Below, in pieces: positions 1-64,000 of a stretch of 64,000 bases of DNA; the first letter of the stretch is position 1; each line of letters opens with the position of its first letter. The stretch comes from Acidobacteriota bacterium. GTDB lineage: Bacteria; Acidobacteriota; Vicinamibacteria; Vicinamibacterales; UBA2999. The DNA lies in NCBI GenBank assembly GCA_020851565.1, contig JADZCN010000121.1:1-64000 (forward strand), in the 5' to 3' direction. The translations under genes and the position numbers were made by a program. The notes beneath the pieces are model-generated. The model did not search any database, was not told the origin of the DNA, and saw only the letters and a program-made list of their open reading frames with translations.

Positions 1-890
1 GATCCGGCTCCGCAGCCCCACCGGGGCGAACCTGGGATCCGAGTCGGGGCCCCTGACCGCGCAGATCTCCGTCATCGCGCCCCTCAGCGGCACCTACACC
101 GTGCTCGTCGGCACCGGCGATGTCGGCAACGACTCCATCGGCGACTACCGGCTCACCCTCGCCAAGACTCCCGGCACGTTTGTCGTCCCCGACGGCGATG
201 AGGGCGGCGCGATGGTCAACGGCGCAAACCACAGCGGCCACATTCATCTCGGCGACCTTGACCAATGGAGCTTCACCGCCGCCCAGGGCGATGCCATCAC
301 GGTCAGCATTGGTGAGGTCTTCCCGACCGAGCTCGACCCGGGCTTCAATCCCTGGATCCGGCTTCGCAGCCCCACCGGGGCGGACCTGGGATCCGCGTCG
401 GGGGCCCTGACCGCGCAGATCTCCGTCGTCGCGCCGCTGAGCGGCACCTACACCGTCCTGGTCGGCACGGGCGATGTCGGCCTCGACTCCACCGGCGACT
501 ACCGGCTCACCCTCGCCAAGACCCCGGGGCCCTTCGTCGTTCCCGACGGTGACCAAGGAGGTGCCATGAGCGCGGGTGTCAACCATCCGGGAGCCATTCA
601 CCTGGGCGACCTCGACATGTGGACCTTCTGCGCGGCCCAGGGCGCCGCGCTCTCGATCAGCATGAGCGAGATCCTGCCCTCAGGGCCTGATCCCGGATTC
701 AACCCCTGGATCCGGCTCCGGGCGCCGTCGGGTCAGCAGCTGGGCTCGACGTCGGGATCTCTGGTTGCGCAGCTGAACATCACGGCATCGGTCACGGGCT
801 TGTTCACGGTGCTCGCGGGTACGGGTGACGTGGGTTCGGATGCCCAGGGGCAGTACGAGATCAGGGTGACGGGAGCTATTGCATGTCCGA
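1..890. repeat. 354-bp tandem coding repeat (PPC-like units)
   Basis: The sequence GATCCGGCT recurs at bases 1, 355 and 709 with a constant 354-bp (118-codon) period. Units one and two are nearly identical at DNA level across the compared stretch (bases 1-190 against 355-544), while the third has diverged. This indicates recent in-frame duplication inside the adhesin-like gene, and more copies may lie upstream of the window. Confidence 0.85.
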
Positions 891-2278
891 CCGGTCCCAC
901 GACCGTCAACGACGGATACGCGACGCCCGTCAATACGTTGTTGACGGTACCCGCCCCCGGCCTGCTCGCCAACGACAACCCCAACGGCGGCGGCTCGATG
1001 ACGGCGGAGCTCGTCTCGAACGTCACCGCTGGCACGCTCGCGCTGAACGCGAACGGCAGCTTCACCTTCACCCCGACCAACGGCTTCACCGGGCAGGCGA
1101 GCTTCACCTACCGCGCCGTGAACGCGTTTGGTCCGGGCAACGTGGCCACGGTGACCCTGACGGTCACCCAGGGCACGCCGCCCACGACGGTGAACGACGC
1201 GTACGGTACGAACGCGGGCACACCGCTCAACATCGCAGCGCCTGGCGTGCTCAGCAACGACAACAGCAACGGCGGAGGCGCGCTGACCGCGGAGCTGATG
1301 AGCACGACCACCAGCGGCGTCCTGTCGCTGAGCGCCAACGGCAGCTTCACCTACACGCCCAATCCCGGCTTCATTGGCGCCGACAGCTTCACGTACCGCG
1401 CCGTCAGCAGCGTCGGGCCGGGAAACACCGCCACCGTCGGCATCACGGTCAGCGACCCGACGACGGTGCAGCCGCCATCGAGCCTATACGCGTCGTCCAT
1501 CGCCGGCAACACGGTCACGCTCCGGTGGACTCCGCCCGCATCGGGCGCAGTGCCCACCAACTACGTCATCGAGGGTGGCGTGAGCCCCGGCCAGGTGCTC
1601 GCGAGCCTCCCTGTGGGAAACACGACTCCGCTCTACACGTTCCCGGCGCCAACCGGCGCTTTCTTCGTCAGGGTGCACACGCTGTCGGGCGCCAGTCGCA
1701 GCGTGGCCTCCAACGAGATCCGCATCTTCGTGAACCAGCCGGCGGCGCCGTCGGCCCCGGCGGACCTCGTGGGCCTGGTGAACAGCAGTTCCATCGCGCT
1801 CGCCTGGCGCAACACCTTCGCGGGCGGCGCGCCTGGCGGCATCGTCCTCGACGTGTCGGGCGCGCTCAACACGTCGCTGCCGCTCGGCCTCACCGACAGC
1901 TTCCAGTTCAACGGGGTACCGGGCGGCACCTACACGCTGTCGCTGCGCGCCATCAACGGCGCCGGCAGCAGCCCCTCGTCCAACGCCATCACCCTGACGT
2001 TCCCCTCGCCCTGCACGGGCGCACCGCTCCCGCCGTCGAACTTTCTGGCCTATCGCGTCGGCGGTACCCTCTTCGTCGTCTGGGATCCGGCGACGAGCGG
2101 GCCGGCACCCACGTCCTACGTCCTGAACGTCACCGGGGCGTTCGGCGGCAGCTTCGGGACGCCTGGCCGCACGCTGAGCGGCGCGGTCGGGCCGGGCACC
2201 TACCACCTGAGCGTGAGCGCCGCCAACGCGTGCGGATCGAGCGCGGCGACGCCCGTGCAGGCCGTGGTGGTCCCATGA
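1..2278 (+). CDS. Secreted adhesin-like multidomain protein, 5' end outside window
   Basis: The frame is open from base 2, so only the C-terminal 758 or so residues are visible. In order they hold three tandem 118-residue beta-sandwich units resembling bacterial pre-peptidase C-terminal (PPC) domains (each with GDLD-x-W-x-F, NPWIRLR and GTYTVL), to about base 880. Two cadherin/Big_9-like repeats follow (VND...LLANDN...GSFTFTP...FTYRAV), about 895-1456, and then three FN3-like modules to the end. There are no catalytic motifs. The stop codon overlaps the next gene's start (ATGA at 2275-2278), so the protein is probably co-translated with the ECF sigma factor. I infer an exported surface or extracellular protein. 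The signal peptide and full length cannot be seen, and an N-terminal enzyme domain upstream is possible. Confidence 0.8.
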   Translation, partial: IRLRSPTGANLGSESGPLTAQISVIAPLSGTYTVLVGTGDVGNDSIGDYRLTLAKTPGTFVVPDGDEGGAMVNGANHSGHIHLGDLDQWSFTAAQGDAITVSIGEVFPTELDPGFNPWIRLRSPTGADLGSASGALTAQISVVAPLSGTYTVLVGTGDVGLDSTGDYRLTLAKTPGPFVVPDGDQGGAMSAGVNHPGAIHLGDLDMWTFCAAQGAALSISMSEILPSGPDPGFNPWIRLRAPSGQQLGSTSGSLVAQLNITASVTGLFTVLAGTGDVGSDAQGQYEIRVTGAIACPTGPTTVNDGYATPVNTLLTVPAPGLLANDNPNGGGSMTAELVSNVTAGTLALNANGSFTFTPTNGFTGQASFTYRAVNAFGPGNVATVTLTVTQGTPPTTVNDAYGTNAGTPLNIAAPGVLSNDNSNGGGALTAELMSTTTSGVLSLSANGSFTYTPNPGFIGADSFTYRAVSSVGPGNTATVGITVSDPTTVQPPSSLYASSIAGNTVTLRWTPPASGAVPTNYVIEGGVSPGQVLASLPVGNTTPLYTFPAPTGAFFVRVHTLSGASRSVASNEIRIFVNQPAAPSAPADLVGLVNSSSIALAWRNTFAGGAPGGIVLDVSGALNTSLPLGLTDSFQFNGVPGGTYTLSLRAINGAGSSPSSNAITLTFPSPCTGAPLPPSNFLAYRVGGTLFVVWDPATSGPAPTSYVLNVTGAFGGSFGTPGRTLSGAVGPGTYHLSVSAANACGSSAATPVQAVVVP

Positions 2279-2829
2279 CGATGGTTCCCCGCCTGGGTGG
2301 GCCCGAGGCGATGAACGTCGCCTTCGACGAGCTCTACACCGAGCTTCGGCGGCTCGCGGCGCGGCACATGCGTCGCGAGCCGGCGCGCCACACCCTGCAG
2401 CCGACCGCGCTCGTCAACGAGGCGTACCTGCGGCTGATGAGCGGGGCGAGGACCATCAACGATCGGCATCACTTCTTCGCGCTCGCCTCGCAGGTGATGC
2501 GCCGCGTGCTGGTGGATCACGCGCGCAGGAAGCGGGCGCACAAGCGCGGCGCGGAGCTGGTGCACCTCGAGGTGGACCAGCTCGCCGACGCCGGCGCGCC
2601 ACGCGTGGACGTCGTCGCCGTGGACGAGGCGCTCACCGAGCTCGCCACCGTTGATACGCGGGCGGTGCAGGTCGTCGAGCTGCGGTTCTTCGGCGGCCAC
2701 ACCGACGCGGAAGTCGCCGACATCACGGGGCGTTCGCTCGCCAGCGTGCGGCGCGACTGGGCGTTCGCCCGGTCGTGGCTGAGGCGCCGGCTCAAGCCGC
2801 TGGCCGGCGATCGCCCGGAGGAAGCATGA
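2275..2829 (+). CDS. ECF-type RNA polymerase sigma factor (TIGR02999-like)
   Basis: This is a 184-residue extracytoplasmic-function sigma factor that would direct core RNA polymerase to a dedicated promoter set. Region 2 is recognisable from ELYTELRRLAARHMRRE, TLQPTALVNEAYLRLM and HFFALASQVMRRVLVDHAR. Region 4 is seen as VELRFFGGHTDAEVADI with the helix-turn-helix SLASVRRDWAFARSWL. These are hallmarks of the TIGR02999 group, which is common in Acidobacteria and Planctomycetes and often sits beside Ser/Thr kinases instead of an anti-sigma factor. The ATG at 2275 overlaps the upstream stop (ATGA). ATG 2281 and 2311 are alternative starts. Its stop overlaps the subtilase start, again as ATGA. 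No anti-sigma gene is adjacent. Confidence 0.9.
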   Translation: MTMVPRLGGPEAMNVAFDELYTELRRLAARHMRREPARHTLQPTALVNEAYLRLMSGARTINDRHHFFALASQVMRRVLVDHARRKRAHKRGAELVHLEVDQLADAGAPRVDVVAVDEALTELATVDTRAVQVVELRFFGGHTDAEVADITGRSLASVRRDWAFARSWLRRRLKPLAGDRPEEA

Positions 2830-5072
2830 GCCGCTCGCTCATCGGGATCATCGCGTGCGTCGCTTTGGTAATGGCCCTCGCCGGTTCCACGCCGTCGACA
2901 CAGTCGGGCGTGTCGATCCCTCCAGAGCTGGCCCGCCGCGTGGCGGCGAAAGGTTCGGCCTCCGTCATCGTCGGGGTCAGCGCGCCGTTCGTGCCAGAAG
3001 GACGCCTGGCCGGTGTTGCAGGCATCGACGCGCAACGGCGCGGGCTCCAGGCGTCGCTCGACGACGTGATGGGACGCGCGTCGGCGAAAGGCATTGGTGT
3101 AGGCGGCCGGTTCGACACGGTTCCCTATTTCACGGCGCGTGTCGGTCCAGCCGAGTTGAAGGCCCTGGCGGCACTCCCCGGCGTCGCCTCGATTCACGAG
3201 AACGAGCTGTTCGCGGCGCAGCTGGCCGACACCGTCCCGCTCATCAACGCGCCTGCGTCATGGGCGGCCGGCGCCACCGGTTCGGGATGGACCGTTGCCG
3301 TCATCGACACCGGCATCGACAAGACGCATCCCTTCCTGGCGGGCAAAGTCACGAGCGAGGCCTGCTACTCGGGGGCCGGCGGGACGGCGCCGCCCGGGTT
3401 CTCGTCGGTGTGCCCCGGCGGCGTCTTCGCAAGCACGGCCCTCGACAGCGGCGTGCCCTGCACGCCGGATGCGCTCTGTGCGCACGGCACGGCCGCCGCG
3501 GGCATCGCGACGGGGATCAACGGCACCTCGGGGTTGAGCGGTGTGGCCCATCAGGCGAACCTGATTTCGATCCAGGTCACGACGAGAGTCGAGAACTGCA
3601 TTCCGGGCGGCATTCCCTGCCTGATGTTCTACGAATCCGATCTCATCCGGGCGCTCGAGCGCGTTCTCGTCCTCGCCGGGACCGGCAACGCAAACCGCAT
3701 CGCGGCCGTCTCGACGAGCGTGGGCAGCGGCCGGTTCGTCTCCCAGGCCTCATGCGACGTCTGGTTCGCGCCCCTGAAGGCGGCCATCGACAACCTGCGC
3801 TCGCTGCAGATACCGACCATCGTCTCGGCGGGCAACAACAGCTACGTCGACGGCCTCATCGCGCCGGCATGCATCTCGTCGGCGGTGAGCGTGAGCGCCA
3901 CGACCAAGACCGACGTCCTGTCCTGGTTCTCCAATCGCGCCCCGTTCCTGTCCCTTCTGGCGCCGGGAGGCGACGGAACACAGGGGCCGGGCTCCATCAC
4001 CACCTCCATGCCCGGCGGCGGGTTCGGGCTCGTGAGCGGCACGTCGTTCGCCGCCCCTCACGTGGCTGGTGCCTGGGCCATCCTCGAGCAGGCGGTCCCG
4101 GGCGCCTCCGTCTCGCAGGTGCTGTCCGCCCTCCGCAACACCGGCGCACCCATCGCGGATGCGGGGACCGCGCGCGCGTACCCGCGAATCAACGTGGAGG
4201 CGGCCCGCCAGGCGTTGCTGAGCGGCGTTCCAGGCCCGCCCGGGCCACCAGGCACGCCAGCGGTCCTGGGTGGCGGCAACTTCGTGAGCCTCAGCTGGCC
4301 GGCCCCAGTGAGCGGCGGCACGCCGGCCGGGTACACGGTGCGCGCGCGGCTCACGCCCGGGGGGCCGGTCGTCGCGTCGCTGCCTGTCGGTGAAACCCTC
4401 AGCATGGACCTCAACGCCCCGAATGGGACCTTCATCGTCTCGGTGCAGGCCAGCAATGCGGCGGGCACCGGCCCCGAGTCGCCCTCACAGACTCTGACCG
4501 TCCCGATCATCCCCGCACCGCCCGGGTCGCCGAGCGGGCTGGCCGCGGTGGTCGCCGGCTCCTCCGTGCACCTGTTCTGGACGCCGCCGACGACGGGCGG
4601 CGAGCCGATCGGCTACCTGCTCGTCGCGGCGCTGACGCCTGGCGGCACTCCTGTCGCGGGACTCACGTTCGAGGCGCCATCGTGGTGGACCACGATCCCG
4701 GGCGTTCCGCCCGGCACGTACTACCTGCGGTTGGCGGCCTTCAACCTGGGCGGCGTGAGCGCTCTTTCGAACGAGGTGGCGGCTTCGGTGGCAGCGCCCC
4801 AACTGCCGGGCCCACCAGCCCTGAACGCGCCCATCGTGACGGGCAACACCGTAAACCTGTCGTGGACGCCGGGGCCCGGCGACACCCCGTCGTCCTACAT
4901 CGTTCGGGCCTCGCTGACGCCCGGCGGTCCCGTCATCGCGGGCCTCCCTGTCGCAGGAACCGGCATCTCGGTACCCGGCGTCCCGCGTGGAACCTATTTC
5001 ATCGTCGTGCACGGCGTGACGGGCGCGGGGGTGGGACCACCCTCGAACCAGGTTACCGCGGTGGTGCCGTGA
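2826..5072 (+). CDS. Secreted S8 subtilisin-like protease with FN3 modules
   Basis: A 748-residue exported serine protease. A signal peptide (MSRSLIGIIACVALVMALAG) is followed by an inhibitor-I9-like prodomain to about residue 130. The S8 catalytic domain carries Asp161 (AVIDTGID), His220 (HGTAAAG) and Ser407 (GTSFAAPH). Three FN3-like modules occupy about residues 475-748, ending PPSNQVTAVVP. The ATG at 2826 overlaps the sigma-factor stop (ATGA) and begins exactly at the signal peptide, so I prefer it to upstream in-frame codons. The kinase gene starts 15 bases downstream. The complete triad suggests an active enzyme. The substrate is unknown, but the coupled adhesin-like protein with the same FN3 modules is a plausible partner. 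Confidence 0.93.
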   Translation: MSRSLIGIIACVALVMALAGSTPSTQSGVSIPPELARRVAAKGSASVIVGVSAPFVPEGRLAGVAGIDAQRRGLQASLDDVMGRASAKGIGVGGRFDTVPYFTARVGPAELKALAALPGVASIHENELFAAQLADTVPLINAPASWAAGATGSGWTVAVIDTGIDKTHPFLAGKVTSEACYSGAGGTAPPGFSSVCPGGVFASTALDSGVPCTPDALCAHGTAAAGIATGINGTSGLSGVAHQANLISIQVTTRVENCIPGGIPCLMFYESDLIRALERVLVLAGTGNANRIAAVSTSVGSGRFVSQASCDVWFAPLKAAIDNLRSLQIPTIVSAGNNSYVDGLIAPACISSAVSVSATTKTDVLSWFSNRAPFLSLLAPGGDGTQGPGSITTSMPGGGFGLVSGTSFAAPHVAGAWAILEQAVPGASVSQVLSALRNTGAPIADAGTARAYPRINVEAARQALLSGVPGPPGPPGTPAVLGGGNFVSLSWPAPVSGGTPAGYTVRARLTPGGPVVASLPVGETLSMDLNAPNGTFIVSVQASNAAGTGPESPSQTLTVPIIPAPPGSPSGLAAVVAGSSVHLFWTPPTTGGEPIGYLLVAALTPGGTPVAGLTFEAPSWWTTIPGVPPGTYYLRLAAFNLGGVSALSNEVAASVAAPQLPGPPALNAPIVTGNTVNLSWTPGPGDTPSSYIVRASLTPGGPVIAGLPVAGTGISVPGVPRGTYFIVVHGVTGAGVGPPSNQVTAVVP

Positions 5073-5087
5073 CGCCGTACGACTGAT

Positions 5088-7238
5088 ATGCCTCTCAGCC
5101 TCGAACGCTACGAACGCCTGCGCGCGCTGTTCGACGCCGCAGCCTCCGTGTCGCCGGATCGGCGCGAGGCGTTCATCGAGGCGGAGACGCCGGGCGACGA
5201 GACGCTGCGCGCGGAGCTGCGATCGCTGCTGGCCACCGGCGCGGCCACGGAGCTGCCGTCGCGCGTGGAGCTTTCCGCCGAGACGTCGCCCCCGCCGGAG
5301 GCACCGGCGAGGGCTCGGGTTCCAGCTCTCGGTGGCGCTGACCTCGGCGTGCAGGTCGGCCACTATCGGCTCCTGCGCGAGATCGGGCGTGGCGGCATGG
5401 GCGTCGTCTACCTCGCCGCCCGCAACGACGACGTCTTCAGCAAGGTGGTGGCGCTGAAGGTCATCGGCGCCGGCGTGATCGATTCCGAGTTCGTGAAGCG
5501 CTTCCGACAGGAGCGGCAGATCCTCGCGGGCCTGGATCACCCGAACATCGCGCGAATCCTGGACGGCGGCGACACCGCGGACGGCCGTCCGTTCTACGTG
5601 ATGGAGCACATTGCCGGCGTGCCCATCGACGAGCACTGCGCCTCGGCGCAGGCCGACGTGCGCACGCGGCTCGGGCTCTTCCGGCAGGTCTGCCTGGCCG
5701 TCGAGCACCTGCACGAGAAGGCCGTGATTCACCGTGACCTGAAACCAAGCAACGTGCTGGTGACGCCGGACGGCATCGTCAAGCTGCTGGACTTCGGCAT
5801 CGCGCGCATCCAGGGCATCGCCGGGCTGGCGTCACCCGTCTCGTCGCCAGGTCACCAGACGATGATCATGACCCCGGGGTACGCGAGCCCCGAGCAGATC
5901 GACGGGCGCGAGGTGGATAAGCCGAGCGACGTGTACTCGCTCGGCGTCCTGCTGTACCAGCTGCTCACCGGGGAACTTCCGTTTGGCGACGACCATGGGC
6001 GGCCCGACGTGTCGGCGCAGCTTTCAGGGCGCGCACCGGTGCCGCCGAGCCGTCGTGGCGCCCTCGCCGCGCGACGGTCGGATCGGCCGCCTTCCACGCG
6101 ACAGCTGCGGATCACGGCCGACCTGGATCGCGTCACGCTGGGCGCGCTCGAGAAGGAGCCGCTGCTTCGATACCCCGCCGTGCGCGCGCTGCGCGAGGAG
6201 ATCGATCGGGTGATCGAGGGCCGCCCGCTCGCCTCGCGCAGCCATCAGTGGGTCTATCGCTTCCGCCTGTTCGTCGGCCGCAACCGGGTCGCGGCCGCGC
6301 TGACGGCTCTGCTGGTCATCGCTGTCTTCGCCGGCGGTGGAGTCGCCGTGCGGAATGCCATCGATCGCGCCAGGCTCGAAGCGCGGGCCGGCGAGCTCGA
6401 GCGATTCGTCGCCTTGCTGAACGCGCGGGTCGAGCGATGGGCCGAGCCCGGCCAGCAGGTGCCGGTCGAGGACAAGCTCGCGGACGTGGCTGGTGCCAGT
6501 GCCGTGCTCTCCTCAGACGCGCTGCCGGCGCTGGCCACCCGCGATGGCGGCCGTGACCGCGCGGACCGGCTCGTCGGTGGCGTCAACCACTTCCTCGATC
6601 GCGCCGCGAACCTTGCGGGCGAGGCGGAGCTGCCCGTCAGACGATCAATCGCCCTCACCTACCGCCAGGCCGGGGATCTGCAGGCCGGCCCGCTGGCGCC
6701 ACCGGGCGGCGAGCGCGGGCAGGCCGTGACGAGCTACCGGCGTGCCGCGGAGGTCGCAGCGCGCGCTGCTCCTGCCGACGATCCATGGGTGAAGGTCCAA
6801 CTCGCTGAGCTCTCGGGGCTGCTGCAGGGTCTCGGCGCGCGGCTGGATACCGCCGGACTGGCTCCTCCTGCTGCGGGGGGCGCGGATCCAGTGGCCGCCT
6901 CCCTGCCGGCGCCAGCGGGTCCTCCTGTGCGGCGGCCCATCACGGCATCACAAGCTCCCGTCATGAATCCCGCAGAGGTCGAGGATCTCGTCCGCCAGAT
7001 CGCGCAGGTGCGCGCCACCGCCGAGCAAGTGCGCGTGAGCGTGGTGGACCTCCGCCAGCGACTCGAGGGCAACGGGCAGGTGTTGCGCGCGGATATCCCC
7101 GCGGGCATGTCGCGGGTGGATGCGTTCATCGAGGCGGCCGCGCGTGACCTCGAGCGGCGCGACGCCGGGGGTGTTCGCGACAACCTCCAGCGCGCGGGCT
7201 ACGCGCTGAAGCTCGTCGGGGAGGCCGTGGGGCGATGA
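5088..7238 (+). CDS. Transmembrane Ser/Thr protein kinase (Hanks type)
   Basis: A 716-residue bacterial Ser/Thr kinase. After about 90 N-terminal residues the catalytic domain shows the glycine loop GRGGMGVVY (from Gly100), Lys124 in VALKVI, HRDLKPSN (His215, Asp217), DFG (from Asp235) and PGYASPEQ. A single hydrophobic segment at about residues 401-422 probably crosses the inner membrane, leaving a roughly 295-residue alanine/arginine-rich, mostly helical C-terminal part outside. No PASTA repeats are visible. It follows the adhesin, ECF sigma and subtilase genes at a 15-bp gap. By analogy with ECF-kinase pairs in other bacteria it may phosphorylate and so activate the sigma factor at 2275-2829. 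That link is inference from position. Confidence 0.92.
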   Translation: MPLSLERYERLRALFDAAASVSPDRREAFIEAETPGDETLRAELRSLLATGAATELPSRVELSAETSPPPEAPARARVPALGGADLGVQVGHYRLLREIGRGGMGVVYLAARNDDVFSKVVALKVIGAGVIDSEFVKRFRQERQILAGLDHPNIARILDGGDTADGRPFYVMEHIAGVPIDEHCASAQADVRTRLGLFRQVCLAVEHLHEKAVIHRDLKPSNVLVTPDGIVKLLDFGIARIQGIAGLASPVSSPGHQTMIMTPGYASPEQIDGREVDKPSDVYSLGVLLYQLLTGELPFGDDHGRPDVSAQLSGRAPVPPSRRGALAARRSDRPPSTRQLRITADLDRVTLGALEKEPLLRYPAVRALREEIDRVIEGRPLASRSHQWVYRFRLFVGRNRVAAALTALLVIAVFAGGGVAVRNAIDRARLEARAGELERFVALLNARVERWAEPGQQVPVEDKLADVAGASAVLSSDALPALATRDGGRDRADRLVGGVNHFLDRAANLAGEAELPVRRSIALTYRQAGDLQAGPLAPPGGERGQAVTSYRRAAEVAARAAPADDPWVKVQLAELSGLLQGLGARLDTAGLAPPAAGGADPVAASLPAPAGPPVRRPITASQAPVMNPAEVEDLVRQIAQVRATAEQVRVSVVDLRQRLEGNGQVLRADIPAGMSRVDAFIEAAARDLERRDAGGVRDNLQRAGYALKLVGEAVGR

Positions 7239-7239
7239 G

Positions 7240-7288
7240 GCGCCAGCGACGCGAGGGCCCGAGCAGTCTCGCACCGCGTTGGCGCTTT
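7240..7288 (+). terminator. Weak hairpin after kinase gene
   Basis: GCGCCA (7240-7245) pairs with TGGCGC (7280-7285), with extra GC pairing inside, and TTTG follows. This could be a terminator for the 1-7.2 kb operon, but the loop is long and the T run short. Confidence 0.3.
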
Positions 7289-7327
7289 GTAGGGGAAAGA
7301 ACGAACCGAGAAGGTTGAGGAGGGGTC

Positions 7328-8644
7328 ATGAAAGGGTGCGCAAGGCGGAGCGTGGTTGGCGCGTTCATCCTGGGGGCGTGGCTGCTGGCTGGTGTCGTGC
7401 CGGCCGCGTCTGCCCAGAGTGCGGACACCCCGGTGGACCAGGTCATCGCGCTCGAGAAGAGCGGCCTCAGCGACGACCTCATCATTCGCGCGATCGCGCG
7501 CGACAAGTTACACGGGGATCTCGGCACCAGCGACATGCTGAAATTGAAGAACGCAGGCGTGTCGGACCGGGTCATCACCGCCATGACGGAAGGCCCGGCG
7601 GCAGCCCCCGCTGCCGGGGCCGCGCAGGCATCCGCTCCGGCCGGCGCCAGCTCGTTCGCGGCGGGCGGGATAGCCCCGGCGGCCAGCGCGGCGCCGATGC
7701 CGGTGGCGGTTTCGACCGTCGATCCACGCGCCTCCATGCGCCGCGCCGCCATCGACGAGTTCGACTGGGCCACGGTCTCGACGGCCGTGCAGGCCATCTT
7801 CGGCACCAACGTGGACATCGGGAAGGGCATCCGGGCCCTGCTCACCAAGCGCCTGCAGGAGGCGGGCCGGATGCGCCTGGTGGAGCGGGCGAAGGTGGAC
7901 ACGGTGATGAAGGAGCAGGACTTCGGCGCCAGCAACCGCGTGCGCCAGGGCACGAACGCGCGCATCGGGCAGATCCTCGGCGCCGATGTCTACCTCATGG
8001 GCGACATCGTCGCCTTCGGCAGGGACGATCGCGACAAGCGCATCAGCCTGGGCGCGTTCGGCTTCGGCGGGCCGCTCGGCGGCGTCCGGATCGGAAAGAA
8101 GGAAGACAAGGCGGTGGTCACCATCAACTACCGGCTCGTAGACGCCGAAACCAGCGAAGTCATCGACAGCGGCGAGGCCAAGGGCGAGAGCAAGCGCAAG
8201 AGTAGCGGACTCGGCGGCATCTTCGGGTGGTCCGGCGGCGTGGTCGGCGGCAGCGTGGACATGACCAGCCAGAACTTCGCGGAGACCATCATCGGCGAGG
8301 CGGTCATCGAGGCCACCGACCGGATTGCCGCGATCATGAACGAGAAGGTGCCCGGCCTGCCGAAGCGCGAGGTGGACATCGAGGCGCGCGTCGCCGCCGC
8401 GTCGGGCGGATCCATCACCATCACCGCCGGCTCGAACCAGGGTGTCGAGGTCGGCCATCAGTTCGACGTGTTCCGCATCGTCGCGGAAATCAAGGACCCG
8501 GTGACCGGCGAAGTGCTGGACAACGAGGTCGAGCAGTTGGGAGTCATGACCGTGTCCTCGGTGCGGGAGCGCATCGCCACCGGGGCTTATGCGGGTAAAC
8601 CGGTGACCAGCAAGGACGGACTCGTGCGCCGGCGGCTGCCCTAG
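7328..8644 (+). CDS. CsgG/HfaB-family exported protein
   Basis: A 438-residue protein with a signal peptide ending near VVPAASAQS. It has no lipobox cysteine, unlike classical CsgG. A short helical N-terminal region (VIALEKSGLSDDLIIRAI and LKNAGVSDRVITAM) resembles a duplicated helical motif. A CsgG-like domain runs from about residue 145 to 345 (RMRLVERAKVDTVMKEQDF, GQILGADVYLMGDIVAFG, VTINYRLVDAETSEVIDSGE), followed by a C-terminal beta domain. CsgG relatives form outer-membrane or periplasmic oligomers for export of surface material. Transport here is inferred. The start is supported by the strong AGGAGG site 4-5 bases before ATG. The gene lies 89 bases after the kinase operon and may be separately expressed. 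Confidence 0.82.
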   Translation: MKGCARRSVVGAFILGAWLLAGVVPAASAQSADTPVDQVIALEKSGLSDDLIIRAIARDKLHGDLGTSDMLKLKNAGVSDRVITAMTEGPAAAPAAGAAQASAPAGASSFAAGGIAPAASAAPMPVAVSTVDPRASMRRAAIDEFDWATVSTAVQAIFGTNVDIGKGIRALLTKRLQEAGRMRLVERAKVDTVMKEQDFGASNRVRQGTNARIGQILGADVYLMGDIVAFGRDDRDKRISLGAFGFGGPLGGVRIGKKEDKAVVTINYRLVDAETSEVIDSGEAKGESKRKSSGLGGIFGWSGGVVGGSVDMTSQNFAETIIGEAVIEATDRIAAIMNEKVPGLPKREVDIEARVAAASGGSITITAGSNQGVEVGHQFDVFRIVAEIKDPVTGEVLDNEVEQLGVMTVSSVRERIATGAYAGKPVTSKDGLVRRRLP

Positions 8645-8676
8645 GGGCCACGGGCAGCGCTCGAAGGGAGTCCATC

Positions 8677-9636
8677 ATGCACGGCCTGGCATTGACACTG
8701 CTGCTGTTCATCGGCATGACTCCGCGCGAAGCAGCGGGCGGCCCGGCGGCGCCGTCGAGCGAGCAGTCTGCAGTGCAGGCGCAACAGGACGGGCTCGACC
8801 GGGATTTGCGCGAGCTCGAGGCACGGCTCGGCGCAGGGCGCGTGAACGCCGCTCAGGTGGTGGCCGACAGCCAGCGTCTTCGGCAACGGTTCCTGGCCCT
8901 TCACCCATTCGCGCCGCGCTTCGGCCCGGACGACTATCGTCGCCACGGCCAGCTTGCCGGACGCTCGTTCGCGTGGCTGTCCGGCGTGAGCGGCCGCTTT
9001 CGCGGCGACCGGCACGTCGTGCCGGCGCTCGTGAGCGCCTATTCCGTCATCGGCGACTTCTACGGCACGAGCGGCCTCGCCTCCCGCTCGGGCTTCTGGT
9101 TTGGCTATGCGGGCGCGCACCGCGCCGCCCGCTCGCTGGCCCTGGCCGGGCAAGGCGACCGGGCTTTGGACCGAACGCTGGAGTCGCTCGCCCTGAGCTG
9201 GGCCCTCGTCGCGGCCATGGATCCGCGCTCGCGCTGGGCCTGGTCTGGCTGGGATGGGGCGCGCCCTGGCTTCGAGCAGACTATTGACCAGGCCGTGGCC
9301 CGCGGGCCGGTGCCCCCCCCGCTGGCGCTCCCGGCCGTGGACGAGGCGGCGCTGTCCCCGGACGATCGATCCCGTTGGCACGAGGTGCGCGATCGATTTG
9401 CCGGCGCCTCGAGCCGGGCACACGAGGCACAGCTGGCGCTGGCCGACTTGCGCGGCCGCCTGGCTGCACGTGGGTTGTCGCTCCATCCAAGAAGCGTCGC
9501 CGCCTCGCTCGGCATGCAGGGCTACCTCGACGATGCTATCGACGCCATCGAGGCGCGCCAGTTCGACCGTGCCCTGCAGGCCCTGATACGGGCCGACTAC
9601 GAGCGCGCGAAGCTCAGGGACGCCACCGGGCAGTGA
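8677..9636 (+). CDS. Hypothetical secreted protein
   Basis: A 319-residue protein I do not recognise. It begins with a short hydrophobic stretch (MHGLALTLLLFIGM) that could be a signal peptide or anchor. The remainder is mostly helical, rich in Ala, Arg and Leu, with two coiled-coil-prone segments at about residues 25-70 and 225-265. The central section is aromatic-rich (FWFGYAG, WAWSGWDG). An AAGGGAG-type ribosome site precedes the ATG. It lies 32 bases after the CsgG-like gene on the same strand, so the two are probably co-transcribed and it could be an accessory envelope protein. No enzyme motif is visible. Confidence 0.65.
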   Translation: MHGLALTLLLFIGMTPREAAGGPAAPSSEQSAVQAQQDGLDRDLRELEARLGAGRVNAAQVVADSQRLRQRFLALHPFAPRFGPDDYRRHGQLAGRSFAWLSGVSGRFRGDRHVVPALVSAYSVIGDFYGTSGLASRSGFWFGYAGAHRAARSLALAGQGDRALDRTLESLALSWALVAAMDPRSRWAWSGWDGARPGFEQTIDQAVARGPVPPPLALPAVDEAALSPDDRSRWHEVRDRFAGASSRAHEAQLALADLRGRLAARGLSLHPRSVAASLGMQGYLDDAIDAIEARQFDRALQALIRADYERAKLRDATGQ

Positions 9637-9670
9637 GGCGATCGGTCACCCGCTCGGGGCCGGGGTCGAG

Positions 9671-9676
9671 TAGAAT
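9671..9676 (+). promoter_or_regulatory. Candidate -10 box (TAGAAT) for molybdoenzyme gene
   Basis: TAGAAT matches the TATAAT consensus at four of six positions. It lies 22 bases before the ATG at 9699, and GAGGGAG in between can serve as the ribosome site. No clear -35 is visible. Confidence 0.35.
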
Positions 9677-9698
9677 CGCTCCCCCAGAGGGAGTGACC

Positions 9699-10862
9699 AT
9701 GGCGAACGAAACGACGCGTCGGGACATGTTGAAGAGAACCGGGTTCGCGGCCGCAGGCCTCGGCGTGCTGGGCGTGCCCGAGTGGGCGTTGCCCGCGCTG
9801 GCCCAGGGCGAGACCCTGGTACCGTTCACCGACTGGCCGGCCAACTTCAACCCGAACCCCGCGCCGGATCGGCGCCTGTTCAACACGCAGACCATCGCCG
9901 GCGCCGTGACGCCGGCGGATCAGTTCTTCACGACGCAGCACTACGGCCATCCCGTCGTGGACCCCGCGACCTATCGCCTGAAGGTGTCGGGCCTCGTGAA
10001 CTCGTCGCTCTCGCTCTCGCTCGACGAGATCCGGAAGATGGGGAACGCCGAGATGGAGCTGGGCTTCGAGTGCTCGGGCAACCGCCGGCCGCTGCAGGGC
10101 CTCATCGGCAACGGGCGCTGGACCGGCGTGCCGCTCAAGACGGTGCTCGACAAGGCAGGGCTCAAGGCCGAGGCACGCGAGATCGTGTTCTTCGGCGCCG
10201 ACAAGGGCCCCGAGGAGGTTGAGTTCCGCGCGCAGAAGTTCAACGTCGAGCAGCAGTACGGCCGCAGCATGCCGCGCGACAAGGCACTCACCAGCGAGGC
10301 GTTTCTCGCCTACGCCCTCAACGGGCAGCCGCTCACGCGCCACCAGGGGTCGCCCCTCCGCCTCATCGTCCCGGGTTGGTACGGTGCGCCGAACGTGAAG
10401 TGGCTGGCCGAGATCCACGCCCAGGAGGATCAGTACCTGGGCAAGTTCCAGGCGCGCTGGTACCGGACGCTCAAGGGCGAGATGATCAACGGCGAGATGA
10501 AGTGGGTCGAATCCGCCATCACCCACCTGCAGCTGAAGTCGTTCGTCGCCCGGGTGACGAAGGCGGGAAGCTCGCACAAGGTGCTGGCCGTCGTCCTGAA
10601 CGACGGCACGCCGATCAAGTCGGTCGAGCTCAAGGTCGACGACGGGCCGTGGCAGGCGATGACGGCCGACCCGTCCACGAAGGCCAGGTACGGCTGGAAG
10701 TTCTACAACTACACGTGGAACGGCGCCGCACCCGGTGAGCACACGCTGGTGTCGCGCGTCACCGACGCCACGGGCCGGGTGCAGCCGACCGAGCAGGAGC
10801 TCGAGAACAAGAAGACGTTCCTCGAGGACAACTCGCAGCACCCGCGGAAGGTGACTGTGTAA
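9699..10862 (+). CDS. Tat-exported molybdopterin-dependent oxidoreductase (sulfite oxidase/YedY family)
   Basis: A 387-residue enzyme of the sulfite-oxidase fold. A twin-arginine signal (RRDMLKRTGFAAAG...ALPALAQG) shows export of the folded, cofactor-loaded protein to the periplasm. The molybdenum-ligating cysteine is Cys125 in FECSGNRRP, and the cofactor-binding Oxidored_molyb region continues through VPGWYGAPNVKWL. The C-terminal about 110 residues look like the Ig-like Mo-co dimerisation domain (VELKVDDGPWQAM, GEHTLVSRVTDATG). The presence of this dimer domain fits sulfite-dehydrogenase (SorA-like) better than MsrP/YedY, which lacks it. No cytochrome partner or MsrQ gene is adjacent. The ATG at 9699 is chosen because it begins at the Tat signal and has GAGGGAG upstream. 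Confidence 0.9.
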   Translation: MANETTRRDMLKRTGFAAAGLGVLGVPEWALPALAQGETLVPFTDWPANFNPNPAPDRRLFNTQTIAGAVTPADQFFTTQHYGHPVVDPATYRLKVSGLVNSSLSLSLDEIRKMGNAEMELGFECSGNRRPLQGLIGNGRWTGVPLKTVLDKAGLKAEAREIVFFGADKGPEEVEFRAQKFNVEQQYGRSMPRDKALTSEAFLAYALNGQPLTRHQGSPLRLIVPGWYGAPNVKWLAEIHAQEDQYLGKFQARWYRTLKGEMINGEMKWVESAITHLQLKSFVARVTKAGSSHKVLAVVLNDGTPIKSVELKVDDGPWQAMTADPSTKARYGWKFYNYTWNGAAPGEHTLVSRVTDATGRVQPTEQELENKKTFLEDNSQHPRKVTV

Positions 10863-10870
10863 GGTAAGCC

Positions 10871-11023
10871 GCTCATTGATGATTGGTGATTGCTGATTGA
10901 GCGATTCATCGGGTGATTGATGATCGGCGCATTGCGCATTCGATTGCGCAATCGCCGATTGCGGCAATGCCGCAATCCGAATGCGACAATCGCTCAATCG
11001 CCAATCGGCAATCGTCAATGAGC
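10871..11023. repeat. CATTGACGATTG-family inverted-repeat element, copy 1
   Basis: An element of about 153 bp between the molybdoenzyme gene and the efflux operon. The left half is rich in GATTG and the right half in CAATC, so about 40 bases at each edge (10871-10911 and 10983-11023) pair imperfectly. Perfect inner palindromes are CGATTGCGCAATCG (10941-10954) and GATTGCGGC-aat-GCCGCAATC (10957-10977). The right end, GCAATCGTCAATGAGC (11008-11023), is the reverse complement of the sequence at 63100-63115. It could act as a bidirectional terminator for the convergent genes. Confidence 0.75.
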
Positions 11024-11042
11024 GCGCTCGGCCTCGCCCGGC

Positions 11043-12155
11043 CTAGCCGAGGCGCTTGGACGACCTCAGCGTGGCGAGGCCGAGCACCACGGCACCCCAG
11101 GTGAAGAGCGCCAGCGCCTGCGGCCACAGCGTCTCCAGTCCCACGCCCTTCAGGAAGATGCCCCGCACGATCACCAGGAAGTACCGGAGAGGAATCAAGT
11201 ACGTCACCGGCTGGATCCACTCCGGCATGTTCTCGATCGGGAACACGAAGCCGGACAGGTAGATCATCGGCATCATGAAGAAAAAGGTCGTCGTCAGCAT
11301 GGCCTGCTGCTGGGTGCTCGAGATGCTGGAGACGAAGAGGCCGAGGCCCAGCGTGCACATCAGGTAGACGAGGCTCATGCCGAAGAGCAAAGCGGTGCTC
11401 CCGCGCATCGGGATCTCGAACCAGAAGAGGGCCACCACGAGCACCAGGACCACGTCGATGATGCCGATGAACGCGTAGGGCAGCAGCTTGCCCGTGATGA
11501 GCTCCCATCGTGCGAGCGGCGTGACGTTCAGCTGCTCCAGCGTCCCGACCTCCTTCTCCCGCACGATCGCCATCGCGGAGAGGTTCGTCGTCACCACGAG
11601 CAGCAGCAGCGCGACGATGCCCGGGATCATGAAGTCGCGGCTCTCGAGCCGTGGGTTGAACCAGACGCGGATCTCCACCGACACCGGCGGCACGATGGAG
11701 CCGCCGTTCACCGCCGCCAGCTCCTGCGCGTAGCCTGCCACGAGCGCGCGCGCGTACCCCATCGCCACGTTCGTGGAGTTGGCGTCGGTCCCGTCGGCCA
11801 CGACCTGCAGCGTGACGGGACGCCGCGACCGCACGCGCTGGCCATAGCCGGGCGGGATGGTGAGCGCCATCCACGCGTCGCCCCCATCGAGCCACCGGTC
11901 GATCTCGTTCGTGGACGCCAGCAGGCCCACCAGCTTGAAGTTCTCGGAGGCCTGGAATCGATCGATGAGCGTCCGACTCTCGACAGAACGGTCCGCGTCC
12001 ACCACCACGGTGGGCACGTCCTTCACGTCCGTCGTCACGGCGTAGCCGAGCACCCCCAGCTGCACGATGGGCGCGAGGATCACGATGCCGAACAGGCGCG
12101 GATCCTGGCGCAGCTCCAGCAGTTCCTTGCGCATGAGGTGCAGCACGCGCCTCAT
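11043..12155 (-). CDS. ABC-2 type efflux permease (YbhR/YbhS-like), distal
   Basis: A 370-residue permease. An N-terminal transmembrane helix (LFGIVILAPIVQLGVLGYAV) is followed by a large periplasmic domain of about 140 residues and five C-terminal helices including IYLSGFVFPIENMP, the layout of the ABC2_membrane_3 family (YbhS/YbhR, YhhJ). It would form a heterodimeric channel with the preceding permease. The start at 12155 overlaps the upstream stop by four bases (12152-12155). The MRKELLEL methionine at 12134 is an alternative. It is the last gene of the seven-gene efflux operon. Likely cargo is hydrophobic drugs or other small molecules, unproven here. Confidence 0.9.
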   Translation of the reverse strand: MRRVLHLMRKELLELRQDPRLFGIVILAPIVQLGVLGYAVTTDVKDVPTVVVDADRSVESRTLIDRFQASENFKLVGLLASTNEIDRWLDGGDAWMALTIPPGYGQRVRSRRPVTLQVVADGTDANSTNVAMGYARALVAGYAQELAAVNGGSIVPPVSVEIRVWFNPRLESRDFMIPGIVALLLLVVTTNLSAMAIVREKEVGTLEQLNVTPLARWELITGKLLPYAFIGIIDVVLVLVVALFWFEIPMRGSTALLFGMSLVYLMCTLGLGLFVSSISSTQQQAMLTTTFFFMMPMIYLSGFVFPIENMPEWIQPVTYLIPLRYFLVIVRGIFLKGVGLETLWPQALALFTWGAVVLGLATLRSSKRLG

Positions 12156-13279
12156 GACCACTCCCTCCTGAGCCGCAGGGACGCCAGGCCCAGGGCCACG
12201 GCCGCGAAGATGGCCAGCGCGACGAGCTGCTCCCAGAAGGCCCCGGCGCCGGCCCCCTTCAGGACGATGGCCCGGAGCGCGACCAGGAAGTAGCGCGCGG
12301 GCACGATGTGGCTGATCACCTGGATGGGCACCGGCATGCTGGTCAGCGGGAACACGAATCCCGACAGGATGAACGTGGGCAGGAACGACGACAGCAACGC
12401 CACCTGGAAGGCCAGCTGCTGCGAGCTGGCCATCGTCGAGATGAGCAGACCCTGCGCCTGCGCGCCCACGAGGAACAGCAGGATGGAGCCCCACAGCAGC
12501 GGCACCGAGCCGCGCATCGGCAGGTCGAACAGGATCCGCGCGGTGAAGAGGATGAGGAGCGCCGCGACGAACGAGAGCGCCAGATACGGGAGCGTCTTGC
12601 CCAGGATGAACGCCACCGGGCCAATCGGCGACATCCGGATCTGTTCCATGGTCCCCCGTTCCTTCTCGCGGACCACGGAGAGGGCGGTGGACACCACGGC
12701 CGTGATCATCGCGATGAACGCGATGAGGCCCGGCACCAGGAACAGCGTGCTGCTCAGCTGCGGGTTGTACCAGATACGCGGCTCGAGCGTCACCGGCGGA
12801 GCCGGCACGCCCGCGCCGCCCGTCGCGCGCGCGCGCACGAGCACGTCGGCGGAGTACTCCGCCACGATGGCCTGGGCATAGCCCATCACGGTGGATGCCG
12901 TATTCGCGTTGTCGCCGTCGATGATCACCTGCACGGTCGTCGGCCGGCGATTGGTGACGTCCTCCTCGAATCGGGCCGGCACGACCAGCAGCGCCCGGGC
13001 CTCGTTGCGGTTCACGAGGGCGTTCACCTCGGCGGTGGCATCCACGTATCCCACGAGGTCGAAGTAGCCCGAGTTGACGAACGCCGAGACGAGATCGCGG
13101 CTGCTGGTGCTCCGGTCGAGGTCCTGCACGGCAATCCGGACGTTCCGGATATCGAAGTTGAGGGCGTAGCCGTAGAGCAGCAGCATCAGGGCCGGGAAGA
13201 GCAGCAGGATGCCCAGCGTCCGCCGATCCCGCGCTATCTGGTGCAGTTCTTTGATCGCGACCGCGACGAGCGCACGCAT
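12152..13279 (-). CDS. ABC-2 type efflux permease (YbhS-like), proximal
   Basis: A 375-residue membrane protein with the same architecture as its downstream neighbour: one N-terminal helix (LGILLLFPALMLLLYGYAL), a periplasmic domain, then a five-helix bundle containing TFILSGFVFPLTSMPVPIQ. Both carry VREKE-GT-EQ followed by a P in the cytoplasmic coupling region (VREKERGTMEQIRMSP here). The two paralogues are probably an obligate heterodimer driven by the ATPases encoded upstream. The gene starts two bases after the ATPase stop and overlaps the next permease by four bases, so translation is coupled. Confidence 0.9.
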   Translation of the reverse strand: MRALVAVAIKELHQIARDRRTLGILLLFPALMLLLYGYALNFDIRNVRIAVQDLDRSTSSRDLVSAFVNSGYFDLVGYVDATAEVNALVNRNEARALLVVPARFEEDVTNRRPTTVQVIIDGDNANTASTVMGYAQAIVAEYSADVLVRARATGGAGVPAPPVTLEPRIWYNPQLSSTLFLVPGLIAFIAMITAVVSTALSVVREKERGTMEQIRMSPIGPVAFILGKTLPYLALSFVAALLILFTARILFDLPMRGSVPLLWGSILLFLVGAQAQGLLISTMASSQQLAFQVALLSSFLPTFILSGFVFPLTSMPVPIQVISHIVPARYFLVALRAIVLKGAGAGAFWEQLVALAIFAAVALGLASLRLRREWS

Positions 13280-13280
13280 G

Positions 13281-14213
13281 TCAGGCGCTCCTCTCCGCGC
13301 GTTCGGCCACGTCGAGGAACACGTCCTCGAGCGAGGGCATCACGCGCTCCACGCCGCGCACCTCCACGCCGGCGCGGGCCAGGGCGCTGGTGACGAGCTG
13401 CTCGGCATCGCCGGGTGTGCGGAGCACGGCGTGCACCGAGGTGCCGAAGAGGCTGGTCTTCTCGACCTCCGGCAGTCGATCGAGGGCCTCCATCGCCGCC
13501 ACGGGCTCGGGCGCCTGCACCTCGAGGATGGGACGGTCCCGGAAAGCCTCCTTCAGTTCCGTGGCGGTGCCGAGCGCCGCCAGCTTCCCCGCCTGGATGA
13601 TCGCGATCCGATGGCAATGCTCGGCCTCGTCCAGGTAGTGCGTCGTCACGAGCACGGTCGTCCCGCTCGCGGACATGCGGTCGATGAGGTCCCAGAACCG
13701 GCGCCGTGAAAGCGGGTCCACGCCGCCCGTGGGCTCGTCGAGGAACACGATGGGAGGCTCGTGCAGGATGGCGCAGCCGAGCGCGAGGCGCTGGCGCCAC
13801 CCGCCCGGCAGGTCGCGCGTGAACGTCTTCTCGCGTCCGTGCAGGCCCGCCATGTCCAGCACGAACTCGCGGCGCGCCTCGAACCGCTCGCCCGTCAGCC
13901 CGTAGATGCCGCCGTAGAACTGGATGTTCTGATCCACGGTCAGCGGCTCGTAGAGCGAGAAGCGCTGCGACATGTACCCGATGCGGCGCTTCACGGCCTC
14001 GGGGTCCTTGCGCACGTCCACGCCACCGACGATGGCGGTGCCGGAGGTGGGGGCGAGCAGCCCGCACAGCATCCGGATCGTGGTGGACTTGCCGGCGCCG
14101 TTGGCGCCGAGGAACCCGAAGATCTCGCCCGGCTTCACCGAGAAGGACAAGTGATCCACGGCGACGAAGTCGCCGAAGCGGCGCGTGAGCCCCTGGACGT
14201 CGATGGCCGACAT
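13281..14213 (-). CDS. ABC transporter ATP-binding protein (efflux, second ATPase)
   Basis: A 310-residue ABC ATPase with Walker A GANGAGKST, Q-loop (YMSQRFSLYEPLTV), Walker B IVFLDEPTGGVDP and an H-loop His. The signature reads LPGGWRQRLALG, with Pro in place of Ser in LSGG, so this composite site may be catalytically weaker. The C-terminal about 90 residues form the accessory domain seen in YbhF/DrrA-type ATPases. In E. coli YbhF the two ATPase halves are fused in one polypeptide. Here the halves are separate genes with tolC between them. This one lies four bases downstream of the TolC gene and next to the permeases. Confidence 0.93.
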   Translation of the reverse strand: MSAIDVQGLTRRFGDFVAVDHLSFSVKPGEIFGFLGANGAGKSTTIRMLCGLLAPTSGTAIVGGVDVRKDPEAVKRRIGYMSQRFSLYEPLTVDQNIQFYGGIYGLTGERFEARREFVLDMAGLHGREKTFTRDLPGGWRQRLALGCAILHEPPIVFLDEPTGGVDPLSRRRFWDLIDRMSASGTTVLVTTHYLDEAEHCHRIAIIQAGKLAALGTATELKEAFRDRPILEVQAPEPVAAMEALDRLPEVEKTSLFGTSVHAVLRTPGDAEQLVTSALARAGVEVRGVERVMPSLEDVFLDVAERAERSA

Positions 14214-14217
14214 GGCG

Positions 14218-15552
14218 TCAGGGGCGCCCCAGGGCGCGCTCGAGCCGCGCCTCGGCCAGCCGCACGCTCGCGAGCGAGCGCGCGCGGGCGAGCTCCGCGG
14301 CCAGCAGCTGATCCTGCGCGATCAGCACGTCGGTACTGGTCGCGACACCCACGGCGAATCGCTCGCCGAGCACGCGGCGAGCCTCCATCGCGGCGCGGAC
14401 GCCGTCGTCCGACGCGCGCACCGATGCGAGGCTCGAGTTCAGGTCCAGCAGGCGCTGCCGCACGTCGGCGGCCACCAGCGTGTCGAGGTCCTTCAGGCGC
14501 TCCTGGGCCGCGCGGGTCGCGGCTTCGGCTTCCGCCACCTCCGCGCGCGTGCGGCCTCCGTCGAACAGCGTCCAGCTGAGGTTCACGCTGACATCCCACG
14601 ACGGCTGCCACTTCTCCTCGCGCGGGAAGATCTTCGGGTTCGGGTTCGCGAAATCGAACCCGCCACCGAGGCCGACGGTCGGCTTCCTCCCCGCGGCCGC
14701 GGCCTGCTCGCGTGCCTGCGCGCCCTCGATACGGAACGTCAGTGCCTGCCGCTCGGGCCGCTGCTTCAGCGCCTCGGCAATCAGCAGATTGGGGACAGTC
14801 CCTGTGACATTTGTAAAGACGGGGGTTTGGCTGAGGTCGTCGGCCAGGTCGATGGGCGTGTCCGGCTCGAGGCCAACCAGGCGGCGCAGCTCGATGAGCG
14901 CCGACTCGCGCTGGTTCTCGGCTTCGATGAGCTGCAGCGTCTCGCGCGAGCGCTGGGCCTCGAAGGTCACGACGTCGCTTGGGGGAACGAGACCGACGTC
15001 CAGCCGCTGCCGCGCGTCCCGCACTTGTGCCTCGGCCCGCTCCACCGCGGCCTGGAGCACTCGCACGGCCTCCCGCGACGTGGCCACCGCCCAGTACGCG
15101 CGCCGGACCTCGAATCGCAGGTCGGCGCGCGCCGTGTCGAGATCCGCGCCGACGGCATTCACCTCCGCTGCAGCCACGCGCTCGAGCGCGTCGGTGCGCC
15201 CGGCCGTGTAGATGGGCCACTGCGCCCCGATACGGGAGATCACGTTGTCGGGAACATCGGGGTAGAAGACGCGGATGCTCCCGTCTTCGCGCGGGAAGCC
15301 GAACTCGTCCACGTGGTTCGTGCGCGTGTAGCCCACAGAGGCCGTGGCCGTGGGCATCGATGCCGCCTGGCGGATCTGCACCGTGGCCCGGGCGCCTTCC
15401 TGGCGCGCCCGGGCCTCGGAAAGGCGGTGGCTGGCCTCGAAGGCCATGGATACCGCATCGCTGACGGTGATCCGGACGGGGGTCGGCTGTGCCCCGGACG
15501 GGGACACCAGCACACCCAGGCACATCACGGCGGTCAACGTTAGGCGCATCAT
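14218..15552 (-). CDS. TolC-family outer-membrane efflux protein
   Basis: A 444-residue outer membrane factor with a signal peptide (TLTAVMCLGVLVSPSGAQ) and two OEP repeats of long alternating helices and short beta segments (SEARARQEGARATVQIRQAASMP in the first, NLSWTLFDGGRTRAEVAEAE in the second). It would form the trimeric exit duct for the ABC/membrane-fusion complex encoded around it. It overlaps the upstream ATPase stop by four bases (15549-15552). A GGGGACAGTCCC repeat at 14791-14825 is read in frame and encodes a stretch around TPVFTNVTGTVPNLL, near the junction between the two OEP halves. This is unusual for a conserved fold. Confidence 0.93.
   Translation of the reverse strand: MMRLTLTAVMCLGVLVSPSGAQPTPVRITVSDAVSMAFEASHRLSEARARQEGARATVQIRQAASMPTATASVGYTRTNHVDEFGFPREDGSIRVFYPDVPDNVISRIGAQWPIYTAGRTDALERVAAAEVNAVGADLDTARADLRFEVRRAYWAVATSREAVRVLQAAVERAEAQVRDARQRLDVGLVPPSDVVTFEAQRSRETLQLIEAENQRESALIELRRLVGLEPDTPIDLADDLSQTPVFTNVTGTVPNLLIAEALKQRPERQALTFRIEGAQAREQAAAAGRKPTVGLGGGFDFANPNPKIFPREEKWQPSWDVSVNLSWTLFDGGRTRAEVAEAEAATRAAQERLKDLDTLVAADVRQRLLDLNSSLASVRASDDGVRAAMEARRVLGERFAVGVATSTDVLIAQDQLLAAELARARSLASVRLAEARLERALGRP
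14791..14825. repeat. GGGGACAGTCCC repeat inside tolC gene
   Basis: The top strand reads GGGGACAGTCCCTGT, then a six-base insert (GACATT), then TGTAAAGACGGGGG. This matches the GGGGACAGTCCCTGTAAAG units at 26019-26058 apart from the insert. The reading frame stays open through it. Confidence 0.75.
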
Positions 15553-16487
15553 GACGTCTCGGTTCCTGTCAGCTTTGCGATGAACACGTCTTCGAGCGAC
15601 GGCGCGATCGGCCGCACGGTGGTCGGGGTGACCACGGCTGCCGCCACGGCGTCGTCCACCAGGTGGCGCGCGCCCCGCGCGTCGGGATGATCAATCCAGA
15701 CGTGGAGCCGGTCACCGAATACGTAGGTGCGGAGATTCGTGCCCGCCCTCGTATCCAGGCGCGCCGCGGCTGCGCGAGGGTCGGGGACCACGACCTCGAA
15801 CCACTGCCCCGGCATCGACCGGCGCAGGCTCCCTGGCTCGTCGAGCGCCAGCACGTGCCCCTCGTGCAGCATCGCGATGCGGTGGCAACGCTCGGCCTCG
15901 TCGAGGTAGGGCGTGGACATGAGGATGGTGATACCGGACTCGAGAAAGTGGGACAGCAGCTTCCAGAACTCGCGGCGCGACACGGGATCCACGCCGGTCG
16001 TGGGCTCGTCGAGCACGATCAGCTCGGGCTCGTGGACCAGCGTGCAGGCGAGGGCGAGCTTCTGCTTCATCCCGCCGGACAGCCGATCGGCGAGGCGCTT
16101 TCGGAACGGCGTGAGCTGTGTCACCTCCAGCAGCCGGTCACGCCGGGCGTGGAAGTCGGACACGCCGTGAATCTCGGCGAAGAAGGCGATGTTCTCGTCG
16201 ATGCTCAGATCTCCGTAGAGGCTGAAGCGCTGCGAGAGATAGCCGACCGACGCGGTGATGGCGCGATGATCGCGCACCGGGTCGCGTCCGAGGACTCGGA
16301 TCTCCCCCTCGTCCTTGTGCAGCAGGCCGCAGAGCAGCCGGATGGTGGTGGTCTTGCCGGCGCCGTCCGGCCCGATCAGGCCGAACATCTCGCCGCGGCC
16401 GACCTCGAGCGACACGCCCTTGAGCGCCTCCGAAGCGCCGAAGCGCTTCGTGACGCCGTGCATCTCGATGGCGGGGGTGCCAGTCAT
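15549..16487 (-). CDS. ABC transporter ATP-binding protein (efflux, first ATPase)
   Basis: A 312-residue ABC ATPase with Walker A GPDGAGKTT, signature LSGGMKQKLALA, Walker B LIVLDEPTTGVDP and Q-loop YLSQRFSLYGDLSIDENI. All key motifs are canonical, in contrast to the second ATPase. The Asp in GPDGAGKT is typical of the N-terminal half of YbhF. The accessory C-terminal domain ends PSLEDVFIAKLTGTETS, a typical DrrA/YbhF ending. It lies one base after the membrane-fusion gene stop and overlaps the TolC start by four bases, so its synthesis is tied to the efflux complex. Confidence 0.93.
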   Translation of the reverse strand: MTGTPAIEMHGVTKRFGASEALKGVSLEVGRGEMFGLIGPDGAGKTTTIRLLCGLLHKDEGEIRVLGRDPVRDHRAITASVGYLSQRFSLYGDLSIDENIAFFAEIHGVSDFHARRDRLLEVTQLTPFRKRLADRLSGGMKQKLALACTLVHEPELIVLDEPTTGVDPVSRREFWKLLSHFLESGITILMSTPYLDEAERCHRIAMLHEGHVLALDEPGSLRRSMPGQWFEVVVPDPRAAAARLDTRAGTNLRTYVFGDRLHVWIDHPDARGARHLVDDAVAAAVVTPTTVRPIAPSLEDVFIAKLTGTETS

Positions 16488-16488
16488 G

Positions 16489-17499
16489 TCAGCTCACGGG
16501 CGCCAGCGCGATCTCGGCTTCGACCGGCATGCCCTGCTTGAGGATGCCCGCGGTGTTGTCGACCGAGATCCGCACGCGGTACACGAGTTTCGAGCGCTCC
16601 TCGGCGGTCTGCACGTTGCGCGGCGTGAACTCGGCCCGGGGCGAGATGTAGGTGATGGCTCCCTTGATGGCCGGGCCCCCGGCGTCGGTGAAGACCTGCG
16701 CCTCCTGCCCCAGGCGCAGGCGGGGCACGGCGGGCTCGGGGACGAAGACGTCCGCCCACGCATGATCCAGGTCGACGACGACGGCGACCGGCGCGCGCGG
16801 CGCGATCACCTCCCCCGGCTCCACGAGTTTCTCCGTCACGGTGCCGCCGACCGGAGAGGTGAAGGTGGTGTCCCCGAGGTTCTTCTCGAGGGTGGCGATC
16901 TGCGCGGCCGCGGCGGCGAGTCTGGCGCGCGCGGCATCGACCTCCTCGCGTCGAGCGCCTGCTCTCAGCCGCCCCAGCGCTTCCTTCGAGGCCTGCACGC
17001 GGCTCTCTGCGGCGGCGACCCGCTCGCGCGCCACATCGCGTCTCGTGGCGGCATCATCGCGCTGCTTGCGGGAGCCTGAATTGCTCGAGAGCAGGGCCTC
17101 GAAGCGTTCGAGGTCCTGCTCGGCGGCAGCGAGCTCGGCGCGTGCCGCCGAGACGTCGGCTTCGGCCGCGGTCACCTGGGACTCCGCCTGCCGGATGTCC
17201 TCGAGCCGCGCGCCGGCGAGCACCAGGCGGAGCTGCGCGTCGGCCTGCGCTTGTTCCGCTCGGGCGCGCTGCAGGGAGAGTTCGATGTCGCGCCGGTCGA
17301 GGGTGAGCACCTCGTGGCCCACGTCGATGCGATCGCCTTCGGACAGGTCGAACGTCAGGATGCGACCCCCCGCGTCTGGGGCCAAACGGGTTTCGGTGGC
17401 CTCCACATGGCCCGACACCCGAAGCGTGTTGGACGGCGTGGGCTCGCTGCACGCGGCAGCCGCGGCGGCGAGCAGGGCTGGGATGAGGCGCTTGATCAC
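16489..17499 (-). CDS. HlyD/YbhG-type membrane-fusion lipoprotein
   Basis: A 336-residue periplasmic adaptor. The signal sequence MIKRLIPALLAAAAAACSE ends in a lipobox-like AAAAC, so it is probably lipid-anchored at Cys17. A barrel-sandwich half (HVEATETRLAPDAGGRI), a long alpha-hairpin coiled coil at about residues 75-200 (repeated RARAEQAQADAQLRL-type heptads), then the second lipoyl half (TFTSPVGGTVTEKLVEPGEV) and a beta-barrel are visible. It bridges the ABC permeases and TolC. Start and stop overlap or abut neighbours on both sides (four bases shared with tetR), consistent with one transcript. Confidence 0.92.
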   Translation of the reverse strand: MIKRLIPALLAAAAAACSEPTPSNTLRVSGHVEATETRLAPDAGGRILTFDLSEGDRIDVGHEVLTLDRRDIELSLQRARAEQAQADAQLRLVLAGARLEDIRQAESQVTAAEADVSAARAELAAAEQDLERFEALLSSNSGSRKQRDDAATRRDVARERVAAAESRVQASKEALGRLRAGARREEVDAARARLAAAAAQIATLEKNLGDTTFTSPVGGTVTEKLVEPGEVIAPRAPVAVVVDLDHAWADVFVPEPAVPRLRLGQEAQVFTDAGGPAIKGAITYISPRAEFTPRNVQTAEERSKLVYRVRISVDNTAGILKQGMPVEAEIALAPVS

Positions 17500-18149
17500 G
17501 GTCTGGACTCCTGGGCGGACAGCAGGCGCAGGGCCGCCTGCTGCATGTGGGTGGTGAGCTCGGAGTGAGGGACCTCTGCGAACATCGGGAGCTCGAGGCG
17601 GCCTGGGCGGGCGGCGGCACGCTCGCGGGCGGCGTTGAGGAGGATGGGGCCGAGGATGGACATGTAGGCCAGCACCGTGTTGACGGGACGGAAGAGTCCC
17701 GAGGCCTGACCCTCGGCGAGGATGCGTCCGAACGCGGTGAAGACCGTCTTCATGAGAGCGAGGGTATCGGGCTCGAGACGGGGGGCGCCCTCGGCGATCT
17801 CGCGGAGCATCAGCGGGGGGAACCAGGGCCGCTCGTCGGCCATCTGGATGAGGCCGGCGATGAAGGCGGTGAGTTGGACGTCGGCGGGGTCGGGGCGGCT
17901 GGCGGCTTCGGTGGCGAGAGTACCGACGGCGCGGAGCATGTCATGGACGACCTCGCGGTAGAGGGCACGCTTGCTGTCGAAGTGGTAGTAAATCATCGCC
18001 TTGTTGAGGCGTGCGGCGTGAGCGATGTCGTCGATGCCGACGCCGTCGAAGCCGCGGGCGGAGAAGAGCTCGGCGGCGGCGGTGAAGACGTCGGCGCGGG
18101 AGTCGCGGGGGGTGAGGCGTCGCCGGCGACGGGTGGAAGTGGACGGCAT
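17496..18149 (-). CDS. TetR/AcrR-family repressor of efflux operon
   Basis: A 217-residue regulator. The N-terminal TetR helix-turn-helix is clear (VFTAAAELFSARGFDGVGI, DIAHAARLNKAMIYYHF), with a C-terminal domain that resembles the CecR/YbiH type (AefR-like TetR_C). It is the first gene of the efflux operon, the same relative position as cecR in front of ybhGFSR in E. coli. A perfect 16-bp palindrome lies 4 bases upstream of the ATG, so autorepression that is relieved by an efflux substrate is the simplest model. Its stop overlaps the adaptor start by four bases. Confidence 0.93.
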   Translation of the reverse strand: MPSTSTRRRRRLTPRDSRADVFTAAAELFSARGFDGVGIDDIAHAARLNKAMIYYHFDSKRALYREVVHDMLRAVGTLATEAASRPDPADVQLTAFIAGLIQMADERPWFPPLMLREIAEGAPRLEPDTLALMKTVFTAFGRILAEGQASGLFRPVNTVLAYMSILGPILLNAARERAAARPGRLELPMFAEVPHSELTTHMQQAALRLLSAQESRP

Positions 18150-18152
18150 GCG

Positions 18153-18186
18153 AACTAACTAGTTAGTTAGAGTAACCAGTTAGTTA
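18153..18186. promoter_or_regulatory. Double TetR operator
   Basis: AACTAACTAGTTAGTT (18153-18168) is a perfect palindrome. The half-site GTTAGTTA recurs at 18162-18169 and 18179-18186, 17 bases apart, with a left half TAACC (18173-18177) facing the second copy. Two overlapping TetR-type sites therefore sit immediately before the repressor gene and in the divergent region toward 18294. The AT-rich block stands out in GC-rich surroundings. Confidence 0.8.
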
Positions 18187-18293
18187 ATACGCCCGGCGGC
18201 ACGAGCATGTCAAGCCCTCCGGAGTTCTCCTCCAGTGAATCCTCACACGCACCCTTCACGTCCCACCCTGTGGTCTACTTCCCACGACCCATC

Positions 18294-19238
18294 ATGACCA
18301 TCATCCTCGCCGGCGGCTCCGGCTTCCTCGGCCGCGCACTCGCCGAACGCTTCACCTCCACCGGCCACACCGTCCGCACCCTGACCCGGCGCGCCCAGCC
18401 CGGCTCCCCCACCCTCGTCGCCTGGCAACCCGACGGCACCACCGGCCCCTGGGCCAACACCCTTGCCGACGCCGACGCCGTCATCAACCTCGCCGGCGAA
18501 GGCATCTCCGACAAGCGCTGGTCCGCGGCCCGCAAGCAGGTGCTGCGCGACAGCCGCCTCCTCCCCACCCGCAGCCTCGCTCGCGCGCTAATCGCGGCCC
18601 CACCCAGGCCCCGCCTCTTCGTCAACATCTCGGCCATCGGCATCTACGGCGCCCACGGCGACGAGCCCGTCACCGAAAAGACACCACCCGGCGACGACTT
18701 CCTCGCCAAGTTGTGTGTCGATTGGGAGCGTGAGGCGGCGGCCGCAGCATCCGCCGGCACGCACGTGGCGCTCGTCCGTACCGGCATCGTCCTTCATCCG
18801 GAGGGCGGCGCCCTCACCTCCATGCTGCCGCCATTCCGGATGGGGATCGGCGGGCCGATGGGCACCGGCCAACAGTTCATGTCCTGGATTCACCTCGACG
18901 ACTGGATTGCGCTCGTCGACTGGCTGGCCACCGTCCGCCCCGCGACGGCCCCACCTGCCACCGAGGCACCCGGGAACGTCGCCGCGTGGAACGCGACCGC
19001 GCCGCACCCGGTCACCAACGCGGAGTTCGCGCGCGTGCTCGGCCGCGTGCTGCGAAGGCCGGCCATCATGCCCATCCCGGGCTTTGCACTCCGGCTGCTG
19101 CTGGGTGAGTTCGCGACGTTCCTGCTCACGGGCGCACGCGTAATCCCGGAGCGCGCCGAGCGCGCGGGCTTCCGCTTCCGCTATCCCGCACTCGAGCCCG
19201 CGCTCATGTCGCTCCTCCGCCCGGGCCTGAAGATGTGA
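18294..19238 (+). CDS. TIGR01777-family SDR epimerase-like protein
   Basis: A 314-residue NAD(P)-binding protein of the extended short-chain dehydrogenase type (YfcH/SDR39U1). The Rossmann motif GGSGFLGRAL opens the protein. Also visible are INLAGEGISDKRWSAARK, RTGIVLHPEGGALTSMLPPF and SWIHLDDW, all family signatures, with the C-terminal DUF1731-like segment (FALRLLLGEFATFLLTGARV). The substrate is unknown. The ATG at 18294 starts directly before the nucleotide-binding strand, and an upstream ATG at 18207 would add a poor 29-residue extension. It is divergent from the efflux operon, so the TetR operator could affect it. It converges on the SYLF gene with one base between stops. Confidence 0.88.
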   Translation: MTIILAGGSGFLGRALAERFTSTGHTVRTLTRRAQPGSPTLVAWQPDGTTGPWANTLADADAVINLAGEGISDKRWSAARKQVLRDSRLLPTRSLARALIAAPPRPRLFVNISAIGIYGAHGDEPVTEKTPPGDDFLAKLCVDWEREAAAAASAGTHVALVRTGIVLHPEGGALTSMLPPFRMGIGGPMGTGQQFMSWIHLDDWIALVDWLATVRPATAPPATEAPGNVAAWNATAPHPVTNAEFARVLGRVLRRPAIMPIPGFALRLLLGEFATFLLTGARVIPERAERAGFRFRYPALEPALMSLLRPGLKM

Positions 19239-19239
19239 T

Positions 19240-19926
19240 CTACCGCGAGTACTTGTCGAGCGCGGCCTTCCACTCGCCCACCGGCTCCGGCGCGCCGCCG
19301 CGGCCATCGAACACGATCTGGCCCGTGCGATAGCCCATCCCGTAGAAGCGATCGTTGGCGTCCCGATCCTGGCGGATCGTGGAGCCGTTCAGCGTGACAC
19401 CCGCAAACAGCCCCCGCGTGCGCGAGTAGCTCAGGATCTGCGCCCGCATCTGGATGTCCGTAGAGGCGCTGGCATCACGTCCGACGGGCCCGGCCGCCAC
19501 CGAGGCATCCGCGCCGATCTTGAACTGGTTCCGCACCAGCTGCTCGAGGCCGCGCCGGTTCTGCACGACCAGGATCAGGTCCACCGCCTGCGCGCCGATC
19601 TGTGCGCCGATGCTCCCGCCCGTGATGGTGAGAAACGCCGGCGACGACCACTGGCCCGTCTTCGGATCCCGCGCGCTGAGGATGCCACGCCCGCGCTGCC
19701 CGCCCACGATGAACCCGGCCTTGATGAGGGAGGGGAAAACGGCGATGCCTTCGGCCTTCTCGAGGATAGACCGCGGCACCGACTGGTCGCCGGCTTCCAT
19801 GATCTCCGACAACACGATGACCGCCTCCGATATGCGCTTCGCTTCTTCCGACTGCGCCTGCGCTAGCGAGGGGACTGTTGCGGAAACGAGGGCCAGGGCG
19901 GCGATGAGCACCATGGGGGTTCGCAT
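19240..19926 (-). CDS. SYLF/Ysc84-domain lipid-binding exported protein
   Basis: A 228-residue protein. A signal peptide (MVLIAALALVSATVPSLAQAQ) precedes a SYLF domain spanning most of the mature chain: RSILEKAEGIAVFPSLIKAG, FIVGGQRGRGILSAR, FLTITGGSIGAQIGAQAVDLILV, and AAGPVGRDASA near the end. SYLF proteins bind phosphoinositide-type or acidic lipids in eukaryotes. The bacterial role is unclear and probably at the envelope. The start at 19926 is chosen because the signal peptide begins there, dropping an 11-residue charged extension. TAACGT lies 7 bases before the ATG and may be a -10 box. Confidence 0.88.
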   Translation of the reverse strand: MRTPMVLIAALALVSATVPSLAQAQSEEAKRISEAVIVLSEIMEAGDQSVPRSILEKAEGIAVFPSLIKAGFIVGGQRGRGILSARDPKTGQWSSPAFLTITGGSIGAQIGAQAVDLILVVQNRRGLEQLVRNQFKIGADASVAAGPVGRDASASTDIQMRAQILSYSRTRGLFAGVTLNGSTIRQDRDANDRFYGMGYRTGQIVFDGRGGAPEPVGEWKAALDKYSR

Positions 19927-20013
19927 GAGCCTTACGTTAGCAGACTTCCGAGGGACCAACTCGCCGCCCAGTCAGCCGCTGCGGAGCCCTCAGGAGGAAC
20001 AATCTGCGGCGAT

Positions 20014-20104
20014 TTTACAGGGACTGTCCCCGACTACTCCCGACTACTCTGCCCCCGACTACTGCGGCCGGGGACTTGACAAGGTCTTAACGGGGACTGT
20101 CCCC
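20014..20104. repeat. GGGGACTGTCCCC palindromes and CGACTACT array
   Basis: TTTACAGGGACTGTCCCC (20014-20031) and CGGGGACTGTCCCC (20091-20104) are inverted and partial copies of the GGGGACAGTCCCTGTAAAG unit seen at 26 kb. Between them CCGACTACT is repeated three times. The second copy forms the last codons and stop of the PIG-L gene. Confidence 0.75.
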
Positions 20105-22792
20105 GCTCGGACCGAGGCTCAGGAGGTTGGCCATCAGGCGGAAGGCGCCGTCGGTGCCGGCCGGTAGCTGACGCCACAGCCCCAGCCCCACGTAAACCCA
20201 CCGGCCCTTGCCAACCTTCGCCTCCACCAGCGCGCCGCGCTTGGTGCCCTTGTTGTAGGCAAAGGGTTCCTCGAACTCCAGCAGGTCCTGGATCTGCGGA
20301 TCCCGCCCCTGGGTATCGAAGAAGTACAGCCCCCGTTCCTGGACCCACCCGGTCCAGTCCGCCCGGCCGATGGCGTTGGGGCTGTTGAACACGGGGTGCT
20401 GCGGCTGCAGCAGGCGCACCTCGGCGTTCTCATCGGTCACGCGCTCGCGGCCAACGCGCCCGGGGAAGGGTGCGTACTGCGCCTCGTTGAACTCGAACTT
20501 GTTGTAGTTGACGATGACCGTGCCGCCGGCCGCAGCGTAGTCCAGCAGCCGCTGGTTGTAGGCTCGCAGGTCCTGCCGTCGCTCATAGGCGCGCACGCCG
20601 GTCATCACGACGTCGTACCTGGACAGGTCGCCCCAGGCGAGCTCGTCCGGCCCGATGAGCGAGACCGATACGCCCAGCTGCTCGAGCGCGGCAGGCACCT
20701 GGTCGCCCACGCCCATCACGTAGCCGACGGTCACGCCGGGCCGTACGGCCACGTCCACGGCCTTCGCGGTGATCTCGGGCGCCACCAGCACGTGGCGCCG
20801 CGTCGTGTGCGGATACTCCACCAGCTGATAGCCGCGGTCGTACATCGTCCCGCCGTCGCGCACGACGGCCTTCAGAGTGAAAGTAGAGCCGCCGGGCCTG
20901 GCCGCGGCTGAGGCCAGCATCGGCGACGGAGGCACCGACACCTGGAACCGGACCGTGATGGCCTCGTCTTCTCGCGAGAAGGTGACCGGCTGCGTCGTCG
21001 GCATGGCGCGCCAGCCCTGGGGCAGCTCGAGCGCCACTTCGCCCTTTGCCACGCCCTTCGCGTGGTTGACCACCGTGACGCGCACGTCCTTCGCCGTCCC
21101 GCGCGCGTTGGCCGGCGTCGTGCGCGTCGGTACGATGAGCGTCTCGGGGGTCGCGGCCACGGCAAACGCGGGCACGACGTGCAGCTCGGCACGCTTCTCA
21201 CCGCTGAACAGGTTGCCCTCGGAACGCGCCTGCACCGGGACGGTCACGGTGAACTCCGTTCCGCTCACGGCGAGCGTGAACGTGGCCGTGAAGGGCGTCG
21301 GTCGGAACGGCAGGCCGAAGGAAACGTCGGGATCGAGCACGAAGCGCGCCGCGTCGGTCGCGTACTTGAAGTGGGCCGCGGTGAGCCGCGCATTTCCCGG
21401 CACGATACCGCTCTTCTCCGTGGCCTGCTCGAAGCCGTTCAGCACGCGCGACTTCACCTCGACAGGCACGCTCCCACGCGCGGCGGCGATGAGCTGCACG
21501 GCCACCTCCTGGCCGGGCGTGACCACGCCATCGTTCGCGATGGCCTCTATCCGCAGGTCCGTGGCCGCCACGAGCGCCGAGATGAACTGCGACTCCTTCT
21601 GCGCGAGGCGGAAGTCGATTTCATACCGGACGTCTTCCGCGAGGCCCATCCCGGCGAGGTCGCGACGCAGCGCGCGGACGGCAGTCAGCCCACCGACGAG
21701 GGACGGGACCGTGGCAGCGCTTCCACCCGTACCCAGTTCGTGGCGCGCCGCCTGGACGTGTGCGGCGATCGCGCTGAGCGCGGTCCTCAACGCCTGGGGC
21801 GGATTCGCGCCGGCATATGCCGCCAGCGAGCCGAGGCTCGTGTCCACGCCGTCGAACGGATCGCGCTCGACGCGGTCTACACCATCGGGCAGCACGGTGT
21901 CGCGCAGGCGATAGGCCCGGATGCTGCCGGGCCCCATCGCGCCAGCCTCACCCGGGAGCGGCAGCAGCTGCGACATGCCCTGGCACTTGTGCATGCTGCG
22001 CGCTTCGCCGGCCAGTTCGCTGTAGGTGCGGCCCAGCACGGGGTCGTACTGCGCGCCGCCGCTGAACATCAGCGGCTTCGCGGCGCCTGGACCGGAGAGC
22101 TGCGGGGCGGCGCCTCCGCGCCCACCGGGTCCCATGGGTCCGAACCCCGCCGTGTAGTAGAACTTCGCCGCCTGCCACGGCCGCAGGCCCTCCTTGATCT
22201 GCTCGGGGAACTGCGTCGGATCTGCCGCCGCCCGGAACGCCTCGGCCGTCAGCCGCGACGACGTCTGGTGATGCTGCCCGCCGCCCTCCCCATCGAACAC
22301 GAACCCGACGATGACGTGGGGGCGGATGGTGCGGATCATGCGGACGAAGTCGCCGAGGATCTCCTGCTTGCCCCACTTCTCGAGGGTCTCCTCGATGGAG
22401 AACGAGTAGCCGAAGTCCACCGCGCGCGTGAAGTACTGCTCCGCACCGTCGTAGCGGTGCGCGGCCAGCAGCTCCTCGGTCCGGAGCACGGCGAGGGCCT
22501 CGAACAGCTCCGGCCCGATCTCGTTCTGCCCGCCCTCGCCGCGAGTGGCCGTCACGAGCGTCGTGCGCATCCCCTTGCCATGCCCGTAGTACGCGAGCAT
22601 CGCGTTGTTCTCGTCGTCGGGATGCGCGGTCGTCATCATGAAGGTGCCGACCGTGTCGAGCTTGCGAAGCGCGAGCTCGAGCGCGGGCGCCCCGCGCAGC
22701 GCCGCGACCGGCTGGAGCTGGTGCTGCGCCGCCGGGCGCGTCAGGGCGAAGGTTGCGGCGAGTACAAGCACCAGGGCGACGCGCCTGCCCAT
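20087..22792 (-). CDS. Secreted PIG-L family deacetylase with C-terminal amidotransferase-like domain
   Basis: A 901-residue exported protein with a signal peptide (RRVALVLVLAATFALTRPAAQ). The PIG-L/LmbE domain at about residues 45-330 has the zinc motif AHPDDE and VGFVFDGEGGGQHHQTS, indicating N-acetylglucosaminide-type deacetylation. The middle resembles NEW3/beta-sandwich modules (VRVTVVNHAKGVAKGEVALE). The last about 200 residues have a flavodoxin/class I amidotransferase-like fold (VVMTGVRAYERRQDL, AAAGGTVIVNYNK), similar to ThuA-like tails. The start codon lies inside a CATTGACGATTG element, and the stop (SGDSPR end) lies inside a GGGGACAGTCCCC repeat, so repeats bound the gene at both ends. 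Confidence 0.88.
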   Translation of the reverse strand: MGRRVALVLVLAATFALTRPAAQHQLQPVAALRGAPALELALRKLDTVGTFMMTTAHPDDENNAMLAYYGHGKGMRTTLVTATRGEGGQNEIGPELFEALAVLRTEELLAAHRYDGAEQYFTRAVDFGYSFSIEETLEKWGKQEILGDFVRMIRTIRPHVIVGFVFDGEGGGQHHQTSSRLTAEAFRAAADPTQFPEQIKEGLRPWQAAKFYYTAGFGPMGPGGRGGAAPQLSGPGAAKPLMFSGGAQYDPVLGRTYSELAGEARSMHKCQGMSQLLPLPGEAGAMGPGSIRAYRLRDTVLPDGVDRVERDPFDGVDTSLGSLAAYAGANPPQALRTALSAIAAHVQAARHELGTGGSAATVPSLVGGLTAVRALRRDLAGMGLAEDVRYEIDFRLAQKESQFISALVAATDLRIEAIANDGVVTPGQEVAVQLIAAARGSVPVEVKSRVLNGFEQATEKSGIVPGNARLTAAHFKYATDAARFVLDPDVSFGLPFRPTPFTATFTLAVSGTEFTVTVPVQARSEGNLFSGEKRAELHVVPAFAVAATPETLIVPTRTTPANARGTAKDVRVTVVNHAKGVAKGEVALELPQGWRAMPTTQPVTFSREDEAITVRFQVSVPPSPMLASAAARPGGSTFTLKAVVRDGGTMYDRGYQLVEYPHTTRRHVLVAPEITAKAVDVAVRPGVTVGYVMGVGDQVPAALEQLGVSVSLIGPDELAWGDLSRYDVVMTGVRAYERRQDLRAYNQRLLDYAAAGGTVIVNYNKFEFNEAQYAPFPGRVGRERVTDENAEVRLLQPQHPVFNSPNAIGRADWTGWVQERGLYFFDTQGRDPQIQDLLEFEEPFAYNKGTKRGALVEAKVGKGRWVYVGLGLWRQLPAGTDGAFRLMANLLSLGPSGDSPR

Positions 22793-23027
22793 TGACGATT
22801 GCCGATTGGCGTTTGAGCGATTCATTGGGCGATTGAGGATTGGGGCATTGGGCATTCAGATTGCGTCATCGGGTGATTGCGCCATTGGTCATTGGCTCGT
22901 CGCCGGAGCGAACAGAGCGGGCGACCGGGGGCGTCGAATCCCCCAATCACCCGATCGAATGCCAGATGCCCCAATCACCAATCGCCCGATGAATCACCCG
23001 ATTGGCAATCAGCAATCGTCAATGGGC
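22787..23027. repeat. CATTGACGATTG-family inverted-repeat element, copy 2
   Basis: A 241-bp element filling nearly the whole gap between the TonB receptor and PIG-L genes. Its ends are a perfect 16-bp inverted repeat, GCCCATTGACGATTGC at 22787-22802 and its complement at 23012-23027. The interior is built of GATTG on the left and CAATC on the right around a GC-rich centre (about 22908-22940). The PIG-L ATG is formed by CAT at 22790-22792 inside the left end. No ORF is encoded, and it resembles a MITE or a large REP/BIME-type unit. Confidence 0.8.
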
Positions 23028-23042
23028 TCCGTTCACCCTGCG

Positions 23043-25904
23043 CTAGAAAGTGAACCTGAAGCCCAGCTGGAACTGCCGCTGCTCGTAGCCGCCGGTCGCG
23101 GGCAGCTGGTCGCCGCTGGTCGGCAGCGGCCCGAGCGGGATGCCCAGCGTGTCGGTCTGGATCGTGGCGTTCACGTTCGAGGTCTGCACGGTGTTGAAGA
23201 TGTTCTTCACCTCGGCGATCACCTCGGCGGCGCGGTTGCCGCCCAGCCGCACGCGGCGGGAGTAGCGGAAGTCCACGTTGTAGCGGGCTGGCAGGTTCAG
23301 CGAGTTGCGCGAGACGCCGTCGGGACGGTCGCTGCCCGTGCCGTCGTTGTTCAGCTCGCGGTTGCTCCGCAGGTTGATCGGGATGCCGCTGGCGAACTGC
23401 ATCATGATCCCGAACACGTTGTCGTTCAGGATGGCGCCCAGCGCGCCGTCGCGGTTGAATTGCGGCGTCGCCACGATGCTGCCGCTGAACGTGTGGCGTT
23501 GATCCAGGACGTTGGGGCCCTTGTCGCGATCCAGGTTGGTCATGTCCACGCGACCCGCGTCGCCCTGCACCGAGAGGGCGCTGGTGATGGGCGCATTGTC
23601 CTCGCTCTTGCCGAGCGTGTAGGCCAGATCGAAGCCGATGCCGTTGACGTTGCGCCGTGTGAGCTGCAAGGTCATGTTCTTGTAGGTGGACTCGCCGATC
23701 GACTGCGTCGAGTTGATGACGTTGTAGCGCGGGTCCACGCGCGTGGCGACGCTGGTGCTGAAGATCGGGATGCCGCTCGGCAGGGTGCCGATGGGGTTCT
23801 GCAGGTTGATGTTCGTCACCACCGGCAGGTTGTTCCCGCGCACGTACGAGGCGCCGACACCGAACGAGTAGCGGTCGTTCAGCGCGTGCTCGAACTGCAC
23901 GTTGCTCTGCCATGACCGCGCGATCTGGAAGTCCGGGTCCACCGTCCACGCCGTGTTCGGCTGGGCGCCCGCGCCGGCGCTGAGGATGTTCGGGAAGGCC
24001 GGTGCACCGGCCTGGGTGGGTTGCAGCGTTGCCGAGGCCCGCGCGTTGGTGCCGTCGTTCTGCAGCGCCTGCTCGTAAATGGCGTTCAGCGTCTGGTCGT
24101 ACATGATGCCGGTGTTGGCGCGCAGCACCGAGCGGCGCTCCTCGCCGAGCGTCCACACCACGCCCACGCGGGGTGCGAAGTTGTTGTTGTCGACAGGGAA
24201 CTCCTGCGACGTGGCGATGGGCGCGCCGGCCACGCCGTCCGGCACGCCGTAGCGGTCGTAGCGCACGCCGTACAGCACCTTCAGCGTGGGGCTCACCCGC
24301 CAGTCGTCCTGAACGAAGAAGCCGTACTGCCCGGTGCTGTATTCCAGCTCCGGCAGGCCGAAGTACTGCGTGAACGACTGGTAGCCGAACGGGTTGGCGC
24401 CGCTCACGGCCGCCTGGTACGCGGCGGCGTTCGCGAAGGTGTAGAGCGCCGCCGGCGCCGCCGTGCGCGTGTCGGACACGAACTGCAGGTCGAGTCCTGC
24501 CTTGAGCGCGTGGTCGCCCCGAAGCCACGTGGTGCTGTTGTTCACCTGCATCACGTTCTGGGTGAAGCCGAACCCCGCGTCACTCACGCTCGCAATCGGG
24601 CCACCGATGTTGGCGACGCCCGAGATGTTGACGGCGGGCCCCGTCCCCGACAGCGCGCTCGGCACGCGGCTCTGATCGCGGGTCGCGTACTGGACCCGCA
24701 ACTCGTTGAGGACCGAGCCGCCAATCGTCGAGATGAGCTGCGCGCCCGTGGAGTGCTGACGGTCCGCGAAGTCCGTCGCGCGCTGCGCCGAGGTCAGCCC
24801 GCCGCCCACGTTCGCCGTGATGAAATTGTCGAAGAACATGTAGCGCACCGACAGGCGGTTCGCCTGGTTGATCTGATGATCCACCTTGCCGATGGCGAAC
24901 TCCGTATTCAGGCCGCGCGGCTGGTAGGCCGGTTCGCGCAGGCCCAGTGCGGTCTGGTTGGCCTGGCTGATCGTGATGACGCTCAGGCCCGACAGGTCGC
25001 GCTCGGTGTGCTCGTACCCGCCGAAGAAGTGCGTCTTGTCGCGCTTGATGGGGCCGCCGAGGTCGAAGGTGTAGACGTTGACGTCCGTCGGCGGCTTGGC
25101 GGCCGTGGCCGACGTGTAGAACGGCCGTGCCACCATCGACTGCCGCTGCAGCCGGTAGCTCGCCTGCCCACGGAACGCGTTGGTCCCCGACGGCGTGATG
25201 GCGTTGTACACCAGCCCCATCGTCTGGCCGAACTCCGGCGCGTAGCCGGAGGTCACGACCTTGACCTCGCGGATCATGACCTCGGACATCGGCATCTGCC
25301 TCAGGCCCGCGCGGTCCTTCTGCGTGTTGTTGCTGCCGTCCACCTGGTAGTTCACGCGCAGCAGGGCGCCGTTTGCGGTGAGGCGCGGCACGCCGAACTC
25401 GTTGGTCTCGAAGCCCACGACGCCCGGCTGCAGCAGCGCGAAGTTGTACGGGTTGCGCGAGGTGAGCGGCAGCGTCTTGACCTCCGCTGTGCTCAGCGTG
25501 CGCCCCTGCTCGATCTTGCCGAGGTCCACCAGGGGCGCGTCCGCCGTGACCGTCACCGTTTCCTGCAGCGTGCCGACGCTCAGCTCGAAGTCGATGACCG
25601 CCGTCTGCCCGGCGCGGAGCGTCACGCCGCTCCGCTCGTACTTCTTGAAGCCCTGGAGCTCGGCCTCCACCCGGTAGGTGCCGAGCGGCAGCAGGGGTGC
25701 GCGGTAGAGCCCGCTCTCGTTCGTGATCACCGAGCGGGTATCACCCGTGTCCACGTTGGTGACCGTGACCGTGACGCCGGGCAGCACGGCGCCCTGCTCG
25801 TCGACGACGGTGCCCTCGATGGTGCCGTTGATGGCCGTGGTCTGCGCCGCGGCCGGCAGGGCCGTGGCCAGGGTCAATAGGAATGCAGTGATGATGCGGA
25901 GCAT
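23043..25904 (-). CDS. TonB-dependent outer-membrane receptor, Oar-like
   Basis: A 953-residue outer-membrane protein. A signal peptide (MLRIITAFLLTLATALPAAAQ) is followed by a carboxypeptidase-regulatory-like Ig domain (INGTIEGTVVDEQGAVLPGV...GTYRVEAELQGF), a plug domain (ADAPLVDLG to about residue 250) and a large beta-barrel ending QLGFRFTF with terminal Phe. This arrangement is the Oar/CarboxypepD_reg group that is highly expanded in Acidobacteria, usually thought to import polymers or peptides. The start is supported by GGAGG (complement of 25914-25918) and a TATACT -10 box. No SusD partner is adjacent. Confidence 0.93.
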   Translation of the reverse strand: MLRIITAFLLTLATALPAAAQTTAINGTIEGTVVDEQGAVLPGVTVTVTNVDTGDTRSVITNESGLYRAPLLPLGTYRVEAELQGFKKYERSGVTLRAGQTAVIDFELSVGTLQETVTVTADAPLVDLGKIEQGRTLSTAEVKTLPLTSRNPYNFALLQPGVVGFETNEFGVPRLTANGALLRVNYQVDGSNNTQKDRAGLRQMPMSEVMIREVKVVTSGYAPEFGQTMGLVYNAITPSGTNAFRGQASYRLQRQSMVARPFYTSATAAKPPTDVNVYTFDLGGPIKRDKTHFFGGYEHTERDLSGLSVITISQANQTALGLREPAYQPRGLNTEFAIGKVDHQINQANRLSVRYMFFDNFITANVGGGLTSAQRATDFADRQHSTGAQLISTIGGSVLNELRVQYATRDQSRVPSALSGTGPAVNISGVANIGGPIASVSDAGFGFTQNVMQVNNSTTWLRGDHALKAGLDLQFVSDTRTAAPAALYTFANAAAYQAAVSGANPFGYQSFTQYFGLPELEYSTGQYGFFVQDDWRVSPTLKVLYGVRYDRYGVPDGVAGAPIATSQEFPVDNNNFAPRVGVVWTLGEERRSVLRANTGIMYDQTLNAIYEQALQNDGTNARASATLQPTQAGAPAFPNILSAGAGAQPNTAWTVDPDFQIARSWQSNVQFEHALNDRYSFGVGASYVRGNNLPVVTNINLQNPIGTLPSGIPIFSTSVATRVDPRYNVINSTQSIGESTYKNMTLQLTRRNVNGIGFDLAYTLGKSEDNAPITSALSVQGDAGRVDMTNLDRDKGPNVLDQRHTFSGSIVATPQFNRDGALGAILNDNVFGIMMQFASGIPINLRSNRELNNDGTGSDRPDGVSRNSLNLPARYNVDFRYSRRVRLGGNRAAEVIAEVKNIFNTVQTSNVNATIQTDTLGIPLGPLPTSGDQLPATGGYEQRQFQLGFRFTF

Positions 25905-25937
25905 TGGGGAACGCCTCCAGAAAAGGTCCGACTTCGC

Positions 25938-25943
25938 AGTATA
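25938..25943 (-). promoter_or_regulatory. Candidate -10 box (TATACT) for TonB receptor
   Basis: TATACT on the minus strand, 33 bases upstream of the ATG at 25904, leaves room for a short leader with GGAGG. The same hexamer precedes purE and the genes at 47834 and 50535. Confidence 0.45.
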
Positions 25944-26018
25944 TGTCACCGAGATCGTTCGACGCCGGAGGCCGACGCGTTGTTTCGGTGTCGTGACGGG
26001 GTTCGTGACGGGGGTGAC

Positions 26019-26100
26019 GGGGACAGTCCCTGTAAAGACGGGGACAGTCCCTGTAAAGGACCTGTAAAGGAGAACCCGCAGCCCGTGACAGTCCTTTACA
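26019..26100. repeat. GGGGACAGTCCCTGTAAAG direct repeats
   Basis: Two perfect 19-bp copies at 26019-26037 and 26040-26058 (21-bp period) contain the GGGACAGTCCC near-palindrome. A partial CCTGTAAAGG follows at 26061-26070, and CAGTCCTTTACA at 26089-26100 faces them in inverted orientation. They lie between the FAD oxidase stop and the TonB promoter. The family also occurs at 14791 and 20014-20104. Confidence 0.85.
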
Positions 26101-26107
26101 AACGCAC

Positions 26108-27340
26108 CTACAGGCTGCGCGCGAAGCCGAGGTGCTCGTCGTCCGGTGTCGTCTCGCCGGTCACGTGCCGCAGCAAAACGCGGCTGGCGAGGTAGGCACG
26201 TGCGGGGTCGTGCCCGGTGCCGAGAGCAAAGAGCTGATGGGGGAAGTTCCGGTGCGGCCCCGCATACAGCCCGCCGTCGTGGCTCTGGGCGACCGGCATG
26301 GACCACCCGTAGGCCGGCAGCACGCCCGAGATGTCGGGGTAGAGCCGGGTCAACTCGTACATGAGCTGGCCGGTGCGCTGCACGTCGGCCTTCTCGCGCT
26401 GCCGCGCGGGGATGCGCGGGCCATCGGCCCCGGCCACCATCACGCGGTGATCGCCGGTCCATCGGATCAGGTGCGCGGGCTGCTCGATATCGGTGACGAT
26501 GCCCGCACGCGGGCCCACCGCCTTACGGACCAACGGGGGGAGCTCGGCACTGAGCACCACCGATCGCTCCTCGAAGCGGAAATGACGCTTGAGCGCCTTG
26601 ACCAGCGGGGTGGGCTCCCCCGTGCAGTGCGCCACGCGTTCCGCCGTGATCCGGCCCGCGGAGGTCACCACCGTCGCGACCTTCCGATCGAAGGTCACCT
26701 TCGTCACCGCCGATCGCTCGTAGATCTGCGCGCCGCGCGCCACCGCGGCCCTGGCGAACCCGAGGACCAGACGGTAGGGATCGCACTGGGCCCAACCGGG
26801 CAGCCGCGCCCCGCCGGCGGTCTCGATGGCCACGGCCCTGGCCACCGCCGCGGGCTTGTGCCACGCCGCTTCGAGATCCGCCCCGCGGCGCTCGTCCACG
26901 TCCCTCTGCAGCGCCTTGGTGGGGCAGCCGACGGGCGCGACGCGCCAGGCATCCCGCGCGTCCATCTCGGCCTTGATCCCGAGCCGCCGCGCCGCAGCCG
27001 CGAGGTCCAGCACCGCGCGGTGCATGTGCTCGAAATGCGCCCGGGCCACGCGGCGTCCAGCCTGGGCCTGGAGGTCGACAAATGAGGTGCTGCCCTCGGC
27101 CGACGCGATGCCGGGCCCGAGCCCGCTGCCCCCACTGCCGAGCCTGTCGGCCTCGAGGAGAATCACGCGCACGCCCGCCGCGGCGCAGGCGTAGGCCGTC
27201 ATGACACCGGCCAGCCCGCCCCCGATGACGACCAGCGGCGCCTCGACAGGCCCCTTCGACTTGAAGACGGGAAACGCGGGACGCTTGCTCGCGGGAAACC
27301 GATCGAGCCACGGCGAAACGCCGTACCGTGTGGCGGGCAC
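26108..27340 (-). CDS. FAD-dependent amino-acid oxidase-like oxidoreductase (DAO family)
   Basis: A 410-residue flavoprotein. The dinucleotide-binding motif is VVIGGGLAGVMTAYACAAAG, followed by LLEADRLGSGGSGLGPGIAS, typical of glycine oxidase/D-amino-acid dehydrogenase relatives. A second FAD contact region (TSAGRITAERVAHCTGEPTPL) and a C-terminal VAQSHDGGLYAGPHRNFPHQLFALG-like segment are visible, close to the glycine-oxidase pattern. The substrate is unknown and there is no signal peptide. The start is GTG at 27340, with TAATAT ending 6 bases before it, so the message is probably leaderless. The TonB receptor lies downstream on the same strand, separated by repeats. Confidence 0.85.
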   Translation of the reverse strand: MPATRYGVSPWLDRFPASKRPAFPVFKSKGPVEAPLVVIGGGLAGVMTAYACAAAGVRVILLEADRLGSGGSGLGPGIASAEGSTSFVDLQAQAGRRVARAHFEHMHRAVLDLAAAARRLGIKAEMDARDAWRVAPVGCPTKALQRDVDERRGADLEAAWHKPAAVARAVAIETAGGARLPGWAQCDPYRLVLGFARAAVARGAQIYERSAVTKVTFDRKVATVVTSAGRITAERVAHCTGEPTPLVKALKRHFRFEERSVVLSAELPPLVRKAVGPRAGIVTDIEQPAHLIRWTGDHRVMVAGADGPRIPARQREKADVQRTGQLMYELTRLYPDISGVLPAYGWSMPVAQSHDGGLYAGPHRNFPHQLFALGTGHDPARAYLASRVLLRHVTGETTPDDEHLGFARSL

Positions 27341-27346
27341 GGGGGG

Positions 27347-27352
27347 ATATTA
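27347..27352 (-). promoter_or_regulatory. Candidate leaderless -10 box (TAATAT) for FAD oxidase
   Basis: TAATAT on the minus strand is separated by only six bases (all C on that strand) from the GTG start at 27340. This spacing would place transcription at the start codon itself. Confidence 0.4.
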
Positions 27353-27360
27353 GCAGCCTC

Positions 27361-27403
27361 GGGTTCTGGGGTTCTGGGGTTCTGGGGTTCTGGGGTTCTG
27401 GGG
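27361..27403. repeat. GGGTTCTG 8-bp tandem array
   Basis: Five perfect GGGTTCTG units plus GGG. About 50 bases further on (27452-27479) a GAACCTCA run lies in near-complementary orientation, so the two can form a large hairpin. The ada stop codon (27474-27476) is inside that second run. The 8-bp period is not a multiple of three and the array is intergenic. Confidence 0.9.
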
Positions 27404-27473
27404 TCGGAGTAGTTGCGCTCCTGTGCGCGTGATTTTGGAACGGCGCACCTCGGAACCTGAGAACCTCAGAACC

Positions 27474-28580
27474 TCAGAAACCGTCCCCCCGCCCCCTGGC
27501 CCTGGCCTCCCTCGACAGCAGCTTCTTCTTCCGCTCCACCCCCCACCGGTATCCACCCAGTCCGCCGCCGCTCTGCACGACGCGGTGGCAGGGCACGACC
27601 AGGGCGACCGGGTTCGTCGCACAGGCCCGCGCCACGGCACGCACGGCGCGCGGCGCGCCGATCGAGCGGGCCACGTCCGCGTACGGGCGCGTCTCGCCGT
27701 AGGGGATGGCCTGCAGCGCGCGCCACACCTTCCACTGGAACGCCGTCGCGCGCACGTCGATGGGCAGATCCAGCGCGGGCAGGTCCCCCCGCAGGTGCTG
27801 GACGATGGCCTGGACCCAGTCGTGGCGGGCCTTCTCGCCCTCCCGAATCTCGGCCGCGCGGTACTCCTGCCTGAGGTCCCGGGCCAACTGCTCATCCGAG
27901 TCACCAATCTTCACCGCGCACACGCCGCTCGCGGTGGTCGCCACCAGCAGGCGGCCAAGCGGGCAGGGCACGATGGAGTACGCCACCTGCATGCCCGCGC
28001 CGCCCCGTCGATACACCGACGGCGGCATCCCGCGCGTAGCGGCACTCTCGTACACGCGGCTCGGCGATCCGTACCCGGCCGCGTAGATGGCCGTCGTCAC
28101 GTCGTCACCACGGCGAAGGCCGGCCCTCAGCCGGCGGGCGCGGCACGCGGCCTGGAACTCGCGCGGCGAGACCCCCACCAGCGCCTTGAAGCGGCGCTGC
28201 AGGTGGGATGGGCTCATCGACGCCAGGCGTCCCAGCCGAGCCAGCGTCACCGGCTCGTCCACGTGGGCGGCCAGGTAGGCCGACACGCGGCGCACCGCGT
28301 CCATCCCGGGCACGCCGGCGTCCACCGCGTCCGGTGTGCAGCGCCGGCAGGGGCGAAACCCCTCCGCCCGCGCCGCCGCTGGGGTGTCGAAGAACCGCAC
28401 GCGGTCGGCACGCGGGCGACGGCTGGGGCAGCTCGGCCGGCAGTACACCCCGGTCGAGGTGACCCCGTAGACGAACGAGCCGTCGGCGCCCGCATCGCGC
28501 CCCGCCAGCGCCTTCCACCGCGGATCCAGTCCCGTGTCCTGCGCCATGTCGACGAGTTCATGCTGCATCATGAGGGGCAC
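27474..28580 (-). CDS. ada: Ada: methylphosphotriester sensor, AraC activator and O6-alkylguanine-DNA methyltransferase
   Basis: A 368-residue bifunctional alkylation-repair protein. The N-terminal Ada zinc domain shows YCRPSCPSR and CRRC ligands, including the methyl-acceptor Cys. An AraC-type helix-turn-helix domain (LARLGRLASMSPSHLQRRF, TTAIYAAGYGSPSRVYES) follows. The C-terminal methyltransferase has the active-site motif VVPCHRVV and GGYRWGVERK. It repairs methyl phosphotriesters and O6-methylguanine and activates alkylation-response genes. GTG 28580 is the open-frame start, and ATG 28571 or 28568 are equally possible. No alkB or alkA is adjacent. The stop lies in a GAACCTCA repeat that extends into the 3' region. 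Confidence 0.95.
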   Translation of the reverse strand: MPLMMQHELVDMAQDTGLDPRWKALAGRDAGADGSFVYGVTSTGVYCRPSCPSRRPRADRVRFFDTPAAARAEGFRPCRRCTPDAVDAGVPGMDAVRRVSAYLAAHVDEPVTLARLGRLASMSPSHLQRRFKALVGVSPREFQAACRARRLRAGLRRGDDVTTAIYAAGYGSPSRVYESAATRGMPPSVYRRGGAGMQVAYSIVPCPLGRLLVATTASGVCAVKIGDSDEQLARDLRQEYRAAEIREGEKARHDWVQAIVQHLRGDLPALDLPIDVRATAFQWKVWRALQAIPYGETRPYADVARSIGAPRAVRAVARACATNPVALVVPCHRVVQSGGGLGGYRWGVERKKKLLSREARARGRGDGF

Positions 28581-28682
28581 GATACGCTACCGCTTCCGGG
28601 CCCGACGATCCGGGGATTGCGGGCAGAGTCGGCGGAGCCTGCCCGTCACAGCTCGCGCTAGGCCCGGGGCGAGCGAAGGCGG

Positions 28683-28688
28683 GATAAT
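28683..28688 (+). promoter_or_regulatory. Candidate leaderless -10 box (GATAAT) for acylase gene
   Basis: GATAAT ends nine bases before the ATG at 28698. There is no Shine-Dalgarno sequence in the intervening TGTCCCCGC. Confidence 0.4.
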
Positions 28689-28697
28689 TGTCCCCGC

Positions 28698-31172
28698 ATG
28701 GTGAAGACGCTCCTTCGCGTGGCCCTGGCGCTCGTCGCGCTCGTGCTCGTCGTCGCGATCGCCGGCGGATGCTATGCGCGTTCGCGACTGCGCGCCAGCC
28801 TGCCGGTGGTGGAGGGCACGCGCACCGTCGCCGGGCTCTCGGCGCCAGTAACCGTCGCACGCGATGCCCTCGGCGTGCCGGCCATCGACGGCGCGACCCG
28901 CGAGGACGTCGCGCGCGCACTCGGGTTCCTCCACGCGCAGGATCGGTTCTTCCAGATGGATCTCCAGCGTCGCCAGCCGGCCGGTGAGCTGAGCGCGCTC
29001 GTCGGCGAGCGCGCTTTCGAAGCCGATGCCGAGATGCGCGTGCACCGCTTCCGCCGCGTCGCCGAAGACGCCTACGCGCGCACCGCTCCGGCGTGGAGAG
29101 CCCTCCTCGACGCGTACACCGCCGGGGTGAACGCGGGGTTGACCGGACTCGGTGCCCCGCCCTTCGAGTACCTGCTCCTCGGCACGGCGCCCGAGCCGTG
29201 GAAGCCGGAGGACTCCATCCTCACGGTGCTCGCGATGTTCCAGTCGCTGCAAGGGCGCCAGGCCAGCTTCGAGCGGACGAACCAGCAGTTGCGTGACGCG
29301 CTCCCGGAACCGATGTTTCGCTTCCTTGCAGCGACCGGGTCTTCCTGGGAGGCTCCGGCGGATGGCGAGCCGCTCGCGCGCCCGCCGGTGCCGGGCCCGG
29401 ACGTCCTGGATCTCCGAACACCCGGCGCGGCGTCCCGACCCGCGGCCTCCAGCCATTCCGTGGCGCCGCGAACAGACCCGGTGTGCGGGCCACTCGCGTG
29501 GCCCTCGCGCGTCGCGCTCACCTGCGACGAAGCCGCCACTCTCGGATCGAACAATTGGGCCGTGGACGGGGCGCACAGCGCGACCGGCGCGGCGCTGCTC
29601 GCCAACGACATGCACCTGGGCATCTCGGTGCCGAACATCTGGTATCGCGCCTCGATGGCGTTTCCCGATCCGGCGGATCCGCTCGCGCGCACGCGCCTGG
29701 TCGGCGTGACGCTCCCCGGCCTGCCGGGCATCGTCGTCGGCAGCAACGGGTTCGTGGCGTGGGGCTTCACCAACGCCGGCGGCGACTGGAGCGATCTCGT
29801 GCGCATCGAGCCGGACCCGCGCGATCCCGCCCTCTATCTCTCGCCGGATGGGCCGCGGCCGTTCCACGTATCCGAAGAAGCCATTGCCATCAAGGATGCA
29901 CCCGCGCGATCCGTCAGCGTCCGCACCACCATCTGGGGCCCTATCGTCTGGAAGGACAGCAGCGGCCGCGAGTACGCGCAGCGGTGGGTGGCGCACGACC
30001 CCGACGTGCTGTCGAGCGACCTCACGCGCCCGGAGCGGACCCGGAACGTGGACGAAGCGCTCGTGGCCGTGGCGGGGCTCGGCATCCCCAACCAGAACGT
30101 GGCCATCGCCGATCGCACGGGCCGGATCGCCTGGACGGTGGGTGGCGCCATTCCCCGGCGCCGCGGCCTCGACGGCTTCACGTCCGAGTCGTGGGCGGAC
30201 GGGTCGAAAGCCTGGGACGGCTACCTGCAGCCCACGGAGTTCCCGCGCATCGTGGATCCCGGGAGCGGCCGCATCTGGACCGCCAACGCGCCGGTGGTGG
30301 ATGGCGCGATGCTCGGCATCATCGGCGACGGCGGCTACGCGGAAGGCATCCGCGCGCGGATCATCCGCGATCGCCTGATGTCCGTCGAGCGCGCGACAAC
30401 CAACCAGATGCTCGATGTGCAGATGGACGACTCTGCCCTGTTCCTGGATCGCTGGCGCACGCTCGCGCTGACCACGCTCGACTCCCGGGCCGCGACGAAC
30501 AGTAGCGACTCGCTGCAAGGGTACCGGGCCGAGTTTCGCCGGCTGCTGGAATCCACGTGGACGGGCAGGGCCTCGCCCGATTCGGTGGCGTACAGGCTGG
30601 TGCGCACATTCCGCGGACAGGTCGTCCGCGCCGTCCTGGGCTTCGTGACCGCGCCGGCGCTGGCCAGGGATCCGTCATTCGAGTTCGCGCGGCTGCTCAG
30701 GCCCGAGGGACCGGTCTGGCAGCTGGTGACCGAGCGGCCGTTCCACCTGCTCGAGAGCCGCTATGCGTCGTGGGACGAGCTGCTGCTGGGCGCCATCGAC
30801 GCGGCCATCGTCGAGCTGACGGAGGACGGTCGCTCGCTCGACAGCCGCACGTGGGGCGAGGCCAATCGCGCGCAGATCGCGCACCCGCTGGCTTCGGCCG
30901 TCCCGCTCCTCGGCCGCTGGCTCGTGATGCCGGAGGATCCGCTCCCGGGCGATGTGTTCACGCCGCGCGCGCACTCGCCGCGGACCGGGCCTTCCGAGCG
31001 CATGGTGGTTTCTCCGGGGCGCGAGGAAGAGGGCATCCTGCACATGCCCACGGGCCAGAGTGCGCACCCGCTGTCGCCACACTTCGACGATATGCACAGG
31101 GCATGGCTGGCCGGCCAGCCCGTGCCGATCCTCCCGGGCGCGCCCCGGCACACCCTGACGCTGACGCCCTAG
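28698..31172 (+). CDS. Penicillin acylase-family Ntn-hydrolase
   Basis: An 824-residue exported or membrane-anchored acylase. An N-terminal hydrophobic helix (VALALVALVLVVAIAGG) precedes an alpha chain (GVPAIDGATREDVARALGFLHAQDRFFQMDLQRR). The autoproteolysis site precedes Ser284 in TLGSNNWAV, which becomes the N-terminal nucleophile of the beta chain. LLANDMHLGISVPNIWY and the conserved GFTNAGGDWSDL region match the family. Such enzymes cleave amides, including beta-lactams, acyl-homoserine lactones and N-acyl amino acids. The true substrate is unknown. A near-consensus GATAAT lies nine bases upstream of the ATG, without a ribosome site. Confidence 0.92.
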   Translation: MVKTLLRVALALVALVLVVAIAGGCYARSRLRASLPVVEGTRTVAGLSAPVTVARDALGVPAIDGATREDVARALGFLHAQDRFFQMDLQRRQPAGELSALVGERAFEADAEMRVHRFRRVAEDAYARTAPAWRALLDAYTAGVNAGLTGLGAPPFEYLLLGTAPEPWKPEDSILTVLAMFQSLQGRQASFERTNQQLRDALPEPMFRFLAATGSSWEAPADGEPLARPPVPGPDVLDLRTPGAASRPAASSHSVAPRTDPVCGPLAWPSRVALTCDEAATLGSNNWAVDGAHSATGAALLANDMHLGISVPNIWYRASMAFPDPADPLARTRLVGVTLPGLPGIVVGSNGFVAWGFTNAGGDWSDLVRIEPDPRDPALYLSPDGPRPFHVSEEAIAIKDAPARSVSVRTTIWGPIVWKDSSGREYAQRWVAHDPDVLSSDLTRPERTRNVDEALVAVAGLGIPNQNVAIADRTGRIAWTVGGAIPRRRGLDGFTSESWADGSKAWDGYLQPTEFPRIVDPGSGRIWTANAPVVDGAMLGIIGDGGYAEGIRARIIRDRLMSVERATTNQMLDVQMDDSALFLDRWRTLALTTLDSRAATNSSDSLQGYRAEFRRLLESTWTGRASPDSVAYRLVRTFRGQVVRAVLGFVTAPALARDPSFEFARLLRPEGPVWQLVTERPFHLLESRYASWDELLLGAIDAAIVELTEDGRSLDSRTWGEANRAQIAHPLASAVPLLGRWLVMPEDPLPGDVFTPRAHSPRTGPSERMVVSPGREEEGILHMPTGQSAHPLSPHFDDMHRAWLAGQPVPILPGAPRHTLTLTP

Positions 31173-31288
31173 GGTCTGGCCCCGATTACGATCCTGTTCG
31201 GGCGCGTTCGGAAGCCGCACACGATCCCGCCAAACCGGCCCGTCTCGTCACCACTGAGCTCGGCGCGATCCTTGCTCAGTGCCGCGCC

Positions 31289-34200
31289 ATGTCAAGACGA
31301 ACGACTCGAGTGCTGCACGGAATGGCCGGCTTCTTCCTCAGCCTCGCCCTGGGCGGGCAGGCCTCCGCCGACCCGGTCACGAGCTCCACCCTCGGCTGGG
31401 CCATCAACGGCATCGTCAGTGAGGTGGCCCGCGCGGGCGATGTCGCCTTTGTTGGCGGCTCGTTCGGCACGGTGGCGCCGGCGCCCAACCTGGTTCACGG
31501 CTTCGCGACGTTCGCCACCGATTCGGCGGTCCCGGTGCTGCCAAGCCTCGACGTCAATGGTCGCGTGCGTGCAGTCGTGGCCCTGCCCGGGGGCGGGTGG
31601 CTCATCGGCGGCGAGTTCACGCAGGTGAACGGTCAGGCGCGCAGCCGCATCGCCCGCCTTCTCGCAGACGGCACGGTCGACTCCGGGTTCTCGGTCTCGA
31701 TGAACGGGACGGTCTGGGCGATGGCCGCGAGCGGCACGCGTGTCTTCCTCGGGGGCTCGTTCACGACGGTGAATGGCTCGCCACGCCTTCGGATGGCCGC
31801 GCTCGACGCCGCGACGGGGGCCCTCGACGCCACCTTCACGCCGGACGTCGAAGGCGGCTCCAGCCCGTCGGTGCGCAGCCTCGTCGTGGCCGGTGGCTCC
31901 GCGTACTTCGGCGGCTCGTTCGCGATGGTCAATGGCGCCTCGCAGGCCAACCTCGGCGCGGTGGACGCGACCACGGGCGATTCCGTGGCCGGCTTCACCG
32001 GCACGGCAGACGGCCGCATCAACGCGCTCGTCGCCAGCGGCACGTCGGTGGTGGCCGCGGGCGAATTCATGAACATCGGTGGCGAAGCGCGTCGGGGCGT
32101 GGCGCGCCTGGTTGCCGCGACGGGCCTGGCCGATGCGGCGTTCGATGCCGGCGCCGACGGCGACGTCGCCGCGGTGGCCTTGTCGGGCACGACGGTCTTC
32201 GTCGGCGGGTCGTTCGGGCACATGGGAGGCCAGCCGCGAGAGCACCTCGCGCAGCTGAACCTCGCCGACGGCAGCGCGACGCCGTGGAATCCCGGTGCCG
32301 ACGCCGACGTTCAGAGCCTGGCGCTCGCCGGGACGGCGCTCGTGGTTGCCGGCGACTTCGACGAGATCGGTGGCGCGGAGCGCCTGTACCTGGCGGCGCT
32401 CGATGCGACGAGCTCTGCCGGCGCCGCCCTGCCCTGGAACCCATCGCTCAACGACGGCGCCGACTTCGCCCACGTGGACGCGGCGGGCCACGTGTTCACG
32501 TCTGGCAGCTTCAACTTCTTCGGCGCGGTGAAGCGCGAGAACCTGGCGGCCATCGACCTGCTGACCGGCGAGCTGCTGCCGTGGAATCCGGGCGCCAACG
32601 GCTGGATCCGCGCGCTCGACGTCCTGGGTAACACCGTGTACATCGGCGGCGACTTCACGACGATCGGCGGCGAATCGCGTGCGCACATCGCCGCGCTCGA
32701 CGTGGTGACTGGCGCGGTGTCGTCCTGGACCGCCGAACCCAACGCGCGTGTGAACGGGCTGATGGTCTCGGGCAACGCGATCTACTTCGTCGGCGAGTTC
32801 TCGCAGGTGAAGAACAGCACGTCGCGCGGCCGCGGTGCAGCCGTGGCCACAGACGGCACGGTGCTGCCATGGAACCCCGCGGCCAATGCGGCCGTCGAGT
32901 CGCTCTTCGTCGAGGGCGACCGCGTCTACCTGGGCGGCGACTTCACCACCCTGGGCGGCGTGTCGCACGAGCGGCTCGGAGCCGTGGACGTCACGACGGG
33001 CGCCGAGGTCACGGCCTTTGCGCCATCGGTGAACGGCCCGGTGTATCGGGTGGACGCCCAGGACGGCCTCGTCTTCTTCGGCGGCGATTTCAGCCTCGTG
33101 AACGGCTCCACGCGTGACAACGTGGCGGCGGTGAAGGCCGCGCCCGGCATGGTGGACGACGGAGAGCTGCAGGGCTGGAATCCGCAGGTGGGCGGCCCGG
33201 TGTACGACATCGACGCGTTTGGTGACGACGTGTACCTGTCTGGCGGGTTCGGCTCGGTGGGCGGGGAGTCGCGTCCCGGGATTGCCATGGTGGACGCGCT
33301 CGCGAGCGGCGGGGCGGTCCGCGCGTGGGAACCGGAAGACGTGAGCGGCGGCGCGGTTTCGGTGATCGACACCTCCGAGACGGCGGTGCTGTTCGGGGGC
33401 CTGCTGAACGATCTCGACGGCATCAGTATCGGCGCCGTGCTCTACCCCGAGGCTGGCCTCGTGGGAGCGCCGCCGCCACCAACCACACCGGAGATTCTCG
33501 TCCGCGGCTCGCGGCTGACGATGACCTGGAATGCGCCGCCGCTCGGTGCCAGGCCCTCCGCGTACGTCATCGAGGGCGGCAGCGGGCCTGGCGGCCGGAA
33601 CCTGGCGAACTTCTCTACCGGCAGCACCGACACGTCATTCACCGCCAACGGGCTCGCCGCCGGTACCTACTTCGTGCGGATGCGCTCGGCGAACGCCTTC
33701 GGCGTCGGCGCAGCGACCCTGGAGCAGGCGGTGGTGGTGGGCGCGGCGGGATGCTCGGGGCCGCCGGCGCCGCCGCTCGACGTTCGCGCATCGGTCAACG
33801 GGTCGTCGGTGACCGTCACGTGGCGCGAAGCGCCCCAGTCGATCGCCACCTCGTACCGGCTGATCGCAGGCACGGCCAGCGGCAGCAGCAACGTCGGTAC
33901 CTTCGACGTGGGCGCGACCACGTCGTTCTCGACCACCGCGCCTCCGGGGGCGTACTTCGTGCGCGCGCAGGCCGTGAACCCGTGCGGCGCGGGGGCGCCG
34001 TCGGCCGAGGCGGTCGCGGTCGTGGGCAGTGTGGCCGTGCCGCCGGGACCGGTCTTCGCACTGTCAGGCGGCGCCTCGGGATCGACCGTGTCGCTCGAGT
34101 GGGCCGCCCCGTCGGTAGGGACCGGCCCCTTCCAGTACCGCGTGGAGGCGGGCAGCGCCTCGGGGCTCTCGAATCTGGCGACCCTGACGGTGCAGGCGCC

Positions 34201-34312
34201 GGCATTCGTGACCGCCGGTGTGCCGCCGGGCATCTACTACGTGCGCGTGCGCGCCATCACCGCGGCGGGCGTGGGCCCGGCAGGGAACGAGATCATCGTC
34301 GTCGTGCAGTGA
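31289..34312 (+). CDS. Secreted delta-60-repeat beta-propeller protein with FN3 modules
   Basis: A 1007-residue exported protein. The signal peptide is HGMAGFFLSLALGGQASA. From about residue 40 to 700 it is made of some fourteen repeats of about 48 residues with the core GG-x-F-x-x-(V/I)-(N/G)-G followed by L-A-A-L-D, the delta-60 (DUF5122) propeller pattern. Three FN3-like modules end the chain (GTYFVRMRSANAFGVG, GAYFVRAQAVNPCGAG, GIYYVRVRAITAAGVG), finishing AGNEIIVVVQ. No catalytic motif is seen. The in-frame ORF extends further upstream through the acylase gene, but the signal peptide fixes the start at 31289. It probably has a structural or adhesive role outside the cell. Confidence 0.87.
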   Translation: MSRRTTRVLHGMAGFFLSLALGGQASADPVTSSTLGWAINGIVSEVARAGDVAFVGGSFGTVAPAPNLVHGFATFATDSAVPVLPSLDVNGRVRAVVALPGGGWLIGGEFTQVNGQARSRIARLLADGTVDSGFSVSMNGTVWAMAASGTRVFLGGSFTTVNGSPRLRMAALDAATGALDATFTPDVEGGSSPSVRSLVVAGGSAYFGGSFAMVNGASQANLGAVDATTGDSVAGFTGTADGRINALVASGTSVVAAGEFMNIGGEARRGVARLVAATGLADAAFDAGADGDVAAVALSGTTVFVGGSFGHMGGQPREHLAQLNLADGSATPWNPGADADVQSLALAGTALVVAGDFDEIGGAERLYLAALDATSSAGAALPWNPSLNDGADFAHVDAAGHVFTSGSFNFFGAVKRENLAAIDLLTGELLPWNPGANGWIRALDVLGNTVYIGGDFTTIGGESRAHIAALDVVTGAVSSWTAEPNARVNGLMVSGNAIYFVGEFSQVKNSTSRGRGAAVATDGTVLPWNPAANAAVESLFVEGDRVYLGGDFTTLGGVSHERLGAVDVTTGAEVTAFAPSVNGPVYRVDAQDGLVFFGGDFSLVNGSTRDNVAAVKAAPGMVDDGELQGWNPQVGGPVYDIDAFGDDVYLSGGFGSVGGESRPGIAMVDALASGGAVRAWEPEDVSGGAVSVIDTSETAVLFGGLLNDLDGISIGAVLYPEAGLVGAPPPPTTPEILVRGSRLTMTWNAPPLGARPSAYVIEGGSGPGGRNLANFSTGSTDTSFTANGLAAGTYFVRMRSANAFGVGAATLEQAVVVGAAGCSGPPAPPLDVRASVNGSSVTVTWREAPQSIATSYRLIAGTASGSSNVGTFDVGATTSFSTTAPPGAYFVRAQAVNPCGAGAPSAEAVAVVGSVAVPPGPVFALSGGASGSTVSLEWAAPSVGTGPFQYRVEAGSASGLSNLATLTVQAPAFVTAGVPPGIYYVRVRAITAAGVGPAGNEIIVVVQ

Positions 34313-34331
34313 GACCGAGGGGTTCGAAGTC

Positions 34332-34348
34332 GACGGCGTGCCGCCGTC
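34332..34348. terminator. Hairpin between convergent genes
   Basis: GACGGC (34332-34337), loop GTGCC, GCCGTC (34343-34348). It sits in the 34-base gap between the propeller gene and purK and touches the purK stop. It has no T run, so it is at best a weak terminator. Confidence 0.4.
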
Positions 34349-35477
34349 AGAGGACGGCGCGCGCCGCGAGCACGCGTTCCATCGCCTGCTCCACCGTGTC
34401 CGCCACCACCGTGATGTGGCCCATCTTCCGGCCCGGGCGCGGGTCGCCCTTGCCGTACAGGTGCAGCGCGGCGCCGGGCACTGCGAGCGCGGCGTCCCAG
34501 TCGGGCTCGCCCTCGGCCCAGATTTCGCCCAGCAGGTTGGCCATGGCCGCGGGCCGCGCCTGCGCGGTGGATCCGAGCGGCAGCCCGCACACCGCGCGCA
34601 CCTGCTGCTCGAACTGGCTGGTGGCGCACGCCTCGATGGTGAGGTGACCTGAGTTGTGCGGCCGCGGCGCGATCTCGTTGACGAGCAGCTGGTGATCGCG
34701 CGTCACGAAGAACTCGACGCACAGCACGCCGACATACCCGAGCTCTTCCATCACACGGCGCGCCAGGGTTGCGGCCTGCGCCGCGACGGCCCTCGGTACG
34801 CGCGCGGGCGAGATCGAGACGTCGAGGATGTGGTTGGCGTGCTGGTTCTCGATGGCGCCGTAGTCGACCATGGCACCGTCGAGCCCGCGGGCCGCCACGA
34901 CCGAAATCTCACACGCGAAGTCGATCACGCGCTCGACGATGGCCTCCTGGTGCCCGATCACGCCCCACACCTGATCCGCCTGCTCGATGGCGGTGATGCG
35001 ATGCTGTCCCTTGCCGTCGTACCCGAACGCGGCCGTCTTGACGATGGCGGGCAGGCCGACCGTGCCCAGCGCCACGGCCAATTCGTCGAGCGACTGCACG
35101 CGCGTAAACGGCGGGACGGGAAAGCCGCGATCCGCGAGGAACGCCTTCTCGCGCGCGCGCTGCTGCGTGATGTGCAGTGCGGCGCCGCTCGGCCGGACGG
35201 GCGCGATCTCCGCCGCGGCGTCGGCAGCTTCGGCGGATACGTTCTCGAACTCGAAGGTCACGACCTCCACGCCGCCCGTGAACGTGCGGATGGCATCCAG
35301 GTCCTCGTAGTCCGCCGTGATCTCGAGGTCGGCCACCTGACCGGTGGGCGTGTCGATGCCCGGCGACAAGGTGTGCACGCGGTAGCCCATGCGGCGCGCG
35401 GCAAGCGCCATCATGCGGCCCAGCTGGCCGCTGCCGAGCACGCCAATGGTCCCGCCGGGGTGGACGATGCGGTTCAC
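34347..35477 (-). CDS. purK: PurK: N5-carboxyaminoimidazole ribonucleotide synthase
   Basis: A 376-residue ATP-grasp enzyme of purine synthesis that makes N5-CAIR from AIR, ATP and bicarbonate. Visible are the N-terminal [20 protein letters not shown], the ATP-binding [16 protein letters not shown] and the catalytic [13 protein letters not shown]. It begins with GTG at 35477, which overlaps the purE stop (GTGA), so the pair is translationally coupled in the usual purEK order. There is no sign of PurR or PurG-riboswitch control in the short leader of purE. Confidence 0.96.
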
Positions 35478-35965
35478 GGCAGGTCCGCGGCGCGCACCTT
35501 CGCGGCCTGCTCCTCGCGGAACGCGCGCAGCCTGTCGCGCAGGTCGGGCCGCGTGGCGGCGAGGATGGCAACCGCGAACAGTCCCGCGTTGGTGGCTCCG
35601 GCCTTGCCGATCGCCATCGTGCCCACGGGAACGCCGCCGGGCATCTGGACGATCGAGAGCAGCGAGTCCAGCCCCTGCAGCGCCGCGCTCTGCACGGGCA
35701 CGCCCACGACGGGCAGCACGGTGTGGGCCGCGACCATGCCCGGCAGGTGCGCCGCACCGCCGGCGCCGGCGATGATCACCTGCACGCCCCGCGCCTCCGC
35801 GCCCTGCGCGAACTCCGCCATCCAGACCGGCGTGCGATGCGCCGACACCACGGCCTTTTCGTAGGGTACCCCGAAGCGCTCGAGCTCGAGGGCCGCATGA
35901 GCCATGGTGTCCCAGTCGGACGTCGAGCCCATGATCACGGCCACGAGCGGTGTGGAAGACGGCAT
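35474..35965 (-). CDS. purE: PurE: N5-CAIR mutase (class I)
   Basis: A 163-residue enzyme converting N5-CAIR to CAIR in purine synthesis. Class I signatures are present: [32 protein letters not shown] and [20 protein letters not shown]. The ATG at 35965 is chosen because the protein begins [13 protein letters not shown], and the in-frame extension upstream is a low-complexity leader. TATACT on the minus strand ends nine bases before the ATG with no ribosome site, suggesting a leaderless purEK transcript. Confidence 0.96.
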
Positions 35966-35974
35966 CGGAACGGA

Positions 35975-35980
35975 AGTATA
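35975..35980 (-). promoter_or_regulatory. Candidate leaderless -10 box (TATACT) for purEK
   Basis: TATACT on the minus strand, with nine bases between it and the purE ATG at 35965. No Shine-Dalgarno sequence fits in this gap. Confidence 0.5.
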
Positions 35981-36002
35981 TTGCAGCCGCGCTCGGCACT
36001 CG

Positions 36003-36045
36003 GCACCAGCACCCTGCCCCCTGCACCCCTGCACCCTGCACCCCT
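36003..36045. repeat. CTGCACCC low-complexity leader
   Basis: A run of CACCCTG / CTGCACCC-type units occupies the space directly before the LysR-type gene start at 36046. It replaces any recognisable ribosome site. Confidence 0.6.
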
Positions 36046-36957
36046 ATGGAATGGCTCAACTACCATCACCTGCTCTACTTCTGGATGGTGGCGCGCGAGG
36101 GGAGCATCGCGCGCGCCGGCGAACAGCTGCGCCTCGCCCAGCCGACCATCAGCGGCCAGATCCGCCTGCTGGAGGATCAGCTCGGCGAGAAGCTCTTCCA
36201 GCGCTCGGGCCGCAACCTCGTCCTCACAGACGTGGGGCGCCTGGTCTTCGAGTATGCGGACCAGATCTTCGCACTCGGCCGCGAGATGCTCGACACGCTC
36301 AGGGATCGGCCCACGGGCCGACCCATGCGGTTCCAGGTGGGCGTCACCGACGAGGTGTCGAAGATCATCGCGTGCCGCTTCCTGCAGCCGGCCCTGGCCA
36401 TTCCCTCCCCCGTCCACATCGTCTGCCGTGAAGGCTCGCTGGACAGGCTCGTGGCCGACCTCGCCACTCATGACGTAGACCTGGTCCTGGCTGACGCGCC
36501 CATCGGGCCGACGCTGAAGGTAAAGGCGTACAACCACGTCCTGGGCGAATCGCCGATCACGATTTGCGGCGCCCCGAAGCTGGCCGCGTCGTACCGGGCA
36601 CGATTCCCCCGATCGCTCGACGGCGCGCCCTTCATCCTGCCGACCGAAACCAAGACCCTCCGCCGCTCGCTGGACCACTGGTTCGACCGCCAGGGCTTTC
36701 GCCCTCGCATCGTCGGCGAGTTCGACGACTCCGCGCTCCTCAAGACGTTCGGCCAGACCGGTGCGGGGTTGTTCGCGGTGCCGACCGCGGTGGAAGCGGA
36801 GGTCGTCAGGCAGTACGGCGTGACGGCGCTCGGGCGACTGGACGACGTGAAGGAGCGTTACTACGCGATCTCGGTGGAGCGGCGGTTGAAGCACCCCGCG
36901 GTAGTGGCCGTGTCGGAAGCCGCACACGGAGTGCTCGCGCCGTCGCGAAAGAAGTAA
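36046..36957 (+). CDS. LysR-type regulator, NhaR-like
   Basis: A 303-residue LysR-family regulator. The N-terminal winged helix (MEWLNYHHLLYFWMVAREGS, LAQPTISGQIRLLEDQLG, LFQRSGRNLVLTDVGR) closely follows the NhaR pattern, and a periplasmic-binding-like effector domain follows. NhaR activates the sodium/proton antiporter gene nhaA in E. coli, but no antiporter is in this window, so the target is open. It is divergent from purE over only 80 bases. The ATG at 36046 begins the conserved domain exactly. The upstream 32 in-frame codons are low-complexity repeat. Confidence 0.85.
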   Translation: MEWLNYHHLLYFWMVAREGSIARAGEQLRLAQPTISGQIRLLEDQLGEKLFQRSGRNLVLTDVGRLVFEYADQIFALGREMLDTLRDRPTGRPMRFQVGVTDEVSKIIACRFLQPALAIPSPVHIVCREGSLDRLVADLATHDVDLVLADAPIGPTLKVKAYNHVLGESPITICGAPKLAASYRARFPRSLDGAPFILPTETKTLRRSLDHWFDRQGFRPRIVGEFDDSALLKTFGQTGAGLFAVPTAVEAEVVRQYGVTALGRLDDVKERYYAISVERRLKHPAVVAVSEAAHGVLAPSRKK

Positions 36958-36999
36958 GGGGCGCCGGTGACCCCTCACATCCGGAGGGGGCGGCGCCCC
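36958..36999. terminator. Strong hairpin between convergent nhaR-like and htpX genes
   Basis: GGGGCGCC (36958-36965) pairs perfectly with GGCGCCCC (36992-36999), and CCCCTC/GAGGGG pair inside. The hairpin lies in the 64-base gap between two convergent stops. There is no T tract, so it may act as a bidirectional intrinsic terminator or as 3'-end protection. Confidence 0.5.
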
Positions 37000-37021
37000 G
37001 GGCCGACGCTCCGGGCGGGGA

Positions 37022-37894
37022 TTACGCCGCGAAGGCGCGTGGCGCGCGAGCCAGGGCCCGCAGCCGCGCCACACGGTCCTCCATCGGTGGGTGCGTGGAG
37101 AAGAGACGCGTCAACCCGCCCGCACCGGCAAACGGGTTCACGATGAAGAGGCTGGCCGTCGCTGGCCGGGCCGCCTCCGAGGGGATGAGCGCGGTGCCCT
37201 GGTGCAGCCGCTCCAGGGCGCGCGCCAGCGATTCCGGATCCCCGGCGAGACGCGCGCCGAGCTCGTCGGCCATGTACTCGCGCGAGCGCGAGATGCCCAG
37301 CTGCACCAGCGTCGCCGCAATGGGTGCCACGATGGCCATCACCAGCGCGCCAACGGGCGAGCCGCCTTCCTCGTCGCTCGATTGCGTGCCCCCGAACAGG
37401 GCCGAGAACTGCAGGGCATTCCCGACGAACGACACCGCCGCCGCCATGGCCGCGGCCACGGATGCGACCAGGATGTCGCGGTTGGCGATATGCGCGATCT
37501 CGTGCGCGATGACGCCGCGAACCTCCTGGCGCGGCAGCAGGCGCAGCAGGCCTGTCGTCACCGCGACGACGCCGTGCTCGGGGTTCCGTCCCGTGGCAAA
37601 GGCATTGGGCTGCGCGTCGTCCACGAGGTACAACCGCGGCGTCGGGATTCCCGCGCGCGCGGCCAGCTCTCGCACCATGCCGTGCAGCTCCGGTGCCTCC
37701 GCGGCGTCGAGCGGCTGCGCGCCGTGCATCCGCAGCACGACGCGGTCGGACCAGAACCACGCGCCGAAGTTCATGGCCAGGGCCAGGGCGACGAACACCG
37801 TCATGGCGCCCGGCCCCATCGCGCCGCCGATCGAGACCAGGATGGCCGACAGGGCGCCGAGCAGCAGGAACGTCTTGAACGTGTTCATCCTCAT
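37022..37894 (-). CDS. htpX: HtpX: membrane M48 metalloprotease
   Basis: A 290-residue inner-membrane zinc protease in quality control of misfolded membrane proteins. Two N-terminal helices (FLLLGALSAILVSIGGAM, MTVFVALALAMNFGAWF) are followed by the zinc motif HEIAH at residues 131-135, two further helices, and the third ligand in EYMADELGARL. FSTHPPMEDRVARL is a conserved C-terminal signature. The start at 37894 is preferred to 37945 because GAGGTGAG lies just upstream. CATACT at 37917-37922 (minus strand) is a plausible -10. It is divergent from the M16 genes. Confidence 0.95.
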   Translation of the reverse strand: MRMNTFKTFLLLGALSAILVSIGGAMGPGAMTVFVALALAMNFGAWFWSDRVVLRMHGAQPLDAAEAPELHGMVRELAARAGIPTPRLYLVDDAQPNAFATGRNPEHGVVAVTTGLLRLLPRQEVRGVIAHEIAHIANRDILVASVAAAMAAAVSFVGNALQFSALFGGTQSSDEEGGSPVGALVMAIVAPIAATLVQLGISRSREYMADELGARLAGDPESLARALERLHQGTALIPSEAARPATASLFIVNPFAGAGGLTRLFSTHPPMEDRVARLRALARAPRAFAA

Positions 37895-38011
37895 CGTCTT
37901 TCTCACCTCGCGGGCCAGTATGGAGCCTTCGCACAATTCGAACAATTAGGATGTTCGGTGTTCATCAATCGGTTTTTACGAACTATCGGCAAACCGGTGG
38001 ACAATGGCGGC

Positions 38012-39376
38012 ATGACGAAGCGGGTTTCCCTCGCGACGCTGGTCGCGGTGGCCCTGGGCGGGGCGCTGATGTCGGCCCAGGCGCCGGCCGAGGCGCCGGC
38101 CGCGCGCCTCACCGTGCCGTACAGGCAGTTCACGCTGGCCAACGGGCTGCACGTGATCCTCCACCAGGACAAGACGGTACCCGTCGCGGCGGTGAACGTC
38201 TGGTATCACGTCGGCTCGGGCAGCGAGAAGCCCGGCCGCACCGGCTTCGCGCACCTGTTCGAGCACGTGATGTTCGAGGGTTCGGAGCACGTGGCCGAGG
38301 GGAACTTCGACAGCTGGCTCGAGGCGGCGGGCGGCAACAACAACGGCTCCACCTCGGTGGACCGGACCAACTACGTCACCGACGTCCCCAGCAACGCCCT
38401 CGAGCTCGCGCTCTTCCTCGAGTCGGACCGCATGGGCTACCTGCTGCCCACCCTCACCCAGTCGAAGCTCGACGGCCAGCGCGATGTCGTGAAGAACGAG
38501 AAGCGGCAGCGCGTGGACAACGCCCCGTACGGGCAGGCCTTCATCGAGCTGGGCACGATGCTCTACCCCTCCGGCCACCCTTACAGCTGGCCCACCATCG
38601 GCTCGATGGAGGACCTGTCGGCCGCCACGCTCCCCGACGTCGTGGAGTTCTTCAAGACCTACTACGCGCCCAACAACGCCAGCCTGGTCATCGCCGGCGA
38701 TATCGAGATCGAACCCACGCGCCGGCTGGTCGAGAAGTGGTTTGGCGACATCCCGCGCGGTCCAGCGGCCCCGCCGCTCGCGCCTTCCCCCGCGGCACTC
38801 ACGGAGGTGAAACGCAAGACGCTCGTCGATCGCGTGCAGTTGCCGAGGCTCTACATGGCCTGGCACACGCCCGCGTACTTCGCACCGGGTGACGCCGCCA
38901 TGGACATCGTCTCGAACCTGCTGACGGGCGGCAAGAACTCGCGGCTCTATCGGCGCCTCGTGTACGACATGCAGATCGCCCAGGACGTGAACGCCGGGCA
39001 GCAGTCGCAGGCGCTCGGCAGCATGTTTCTCGTCGTCGCCACCGCACGCCCGGGCCACACGCTCGAGGAGATTCAGAAGGTCATCGACGAAGAGATCGAG
39101 AAGCTGAAGCAGGCGGCGCCCGACGAGCGTGAGATGACGCGCGCGCTCAACCAGATCGAGGCCTCGTTCTACCAGCGCATGGAGCGCACCGGCAGCTTCG
39201 GCGGGAAGGCCGATCAGCTGAATGGCTACTACGTGGCCACCGGCACGCCGGACTACTTCGAGGAAGACCTGGCGCGGTATCGCGCCATCTCGGCGACCGA
39301 CATCCAGGCGGCTGTCCAGCGGTTCCTGCCCTCCGATCGGCGCGTGGAACTCAGCGTGGTGCCGAAGGGACAGTAG
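38012..39376 (+). CDS. M16 zinc peptidase, catalytic partner
   Basis: A 454-residue exported M16 (pitrilysin/PqqL-type) peptidase with a signal peptide (RVSLATLVAVALGGALMSAQA). The inverted zinc motif HLFEH is at residues 81-85, with the downstream acidic ligand in VVKNEKRQRVDN. The family-typical ASLVIAGDIEIEPTRRLVEKW and the second M16_C domain (RLYMAWHTPAYF, GGKNSRLYRRLV) follow. It should act as a chamber-forming oligopeptidase with the protein encoded next. The ATG at 38012 lies six bases after GACAAT, a possible leaderless promoter. An 8-bp repeat array follows the stop. Confidence 0.94.
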   Translation: MTKRVSLATLVAVALGGALMSAQAPAEAPAARLTVPYRQFTLANGLHVILHQDKTVPVAAVNVWYHVGSGSEKPGRTGFAHLFEHVMFEGSEHVAEGNFDSWLEAAGGNNNGSTSVDRTNYVTDVPSNALELALFLESDRMGYLLPTLTQSKLDGQRDVVKNEKRQRVDNAPYGQAFIELGTMLYPSGHPYSWPTIGSMEDLSAATLPDVVEFFKTYYAPNNASLVIAGDIEIEPTRRLVEKWFGDIPRGPAAPPLAPSPAALTEVKRKTLVDRVQLPRLYMAWHTPAYFAPGDAAMDIVSNLLTGGKNSRLYRRLVYDMQIAQDVNAGQQSQALGSMFLVVATARPGHTLEEIQKVIDEEIEKLKQAAPDEREMTRALNQIEASFYQRMERTGSFGGKADQLNGYYVATGTPDYFEEDLARYRAISATDIQAAVQRFLPSDRRVELSVVPKGQ

Positions 39377-39390
39377 GTCGGGGGGCTTGA

Positions 39391-39446
39391 GGTCTTGGGG
39401 TCTTGGGGTCTTGGGGTCTTGGGGTCTTGGGGTCTTGGGGTCTTGA
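39391..39446. repeat. GGTCTTGG 8-bp tandem array
   Basis: Six perfect GGTCTTGG units and a seventh ending TTGA. It lies between the two M16 genes. The unit differs from the GGGTTCTG array at 27361 by a small rearrangement and has the same 8-bp period. Confidence 0.9.
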
Positions 39447-39468
39447 AGGGTTGGACCGCGTGAACGAT

Positions 39469-40953
39469 ATGAGCGTTCCCTATCTGCGTCATCTGCGCCA
39501 TCTGCGGCCCCTGCGCCATCTGCGGCTCTCGGTGTCTGCGCTATCGGTGTTCTGTGTGGCCGTCTCGGTGTCCGCGTGGCAAGGACCGGATCGCAGTCAG
39601 CGTCCGCCGCTCGGCCCGCCGCCGGCGTTGCGGCTTCCGGCCATCCAGAAGACCACACTCGCCAACGGCGTGCCCCTCTGGGTGATCGAGCAGCACCGGG
39701 TGCCGCTGGTGCAGGTGAACGTCATCCTGCGCGGTGGCGGCAGCCTCGATCGGGCCGGGCGCTTCGGGATGGCGAGCCTCGTGGCCAACATGCTCGACGA
39801 GGGTGCCGGGACGCGCTCGGCGCTCGAACTGGCCGACGCGGTGGAGTACCTCGGCGCCGATCTCTCGACGACGAGCTCGTTCGATTACAGCGCCGCACGG
39901 CTGTCCACGCCGGCCCGAAACCTCTCGGCGGCGCTCCCGCTGCTCGCCGACGTGGTGCTCCGCCCGACGTTCCCTGCCACCGAGCTGGACCGCCTGAAGA
40001 AGGAGCGCCTCACGGCCCTCATCCAGGCGCAGGACAACCCCGCCGCCATCATCGGCTACGCGTTCCCCCGCGTCGTCTTCGGCCCCACGCACCGCTACGG
40101 CACGCCTGCCTCGGGCCTGGCGCCGGCCATCGAAGCCATCACGGCCGACGATGCCCGCGCGTTCTACAAGGAACACTACGTCCCGGGCAACGCCACCATC
40201 CTCGTCGTCGGGGATGTCACGCTCCCCCAGGCGAAGGCCGAGCTCGACCGCGTCTTCGCCGACTGGCCGGGCAGCGGGCCGCGCGCGGCGTCGGCGGCCA
40301 TCCCCGCGGCGCCGCAGCTCGCTCGGCGCGAGATCGTGCTCGTGGACAAGCCGGGCGCGGCGCAGTCGCAGATCCGCATCGGCTGGGTGGGCGTGCCACG
40401 CTCCACGCCGGAGTACGCCACGCTGCAGGTGCTGAACACCATCCTGGGTGGGTCGTTCACGTCGCGGCTGAACCAGAATCTCCGCGAGCGGAACGGCTAC
40501 ACCTACGGCGCCGGCTCCATCTTCGACATGCGGACCTCCGCGGGCCCCTTCTTCGCCACCGCCGGCGTGCAGACGGACAAGACCGCTGACGCGCTCCGGG
40601 AGTTCTTCGTCGAGCTCGAGGGCATCCAGAAGCCCGTGCCCGGCGACGAGCTCGACAAGGCCAGGAACTACGTGGCGCTCGGCTTCCCCTCCGAGTTCGA
40701 AACGACGCGCAACCTGGCGCAGAAGCTCGAGGAGCTCGTCGTGTACAACCTGCCGGAGCAGGCGTTCCAGGACTTCGTCAGCGACGTCACGAAGGTGACG
40801 GCGGCGGATGTCCAGAAGGCCGCCGCGCGCTACATCCAGCCGGACAAGATGGCCGTGGTGGTCGTCGGCGACCGGAAGGCCATCGAGCCCGGCATCAGCG
40901 CGCTGAAGCTCGGCCCCGTGCGCGTGGTCCCACTCGAGGAGTTCTTCAAATAG
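39469..40953 (+). CDS. M16 peptidase-like protein lacking the zinc motif
   Basis: A 494-residue M16-family protein. The position equivalent to HxxEH reads GMASLVANMLDEG, so the zinc site is absent and the protein is probably the non-catalytic half of a heterodimer with the upstream M16 peptidase. Domain signatures remain: HYVPGNATILVVGDV, GWVGVPRSTPEYATLQVLN and FTSRLNQNLRERNGYTYG. The start at 39469 (GTG 39460 is an alternative) opens with MSVPYLRHLRHLRPLRHLRL, encoded by a 9-bp ATCTGCGCC array, followed by a hydrophobic signal core (SVSALSVFCVAVSVSA). The repeat therefore supplies the positively charged signal n-region. Confidence 0.9.
   Translation: MSVPYLRHLRHLRPLRHLRLSVSALSVFCVAVSVSAWQGPDRSQRPPLGPPPALRLPAIQKTTLANGVPLWVIEQHRVPLVQVNVILRGGGSLDRAGRFGMASLVANMLDEGAGTRSALELADAVEYLGADLSTTSSFDYSAARLSTPARNLSAALPLLADVVLRPTFPATELDRLKKERLTALIQAQDNPAAIIGYAFPRVVFGPTHRYGTPASGLAPAIEAITADDARAFYKEHYVPGNATILVVGDVTLPQAKAELDRVFADWPGSGPRAASAAIPAAPQLARREIVLVDKPGAAQSQIRIGWVGVPRSTPEYATLQVLNTILGGSFTSRLNQNLRERNGYTYGAGSIFDMRTSAGPFFATAGVQTDKTADALREFFVELEGIQKPVPGDELDKARNYVALGFPSEFETTRNLAQKLEELVVYNLPEQAFQDFVSDVTKVTAADVQKAAARYIQPDKMAVVVVGDRKAIEPGISALKLGPVRVVPLEEFFK
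39482..39526. repeat. ATCTGCGCC 9-bp array encoding a signal-peptide n-region
   Basis: Five 9-bp units of the form (A/C)(T/C)CTGCGNN. They are in frame and encode LRH/LRP/LRL triplets. The same repeat occurs intergenically at 47665-47789. Confidence 0.9.
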
Positions 40954-42335
40954 ATCCGACGGTCGTCGTCGGCGCCGGCGCGGCCGGGCTCGTGGCCGCC
41001 ATCTTCGCGGCAGAGGGGCCCGCGCCCGTCGTCGTGCTCGAGCGCACCGCCGACGGCGGGCGGAAGATCCTGATCAGCGGCGGCGGCCGGTGCAACATCC
41101 TGCCATCGGTGTTGGCGCCCGAGCGCTTCGTCACCGACTCGCCCGCGCACCTGCTGCGCGGCCTCCTGCGCTCGTGGCCGCTCGCGGCGCAGCGGCGCTT
41201 CTTCGAAGAGGACGCCGGCATTCCGCTGGCGCTGGAGGCTGAGAGCGGAAAGCTGTTCCCTCGTTCGAACCGCGCGCGCGACGTGCGGGACGGCCTCGTC
41301 GCGCTGGCCCGGCGGCGCGGCGTGCGGTTCCAGTTTGGTGTCACCGTCACCGGGATCGTGCGCGACGGCCGGCGCTGGTGCCTCGACACTTCCGCCGGCG
41401 CCGTCCTCGGGTCACGCGCGATCCTGGCGACCGGTGGGCTCTCGGTACCGGCCACGGGCAGCGATGGCACAGGGCTGCGCATCGCTGGCGTGCTGGGCCA
41501 CGAGGTACACGATACCTATCCGGCGCTGACACCGCTGACGTTCTCGCCCTCACACGAACAGGAGTCCGCGGCGCGCTTCGGCGCGGCGGGCTCCGGCATT
41601 CCGCCACTGCCGGCGCCCGATCTGGAATCGATGGACACGCCGGCGCGGCAGGCCCCGGCACTCCTCTCCGGCCTCTCCCTCCCCGTCCGCCTGCGCGCGA
41701 AGTGGAGGGACCGCACCACCGAGGCTCGTGGGGGGTTCCTCTTCACGCACCGTGGCTACAGCGGCCCGGCGGTGCTCGACATCTCGCACGTGTGCGTGCG
41801 GAGTCTCACGGACAGGTGCGGGCAGGTGCGGGCGGGTGCGGACGGGTGCGGGCAGGTGCGGGCGGGTGCGGACGGGTGCGGACAGGTGCGAGCCACCGTG
41901 CGCGTGTGCTGGTCCGACATCCCGGCCACGGAATGGGAGTCGAGGCTTCGGCGCGGCGACCTCTCCGTGGCTAGCGTGCTCTCGCGGGAGCTGCCGGAGC
42001 GGTTGTCCCAGTTCCTCCTCGAGCAGGCAGGTGTGCCCCGCGACCGGCGGACATCATCGCTGACCAGGAAGGAACGCGCCGCGCTCATCGAGCGCCTCAC
42101 CGCGTACGACCTTCCGTGGACCGGCCATGAGGGCTACAAGAAGGCGGAAGTCACCGGTGGCGGCGTCGCGCTGGACGAGGTCGACCCGCGCACGCTCGAA
42201 AGCCGGCGCCACCCCGGGTTGTTCTTATGCGGCGAGATGCTGGACGCCTTCGGCCCCATCGGCGGCCACAACTTCGCGTGGGCCTGGACCACGGGCCGCG
42301 CCGCAGGCCGCGGCGCCGCCCGCCAGGACGGGTGA
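40950..42335 (+). CDS. BaiN/HI0933-like FAD oxidoreductase, start codon unclear
   Basis: About 461 residues of a flavoprotein of the HI0933/YhiN/BaiN family. The Rossmann motif TVVVGAGAAGLVAAIFA, GGRKILISGGGRCN, ILATGGLSVPATGSDG and the C-terminal FLCGEMLDAFGPIGGHNFAWAW are diagnostic. The first canonical start in frame is GTG 40992, but this lies inside the Rossmann helix, so the real start must be upstream. No ATG, GTG or TTG occurs in frame there for some distance. ATA at 40950 overlaps the M16 stop (ATAG). A non-canonical start or a sequence error is possible. A 10-bp minisatellite (41811-41890) adds a Gly/Arg-rich loop. Confidence 0.85.
   Translation: MDPTVVVGAGAAGLVAAIFAAEGPAPVVVLERTADGGRKILISGGGRCNILPSVLAPERFVTDSPAHLLRGLLRSWPLAAQRRFFEEDAGIPLALEAESGKLFPRSNRARDVRDGLVALARRRGVRFQFGVTVTGIVRDGRRWCLDTSAGAVLGSRAILATGGLSVPATGSDGTGLRIAGVLGHEVHDTYPALTPLTFSPSHEQESAARFGAAGSGIPPLPAPDLESMDTPARQAPALLSGLSLPVRLRAKWRDRTTEARGGFLFTHRGYSGPAVLDISHVCVRSLTDRCGQVRAGADGCGQVRAGADGCGQVRATVRVCWSDIPATEWESRLRRGDLSVASVLSRELPERLSQFLLEQAGVPRDRRTSSLTRKERAALIERLTAYDLPWTGHEGYKKAEVTGGGVALDEVDPRTLESRRHPGLFLCGEMLDAFGPIGGHNFAWAWTTGRAAGRGAARQDG
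41811..41890. repeat. 10-bp minisatellite inside flavoprotein gene
   Basis: Eight consecutive 10-bp units G(A/G)C(A/G)GGTGCG. A 30-bp higher-order unit (ten codons, encoding CGQVRAGADG) keeps the frame. The repeat falls in the strand-rich middle domain, after DISHVCVRSLTDR. Confidence 0.92.
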
Positions 42336-42520
42336 GGCCGCGAACCCCGGAGCGCCGCCGGAGAGTGAGACGACCACGGGGAGGGAGCCTTGAAGCTGGC
42401 CCGTGACGCCGTCCCGGCAATTCCCGGGTCCTGTTCTTGCAACGCCTGGGACTCGGTACACAAGTGCCGCGGTCCGGGATGTCCACGCGCTTACAAGATT
42501 CGTCTACTCGTGTCTTCTCA

Positions 42521-45500
42521 TTGAACATCCGCCGCGCAGTGTCCCTGCTGGTCGGCGCATATGCGCTCTGGGGAGCGCTTCATGGACAGGCGGCGCAGTC
42601 GCCGGCGCCTGCCCTCCTGGCCGAGCCGCCGGCTGGCGTTGCGTTGCCAGTCGTGGACGCCTTCGCGACTGTGGGGTCGGTCGACACCCGCGTGGTTTCC
42701 GTCAATCTCGCCGCCCTCGATGCCGATGCGGTGGACATCGCCGTCGACTCCACCCTGGCCTTTCGGGCGGTCATCGATTCGCGGATGCCCAACCCGGACG
42801 GCTCGGAATCGTGGGTGGGACATATCGCTGACCACCCGCTGAGCGCCGCCACGTTCGTCCGCACCGGCACGCTGCTCCAGGGCTCGATCCGCACGCTCGA
42901 TGCCGCGTACACGATCGAGCCCATCACCGGCAGCGCCCTCCATCTCGTCCGGCAACTGGACCTCTCCGCGCTCGGCGCCGAGCTTCCTCCCCTCGTGCCG
43001 GGCGTCCTGCCGGACCTTGCCCAGGATCCTCCACCGCTGCCGCTCGACGATGGAACGACGTTCGATGTGCTGGTGGTCTACACGGCGGCCGCCCGGGCCG
43101 CCGCGGGCGGCACCGACAGCGCCATCCAGGCGCGCATCACCCTCGGCATCACCGAGACCAACAGCGCGTATGCGAACAGCGGTATCATCCCGCGCCTCCG
43201 ACTGGTCGGGGCCGAGCCGATCGACTACGCCGAGAGCGGGAGCCTTACGACGGACCTGGATGCCATCACCAACACCGCCGATGGCCTGATGGACGGCGTG
43301 CACGCCCGGCGCGACGCGCTCGACGCGGATCTCGTGAAGCTCGTCGTCGGGAGCGCCTCGGGCGGTGCCTGTGGCGTCGCCTGGCTGATGCAGTCGCTCT
43401 CGTCCGGCTTCGCCAGCTACGCGTTCAGCGTCACGGCCTATCCCTGCATCAGCCCGAACTACACGTTTGGCCATGAGCTGGGCCACAACATGGGGTCGGC
43501 TCACGCGCCCGAGGACGGCACCAGTCCCGCGCCTCTCTACGATTACTCGTTCGGCTACAAGCAACCGGGGAACATGTTCCGGACGGTGATGGCCTACAAC
43601 TGTCCCGTGAACTGCCCGCGCATCCTGTACTTCTCCAACCCCGCGGTGTCGTACAGCGGGCAGCCGACGGGCACGGCGGCGCAGCACGACAACGCCGCCT
43701 CCATCAACGCCGCGCGGAACACCATCGCCAACTGGCGCCAGGCGGCGGCGCCGAACACGCCTCCCACGATCACCGCGCTGAGCGACCGGACCATCGACGA
43801 GGATGCCGTCACGCCTGCGCTCGCGTTCACCGTGGGCGACGCACAGACGCCGGCGGCCAGCCTCTCAGTCACGGCCACATCGTCGAACACCGCGATCGTG
43901 CCGAACACGAGCGCGGCACTGGCGCTCTCTGGAAGCGGCGCAAACCGGGCCCTCACCGTCACGCCTCTCGCGAACCAGTTCGGCACCACCACCATCACCG
44001 TGACCGTGAGCGACGGCTCGCTGAGCGCGTCGAGATCCTTTCAGCTGAACGTCACCGCGGTGAACGACCCGCCGACCATGTCCGGCGTGCCACCGCTCGT
44101 GTCGACGACGGTGGGCGTCGCCACGAGCTTCGCGGTGACGATCGCGGACATCGACACGCCGCCCGGCAGCCTGATGGTGTCGGCGGTCACGACCAATGCC
44201 ACCATCCTCCCGCCCGGCGGCATCCTCGTCACCCAGCAGTCGTCCACCGCAACGACACGGACGTTCCTGGTGGCGCTCACGCCAGCGCCGGGACAGAGTG
44301 GCTCCGGCGGCCTCGTCGTGACGGGCAGCGATCAGTCGGCCGGCCTCTCGGTGCCTGTCGCGTTCAATGTATCGGCGGTCGCCACGGCACCGGATCCGCC
44401 GACGGCTGCGACGGCCACCGCGTCCGGCTCGTCGGTCACCGTCGGCTGGACCGCGGCGCTCACCGGCTCAGCGCCCTCGAGCTTCGTCGTCGAGGCAGGC
44501 ACGGCGCCCGGGACCACGACACTGCCAACCGTGTCGGTGCCCGCCCCTGCCGCGCAGGCAACGCTCGACCTGCCAGCCGGGATCTACTACGTGCGCGTCC
44601 GCTCGGTGAACGCCGTCGGCGCCAGCGCCCCATCGCCCGAGGTCACGGTGACGGCGGTCGAGCCTGGCCCCATCCCCGGCCCGCCCGGCATGTTCTCGGC
44701 GCGAACCGCGGGGACGACGGTCATCTTCACGTGGACCGCACCCACGCTGGGCGAGCCGCCCACGCACTACGTACTCGAGGCCGGCAGCGCGCCTGGACTG
44801 TCGAACCTCGCATCGATCGGCACGGGCAGCGTCAGCTCATCGTTCAGCGTTCCCGCCGTGCCGCCCGGCACGTACTGGGTTCGGGTGCGCGCGGCGAACG
44901 CGGCCGGTGTCGGCGCACCATCGCAGGACGTATCGGTCGTGATGGGGCCCGCAGGGGGATGCGTGGGCCTGCCGGGTCCGCCGGTCCTGCTCACGCCAAT
45001 CGTGTCGGGCAACTCGGTGACGCTCGCGTGGAATGCGCCGGCGCAGGGCGGCGCGCCCGCCACCTACGTCGTCTTCGCGGGCCGCCAGCCCGGAGGGTCA
45101 GACCTCGCGTCGTTCAGCACCGGATCCGCGAGCACGTCGTTCGTCGGATCCGCACCGGACGGCGTGTACTTCGTGCGCCTGGCGGCCAGCAACGCCTGCG
45201 GCGTCGGCATCGCGTCGAACGAAATGAGCTTCGCGCTGGGTTGGGACCCACCCCAGGCGCCGCAGGGGCTGACCTGGTCGCTCGCGGGCGGTGGCGAGGT
45301 GGCCCTGTCGTGGCAGCCGCCCGCCGGCGGCGGAGCGCCGACCGCGTACCTGCTCGAGGCCGGCTCGGGCCCAGGGCTCGCGGATCTGGCCAACATTCCG
45401 ACCGGAGGGCCCGGAACCACGCTCTCGGCGTCGGCCCCTGCCGGCACGTATTACGTTCGCGTGCGCGCGCTGATCGGCGCCAGCCGCGGTCCCGCGTCGA

Positions 45501-45526
45501 ACGAGGTCGTCGTCATCGTCCCCTGA
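42521..45526 (+). CDS. Secreted M12-type metalloprotease with Ig-like and FN3 modules, paralogue 1
   Basis: About 1001 residues. The signal peptide NIRRAVSLLVGAYALWGALHG is best read from TTG 42521. ATG 42479 or 42437 would add an atypical extension. A propeptide-like domain is followed by a reprolysin-like domain with the zinc motif HELGHNMGSAH from His318. Next come a cadherin/Big-type domain (ITALSDRTIDEDAVTPALAF), one more beta domain and four FN3-like modules ending PASNEVVVIVP. The catalytic residues are complete, so it is probably an extracellular endopeptidase. The paralogue at 45592 shares the order but has fewer repeats, which indicates tandem duplication. Confidence 0.92.
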   Translation: MNIRRAVSLLVGAYALWGALHGQAAQSPAPALLAEPPAGVALPVVDAFATVGSVDTRVVSVNLAALDADAVDIAVDSTLAFRAVIDSRMPNPDGSESWVGHIADHPLSAATFVRTGTLLQGSIRTLDAAYTIEPITGSALHLVRQLDLSALGAELPPLVPGVLPDLAQDPPPLPLDDGTTFDVLVVYTAAARAAAGGTDSAIQARITLGITETNSAYANSGIIPRLRLVGAEPIDYAESGSLTTDLDAITNTADGLMDGVHARRDALDADLVKLVVGSASGGACGVAWLMQSLSSGFASYAFSVTAYPCISPNYTFGHELGHNMGSAHAPEDGTSPAPLYDYSFGYKQPGNMFRTVMAYNCPVNCPRILYFSNPAVSYSGQPTGTAAQHDNAASINAARNTIANWRQAAAPNTPPTITALSDRTIDEDAVTPALAFTVGDAQTPAASLSVTATSSNTAIVPNTSAALALSGSGANRALTVTPLANQFGTTTITVTVSDGSLSASRSFQLNVTAVNDPPTMSGVPPLVSTTVGVATSFAVTIADIDTPPGSLMVSAVTTNATILPPGGILVTQQSSTATTRTFLVALTPAPGQSGSGGLVVTGSDQSAGLSVPVAFNVSAVATAPDPPTAATATASGSSVTVGWTAALTGSAPSSFVVEAGTAPGTTTLPTVSVPAPAAQATLDLPAGIYYVRVRSVNAVGASAPSPEVTVTAVEPGPIPGPPGMFSARTAGTTVIFTWTAPTLGEPPTHYVLEAGSAPGLSNLASIGTGSVSSSFSVPAVPPGTYWVRVRAANAAGVGAPSQDVSVVMGPAGGCVGLPGPPVLLTPIVSGNSVTLAWNAPAQGGAPATYVVFAGRQPGGSDLASFSTGSASTSFVGSAPDGVYFVRLAASNACGVGIASNEMSFALGWDPPQAPQGLTWSLAGGGEVALSWQPPAGGGAPTAYLLEAGSGPGLADLANIPTGGPGTTLSASAPAGTYYVRVRALIGASRGPASNEVVVIVP

Positions 45527-45591
45527 CCGCGGCGCGCAACCCGTGCGCTATCCTGTAGGTTCGGCCTTCGTCCCCCGGGCCTCGAACCGTC

Positions 45592-47661
45592 ATGTCTCGC
45601 CGGATTCTCATCGTCGCGGCCGCGCTCCTCGCCTTCGCCTGGTCGCGCCCGGTGGCGCAGGCGCCCGTCGCCCTGCCGCTGTTCGTCGCGGCGCCACCAG
45701 TGGCGCTGCCGGCCCGGGCGCCCGCGCAGTCGAGGCGCGACATCGTGCGGGAGCGCGTGGCGGGCGTCGCGATGGCCGCCCTCGATCGGGACCGCCTGGC
45801 GCTCGATCTCTTCCCGGGCCTCAGCCTTCAGGCGGAGCTCACGCGACGCGAGGCCGGCCGCGATGGATCGATGGCGTGGTCGGGGCACGTGCCGGGCGAA
45901 CCGCTCAGTACCGTGACCTTCGTCCGGGAGGGCGACGTCCTGCAGGGCTCGATCCGGCTGCTCGGCTCCGCGTTCTCAATCGAGCCGATTGGACGGAACG
46001 GGCACCACGCCATTCGGCAGCTGGATCTCACGCAGCTCGGCGGCGAGCTCGACCCGTTGCCTTCGTCGCCCGTGGCCTTTGGAGGCGACCAGGCCGCGGC
46101 AATCGGCGGATACGACACGGTCATCGACGTGCTGGCCGTCTACACCGCCGCCGCCGTGGATGCGGCCGGCGGGAGCGATGCGGCCATCCAGGCACGCATC
46201 GCACTGGGCGTCGCCGAGACCAACATCGCGTTCACCAAGAGCGGCGTGCGGCAGCGAATCCGCCTGGTCGGGGCCGAGCCGGTTGACTACGTCGAGAGCA
46301 GCACGGACATCACCATCGACCTCGAGCGGATCACGTCGGCGCAGGACGGCTTCATGGACGCGGTGCACACCCGTCGCGAGGAGCTCGGCGCCGACCTGGT
46401 CCAGCTCATCGTGGGCTCCGTCACCAACGGGTGCGGCGTGGCGTGGTTGATGTCCACCGCAACGGCGTCGTTCGCTTCAACCGCATTCAGCGTGTCCGCC
46501 TATCCGTGCATCAGCCCCAACTACACGTTCGGGCACGAGCTGGCGCACAACATGGGATCGACGCACGCGCCGGACGACCCGAGCACGGCGCCGTTATTCC
46601 CCTATTCGTACGGTTACAAGCATCCGGGCGGCCTGTTCAGGACGGTGATGGCCTACGCCACGGGGTGCAACTGCCCGAGGGTGCTGCACTTCTCGAACCC
46701 GGCCAGGAGCTTCGACGGCGCGGCCACGGGTGCAACCTACCAGGACAATGCGCGCTCGCTGAACAACACGCGCGCGGTCGTGGCCGGCTTCAGGCAGTCG
46801 CCGGACCTGCCAGGCGCTCCCGGCAATTTCTCGGTGAGTGCCTCCGGGACCGCCGCGACCTTCGCCTGGACCCCTCCCGCCACGGGGCTGCCACCGTTCG
46901 GGTACGTCATCGAGGCTGGCTCCGCGCCAGGACTGGCGGATCTCGCCATCCTCCTGACCGGCGGCGCGGTCACCTCCTACACGGTTCGCGGCGTGCCGCA
47001 AGGCACGTACTTTCTCCGCGTGCGCGCGCAGAACGAGGCCGGCACGGGCCCCGCCTCGGGCGAGGCAAGCCTCGTGATGACGCCGACCGGCGAGTGCACT
47101 GCATTGCCGGGGGCGCCGGTGCAGTTGGCACCCGTCGTGTCCGGGAACAATATCCTGCTTGCGTGGAGCGCCCCGGTCGCAGGAGGCGCAGTGGATTCGT
47201 ACGTGGTGGCGGCAGGCTCGTCGCCGGGCGCTGCGAACCTTGCGGTCATCGACACCGGCTCTCTCGCAACGTCGTTCCAGGCGTCTGCCCCGAGCGGCAC
47301 GTACTTCGTCCGCGTCGGCGCCCGGAACGCATGCGGTATCGGCACCCCCTCCAACGAGGTCAGCTTCACGGCCGGGCCCCTTGTGCCGGCGGCCCCATCC
47401 GGCCTGGGATTCAGCCTCGGTCCGGGCCGCGTGGTGACACTCACCTGGACCGCGCCCACTACGGGCGAGGCGCCGACATCCTACACAGTCGAGGCCGGCA
47501 GCGCCCCGGGCCTCTCGAACCTCGCGGTGCTCCCCACCGGCAGCGTAGCCACCACGCTGACCGTGACCGCGCCGCCGGGCACGTACTTCGTGCGTGTCCG
47601 CGCGACGACCTCCGCCGGCGCCAGCGCTCCATCCAACGAGGTGTTCATCCTGGTCCCCTAA
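45592..47661 (+). CDS. Secreted M12-type metalloprotease with FN3 modules, paralogue 2
   Basis: A 689-residue exported protease. Signal peptide SRRILIVAAALLAFAWSRPVAQA; propeptide region with SWSGHVPGEPLSTVTFVREG-like strands; reprolysin-like domain with HELAHNMGSTH from His315 and the Met-turn-like VMAYATGCNCPRVLHFSNP. Three FN3-like modules end APSNEVFILVP. It is similar to the preceding gene across prodomain and catalytic domain (for example SAYPCISPNYTFGHEL) but lacks the cadherin-like insert. A 65-base gap separates the two. TATCCT at 45548 is a possible -10. Confidence 0.93.
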   Translation: MSRRILIVAAALLAFAWSRPVAQAPVALPLFVAAPPVALPARAPAQSRRDIVRERVAGVAMAALDRDRLALDLFPGLSLQAELTRREAGRDGSMAWSGHVPGEPLSTVTFVREGDVLQGSIRLLGSAFSIEPIGRNGHHAIRQLDLTQLGGELDPLPSSPVAFGGDQAAAIGGYDTVIDVLAVYTAAAVDAAGGSDAAIQARIALGVAETNIAFTKSGVRQRIRLVGAEPVDYVESSTDITIDLERITSAQDGFMDAVHTRREELGADLVQLIVGSVTNGCGVAWLMSTATASFASTAFSVSAYPCISPNYTFGHELAHNMGSTHAPDDPSTAPLFPYSYGYKHPGGLFRTVMAYATGCNCPRVLHFSNPARSFDGAATGATYQDNARSLNNTRAVVAGFRQSPDLPGAPGNFSVSASGTAATFAWTPPATGLPPFGYVIEAGSAPGLADLAILLTGGAVTSYTVRGVPQGTYFLRVRAQNEAGTGPASGEASLVMTPTGECTALPGAPVQLAPVVSGNNILLAWSAPVAGGAVDSYVVAAGSSPGAANLAVIDTGSLATSFQASAPSGTYFVRVGARNACGIGTPSNEVSFTAGPLVPAAPSGLGFSLGPGRVVTLTWTAPTTGEAPTSYTVEAGSAPGLSNLAVLPTGSVATTLTVTAPPGTYFVRVRATTSAGASAPSNEVFILVP

Positions 47662-47664
47662 TCC

Positions 47665-47789
47665 ATCTGCGCCATCTGCGTTATCTGCGCCATCTGCGGC
47701 TTCGCTTTATCTGCGTTATCTGCGTTATCTGCGTCCTCTGCGGCCCCTGCGGCCCCTGCGCCCTCTGCGGCCCCTGCGGCCCCTGCGGC
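47665..47789. repeat. ATCTGCGCC/CCCTGCGGC 9-bp array
   Basis: Four 9-bp ATCTGCGNN units (47665-47700), an 8-base interruption, then nine units (47709-47789) that drift from ATCTGCGTT to CCCTGCGGC. It fills the gap between the M12 and S9 peptidase genes and starts three bases after the M12 stop. Confidence 0.9.
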
Positions 47790-47807
47790 CCTCCGTGTTC
47801 GGCGTTC

Positions 47808-47813
47808 TATACT
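47808..47813 (+). promoter_or_regulatory. Candidate -10 box (TATACT) for S9 peptidase
   Basis: TATACT with 20 bases to the ATG at 47834, including GAGGAG as ribosome site. It lies just downstream of the 9-bp array. Confidence 0.45.
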
Positions 47814-47833
47814 CCGCGTGAGGAGTCCCAGCC

Positions 47834-50278
47834 ATGCGCAAGCTCGTCCTCCTGATCGGCGTCGCCTCCGTGTCCACCGCGCTCGTCGCGGCCCAGCAAT
47901 CGCCGTCCCCTTCGGGCTACCTGCTTCCGCCGAAATCCATCGTCGACGTGCTCGACGCCCCACCGCCGCCAACCGTGGACCTGGCCGCTTCAGGCGAGGC
48001 CATGGCGGTGCTCGAACGCGCCAGCATGCCTTCGCTGGCCGAGCTGGCGCAGCCGATGCTTCGCCTGGCGGGCACGCGGATCAACCCGAAGACCAACGGG
48101 CTGCACCGCGCCGTGCGCTATCGCGCGCTCACGATCAAGGGCCCGGGCGACGGCACCGAGCGCAAGGTCACGCTGCCCGCGGAGGCCGCCATCGCCTGGA
48201 TTGGCTTCTCGCCCGACAGCCGCCGCTTTGCCTTCACGCATACGCGTGACACCGGCATCGAGCTGTGGGTGGGCGACACGGCCACCGGCGCGGCGAAGGC
48301 CATCACGCCCGCGCAGCTGAACAACGCGATCGGCTCCCCGCAGTCGCCCTCGGCCTGCAAGTGGGTCGGCCAGGGCGCCTCGCTGCTCTGCGCGTTCATC
48401 CTCCCCAGTCGCGGCCAGGCGCCAGCGCCGCCCGCCGTCCCGACCGGCCCGAACATCCAGGAGAACCGTGGCGTGCCGGCGCCGGTGCGCACGTACCAGG
48501 ACCTGCTCGCGTCCGCGTACGACGAGGCCCTCTTCGAGTACTACGCCACGAGCCAGCTGGCGATGGTGGATGCAGGCACCGGTGCGCGCACGCCGGTCGG
48601 CCGCCCTGCCATCTTCCACACCTTCGCGCCTTCTCCCGACGGGAACTTCGTGCTGGTCGCGCGCACGAAACGCCCCTTCTCCTGGCTCGTCCCCTACGAC
48701 GATTTCCCCACGGAGGTCGAGGTGTGGGATCGCAGGGGCACGGTGGTCAGGCAGATCGCCGATCTCCCCGTGGCCGACACGGTACCGAACGGCGGCGTCC
48801 TGCCGGGGCCGCGTGCGTGGCGCTGGCAGGCCACCGCGCCCGCCACGGTGACGTGGGCCGAGGCGCTCGACGGCGGCGATCCGAAGTCCACGGTTCCCCA
48901 CCGCGACAAGGTGATGGCCCTGTCGGCGCCCTTCACGGGAACACCCGGGGAGCTGGCAAAGACCGAATGGCGCTTCGCGCAGATCGCGTGGACCGAGGCC
49001 GGCATCGCGATGCTCACCGAGAACGATCGCAAGACGCGGATGACCCGCACGTGGCTCATCGACAAGCCCGGCGCCGAGCCGCGCAAGCTCTGGGAGAGGA
49101 GCCAGGAGGACTCGTACGGGAACCCGGGGACGCCGCTGCGCCGGGCCATGGGCTCCGGCGCCGAGGCCATCCGGCAGGTCGGCAATGCCATCTACCTCAC
49201 GGGTAGCGGCGCGACGCCGACCGGCGATCGGCCGTTCCTGGACAAGCTGGATCTGGGCACGCAGCAGAAGGAGCGGCTCTTCCAGAGCCCGGACGAGTCG
49301 TACGAGACCGTGGTCGGGCTCATCACTGCGGACGCCGCGCGTGTCGTGACGAGGCGGGAATCGCGCGCCGATGCGCCGAACTTCTACACGCGCGATCTCA
49401 AGGCCAACGAGCGCGTCGCGCTCACGAACTACCCGGATCCCGCGCCGCCGCTGAAGGGCGCGAAGGCCGAGATGGTCACCTACCAGCGCAAGGACGGCGT
49501 GCAGTTGCGCGCCACGATCTACACGCCGCCGGGCTGGACGCCCGCGCAGGGCCGGCTGCCGGCGCTGCTCTGGGCTTACCCGCGCGAGTTCACCGATCCG
49601 CGCACCGCCAGCCAGGTCACGGGCTCACCGTTCCGCTTCACGACGCCGGGGTGGAGCACCCTGCACCTGATGTTCCTGCTCCACGGCTACGCGGTGATCG
49701 ACGACGCGACGATGCCCATCGTGGGAGAGGGCGAGACGGCGAACGACACGTACGTGGATCAGCTCGTGTCCAGCGCGCAAGCCGCCGTGGACAAGGCCGC
49801 CGCCATGGGCATCGTGGATCCCGATCGCGTCGTCGTGGGTGGCCACAGCTACGGCGCGTTCATGACGGCCAACCTGCTGGCGCACTCCGACATCTTCCGC
49901 GCCGGCATCGCGCGCAGCGGCGCCTACAACCGCACCCTCACGCCCTTCGGGTTCCAGAACGAGCAGCGGACGTTCTGGGAAGTCCCCGAGGTCTACATGC
50001 GCATGTCGCCCTTCGCCCACGCCCACAAGATCAAGGAGCCCGTCCTCCTGATCCATGGCGAGGCGGACGACAACTCGGGCACGTTCCCCATCCAGTCCGA
50101 GCGCTTCTACGTGGCCCTGAAGGGGCACGGCGCCACCGTGCGCTACGTGACGCTGCCGCACGAAGCTCACGGCTACCAGGCGCGCGAGTCGGTGCTGCAC
50201 ACCGTGGCCGAGATGCTCAACTGGGCCGACCAGTGGGCGAAGAACGCCAAGCCGCGGGAGACGTCGTCGCGGCAGTAG
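47834..50278 (+). CDS. Exported S9 prolyl-oligopeptidase-family peptidase (glutamyl-endopeptidase-like)
   Basis: An 814-residue serine peptidase with a signal peptide (LVLLIGVASVSTALVAAQQ). A beta-propeller of about 500 residues is followed by an alpha/beta hydrolase domain with Ser672 in GGHSYGAFM, Asp745 or 746 in HGEADDNSG and His776/779 in PHEAHGY. The GGHSYGAFMTANLLAHS context and the PFGFQNEQRTFWE stretch match S9D glutamyl endopeptidases more than dipeptidyl peptidases, so cleavage after Glu is the likelier guess. Start supported by GAGGAG upstream. It lies directly after two secreted metalloproteases. Confidence 0.93.
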   Translation: MRKLVLLIGVASVSTALVAAQQSPSPSGYLLPPKSIVDVLDAPPPPTVDLAASGEAMAVLERASMPSLAELAQPMLRLAGTRINPKTNGLHRAVRYRALTIKGPGDGTERKVTLPAEAAIAWIGFSPDSRRFAFTHTRDTGIELWVGDTATGAAKAITPAQLNNAIGSPQSPSACKWVGQGASLLCAFILPSRGQAPAPPAVPTGPNIQENRGVPAPVRTYQDLLASAYDEALFEYYATSQLAMVDAGTGARTPVGRPAIFHTFAPSPDGNFVLVARTKRPFSWLVPYDDFPTEVEVWDRRGTVVRQIADLPVADTVPNGGVLPGPRAWRWQATAPATVTWAEALDGGDPKSTVPHRDKVMALSAPFTGTPGELAKTEWRFAQIAWTEAGIAMLTENDRKTRMTRTWLIDKPGAEPRKLWERSQEDSYGNPGTPLRRAMGSGAEAIRQVGNAIYLTGSGATPTGDRPFLDKLDLGTQQKERLFQSPDESYETVVGLITADAARVVTRRESRADAPNFYTRDLKANERVALTNYPDPAPPLKGAKAEMVTYQRKDGVQLRATIYTPPGWTPAQGRLPALLWAYPREFTDPRTASQVTGSPFRFTTPGWSTLHLMFLLHGYAVIDDATMPIVGEGETANDTYVDQLVSSAQAAVDKAAAMGIVDPDRVVVGGHSYGAFMTANLLAHSDIFRAGIARSGAYNRTLTPFGFQNEQRTFWEVPEVYMRMSPFAHAHKIKEPVLLIHGEADDNSGTFPIQSERFYVALKGHGATVRYVTLPHEAHGYQARESVLHTVAEMLNWADQWAKNAKPRETSSRQ

Positions 50279-50282
50279 ATCG

Positions 50283-50508
50283 CGTCGGGAGGGGACAAGG
50301 ACTGCGTCGGGAGGGGAGAAGGACAACGTCGGGAGGGGCAAGAGACACGTCGGGAGGGACTGACGATGTCGGGAGCCGGATCCCGCCGCCGTCCAGTCCC
50401 GGCGCAATTCGCTCCCGGCGAGGCCTTCTCCTCTCCCGACAGCGCTCTTCTCCCCTCCCGACAGCGCACGTCCTCTCTCCCGCCGTGCCTCTCCCCCTCC
50501 CGACACGA
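50283..50508. repeat. GTCGGGAGGGG inverted arrays
   Basis: Five GTCGGGAG(GG) units on the top strand (about 50283-50376) are followed by four CTCCCGAC units in the opposite orientation (about 50431-50503). The arrays could fold into a very large stem. They occupy most of the 256-base gap between the S9 and MTHFR-like genes, and no ORF is evident there. Confidence 0.85.
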
Positions 50509-50510
50509 TC

Positions 50511-50516
50511 TATACT
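50511..50516 (+). promoter_or_regulatory. Candidate -10 box (TATACT) for MTHFR-like gene
   Basis: TATACT immediately after the inverted arrays, 18 bases before the TTG at 50535. It has the same hexamer as three other genes in this window. Confidence 0.4.
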
Positions 50517-50534
50517 CGTGCGGTTCCGGATTCC

Positions 50535-51392
50535 TTGACCTCGACCTCCTTTCTCCAGGACCTTCGCACCCTCGACTCCGTGATCTCCGTCGAGCTCCGG
50601 CCCCCGCGGGCGGAGCTCGGATCCACCGAGGGCATCGACGCCTGGATCGACCTCTACCACTCCATCCGATCGCTGACGCGGCAGGACGTGCGGGTGATGC
50701 TCACCGACAGCGCGGTGGGCGCGCAGGAGGAGAACAACCTGCGGCATCTCGTCGCGAACCTCGGCGAGGCGGTGCCGCGTGCGCGGGTGATTCCCTTCCT
50801 CACCTCCAAGCACTCGATGGAGTTCTGCCTCGCCTACGCGGACCAGACGGTGGAGCACGGCTTTCCCTCGCTCGTCGTCCTCGGCGGCGACAAGCACGTC
50901 GGCCGCCCGCGGATCGTCGAGCACGCGTGGCAGCTGCGGCAGGCCATCCGGGCACGCCACCCTGAGCTGGAACTGGGGGGCTGGGCCAACCCGGTGGCGG
51001 ATCCGGCCGGCCAGATGCGGTTCCTGATCGATCCGAGCTTCACCGCGGACTTCTATCTGACGCAGATCGTGTCGCACCACCAGGCGGCGCAGGTCGAGGC
51101 CTTCCTGTCCGAGGGCCGCAGGCACGGCCTGGTGCTGCCCGGCGTCTTCGGAGTGTTCTACTACCGCAGTGCCAACGAGAAGACCCTGCGCATGCTCAGC
51201 CAGTTCCTGCCCGTGCCGGTGGAGGGATTGCTGCGGGAGTTCGCGGAGGGCGCGACACCGGTGGACATCTGCGCGCGCACCATCCGAACCCTGCGCGGGC
51301 TGGGGTGCCGGCACTTCTATGTGAGCAACCTGCCGCTCAAAGGCACGGCGGCGGTGTTGAAGCGAATACTCGAGCGCGAGGTCAGCGCATGA
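50535..51392 (+). CDS. Methylenetetrahydrofolate reductase-like TIM-barrel protein
   Basis: A 285-residue protein aligning by eye with MetF: SVELRPPR at the first strand (like FEFFPPR), LVVLGGD (like IVALRGD), GWANP, FYLTQIV (like AITQFFF), LPGVFGVF (like IPGILPV) and GCRHFYVSNL at the end. The fold is therefore clear, but several active-site neighbours differ, so reduction of methylene-THF is not assured. TTG 50535 is the likely start, and GTG 50580 would remove the first strand. Its stop overlaps the amidohydrolase start (ATGA), which suggests a joint catabolic role. Confidence 0.75.
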   Translation: MTSTSFLQDLRTLDSVISVELRPPRAELGSTEGIDAWIDLYHSIRSLTRQDVRVMLTDSAVGAQEENNLRHLVANLGEAVPRARVIPFLTSKHSMEFCLAYADQTVEHGFPSLVVLGGDKHVGRPRIVEHAWQLRQAIRARHPELELGGWANPVADPAGQMRFLIDPSFTADFYLTQIVSHHQAAQVEAFLSEGRRHGLVLPGVFGVFYYRSANEKTLRMLSQFLPVPVEGLLREFAEGATPVDICARTIRTLRGLGCRHFYVSNLPLKGTAAVLKRILEREVSA

Positions 51393-52630
51393 GCGCACGC
51401 GACGTGATCGGGCACCTGAGAGAACTGGCCGCCCGCACCAGCGACGCCAGCGGCGCCCAGCGCGTGGCCTGGGGTCCCGTCTGGCGCGAGGCGCGCGCGT
51501 GGCTCGACGGCAAGGCGGCCGAGCTCGGCCTACCGCCTGAAACGGACCTCGCGGGCAACAAGTGGATCACGCTGCCGGGGGCGTCGTCCAAGACCGTCAT
51601 CATCGGCGGGCACCTCGACTCGGTGCCGAACGGCGGCTGGCTGGACGGCCCGCTCGGCGTGCTCGCCGGGCTCGAGGCACTGCGCCAGTACCGGGACAAG
51701 CCGCGGCCGGTCACACTGGCCGTCGTGGACTTCGCGGACGAAGAGGGCGCACGCTTCTCGCGGAGCCTCCTCGGATCGTCAGGCGCGAGCGGCAGCCTCG
51801 TGCCCGACACCGCACGACACCTGGTGGACAGGCAGGGTGTGAGACTCGTGGACGCGCTCGCGGAGAACGGCGTCGATCTGGACCGGATGCCCGAGGCGCG
51901 CACGGCGCTGGTCGCGCGGAACCCGCGTGCGTACCTCGAGCTGCACATCGAACAGGGCCCGGTCCTCGAGTCCATGGGCAAGCCGACGGGCGTGGTGATC
52001 GGCGCGTACGGCGTAGAGCGTCATGTGCTCCGGTTCACCGGGCAGGCCGCGCACTCCGGGTCCACGCCAATCGCGATGCGCCACGACGCGTTTCTCGCCG
52101 CAGCCGAGGCCTCGCTTGCCTTCCGCGAGATCGCCCGCCGGCATTCGACACCGGAGGCCGGCATGGTGTGCACCGTCGGCCAGGTCGCCGTCCAGCCCGG
52201 CATCGTCACCGCGGTGCCCGGCGTGTGCGAGATCTCGCTGGATCAACGGGCCATCGCGCCCGATATCCTCGCCCGCGCGCTCGCGGATGCGCGCGACGCC
52301 GCGGACCAGGCCGCGCGGAACAACGGTGTGACCGTCGAGTGGCGCCACGTGTGGCGCATCGAGCCAAGCCGCTTCGACGCGCGGCTCATCGAGCTCGGCG
52401 CGGAAGCCGCGCGGGAGGTCACCGGTCACGCGCCGAGGCTGCCGTCCGGGCCGCTGCACGACGCCGTGGAGATGAACCGGCTGATGCCCGCGGTGATGAT
52501 GTTCGCCTGCTCCTCGCGGGGGCTGTCACACTGCAAGGAGGAAGACACGCCGGAGCCGCACCTCGAGAAGACCATCGAGGCCTTCCTGCGGCTGGTGGAC
52601 AAGGCCGTGGCGCTGATCGCGGCCGAGTGA
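51389..52630 (+). CDS. M20-family Zn-dependent amidohydrolase (allantoate/N-carbamoyl amino acid hydrolase-like)
   Basis: A 413-residue cytoplasmic hydrolase of the HyuC/AllC type. Metal ligands are visible in GGHLDSVPNGGWLDGPLG (His, Asp), DFADEEGARF (Glu-Glu) and YLELHIEQGPVLE (His), and the last His is in GLSHCKEEDT. The dimerisation lid includes FTGQAAHSGSTP. The family cleaves N-carbamoyl or ureido groups from amino acids or allantoate. The start overlaps the MTHFR-like stop by four bases. No hydantoinase or allantoinase gene is adjacent, so the substrate is open. Confidence 0.9.
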   Translation: MSARDVIGHLRELAARTSDASGAQRVAWGPVWREARAWLDGKAAELGLPPETDLAGNKWITLPGASSKTVIIGGHLDSVPNGGWLDGPLGVLAGLEALRQYRDKPRPVTLAVVDFADEEGARFSRSLLGSSGASGSLVPDTARHLVDRQGVRLVDALAENGVDLDRMPEARTALVARNPRAYLELHIEQGPVLESMGKPTGVVIGAYGVERHVLRFTGQAAHSGSTPIAMRHDAFLAAAEASLAFREIARRHSTPEAGMVCTVGQVAVQPGIVTAVPGVCEISLDQRAIAPDILARALADARDAADQAARNNGVTVEWRHVWRIEPSRFDARLIELGAEAAREVTGHAPRLPSGPLHDAVEMNRLMPAVMMFACSSRGLSHCKEEDTPEPHLEKTIEAFLRLVDKAVALIAAE

Positions 52631-52765
52631 GGTCCCCGCACGCGCTCCGCATCGGCGTCCGCAACGCCGCGATCCCGCCCCACCCGCAGCGTGAGGAATC
52701 GGGACGCGTCGGCTGCCAGGGCCTTTGCCATGGGCAGCCGGGTGATCGTCATGGTCCCGCAACTT

Positions 52766-52771
52766 TATAAT
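52766..52771 (+). promoter_or_regulatory. Perfect -10 box (TATAAT), leaderless spacing
   Basis: TATAAT ends six bases before the GTG start at 52778, inside a rare AT-rich stretch (AACTTTATAATGAG). Transcription would begin at or within a base or two of the start codon. Confidence 0.5.
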
Positions 52772-52777
52772 GAGCGG

Positions 52778-52978
52778 GTGACAGAGGATCCGGGTTCCCG
52801 GCTCGAAGCGTTGCGCGCGGCGTGCATCGAGGCCGCCCTCCAGGCATACGAGGACGCGGGCGTCCAGGGCCTCTGCGCCGAGGGACGCCGGGAGGCCGCA
52901 CTGGCCGCCATCCGCCGCCTGGAGGCGCAGCAGGCGAGCGCCACCGGTCATCCGCCGAACGTCCCAGGCCGCCGCTAG
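52778..52978 (+). CDS. Small conserved-looking protein of unknown function
   Basis: A 66-residue protein from GTG 52778 (ATG 52691, 52730 or 52751 are longer options). The helical core is LEALRAACIEAALQAYEDAG followed by VQGLCAEGRREAALAAIRRL. I remember similar short proteins annotated only as hypothetical or vaguely as acetyltransferase, but I cannot name a function. The perfect TATAAT directly before GTG favours this start. The stop TAG shares CTAG with the stop of the convergent PrsW-like gene. Confidence 0.6.
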   Translation: MTEDPGSRLEALRAACIEAALQAYEDAGVQGLCAEGRREAALAAIRRLEAQQASATGHPPNVPGRR

Positions 52979-54015
52979 CGCACGCTCCCCGCCTGAGGAC
53001 CGGAGCCCTTCCTGCGCCCCGTCGTCAGCAGGAACCGATGCCAGTCGTCCCGGTGGCTCGTCACCTGCAGCGGCTTCAGGGCCAGGAGCCCCGTGGGCCC
53101 GATCGCCGCCTCCAGGTACGCGAGCTCCGCCAGCGCCACGGGGAGGTCCTCGTCCGCCGGAACGTCGAGGCCGGCCTCCCGCGCCATGAGCATGGCCTTG
53201 GCCTGTACCGAGAGCTCGAGCTGAAGCCGCAGCAGGCAGATCATGTTCAGCACGACGGGGCCGCTGAACTGCTCGCGGAGCCGCCGGAGGTACTGCCCGA
53301 AGCGCGTGTAGCCGAACGCGTCCGACGCCACGAGCTGGAGCAGCTCGACGTCGATGTCGAGGCCGGCCACCACCCAATCGCGCGTAGCCGCCTCGCTGCG
53401 CTGGAACACCAGGAGCACGAGCAGGGGCAGCGCGATCAGCAGCAGCAGGGTCATCGCCAATGGCGGGAGCGGCAGGTGATTGAACACCGAGTGGATCGCC
53501 ACGGCGGAGGCGAGCCCCGGCGCGGCCGCGAGCAGCACGCGATCGGGGTGCCGGTCCGCGAGCGCCCTCGTCACGATCGCGAAGATCGTCGTCGTGGCGC
53601 CGTGCAGCATGGCGGTGCCGAGGCCACGAACCAGCCACAGCAGCAGCGGCGCGTCGCCGAATGCCTGGAGATACCCGACGTTCTCGACGAGCGCGAAGCC
53701 TGCGCCCACCGCGAAACCCTGCACCGCCGCGTCCACGAGGAACGCCACCCGCCGGCGGGCGATGAGCAGCACCAGGAACGCCGCCTTCAGCGTTTCCTCG
53801 GTGATGGGCGCCACGTACCGGCTGAACGCGGCCGGGGAGAAACCCAGCGCCGGCTCCAGCCACTCGTGGAGCTCGGCGCACGCCAGGGCCGTCGCTGACC
53901 CGACGGCGAGCGCGGTGAGCACGGCGCTTCGGTGCACGAGCTTGAAGCTGTCCATCAGCTGCAGCGCGACGACGAACAGCAGGACCGGCACGAAGGCGAG
54001 CGCGATGGTGACCAC
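52975..54015 (-). CDS. PrsW-like intramembrane metalloprotease
   Basis: A 346-residue membrane protein. The PrsW family motifs are visible: EETLKA in APITEETLKAAFLV, GFALVENVGYL, a conserved His in AMLHGATTTIF and another in AIHSVFNHLPLP. About seven hydrophobic segments lie in the first 230 residues, and the last 115 form a soluble tail. PrsW in Bacillus clips anti-sigma factor RsiW. The sigma/anti-sigma-like pair at 57-58.6 kb lies close by on the same strand, so a link is possible but unproven. It starts four bases after the upstream gene, hence co-translated. Confidence 0.87.
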   Translation of the reverse strand: MVTIALAFVPVLLFVVALQLMDSFKLVHRSAVLTALAVGSATALACAELHEWLEPALGFSPAAFSRYVAPITEETLKAAFLVLLIARRRVAFLVDAAVQGFAVGAGFALVENVGYLQAFGDAPLLLWLVRGLGTAMLHGATTTIFAIVTRALADRHPDRVLLAAAPGLASAVAIHSVFNHLPLPPLAMTLLLLIALPLLVLLVFQRSEAATRDWVVAGLDIDVELLQLVASDAFGYTRFGQYLRRLREQFSGPVVLNMICLLRLQLELSVQAKAMLMAREAGLDVPADEDLPVALAELAYLEAAIGPTGLLALKPLQVTSHRDDWHRFLLTTGRRKGSGPQAGSVR

Positions 54016-54019
54016 GGCT

Positions 54020-56959
54020 TCAGCGCAGGATCTTGAGTGAGATCATGCCCTCGCCCCTGGGGCGCGACCCGGATTCCACCGCCATCCCGGCGCCCGCCGA
54101 CAGGGTGAGGTCCAGCGCGGATAGAAGGCTGATGCGCAGGTCGAGCTGGGCGCCGGCGCTGGCGAGACGACGGCGCGCGGTGCCCGAGTCGAGGTTCGTC
54201 GCCAGGGCCGTGGCGAAGACGGCGGGTCGCAGCCACGTCGCGTGAAACCCGGGCGTGCCGAGGCGGCGGAAGCGCCACGGCGGCAGGTTCCACTCCGCGG
54301 TCATCTTGACGAAGTTGCGCCCGGCGATCTCGTTGAGCCCGGCCCCGGGCAGCGCATAGTACTCGCGGTACCGCTTCTCGTTCCGCACGTCCACGTAGTT
54401 GTTGCCGAAGCCGCCGAAGAAGAAGTTCGCGAACGGGTTGCCGCGGCTCGCCGGTGAAAGGCCAGCGGCGGAACGGAACCAGACGGACGAATGCCCGAGC
54501 GGCAGGGCCAGGCCGCGATCGTAGGTCGCCAGGATCTTCGGCACGAACGCGCCGTCGGCCGCCTGCCCCTCGAGCTCAGCCGACCACCGCGACCCCGTCT
54601 CGTCGTCCACGGCGCCGAGCGAGTTGCGCACGTCGGCGAACGTCAGGGCGCCACTGAAGGTGTACAGCCGATCCACGTCCACCGGCACGTTCTGGAAATC
54701 GGGCAGGCGGTCGAGGTTCCCTGCGACGCTGGCGCTGACGTCGAGGTCGAGCCGCCGCGGCTCGTCGAAGAGGATGTTGGTTCTCCGCCCAAGCAGGAAC
54801 TCGTACCCCTTCCGGCCCAGCTTCGTCGGGCCGAACAGGTCGTAGAAATCCGCGCGGTTCAGCGACGCGCGGGCGCGCCAGTCGAAGCGATCGTACTGTG
54901 CATCCAGGTGAATCCGCTCGCTGGACGGGAGCCCGCTGGCCGGCGCGTACGTGGCGATAAGGGCCAGGCGGTTGAACTGCAGCGGATCCGACAGGTTGAG
55001 CCGCAGCCCGACCGCGGCCGTGCTCTTGTAGCCTTGCACCACCGGGTAGAAGGACTCGCGCCGAAGCCCTCCGGCGAGCCGGTACGTCCCCTTTCGTTGC
55101 GGCATCGTATCGAAGGGAATGCGCATCGGCGACCCGATGTTCCAGCGCGTCACCTCCGGGTGCTCCGCGGCCAGGCGTTCGGCCGCGAACGTGATGGCGC
55201 TCACGTCCTCGAGCGGCACCGCGCGAATCCGCGCCGGCACGAACCCCTCGCCCGTGTAGCGGAACACGATGAGCTCGTCGCCGCCCAGTGGGATGGGCCG
55301 GAAGAACCCCGTGTCGGCGTTGCTGACCGCTTCGAGCGACTTCGTCGCGATCTCGTAGCGGAAGATGTTCGACACGCCCGTGTAGTACGAGCTGCCATAC
55401 AGGTAGCGCCCGTCGGGCGAGAAGACGAAGTGGTTCGGCACCGCCGTGCCGAAGTCGAACTCCGCCACCGGCGTCAGGTCGCCCCGGAGCACCGATTCCA
55501 CCGACAGCACGCGCACGCGCTGTTTGCCGGTGATGTCCCCGAAGGACGCCGCCAGCTGCGCCCCGTCCGGAGAGACGTCGAGGTCGTAGACGACCGTTCC
55601 GTAGGGGAAGGTCTGCACCTGGTTCCAGGTCGTGTAGGGCGCGGGGATGCGTACGATCGTGTTCAGGCCGTCGCGCTGCCGGATGCCCCAGATCGACCGG
55701 TCAGCACGGTTGAAGGCCAGGTCTCCGATGCGCGCGTCCTTCTGCAGGAGGGTGACACGCCGGCTGACCGGGTCCAGCGAGACGAGGTCCCGCCAGCTGC
55801 CGTTGTCGGCCGTGTAGAAGAGCATCCCCGTGTCCGGATCGCGCGCGAGCGACGTCACCGTGAACACCGTCGGCCCCTTCACGGTCGCCAGGCGCGCCAC
55901 GTCTCCCGTCACGGCGGAAATGGCCCCGACGTGCGACACGGCGCCGGGGTAGTTGACCGCTGCGTAGAGCGTGCTCGAACGCTCGTCGTAGTACGCGCGG
56001 GACACCGAGCCCAGTGAACGCCTGGTGAGGTCGGTCGCCTCCGTCACGGGGTGTGTCCGGATGGCCTCCAGGTTCTGCCGCTGGAAGACGGCCTCGTCCG
56101 CGACCCATCGTGCCCAGGCGTCCTCGATGCTGGTGCCGAACACCGCGCGGAACTGCGAGGAGTAGTACGCATGGCTGCCCTCGCGCCGCCCGATCCATTC
56201 CACCAGCTTCCCGGGCCCGTACGTGCGCGCCAGCCACACCATGAACCGCGTCCCATAGAGGTACGAGTTGATCTGCAGCTGGAAGTCGATCTTCGTGCCT
56301 TCCGACACCAGGCCGAGCGGGTCGTACATCGGCGTCCCGTCCTTCACCATCGAACGGAACACCATCTCGTCGTAACCGCTCTGCGCGCGCCCGAGCCCGC
56401 CCGCCATCCAGGTATCGAAGAAGGTGGCGGAGCCCTCGTGGTACCACCGAGGCGCCGCCACCCGCGGCGTCGTGAGGAAGAAGTAGAGGATCGACTCCGG
56501 CTGCGCGGGAACGGGCGTCACCTTGCCACCGAAGAGCCGCCGCCACGCCTTGTCACGCCTCGTCGCCTGATCCATGGCCACCACGTGCAGCAGCTCGTGG
56601 TTCATGATGATGTTCATCCGGTCGTTGCCGGCGATGGTCTCGAAGGCGAAGTTGAGCGGGGCGATCTGCACCGTCAGCAGGTCACGCGGGACCGAAGTCG
56701 CCGAGGCGTTGCCCGAGTCCTCGAGATCGAGCATCAGGACGGTGATCTCCTCGGAGGGCTCGAACCCGAAGAGCTTCTTGTGGAAGTCGAAGGCGTTCAG
56801 GAACGTGCGCGCCGCGTGCGGCACGAGGTAGTCCTGCGTGCCCGGCAGGTAGACGAACGTCACGCCTTCCGTTTCGGTCGTGGCGAGCTGCGCAGCCGCG
56901 GGACGAGCACCGGCCAGCATCACGACGATGAGCAGCAACCACGACGACGAGCGAAGCAT
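54020..56959 (-). CDS. Fusion of gluzincin-like peptidase, TolB-like propeller and outer-membrane barrel
   Basis: A 979-residue exported protein with a signal peptide (SSWLLLIVVMLAGARPAAAQ). Residues about 25-300 form a peptidase-MA-like domain with zinc ligands in MNHELLHVVAMD and the third ligand in WYHEGSATFFD. Residues about 310-620 are TolB/WD40-like propeller blades (VYDLDVSPDGAQLAASFGD, HFVFSPDGRYLYGSS). Residues about 660-979 look like a surface-antigen-type beta-barrel ending EGMISLKILR. Protease, sensor and barrel in one chain is unusual. The start at 56959 is fixed by the signal peptide, and GATAAC at 56976-56981 is a possible -10. The PrsW-like gene follows after four bases. Confidence 0.85.
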   Translation of the reverse strand: MLRSSSWLLLIVVMLAGARPAAAQLATTETEGVTFVYLPGTQDYLVPHAARTFLNAFDFHKKLFGFEPSEEITVLMLDLEDSGNASATSVPRDLLTVQIAPLNFAFETIAGNDRMNIIMNHELLHVVAMDQATRRDKAWRRLFGGKVTPVPAQPESILYFFLTTPRVAAPRWYHEGSATFFDTWMAGGLGRAQSGYDEMVFRSMVKDGTPMYDPLGLVSEGTKIDFQLQINSYLYGTRFMVWLARTYGPGKLVEWIGRREGSHAYYSSQFRAVFGTSIEDAWARWVADEAVFQRQNLEAIRTHPVTEATDLTRRSLGSVSRAYYDERSSTLYAAVNYPGAVSHVGAISAVTGDVARLATVKGPTVFTVTSLARDPDTGMLFYTADNGSWRDLVSLDPVSRRVTLLQKDARIGDLAFNRADRSIWGIRQRDGLNTIVRIPAPYTTWNQVQTFPYGTVVYDLDVSPDGAQLAASFGDITGKQRVRVLSVESVLRGDLTPVAEFDFGTAVPNHFVFSPDGRYLYGSSYYTGVSNIFRYEIATKSLEAVSNADTGFFRPIPLGGDELIVFRYTGEGFVPARIRAVPLEDVSAITFAAERLAAEHPEVTRWNIGSPMRIPFDTMPQRKGTYRLAGGLRRESFYPVVQGYKSTAAVGLRLNLSDPLQFNRLALIATYAPASGLPSSERIHLDAQYDRFDWRARASLNRADFYDLFGPTKLGRKGYEFLLGRRTNILFDEPRRLDLDVSASVAGNLDRLPDFQNVPVDVDRLYTFSGALTFADVRNSLGAVDDETGSRWSAELEGQAADGAFVPKILATYDRGLALPLGHSSVWFRSAAGLSPASRGNPFANFFFGGFGNNYVDVRNEKRYREYYALPGAGLNEIAGRNFVKMTAEWNLPPWRFRRLGTPGFHATWLRPAVFATALATNLDSGTARRRLASAGAQLDLRISLLSALDLTLSAGAGMAVESGSRPRGEGMISLKILR

Positions 56960-56994
56960 CAGGCGCGGGGGGAATGTTATCGCACGTACGCGCG

Positions 56995-57025
56995 AAAGGC
57001 CCGCCCGCGTCACCGCGGACGGGCC
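56995..57025 (-). terminator. Intrinsic terminator of the second sigma operon
   Basis: GGCCCGCCCGCG (56998-57009), loop TCAC, CGCGGACGGGCC (57014-57025): twelve base pairs with one mismatch, followed on the minus strand by TTT. It lies just after the stop of the anti-sigma-like gene, in the correct orientation. Confidence 0.6.
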
Positions 57026-57052
57026 CTCGGGCTGTTTCTGAAGGCGCGGGGC

Positions 57053-58051
57053 CTACCGGGTGCGAAGCTCCGCCGCGCGAACCGCGCTGGCGAACTCGGC
57101 CGAGCGGATCGCCTTGGCGAAGCCCGGATCGGCCAGGGCCCGCAGCATCGCCGGGGCGCGCAGCGCCTGCGCAACGCCCGGATCGGACAGCGCGCGGAGA
57201 AGGACGGGCGAGCGAAGCGCCTGCGCGAACCAGTTCGCGCGCAGCCGCGTCCGCAGGTCGGCGCTCAGCATGGCCCGCAGCATGGCCTCGTCCGCCAGGG
57301 CGTAGCGCAGCGTGTGCCGGCCGGCCAGGTAACGCGCGAAGTCCGCATTGCCGAGCATCCGCCGCAGGTCGGCCTCGGTCGCGGACCGGAGCCGCGTCCG
57401 GAGATCGGCTTGAGAGAGGCGCGTCCTCAGCTCCGCGTCGTCCAGGAACCGGCGGAGAGCCTCGTCGTCCAGGTAGGTCCGCAGCTCGTTTCGCATGAAG
57501 GCGACGATCTCGGCGTCCTGGAGGAGGCGGCGGAGCCCTCCATCGGCCTCGAGGGCCGCCAGATCGTCGGCGAAGCGGGACCGGCCGAGCTCCGCCGCGA
57601 GGTCCTGATCGCCGAGCGCCTGGGCGAGCTCGGCGTTGGCCAACAACTTCACCGCGTCCGGATCGGCCATGAGCGCCGCGAAGGTTTCGCTCTGGAGGAA
57701 CTGCTGGACGGCCGGGTCGCCGATGTTGGCGTCACCCTCGGCAATCTGGGGCGCGGTGTAGCGCTTGGCCTGGCCAATCGTACCCTGGGCTCCGCCCAGG
57801 TCCGGCGGGAAGCCGGTCACCGCGAGGACTGCAAACACCACCGCGGCGGCAGCCGCCAACCCGATCATCACCTTCTTCGACATGGGTCCTCCCTCACCGT
57901 TCACGGTCGCGCGCCGCGTGCGTGCGACATCGTCTTCCCGGCGCCTCACCTCGTCCATCACCGCCGGCCGGAATCCGGCGGGCAATGTCGGCTCGGCCCC
58001 GGTGAGCTCACCGAGGGCCGCATCGAGCCGGGCGTCGTCTTGCGTGTTCAT
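57053..58051 (-). CDS. Membrane-anchored anti-sigma-like protein with helical repeats
   Basis: A 332-residue protein that I do not recognise as a family. A cytoplasmic N-terminus of about 55 residues contains no zinc-binding motif. A single transmembrane helix follows (VMIGLAAAAAVVFAVLAVTGF). The outside part of about 255 residues is a run of short helical repeats of 11-25 residues with F-A-x-A-L, D-P-x-x and LRTRL-type cores (DPAVQQFLQSETFAALM, DPGVAQALRAPAMLRAL), somewhat like STI1/DP motifs. The gene starts three bases after the ECF sigma stop, the usual place of an anti-sigma factor. That function is inferred from position and topology. Confidence 0.7.
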   Translation of the reverse strand: MNTQDDARLDAALGELTGAEPTLPAGFRPAVMDEVRRREDDVARTRRATVNGEGGPMSKKVMIGLAAAAAVVFAVLAVTGFPPDLGGAQGTIGQAKRYTAPQIAEGDANIGDPAVQQFLQSETFAALMADPDAVKLLANAELAQALGDQDLAAELGRSRFADDLAALEADGGLRRLLQDAEIVAFMRNELRTYLDDEALRRFLDDAELRTRLSQADLRTRLRSATEADLRRMLGNADFARYLAGRHTLRYALADEAMLRAMLSADLRTRLRANWFAQALRSPVLLRALSDPGVAQALRAPAMLRALADPGFAKAIRSAEFASAVRAAELRTR

Positions 58052-58054
58052 CGG

Positions 58055-58597
58055 TCAACGTCCCCAACCAAAGAGCCTGGCGCCGAGTTGCTGGCGCGCC
58101 GTGTGCAACCTCGATTTCACCGTCTTCTGGGGGATGCCAAGCGCCGTCGCCATCTCGTCGTACGAGAGCTCGGCGAAATGCCTCAGCACCACTACCTCCC
58201 GGTAAGCCGGCGCCAGTTCCAGCAGCGCCGCCTGGACCCTCCGCCGCCGTTCGCCCTGATCCAGCTCCTCGAACGGCCCTCCCTGGGCTGCAAGCTCCGG
58301 GTCCACCTCCACCTGCGGGCGCCGCGCCCGCTTCTGGTTGAGGCACTCGTTCGCCAGGATGCGGTAGATCCAGCTGAAGAACCTGAACGCCGGGTCGTAC
58401 CGGTGCAGGTGCTCGAACGCCTTTACGAAGGCCGTCTGGGTGGCGTCACGGGCATCCTCGACGTTGCCGAGCATCCTGACCGCCACCCGGAAGAGCACGT
58501 GTTCGTAACGGGCGACCAGCGGCTCGAAAGCCTCCGTCTTCCCCTCCAGGCAACGCTGGACGGCAGCCGCGTCGTCCTCGTCTGCCTTCAAATACAC
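58055..58597 (-). CDS. ECF sigma factor (RpoE/SigW-like)
   Basis: A 180-residue ECF sigma factor. Region 2 is seen in FEPLVARYEHVLFRVAVRML, DARDATQTAFVKAFEHLHRY and FFSWIYRILANECLNQKRA. Region 4 is seen in LAPAYREVVVLRHFAELSYD and IPQKTVKSRLHTARQQL. It is of the classic RpoE type and thus differs from the TIGR02999-type factor at 2275. GTG 58597 is the probable start because the family core begins about 10 residues later. It heads an operon with the anti-sigma-like gene and is divergent from the STAS gene over a symmetric promoter region. Confidence 0.93.
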   Translation of the reverse strand: MYLKADEDDAAAVQRCLEGKTEAFEPLVARYEHVLFRVAVRMLGNVEDARDATQTAFVKAFEHLHRYDPAFRFFSWIYRILANECLNQKRARRPQVEVDPELAAQGGPFEELDQGERRRRVQAALLELAPAYREVVVLRHFAELSYDEMATALGIPQKTVKSRLHTARQQLGARLFGWGR

Positions 58598-58639
58598 GGG
58601 ACGACCGGAAAAGTTGGTGGGACGAAGGGCATGGGAGGC

Positions 58640-58679
58640 GGGACGGTTATAGCACGGCCCCTTTGCTATAGTCCGTCCC
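58640..58679. promoter_or_regulatory. Inverted-repeat divergent promoter between sigma and STAS genes
   Basis: GGGACGGTTATAGCA (58640-58654) faces TGCTATAGTCCGTCCC (58664-58679) around a 9-base loop. Each arm contains a TGCTATA(A/G) extended -10-like box directed outward. GGGACG also occurs at about 58597 and 58618. This looks like back-to-back promoters with a shared operator, or an autoregulated ECF target. Confidence 0.55.
58667..58672 (+). promoter_or_regulatory. Candidate leaderless -10 box (TATAGT) for STAS gene
   Basis: TATAGT with upstream TGC forms an extended -10 box, seven bases before the GTG at 58680. Confidence 0.45.
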
Positions 58680-59048
58680 GTGCCGTCGTCAGCCTCGCCG
58701 AGGCGCCGTCTGGTCTGGTCGCTCGAGATCGCCCGGCGCGATCGTCCGGACGCGCACGTCCTCGCCGCGGCCGGGCGGATTGGAACGGCCACGGCACCGG
58801 CCATGGCAGGAGCCCTGAAGGAGGCCATCGCGGCTGGACATCGCCGGCTGCTCGTCGACTGCAGTGGCGTGGACTACATCAGCGGCGCCGGCCTGGCCGT
58901 CATCGAACAGGCCAGGGCCGAGCTCCACAGCGCGGGCGGGTCGCTGGTGCTCTGCGGCCTGCGGGAAGCCGTCCGCGTGTCGTTCGAGGTCTCGGGTGCT
59001 GGCGCCGGACTCGACTTCGCCGACGATGTGGACCAGACTTCGCCATGA
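58680..59048 (+). CDS. STAS-domain protein (anti-sigma antagonist-like)
   Basis: A 122-residue single STAS domain. The core LLVDCSGVDYISGAGLAVIE carries Ser in the position phosphorylated in SpoIIAA/RsbV-type proteins. LVLCGLREAVRVSFEVSG is the matching C-terminal strand-helix. Such proteins usually release a sigma factor from a kinase-type anti-sigma factor by partner switching, but no RsbW-like kinase is seen nearby. It starts with GTG, and its stop overlaps the M42 peptidase start (ATGA), a strange pairing. Confidence 0.88.
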   Translation: MPSSASPRRRLVWSLEIARRDRPDAHVLAAAGRIGTATAPAMAGALKEAIAAGHRRLLVDCSGVDYISGAGLAVIEQARAELHSAGGSLVLCGLREAVRVSFEVSGAGAGLDFADDVDQTSP

Positions 59049-60256
59049 CATCCTCGTCCGCGCATACCCGACGTGACTTCCTCGCCGTCGTCGGCACTGC
59101 GGCCATCGCCGCTGGAGCCCACGGCTCGCCGGCCCACGCGCAACCGCCGGCGCGGCCGGTACCGGCACCGCTGGACGCGACCGCTCAGCTGCTGAAAGCC
59201 CTCTCGGAGGCGCCTGGGCCGCCGGCCTTCGAGGAGGAAGTCCGCCGGATCGTCGTGGCCGAGTACACGGCGCTTGGCGCCGGCATCGAGTACGACGGCC
59301 TCGGCTCGGTCATCGCGACGCTCCCCGGCAACACCTCGGGCCCGCGCGTGATGGTGACCGCGCACATGGACGAAGTGGGTTTGATGGTCCAGCACATCAC
59401 GCCCGACGGGTTCATCCGCGTGAAGATCCTCGGCGGCATCCTCGAGCAGGCGCTGCCCGACCAGCGGTGGACCATCCTCGGGCGCAACGGCCCGGTGACG
59501 GCCATCACCGGCCTGCGGACGACCCACGTGACGCCACCGTCGCAGCGCGGCGTCGTGTGGCCGCTGGAAGACACCTTCCTCGATGTCGGCGCCACCTCGC
59601 GCGAGGAGGTGGAGAAGATGGGCATCCGGCCCGGCGACGGCATCGCGCCGCTCAGCGAGTTCCTCGCGCTCCCCAACGGCCGCTACGCCGGCAAGGCGTG
59701 GGACGACCGTGTGGGCCTCGGCGTGATGATCGCGGCAGCCCGTCGCATCCGCGCCGAGGGCGTCAAGCTGCCGGCGCAGGTGCTCTGGGTGGCCACGACC
59801 CAGGAGGAGATTGGCCTCCGTGGCGCGCAGACCGCCGTGGACAAGGCCCGCCCGGATCTGGGCATCTCCATCGAGGCCGGCGTGTCGGCGGACTACCCCG
59901 CCATCGGGCCCACGCAGGCACAGGAGAGGCTGGGCGGCGGGCCTGGGATCTTCCTGCTCGACAGCTCGATGATCCCGAACCGCAAGCTCCGGGACTTCTT
60001 CTTCGATGTTGCCCAGCAGGCGAAGGTCCCGCTGCAGCCGAACGTGCTGACCGGGTACGGCGAGGACGGCGCCGAGATCCAGCGCTACGACTCGGGCCGG
60101 CCGTCGGTGAACATGACGGTGCCGACGCGCTACCTGCACGGGCACACGGGCGTCATCCAGCGCTCGGATTTCGATGGCGCGGTGGAGCTGCTGATCCAGG
60201 TCCTCACGCGACTCGACGGCGCTCGCGTGGCCGCGCTCGCGAGCTTCGCGCCGTAA
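59045..60256 (+). CDS. Tat-exported M42-family aminopeptidase
   Basis: A 403-residue dinuclear zinc peptidase of the FrvX/cellulase M type. A twin-arginine signal (TRRDFLAVVGTAAIAAGAHG) precedes the domain. Metal ligands and catalytic residues lie in VTAHMDEVGLM, KAWDDRVGLG, TTQEEIGLRGA, ISIEAG and RYLHGHTGV. M42 enzymes are normally cytoplasmic TET particles, so Tat export is notable. ATG 59045 overlaps the STAS stop. A much longer in-frame ORF extends upstream through neighbouring genes, but only this part has coding signs. SelO follows 42 bases later. Confidence 0.92.
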   Translation: MTSSSAHTRRDFLAVVGTAAIAAGAHGSPAHAQPPARPVPAPLDATAQLLKALSEAPGPPAFEEEVRRIVVAEYTALGAGIEYDGLGSVIATLPGNTSGPRVMVTAHMDEVGLMVQHITPDGFIRVKILGGILEQALPDQRWTILGRNGPVTAITGLRTTHVTPPSQRGVVWPLEDTFLDVGATSREEVEKMGIRPGDGIAPLSEFLALPNGRYAGKAWDDRVGLGVMIAAARRIRAEGVKLPAQVLWVATTQEEIGLRGAQTAVDKARPDLGISIEAGVSADYPAIGPTQAQERLGGGPGIFLLDSSMIPNRKLRDFFFDVAQQAKVPLQPNVLTGYGEDGAEIQRYDSGRPSVNMTVPTRYLHGHTGVIQRSDFDGAVELLIQVLTRLDGARVAALASFAP

Positions 60257-60298
60257 CGCAGGCACCGGCGACCCGTGTGCATGCCATGATGGTCGTTC

Positions 60299-61792
60299 AT
60301 GGCGAGTGACGTTCTCGGCCAACCCCTGCAGGCGGCCCGCGCCGGATGGCGGCTCGAGCACAGCTACACCGAGCAGCTCTCGAGCCTCTTCCACTCGCCT
60401 GTCTCGCCCACGCCGGTGCGCGACCCGCAGTTCGTGGTGCTGAATGGGCCGCTGGCGGCCACGCTCGGCCTCGATGCCGATGCCCTCTCAAACGACGAGG
60501 GCGCCGCCATCTTCGGCGGCAATGCCCTCCCCGACGGCGCACGCCCCATCGCGCAGGCCTACGCGGGCCACCAGTTCGGCCACTTCACGGCTCTTGGTGA
60601 TGGCCGCGCGATCCTGCTGGGCGAGCAGATCACGCCCGACGGTCGCCGCGTGGACGTCCAGTTGAAGGGCGCGGGTCAGACGCCGTACTCCCGGCGCGGC
60701 GACGGCCGCGCCGCGCTCGGCCCGATGCTTCGCGAGCTGATCATCAGCGAGGGCATGCACAACCTGGGTATCCCGACCTCGCGGAGCCTCGCCGTCGTGT
60801 CCACCGGGGAGCCCGTGTACCGCGAGCAGGTGCTCGCCGGCGCCGTGCTGACGCGCGTGGCGTCGAGCCATATCCGCGTGGGCACGTTCGAGTGGGCCGC
60901 CGCTCATCGCGATCCGGGCGCGCTGAGCGCATTGGCCGACTACACCCGGCGACGCCACTATCCCGACATCAGCGACGCAGGCCGGCCCCATCTCGCCCTG
61001 TTCGACGCCGTCGTCGAGCGACAGGCCGCCCTGGTGGCGCGCTGGCAGCTCGTCGGGTTCATCCACGGCGTCATGAACACCGACAACATGGCGCTTTCGG
61101 GCGAGACCATCGACTACGGCCCGTGCGCGTTCATGGACGCCTACGATCCCGCCACTGTGTTCAGCTCCATCGATCATGGCGGGCGCTACGCGTACGGCAA
61201 CCAGCCGGCCATCGCGCAGTGGAACCTCGCGCGGCTGGCCGAGGCGATGCTGCCGCTGTTCGATCCACGGCAGGAGGGCGCCATCGAGCTGGCCACCTCG
61301 GCGCTGGACCGCTTCGCGAGCCTCTTCCACCGGCACTGGATGGACGGCATGCGCGCGAAGCTGGGCCTCTTCGCCGGGGAGGCTGACGATGAGGCCCTCG
61401 TCGACGACCTGCTGGAGTGGATGCACCGGACGCGCGCGGACTTCACGAACACCTTCCGCATGCTGTCCCTCGCGGGCGAGGCGGACAAGGTCGTCGCGCG
61501 TGACGCAGCCTTTGCCGCCTGGCACGCGCGATGGCGGTTGCGACTGCAGCGCCAGCCGCAGGCGGATGGAGAGGTGGTGGCGCGCATGCGCGGGCACAAC
61601 CCGGCGTTCATTCCGCGAAACCACAAGGTCGAGGAGGCGCTGGCCGCGGCCACGGAGGCCGCCGACATGTCCGCGACCGCGCGGCTGCTCGACGTGCTCG
61701 CGTCCCCCTGGGATCACGAGCGCGACCTCCCGGCGTTCAGCTCGCCCCCCGCGCCGGGTGGGCCCGCGTATCAGACCTTCTGTGGCACCTGA
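60299..61792 (+). CDS. selO: SelO/YdiU protein adenylyltransferase (pseudokinase)
   Basis: A 497-residue SelO protein, which AMPylates Ser/Thr/Tyr on redox proteins. Family signatures are AYAGHQFGHFTALGDGRAIL, LKGAGQTPYSRRGDGRAAL, REQVLAGAVLTRVASSHIRVG and the inverted-kinase active site HGVMNTDNMALSGETIDYGPCAFMD-type motif. The C-terminus ends TFCGT: a single Cys where some homologues carry a Cys-x-x-Sec redox switch. Length matches the family. It is cytoplasmic, and no neighbour explains its target. Confidence 0.96.
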   Translation: MASDVLGQPLQAARAGWRLEHSYTEQLSSLFHSPVSPTPVRDPQFVVLNGPLAATLGLDADALSNDEGAAIFGGNALPDGARPIAQAYAGHQFGHFTALGDGRAILLGEQITPDGRRVDVQLKGAGQTPYSRRGDGRAALGPMLRELIISEGMHNLGIPTSRSLAVVSTGEPVYREQVLAGAVLTRVASSHIRVGTFEWAAAHRDPGALSALADYTRRRHYPDISDAGRPHLALFDAVVERQAALVARWQLVGFIHGVMNTDNMALSGETIDYGPCAFMDAYDPATVFSSIDHGGRYAYGNQPAIAQWNLARLAEAMLPLFDPRQEGAIELATSALDRFASLFHRHWMDGMRAKLGLFAGEADDEALVDDLLEWMHRTRADFTNTFRMLSLAGEADKVVARDAAFAAWHARWRLRLQRQPQADGEVVARMRGHNPAFIPRNHKVEEALAAATEAADMSATARLLDVLASPWDHERDLPAFSSPPAPGGPAYQTFCGT

Positions 61793-61905
61793 CTACCGGC
61801 TAGGGAAGGGCGCGGCGCTCCCCCGCTCGGGTGCACCTCGCCGCTCGACAACCCCGCCCGTCACGGGCCACAATCACCACTTCACCAGTCACGAGCGCAG
61901 CTGCC

Positions 61906-63108
61906 ATGGGTATCCACTTCGACTCCGTTCCCCTCTCCGCCATCGTCAAGATCCGCGACATGATGTACACGGTGAAGGACCCGTTCCGCCTGGACCAGGG
62001 CGACGTGTCCTTCGACGCGCCGGAGACGTTCAAGCAGGCCGTCCGCAGCGCGCTGGACGCCAACCACACGCACTACCTGCCCACGGCCGGCCTCCCGCGC
62101 CTCCGCCAGCTGCTGATGGAGAAGATGCAGAAGAAGAACGGCATCCCCATCGAGTCGGCCGACGACGTGCAGGTGACCAACGGCGGGACGCACGCCATCT
62201 ACGCGGCCATGCACGCCGTGCTGGAGCCGGGCGACGAGGTGATCGTGCCGGACCCGGAGTGGCCGCCGACGATGGCCATCGTGATTGCCGCGCGCGGCGT
62301 GCCGGTGTCGGTGCCGCTGCACGAGAGGCTGGGCTGGCGCTGGGACATCGACGAGGTGGAGCGCGCCATCACGCCGAAGACGCGGGCCCTCTACATCAAC
62401 TCCCCGAACAACCCGGCGGGCGGCATCCTGACGCGGGCCGACCTGGAGCGCCTGGCCGCCATCGCGCGCGAGCGGAACCTGTGGGTGTTCTCGGACGAGG
62501 CCTACGAAGACATGGTCTTCGAAGGCGAGCACGTGAGCATCGCGTCGCTGCCGGGCATGTACGAGCGCACGATCCCGCTCTACACCTTCAGCAAGACCTA
62601 CGCGGTGACCGGCGTGCGCATGGGCTACTACGCGGTGAAGGATCCGGTGATTCGCGCCCGGGCGCTGAAGGTGGTGCTCTACACCACCAGCAACGTCAGC
62701 TCGCTCACGCAGTACGGGGCCATCGGCGCGCTCGAGGGCTCGCAACAGTGCATCGAGGACTACCGGGTCGAGCTGAAGCAACGCCGGGATCTCTTCTACC
62801 AGGGCGTCCGCGAGGCGGCGCCGGACGTCTTCTCGGGCAACCCGCCGGCCGGCGCCTTCTACGCGTTCCTCAAGATCAACCCGCAGTGGGTGAAGGACGC
62901 GGGGCTGCCGGGCGAGTCGCTGTCGTGGGCGATGGCGGAGCACCTCATCAAGGGCGCGCGCATCGGTTGCGTGCCGGGAGTGGACTTCGGCGCGGCGTCG
63001 GAGGGCTACCTGCGCTTCTGCACGTGCCGCTCGCGGCAGGAGCTGCAAGGCGCGCTCGCCTCGATGAAGGCGCTGTTCGCCGGGGCTCGCGCGCCCGGGG
63101 CTCATTGA
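61906..63108 (+). CDS. PLP-dependent class I/II aminotransferase
   Basis: A 400-residue fold-type I aminotransferase. Visible are VTNGGTHAIYAAMHAVLEPGD (phosphate loop), INSPNNPAGGILT, SDEAYEDMVFEGE with the PLP-ring Asp, and TFSKTYAVTGVRMGY carrying the Schiff-base Lys. It resembles aspartate aminotransferase Ib subgroup members. The amino donor is unknown. The ATG at 61906 starts the family core. The stop TGA (63106-63108) is created by a solo CATTGACGATTGC motif. Confidence 0.92.
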   Translation: MGIHFDSVPLSAIVKIRDMMYTVKDPFRLDQGDVSFDAPETFKQAVRSALDANHTHYLPTAGLPRLRQLLMEKMQKKNGIPIESADDVQVTNGGTHAIYAAMHAVLEPGDEVIVPDPEWPPTMAIVIAARGVPVSVPLHERLGWRWDIDEVERAITPKTRALYINSPNNPAGGILTRADLERLAAIARERNLWVFSDEAYEDMVFEGEHVSIASLPGMYERTIPLYTFSKTYAVTGVRMGYYAVKDPVIRARALKVVLYTTSNVSSLTQYGAIGALEGSQQCIEDYRVELKQRRDLFYQGVREAAPDVFSGNPPAGAFYAFLKINPQWVKDAGLPGESLSWAMAEHLIKGARIGCVPGVDFGAASEGYLRFCTCRSRQELQGALASMKALFAGARAPGAH

Positions 63109-63115
63109 CGATTGC
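63100..63115. repeat. Solo CATTGACGATTG terminus, copy 3
   Basis: GCTCATTGACGATTGC is identical over 16 bases to the (inverted) end of the 10.9-kb element, here without a partner arm. It provides the last codon and stop of the aminotransferase. Confidence 0.7.
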
Positions 63116-63127
63116 TTATGGTCACCA

Positions 63128-63577
63128 ATGGACGCGATCAGAACACTCCTGCACAACCAGCGCGTCCTCAGCCTGGCCGTCGTCGTGGATGGCCAGCCTG
63201 AAGCCGGCCTGCTGCCGTACGCCGTGCGTGACGACCTCCGGGCGGTCTTCGTGCAGGCTTCGGGCCTGGCACGGCATGCGCGCGGCCTGCAGGAGGGAGC
63301 CGTGGTCGGGGTGCTCATTCACGCGCAGGACACGCCGGATGCGGACCCGATGCAGTTGCCGCGCCTCTCGGTGAGCGCGACCGTTCACGTGCTGGAGAAG
63401 GGCACCGAGCCGTTCGCGAAGGCGGCGGCACGCTTCATCGAGCGCTTCCCGACGGCAGCCATGACCCTCGAGCTCGGCGACTTCAACCTCTACGAGCTGA
63501 CGCTCGGCCGCGGCCGCTACGTCGAAGGCTTCGCCCGCGCCATCAACGTATCCGGCGAGACCTTCAAGGAGCTGTAG
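63128..63577 (+). CDS. HugZ-like/pyridoxamine-oxidase-fold protein
   Basis: A 149-residue split-barrel flavin/heme-binding-type protein (LLHNQRVLSLAVVVDGQPEA, LLPYAVRDDLRAVFVQASGL, PRLSVSATVHVLE, RGRYVEGFARAINV). HugZ-type proteins handle heme, while other PNPOx-like members bind FMN or F420. No extra C-terminal HugZ domain is present. It lies 19 bases after the aminotransferase and may be co-transcribed. Confidence 0.8.
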   Translation: MDAIRTLLHNQRVLSLAVVVDGQPEAGLLPYAVRDDLRAVFVQASGLARHARGLQEGAVVGVLIHAQDTPDADPMQLPRLSVSATVHVLEKGTEPFAKAAARFIERFPTAAMTLELGDFNLYELTLGRGRYVEGFARAINVSGETFKEL

Positions 63578-63598
63578 GGGTCCGACTCCCGACAGGTT

Positions 63599-64000
63599 CT
63601 ACTCCGCCCGCAACGCCACGGCCGGGTCGGTCCGCGACGCGCGACGCGCGGGTGACCAGCACGCCGCCGCCAGCACCACGGCGAAGAGTGTTGCGGTGAG
63701 CCCGAACGACACGGGGTCCACCGGCGGGACACCCACCAGGAGGCTCTGCATGAGCGTGCCGACGGCCGCCGCGAGCAGCAGGCCGAGGATTCCGCCACTT
63801 GCGCCCAGCCACGCCGCCTGCTTCATCACCATCGACTGCATGTTCCCCGTGGAGGCGCCGAGTGCCATGCGGATGGCGATCTCGCGCGTCCGCTGCGTCA
63901 CCAGGAATGCCATCAGCCCGTAGAGCCCGAGCGCCGCGAGGAACACCCCCATCGTCCCGACACCCCCCGCGATCCATGCGGCCACGCGCTGCGGCACGAG
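63599..64000 (-). CDS. ADOP/MacB-type ABC transporter permease, C-terminal part only
   Basis: Only the last 133 residues are in the window. They contain the final FtsX domain: FLAALGLYGLMAFLVTQRT, TREIAIRMALGAS, a third helix pair (FGLTATLFAVVLAAACW) and the typical ending ARRASRTDPAVALRAE. This is characteristic of ADOP permeases (acidobacterial duplicated orphan permeases). The frame is open to the window end. Confidence 0.9.
   Translation of the reverse strand, partial: LVPQRVAAWIAGGVGTMGVFLAALGLYGLMAFLVTQRTREIAIRMALGASTGNMQSMVMKQAAWLGASGGILGLLLAAAVGTLMQSLLVGVPPVDPVSFGLTATLFAVVLAAACWSPARRASRTDPAVALRAE

Follow-up and report, generated by a model that had tools for sequence, protein, structure and literature searches.

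The ECF sigma factor gene near the start of contig JADZCN010000121.1 belongs to a conserved unit, in which it is followed by genes for a transmembrane Hanks kinase, a CsgG-like secreted protein and a secreted all-helical protein, P6. In the source genome a subtilase gene has been inserted between sigma factor and kinase. We hold it reasonably probable that this is an ECF43-like operon whose sigma factor is switched by phosphorylation, and whose kinase senses the envelope together with P6 and the CsgG-like protein. The interesting part of the locus is downstream of the interval first reported: the CsgG-like and P6 genes, located beyond it, are the conserved partners of sigma factor and kinase.

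Organization of the locus

The window, that is the whole stretch of 64,000 nucleotides analysed here, starts at base 1 of the contig (C121), and six genes, all on the plus strand, are found at positions 2–9636. The first (2–2278), whose 5' end is missing at the contig start, encodes a secreted protein with PPC, Big_9/cadherin-like and FN3 domains and so agrees with its initial annotation as an FN3/PPC adhesin-like gene. The sigma factor gene (2275–2829) and the gene for a secreted subtilase of family S8 (2826–5072) each begin in an ATGA overlap with the preceding gene (sigma ATG at 2275, FN3 gene end at 2278; subtilase ATG at 2826, sigma end at 2829), and 15 bp separate the subtilase end at 5072 from the kinase ATG at 5088. 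These four genes, their two overlaps and the 15-bp spacing are located as previously described. The kinase gene (5088–7238) is followed by the CsgG-like gene (7328–8644) and by P6 (8677–9636). Pfam and NCBIfam scans identified no anti-sigma gene among the six, as had been noted for the shorter interval. No recognisable Shine-Dalgarno sequence was found for the sigma gene, which is therefore probably translationally coupled.

An ECF43-like sigma factor and its kinase

The description of the sigma factor as TIGR02999-like was borne out by a score of 187.9 bits, against a cut-off of 126 for that family, and by a match to PF07638 (E 1e-45). The acidic motif of region 2.2 is the usual RNA polymerase binding element in sigma factors. 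Region 2.2 of the window sigma reads HTLQPTALVNEAYLRL, and the residues Q42-P43-T44-A45 (2398–2409, plus strand) stand where the acidic DxxD is usual. Comparison of this region with ECF43 sequences, suggested in the initial annotation, thus gave QPTA, with a Thr at the phospho-position and no acidic residues. The ECF43 consensus is QTTA, with the phosphorylated Thr third (the position of EcfK T51; PMC13147305), and both EcfP and EcfK are phosphorylated at the position that matches Thr44, the predicted phospho-acceptor of the window sigma. Thr or Ser occupies this third motif position in 55 of the 59 sigma relatives aligned. The linker that joins region 2 to region 4, AELVHLEVDQLADAGAPRVD, where EcfK has the phospho-site T106, includes acidic residues and neither Ser nor Thr when read as a whole. 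The N-terminus is unusually short: the profile match begins at position 14–15, and the usual N-terminal helix is absent. The notion that the adhesin gene had destroyed this N-terminus was dropped as unproven, several relatives having variable N-termini.

The downstream kinase matches PF00069 (E 3e-43), with intact GRGGMG, HRDLKPSN and DFG motifs and one transmembrane segment near residue 400, and is thus a transmembrane Hanks kinase as annotated. Its extracytoplasmic tail, from about residue 425 (6363–7238), is all-helical in the model and matches no Pfam family. Such pairs are common. The source genome includes about 16 TIGR02999 sigma genes, and 15 of the 16 have a kinase nearby, mostly directly downstream. 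Among 63 sigma relatives from several phyla, 52 have a kinase gene on their own strand no more than 3.5 kb away (44 downstream, 8 upstream). Pairing with a kinase is therefore the ordinary state of the family. The window sigma can accordingly be described as a putative ECF43-like factor, a label that rests on the TIGR02999 score, the QPTA motif, the adjacent Hanks kinase and the local absence of an anti-sigma gene; it is paired with a transmembrane kinase and has no adjacent anti-sigma gene.

Conservation of the unit and decay of its sigma factor

The order sigma, kinase, CsgG-like, P6 was found in the window, in the sister MAG KLAP208 (locus L109) and in G022, and the complete unit is known from these three loci only; the key genomes are draft assemblies. 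G022 belongs to the same family as the source genome, its sigma factor is 58% identical, and both FN3 genes are absent from its locus. The KLAP208 contig ends inside the sigma gene, at residue 116, so that the stretch upstream of that is not covered. The CsgG-like gene, the sole PF03783 match in the source genome, follows the kinase in L109, L070 and L181. Together these comparisons point to sigma factor, kinase, CsgG-like protein and P6 as the conserved unit. In both the source genome and KLAP208, P6 is followed by a molybdopterin oxidoreductase gene (window 9375–10862; its counterpart is Oxidored_molyb).

Between the window and KLAP208, the kinase (92% identical, dN/dS 0.14), the CsgG-like protein (91%, 0.07) and P6 (83%, 0.20) are under purifying selection, as is the C-terminal part of the sigma factor (dN/dS 0.14, from 60 codons only).

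In G068, from another family of the order, kinase, CsgG-like and P6 genes are preceded by a decayed sigma ORF of 90 amino acids. It matches the sigma profile at positions 5–66 and then weakly at 166–185, and its motif has decayed to RAAA. This fossil (L181:5392–5664) is a TIGR02999 remnant that has lost about 100 residues, and the intact kinase-CsgG-P6 genes follow it directly. The kinase module has outlived its sigma factor in G068, and the kinase must therefore already act on a different target or be capable of acquiring one.

It follows that kinase, CsgG-like protein and P6 could be a functional module with a different target, the sigma factor being an ancestral neighbour that is turning dispensable and is perhaps little used in the window. 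Besides the G068 fossil, the window sigma itself would fit such a reading, since it has no N-terminal helix of the usual kind and is no longer coupled directly to the kinase. However, its C-terminal part is under purifying selection, its motif and HMM score are intact, and G022 retains the sigma gene; we therefore consider this reading unlikely, and favour a sigma factor that is still part of the phosphorylation-switched operon.

P6 is a secreted paralogue of the kinase tail

No Pfam family matches P6, and PDB sequence and fold searches with it gave no usable match. When a P6 profile (4 sequences) was aligned to a profile of kinase tails (5 sequences), hhalign returned a probability of 96.8% (P 3e-10, 278 columns), whereas four controls with reversed or column-shuffled tails gave at most 0.9%. 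The P6 and kinase-tail HMMs also find each other reciprocally (1e-10 and 1e-7). Direct BLASTP of P6 against the window kinase tail gave no match, the homology being visible by profiles only. AlphaFold models of the two, built from shallow alignments and with mean pLDDT of 76 and 72, have the same layout, in which some six helices are followed by a disordered linker and then by three helices at the C-terminus. P6 is thus a secreted paralogue of the extracytoplasmic domain of the kinase. Of 162 genomes of the order, 4 carry it; a fifth match falls in a kinase tail.

The subtilase as a later insertion

The gene between sigma factor and kinase is, as annotated, an FN3 subtilase: it matches PF00082 (E 4e-31), has the catalytic motifs (DTG, HGT, GTSFAAPH), an N-terminus that resembles a signal peptide and C-terminal FN3 repeats, and is preceded by a strong Shine-Dalgarno sequence. 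Alignment of the window DNA to KLAP208 gives one clean gap of 2,284 bp, and the window segment opposite it (2797–5080) comprises the subtilase gene and a new C-terminal tail of the sigma factor. In KLAP208 the sigma stop and the kinase start are 1 nt apart (TGA-c-ATG), and a fossil of this old stop is seen directly before the kinase ATG of the window (5081–5087, plus strand; ACTGAT in the window, AACTGAC in KLAP208). The subtilase is missing between sigma and kinase in G022 as well, where the unit is otherwise complete, and its presence is therefore the derived state. The gene is a later insertion. Repeats at the insertion edges, as expected of a target-site duplication, were looked for and none were found.

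Homologues of the subtilase in the source genome (C71), KLAP208, G003, G024 and G001 are located at other sites, never beside a sigma or kinase gene. Those of the source genome, KLAP208 and G003 have a common setting, with a multi-TM gene on one side and, on the other, an opposite-strand gene and then a gene that is of Omp85 type in the 2 cases tested. In the source genome and KLAP208, one opposite-strand gene separates this second subtilase-FN3 gene (L145:3825–5081, L146:9463–10725) from a member of the Omp85 superfamily (PF01103). Both genomes keep this copy, 80% identical between the two, while the window subtilase is 51–55% identical to all homologues and branches apart as a divergent extra copy.

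That the subtilase entered this position as an assembly chimera is highly improbable. The assembly is fragmented (171 contigs) and FN3 genes are abundant and repetitive in it, but the junctions coincide precisely with the end of the sigma gene and the beginning of the kinase gene, an ATGA overlap and a Shine-Dalgarno sequence are in place, and the subtilase is a complete ORF that is a copy of no other gene in the genome (best match 53–54%). On the insertion reading, the subtilase would be co-expressed with the operon as a passenger. The insert has broken the direct coupling of sigma and kinase, so that the window sigma could be on its way out.

In the initial annotation, adhesin, sigma factor, subtilase and kinase were proposed as a self-contained circuit for surface sensing, with putative secreted cargo and a protease supplied by the operon itself. 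The tight ATGA overlaps, the strong Shine-Dalgarno sequence of the subtilase and the FN3 modules common to adhesin and subtilase speak for it, as do the FN3-capped secreted genes located next to further sigma-kinase units, both within the genus and in G024. Yet the adhesin-sigma-S8-STK order is absent from KLAP208, the closest strain, from G022 and from every other locus examined, the subtilase is missing from both of these loci and has homologues that never adjoin a sigma gene, and the adhesin has many paralogues. A lack of conserved order beyond close strains is what the initial annotation had named as refuting its proposal. The circuit is thus very unlikely, and for the subtilase it is largely refuted. 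The subtilase insert and the G068 fossil give a view of how sigma-kinase units are dismantled and invaded; they also warn that tight ATGA overlaps are poor proof of shared function.

FN3-capped genes near sigma-kinase units

In the source genome the adhesin gene belongs to a group of about 20 paralogues, and FN3-family genes number about 48. These have differing N-terminal domains (subtilase, FG-GAP, beta-propeller, PPC/Big_9) and share C-terminal FN3 repeats; examples of such gene regions in the window are 1472–2275, 4221–5069, 33350–34306, 44024–45511 and 46774–47658. Many end in VVP or a similar sequence at the stop codon. The shared repeats may serve these proteins as a tail for sorting or anchoring.

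An FN3-capped gene is the direct neighbour of 4 of 16 sigma-kinase units in the source genome, of 4 of 16 in G024 and of one in KLAP208, with varying orientation and N-terminal domains. In G024, a divergent FN3 gene lies between sigma and kinase, or the kinase is upstream of the sigma gene with a divergent FN3 gene (L149, L150). A gene-neighbour estimate, based on approximate gene counts, gave 3 such neighbours against 0.26 expected in the source genome without the window (p ~0.002) and 4 against 0.32 in G024 (p 0.0003). A position-based test was weak (p 0.007–0.036 with the window locus, 0.05–0.15 without). These figures are suggestive of FN3 proteins as outputs of sigma-kinase units.

Proposed mechanism

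In the operon that we favour, the outer helical domain of the kinase, its paralogue P6 and the CsgG-like protein would together read the state of the envelope, P6 either competing with the kinase tail or bridging to it. The active kinase would phosphorylate Thr44 of the sigma factor, by analogy with EcfP/PknT and EcfK/PknS, and phospho-Thr44 would give the negative charge needed for RNA polymerase binding. The sigma factor would then activate the operon that encodes it, and possibly also genes for FN3-type secreted proteins. For the signal input, the strongest candidates are the kinase outer domain, its paralogue P6 and the CsgG-like protein. In a more specific version, which is tentative and rather doubtful, the kinase with its outer sensor domain, P6 and the CsgG-like protein would be a novel kind of envelope-sensing input for phospho-activated sigma factors; soluble P6, as decoy or co-receptor for the kinase tail, would set the state of the kinase, and FN3-capped secreted proteins would be a recurrent output of such sigma-kinase pairs. 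What activates the Hanks kinase in the model pairs is poorly understood; a review states that PknT 'somehow' senses polymyxin stress. An operon with a secreted paralogue of the kinase outer domain and a CsgG-like partner is a concrete, testable candidate for kinase input.

Comparison with known systems

The literature searched yielded nothing useful on ECF-kinase operons of Acidobacteria or on a system that combines CsgG, kinase and sigma factor. EcfP/PknT of Vibrio parahaemolyticus and EcfK/PknS of Xanthomonas citri are known pairs in which the kinase phosphorylates, and thereby activates, an ECF43 sigma factor. The window pair resembles them in a sigma factor with Thr at the phospho-site in place of an acidic region 2.2 motif, and in a Hanks kinase gene alongside with no anti-sigma gene. 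Unlike them, the window operon adds the CsgG-like and P6 genes and the subtilase insert, and its acidic region 2–4 linker appears to lack the Ser/Thr cluster of EcfK.

With the TIGR02999/PF07638 sigma-Hanks kinase pairs of Acidobacteriota and Planctomycetota it shares the family and the sigma-then-kinase order, but differs in the tail of its kinase, a divergent helical domain whose secreted paralogue is encoded in the same operon. The CsgG-like protein matches PF03783 and is secreted, like CsgG/LpoB-like periplasmic or outer-membrane proteins; unlike theirs, its gene is linked to a kinase operon, and no curli genes were recognised among the neighbours. The sigma-kinase pair itself is of an ordinary kind, and the locus is a novel variant of the already known ECF43-type sigma-kinase unit.
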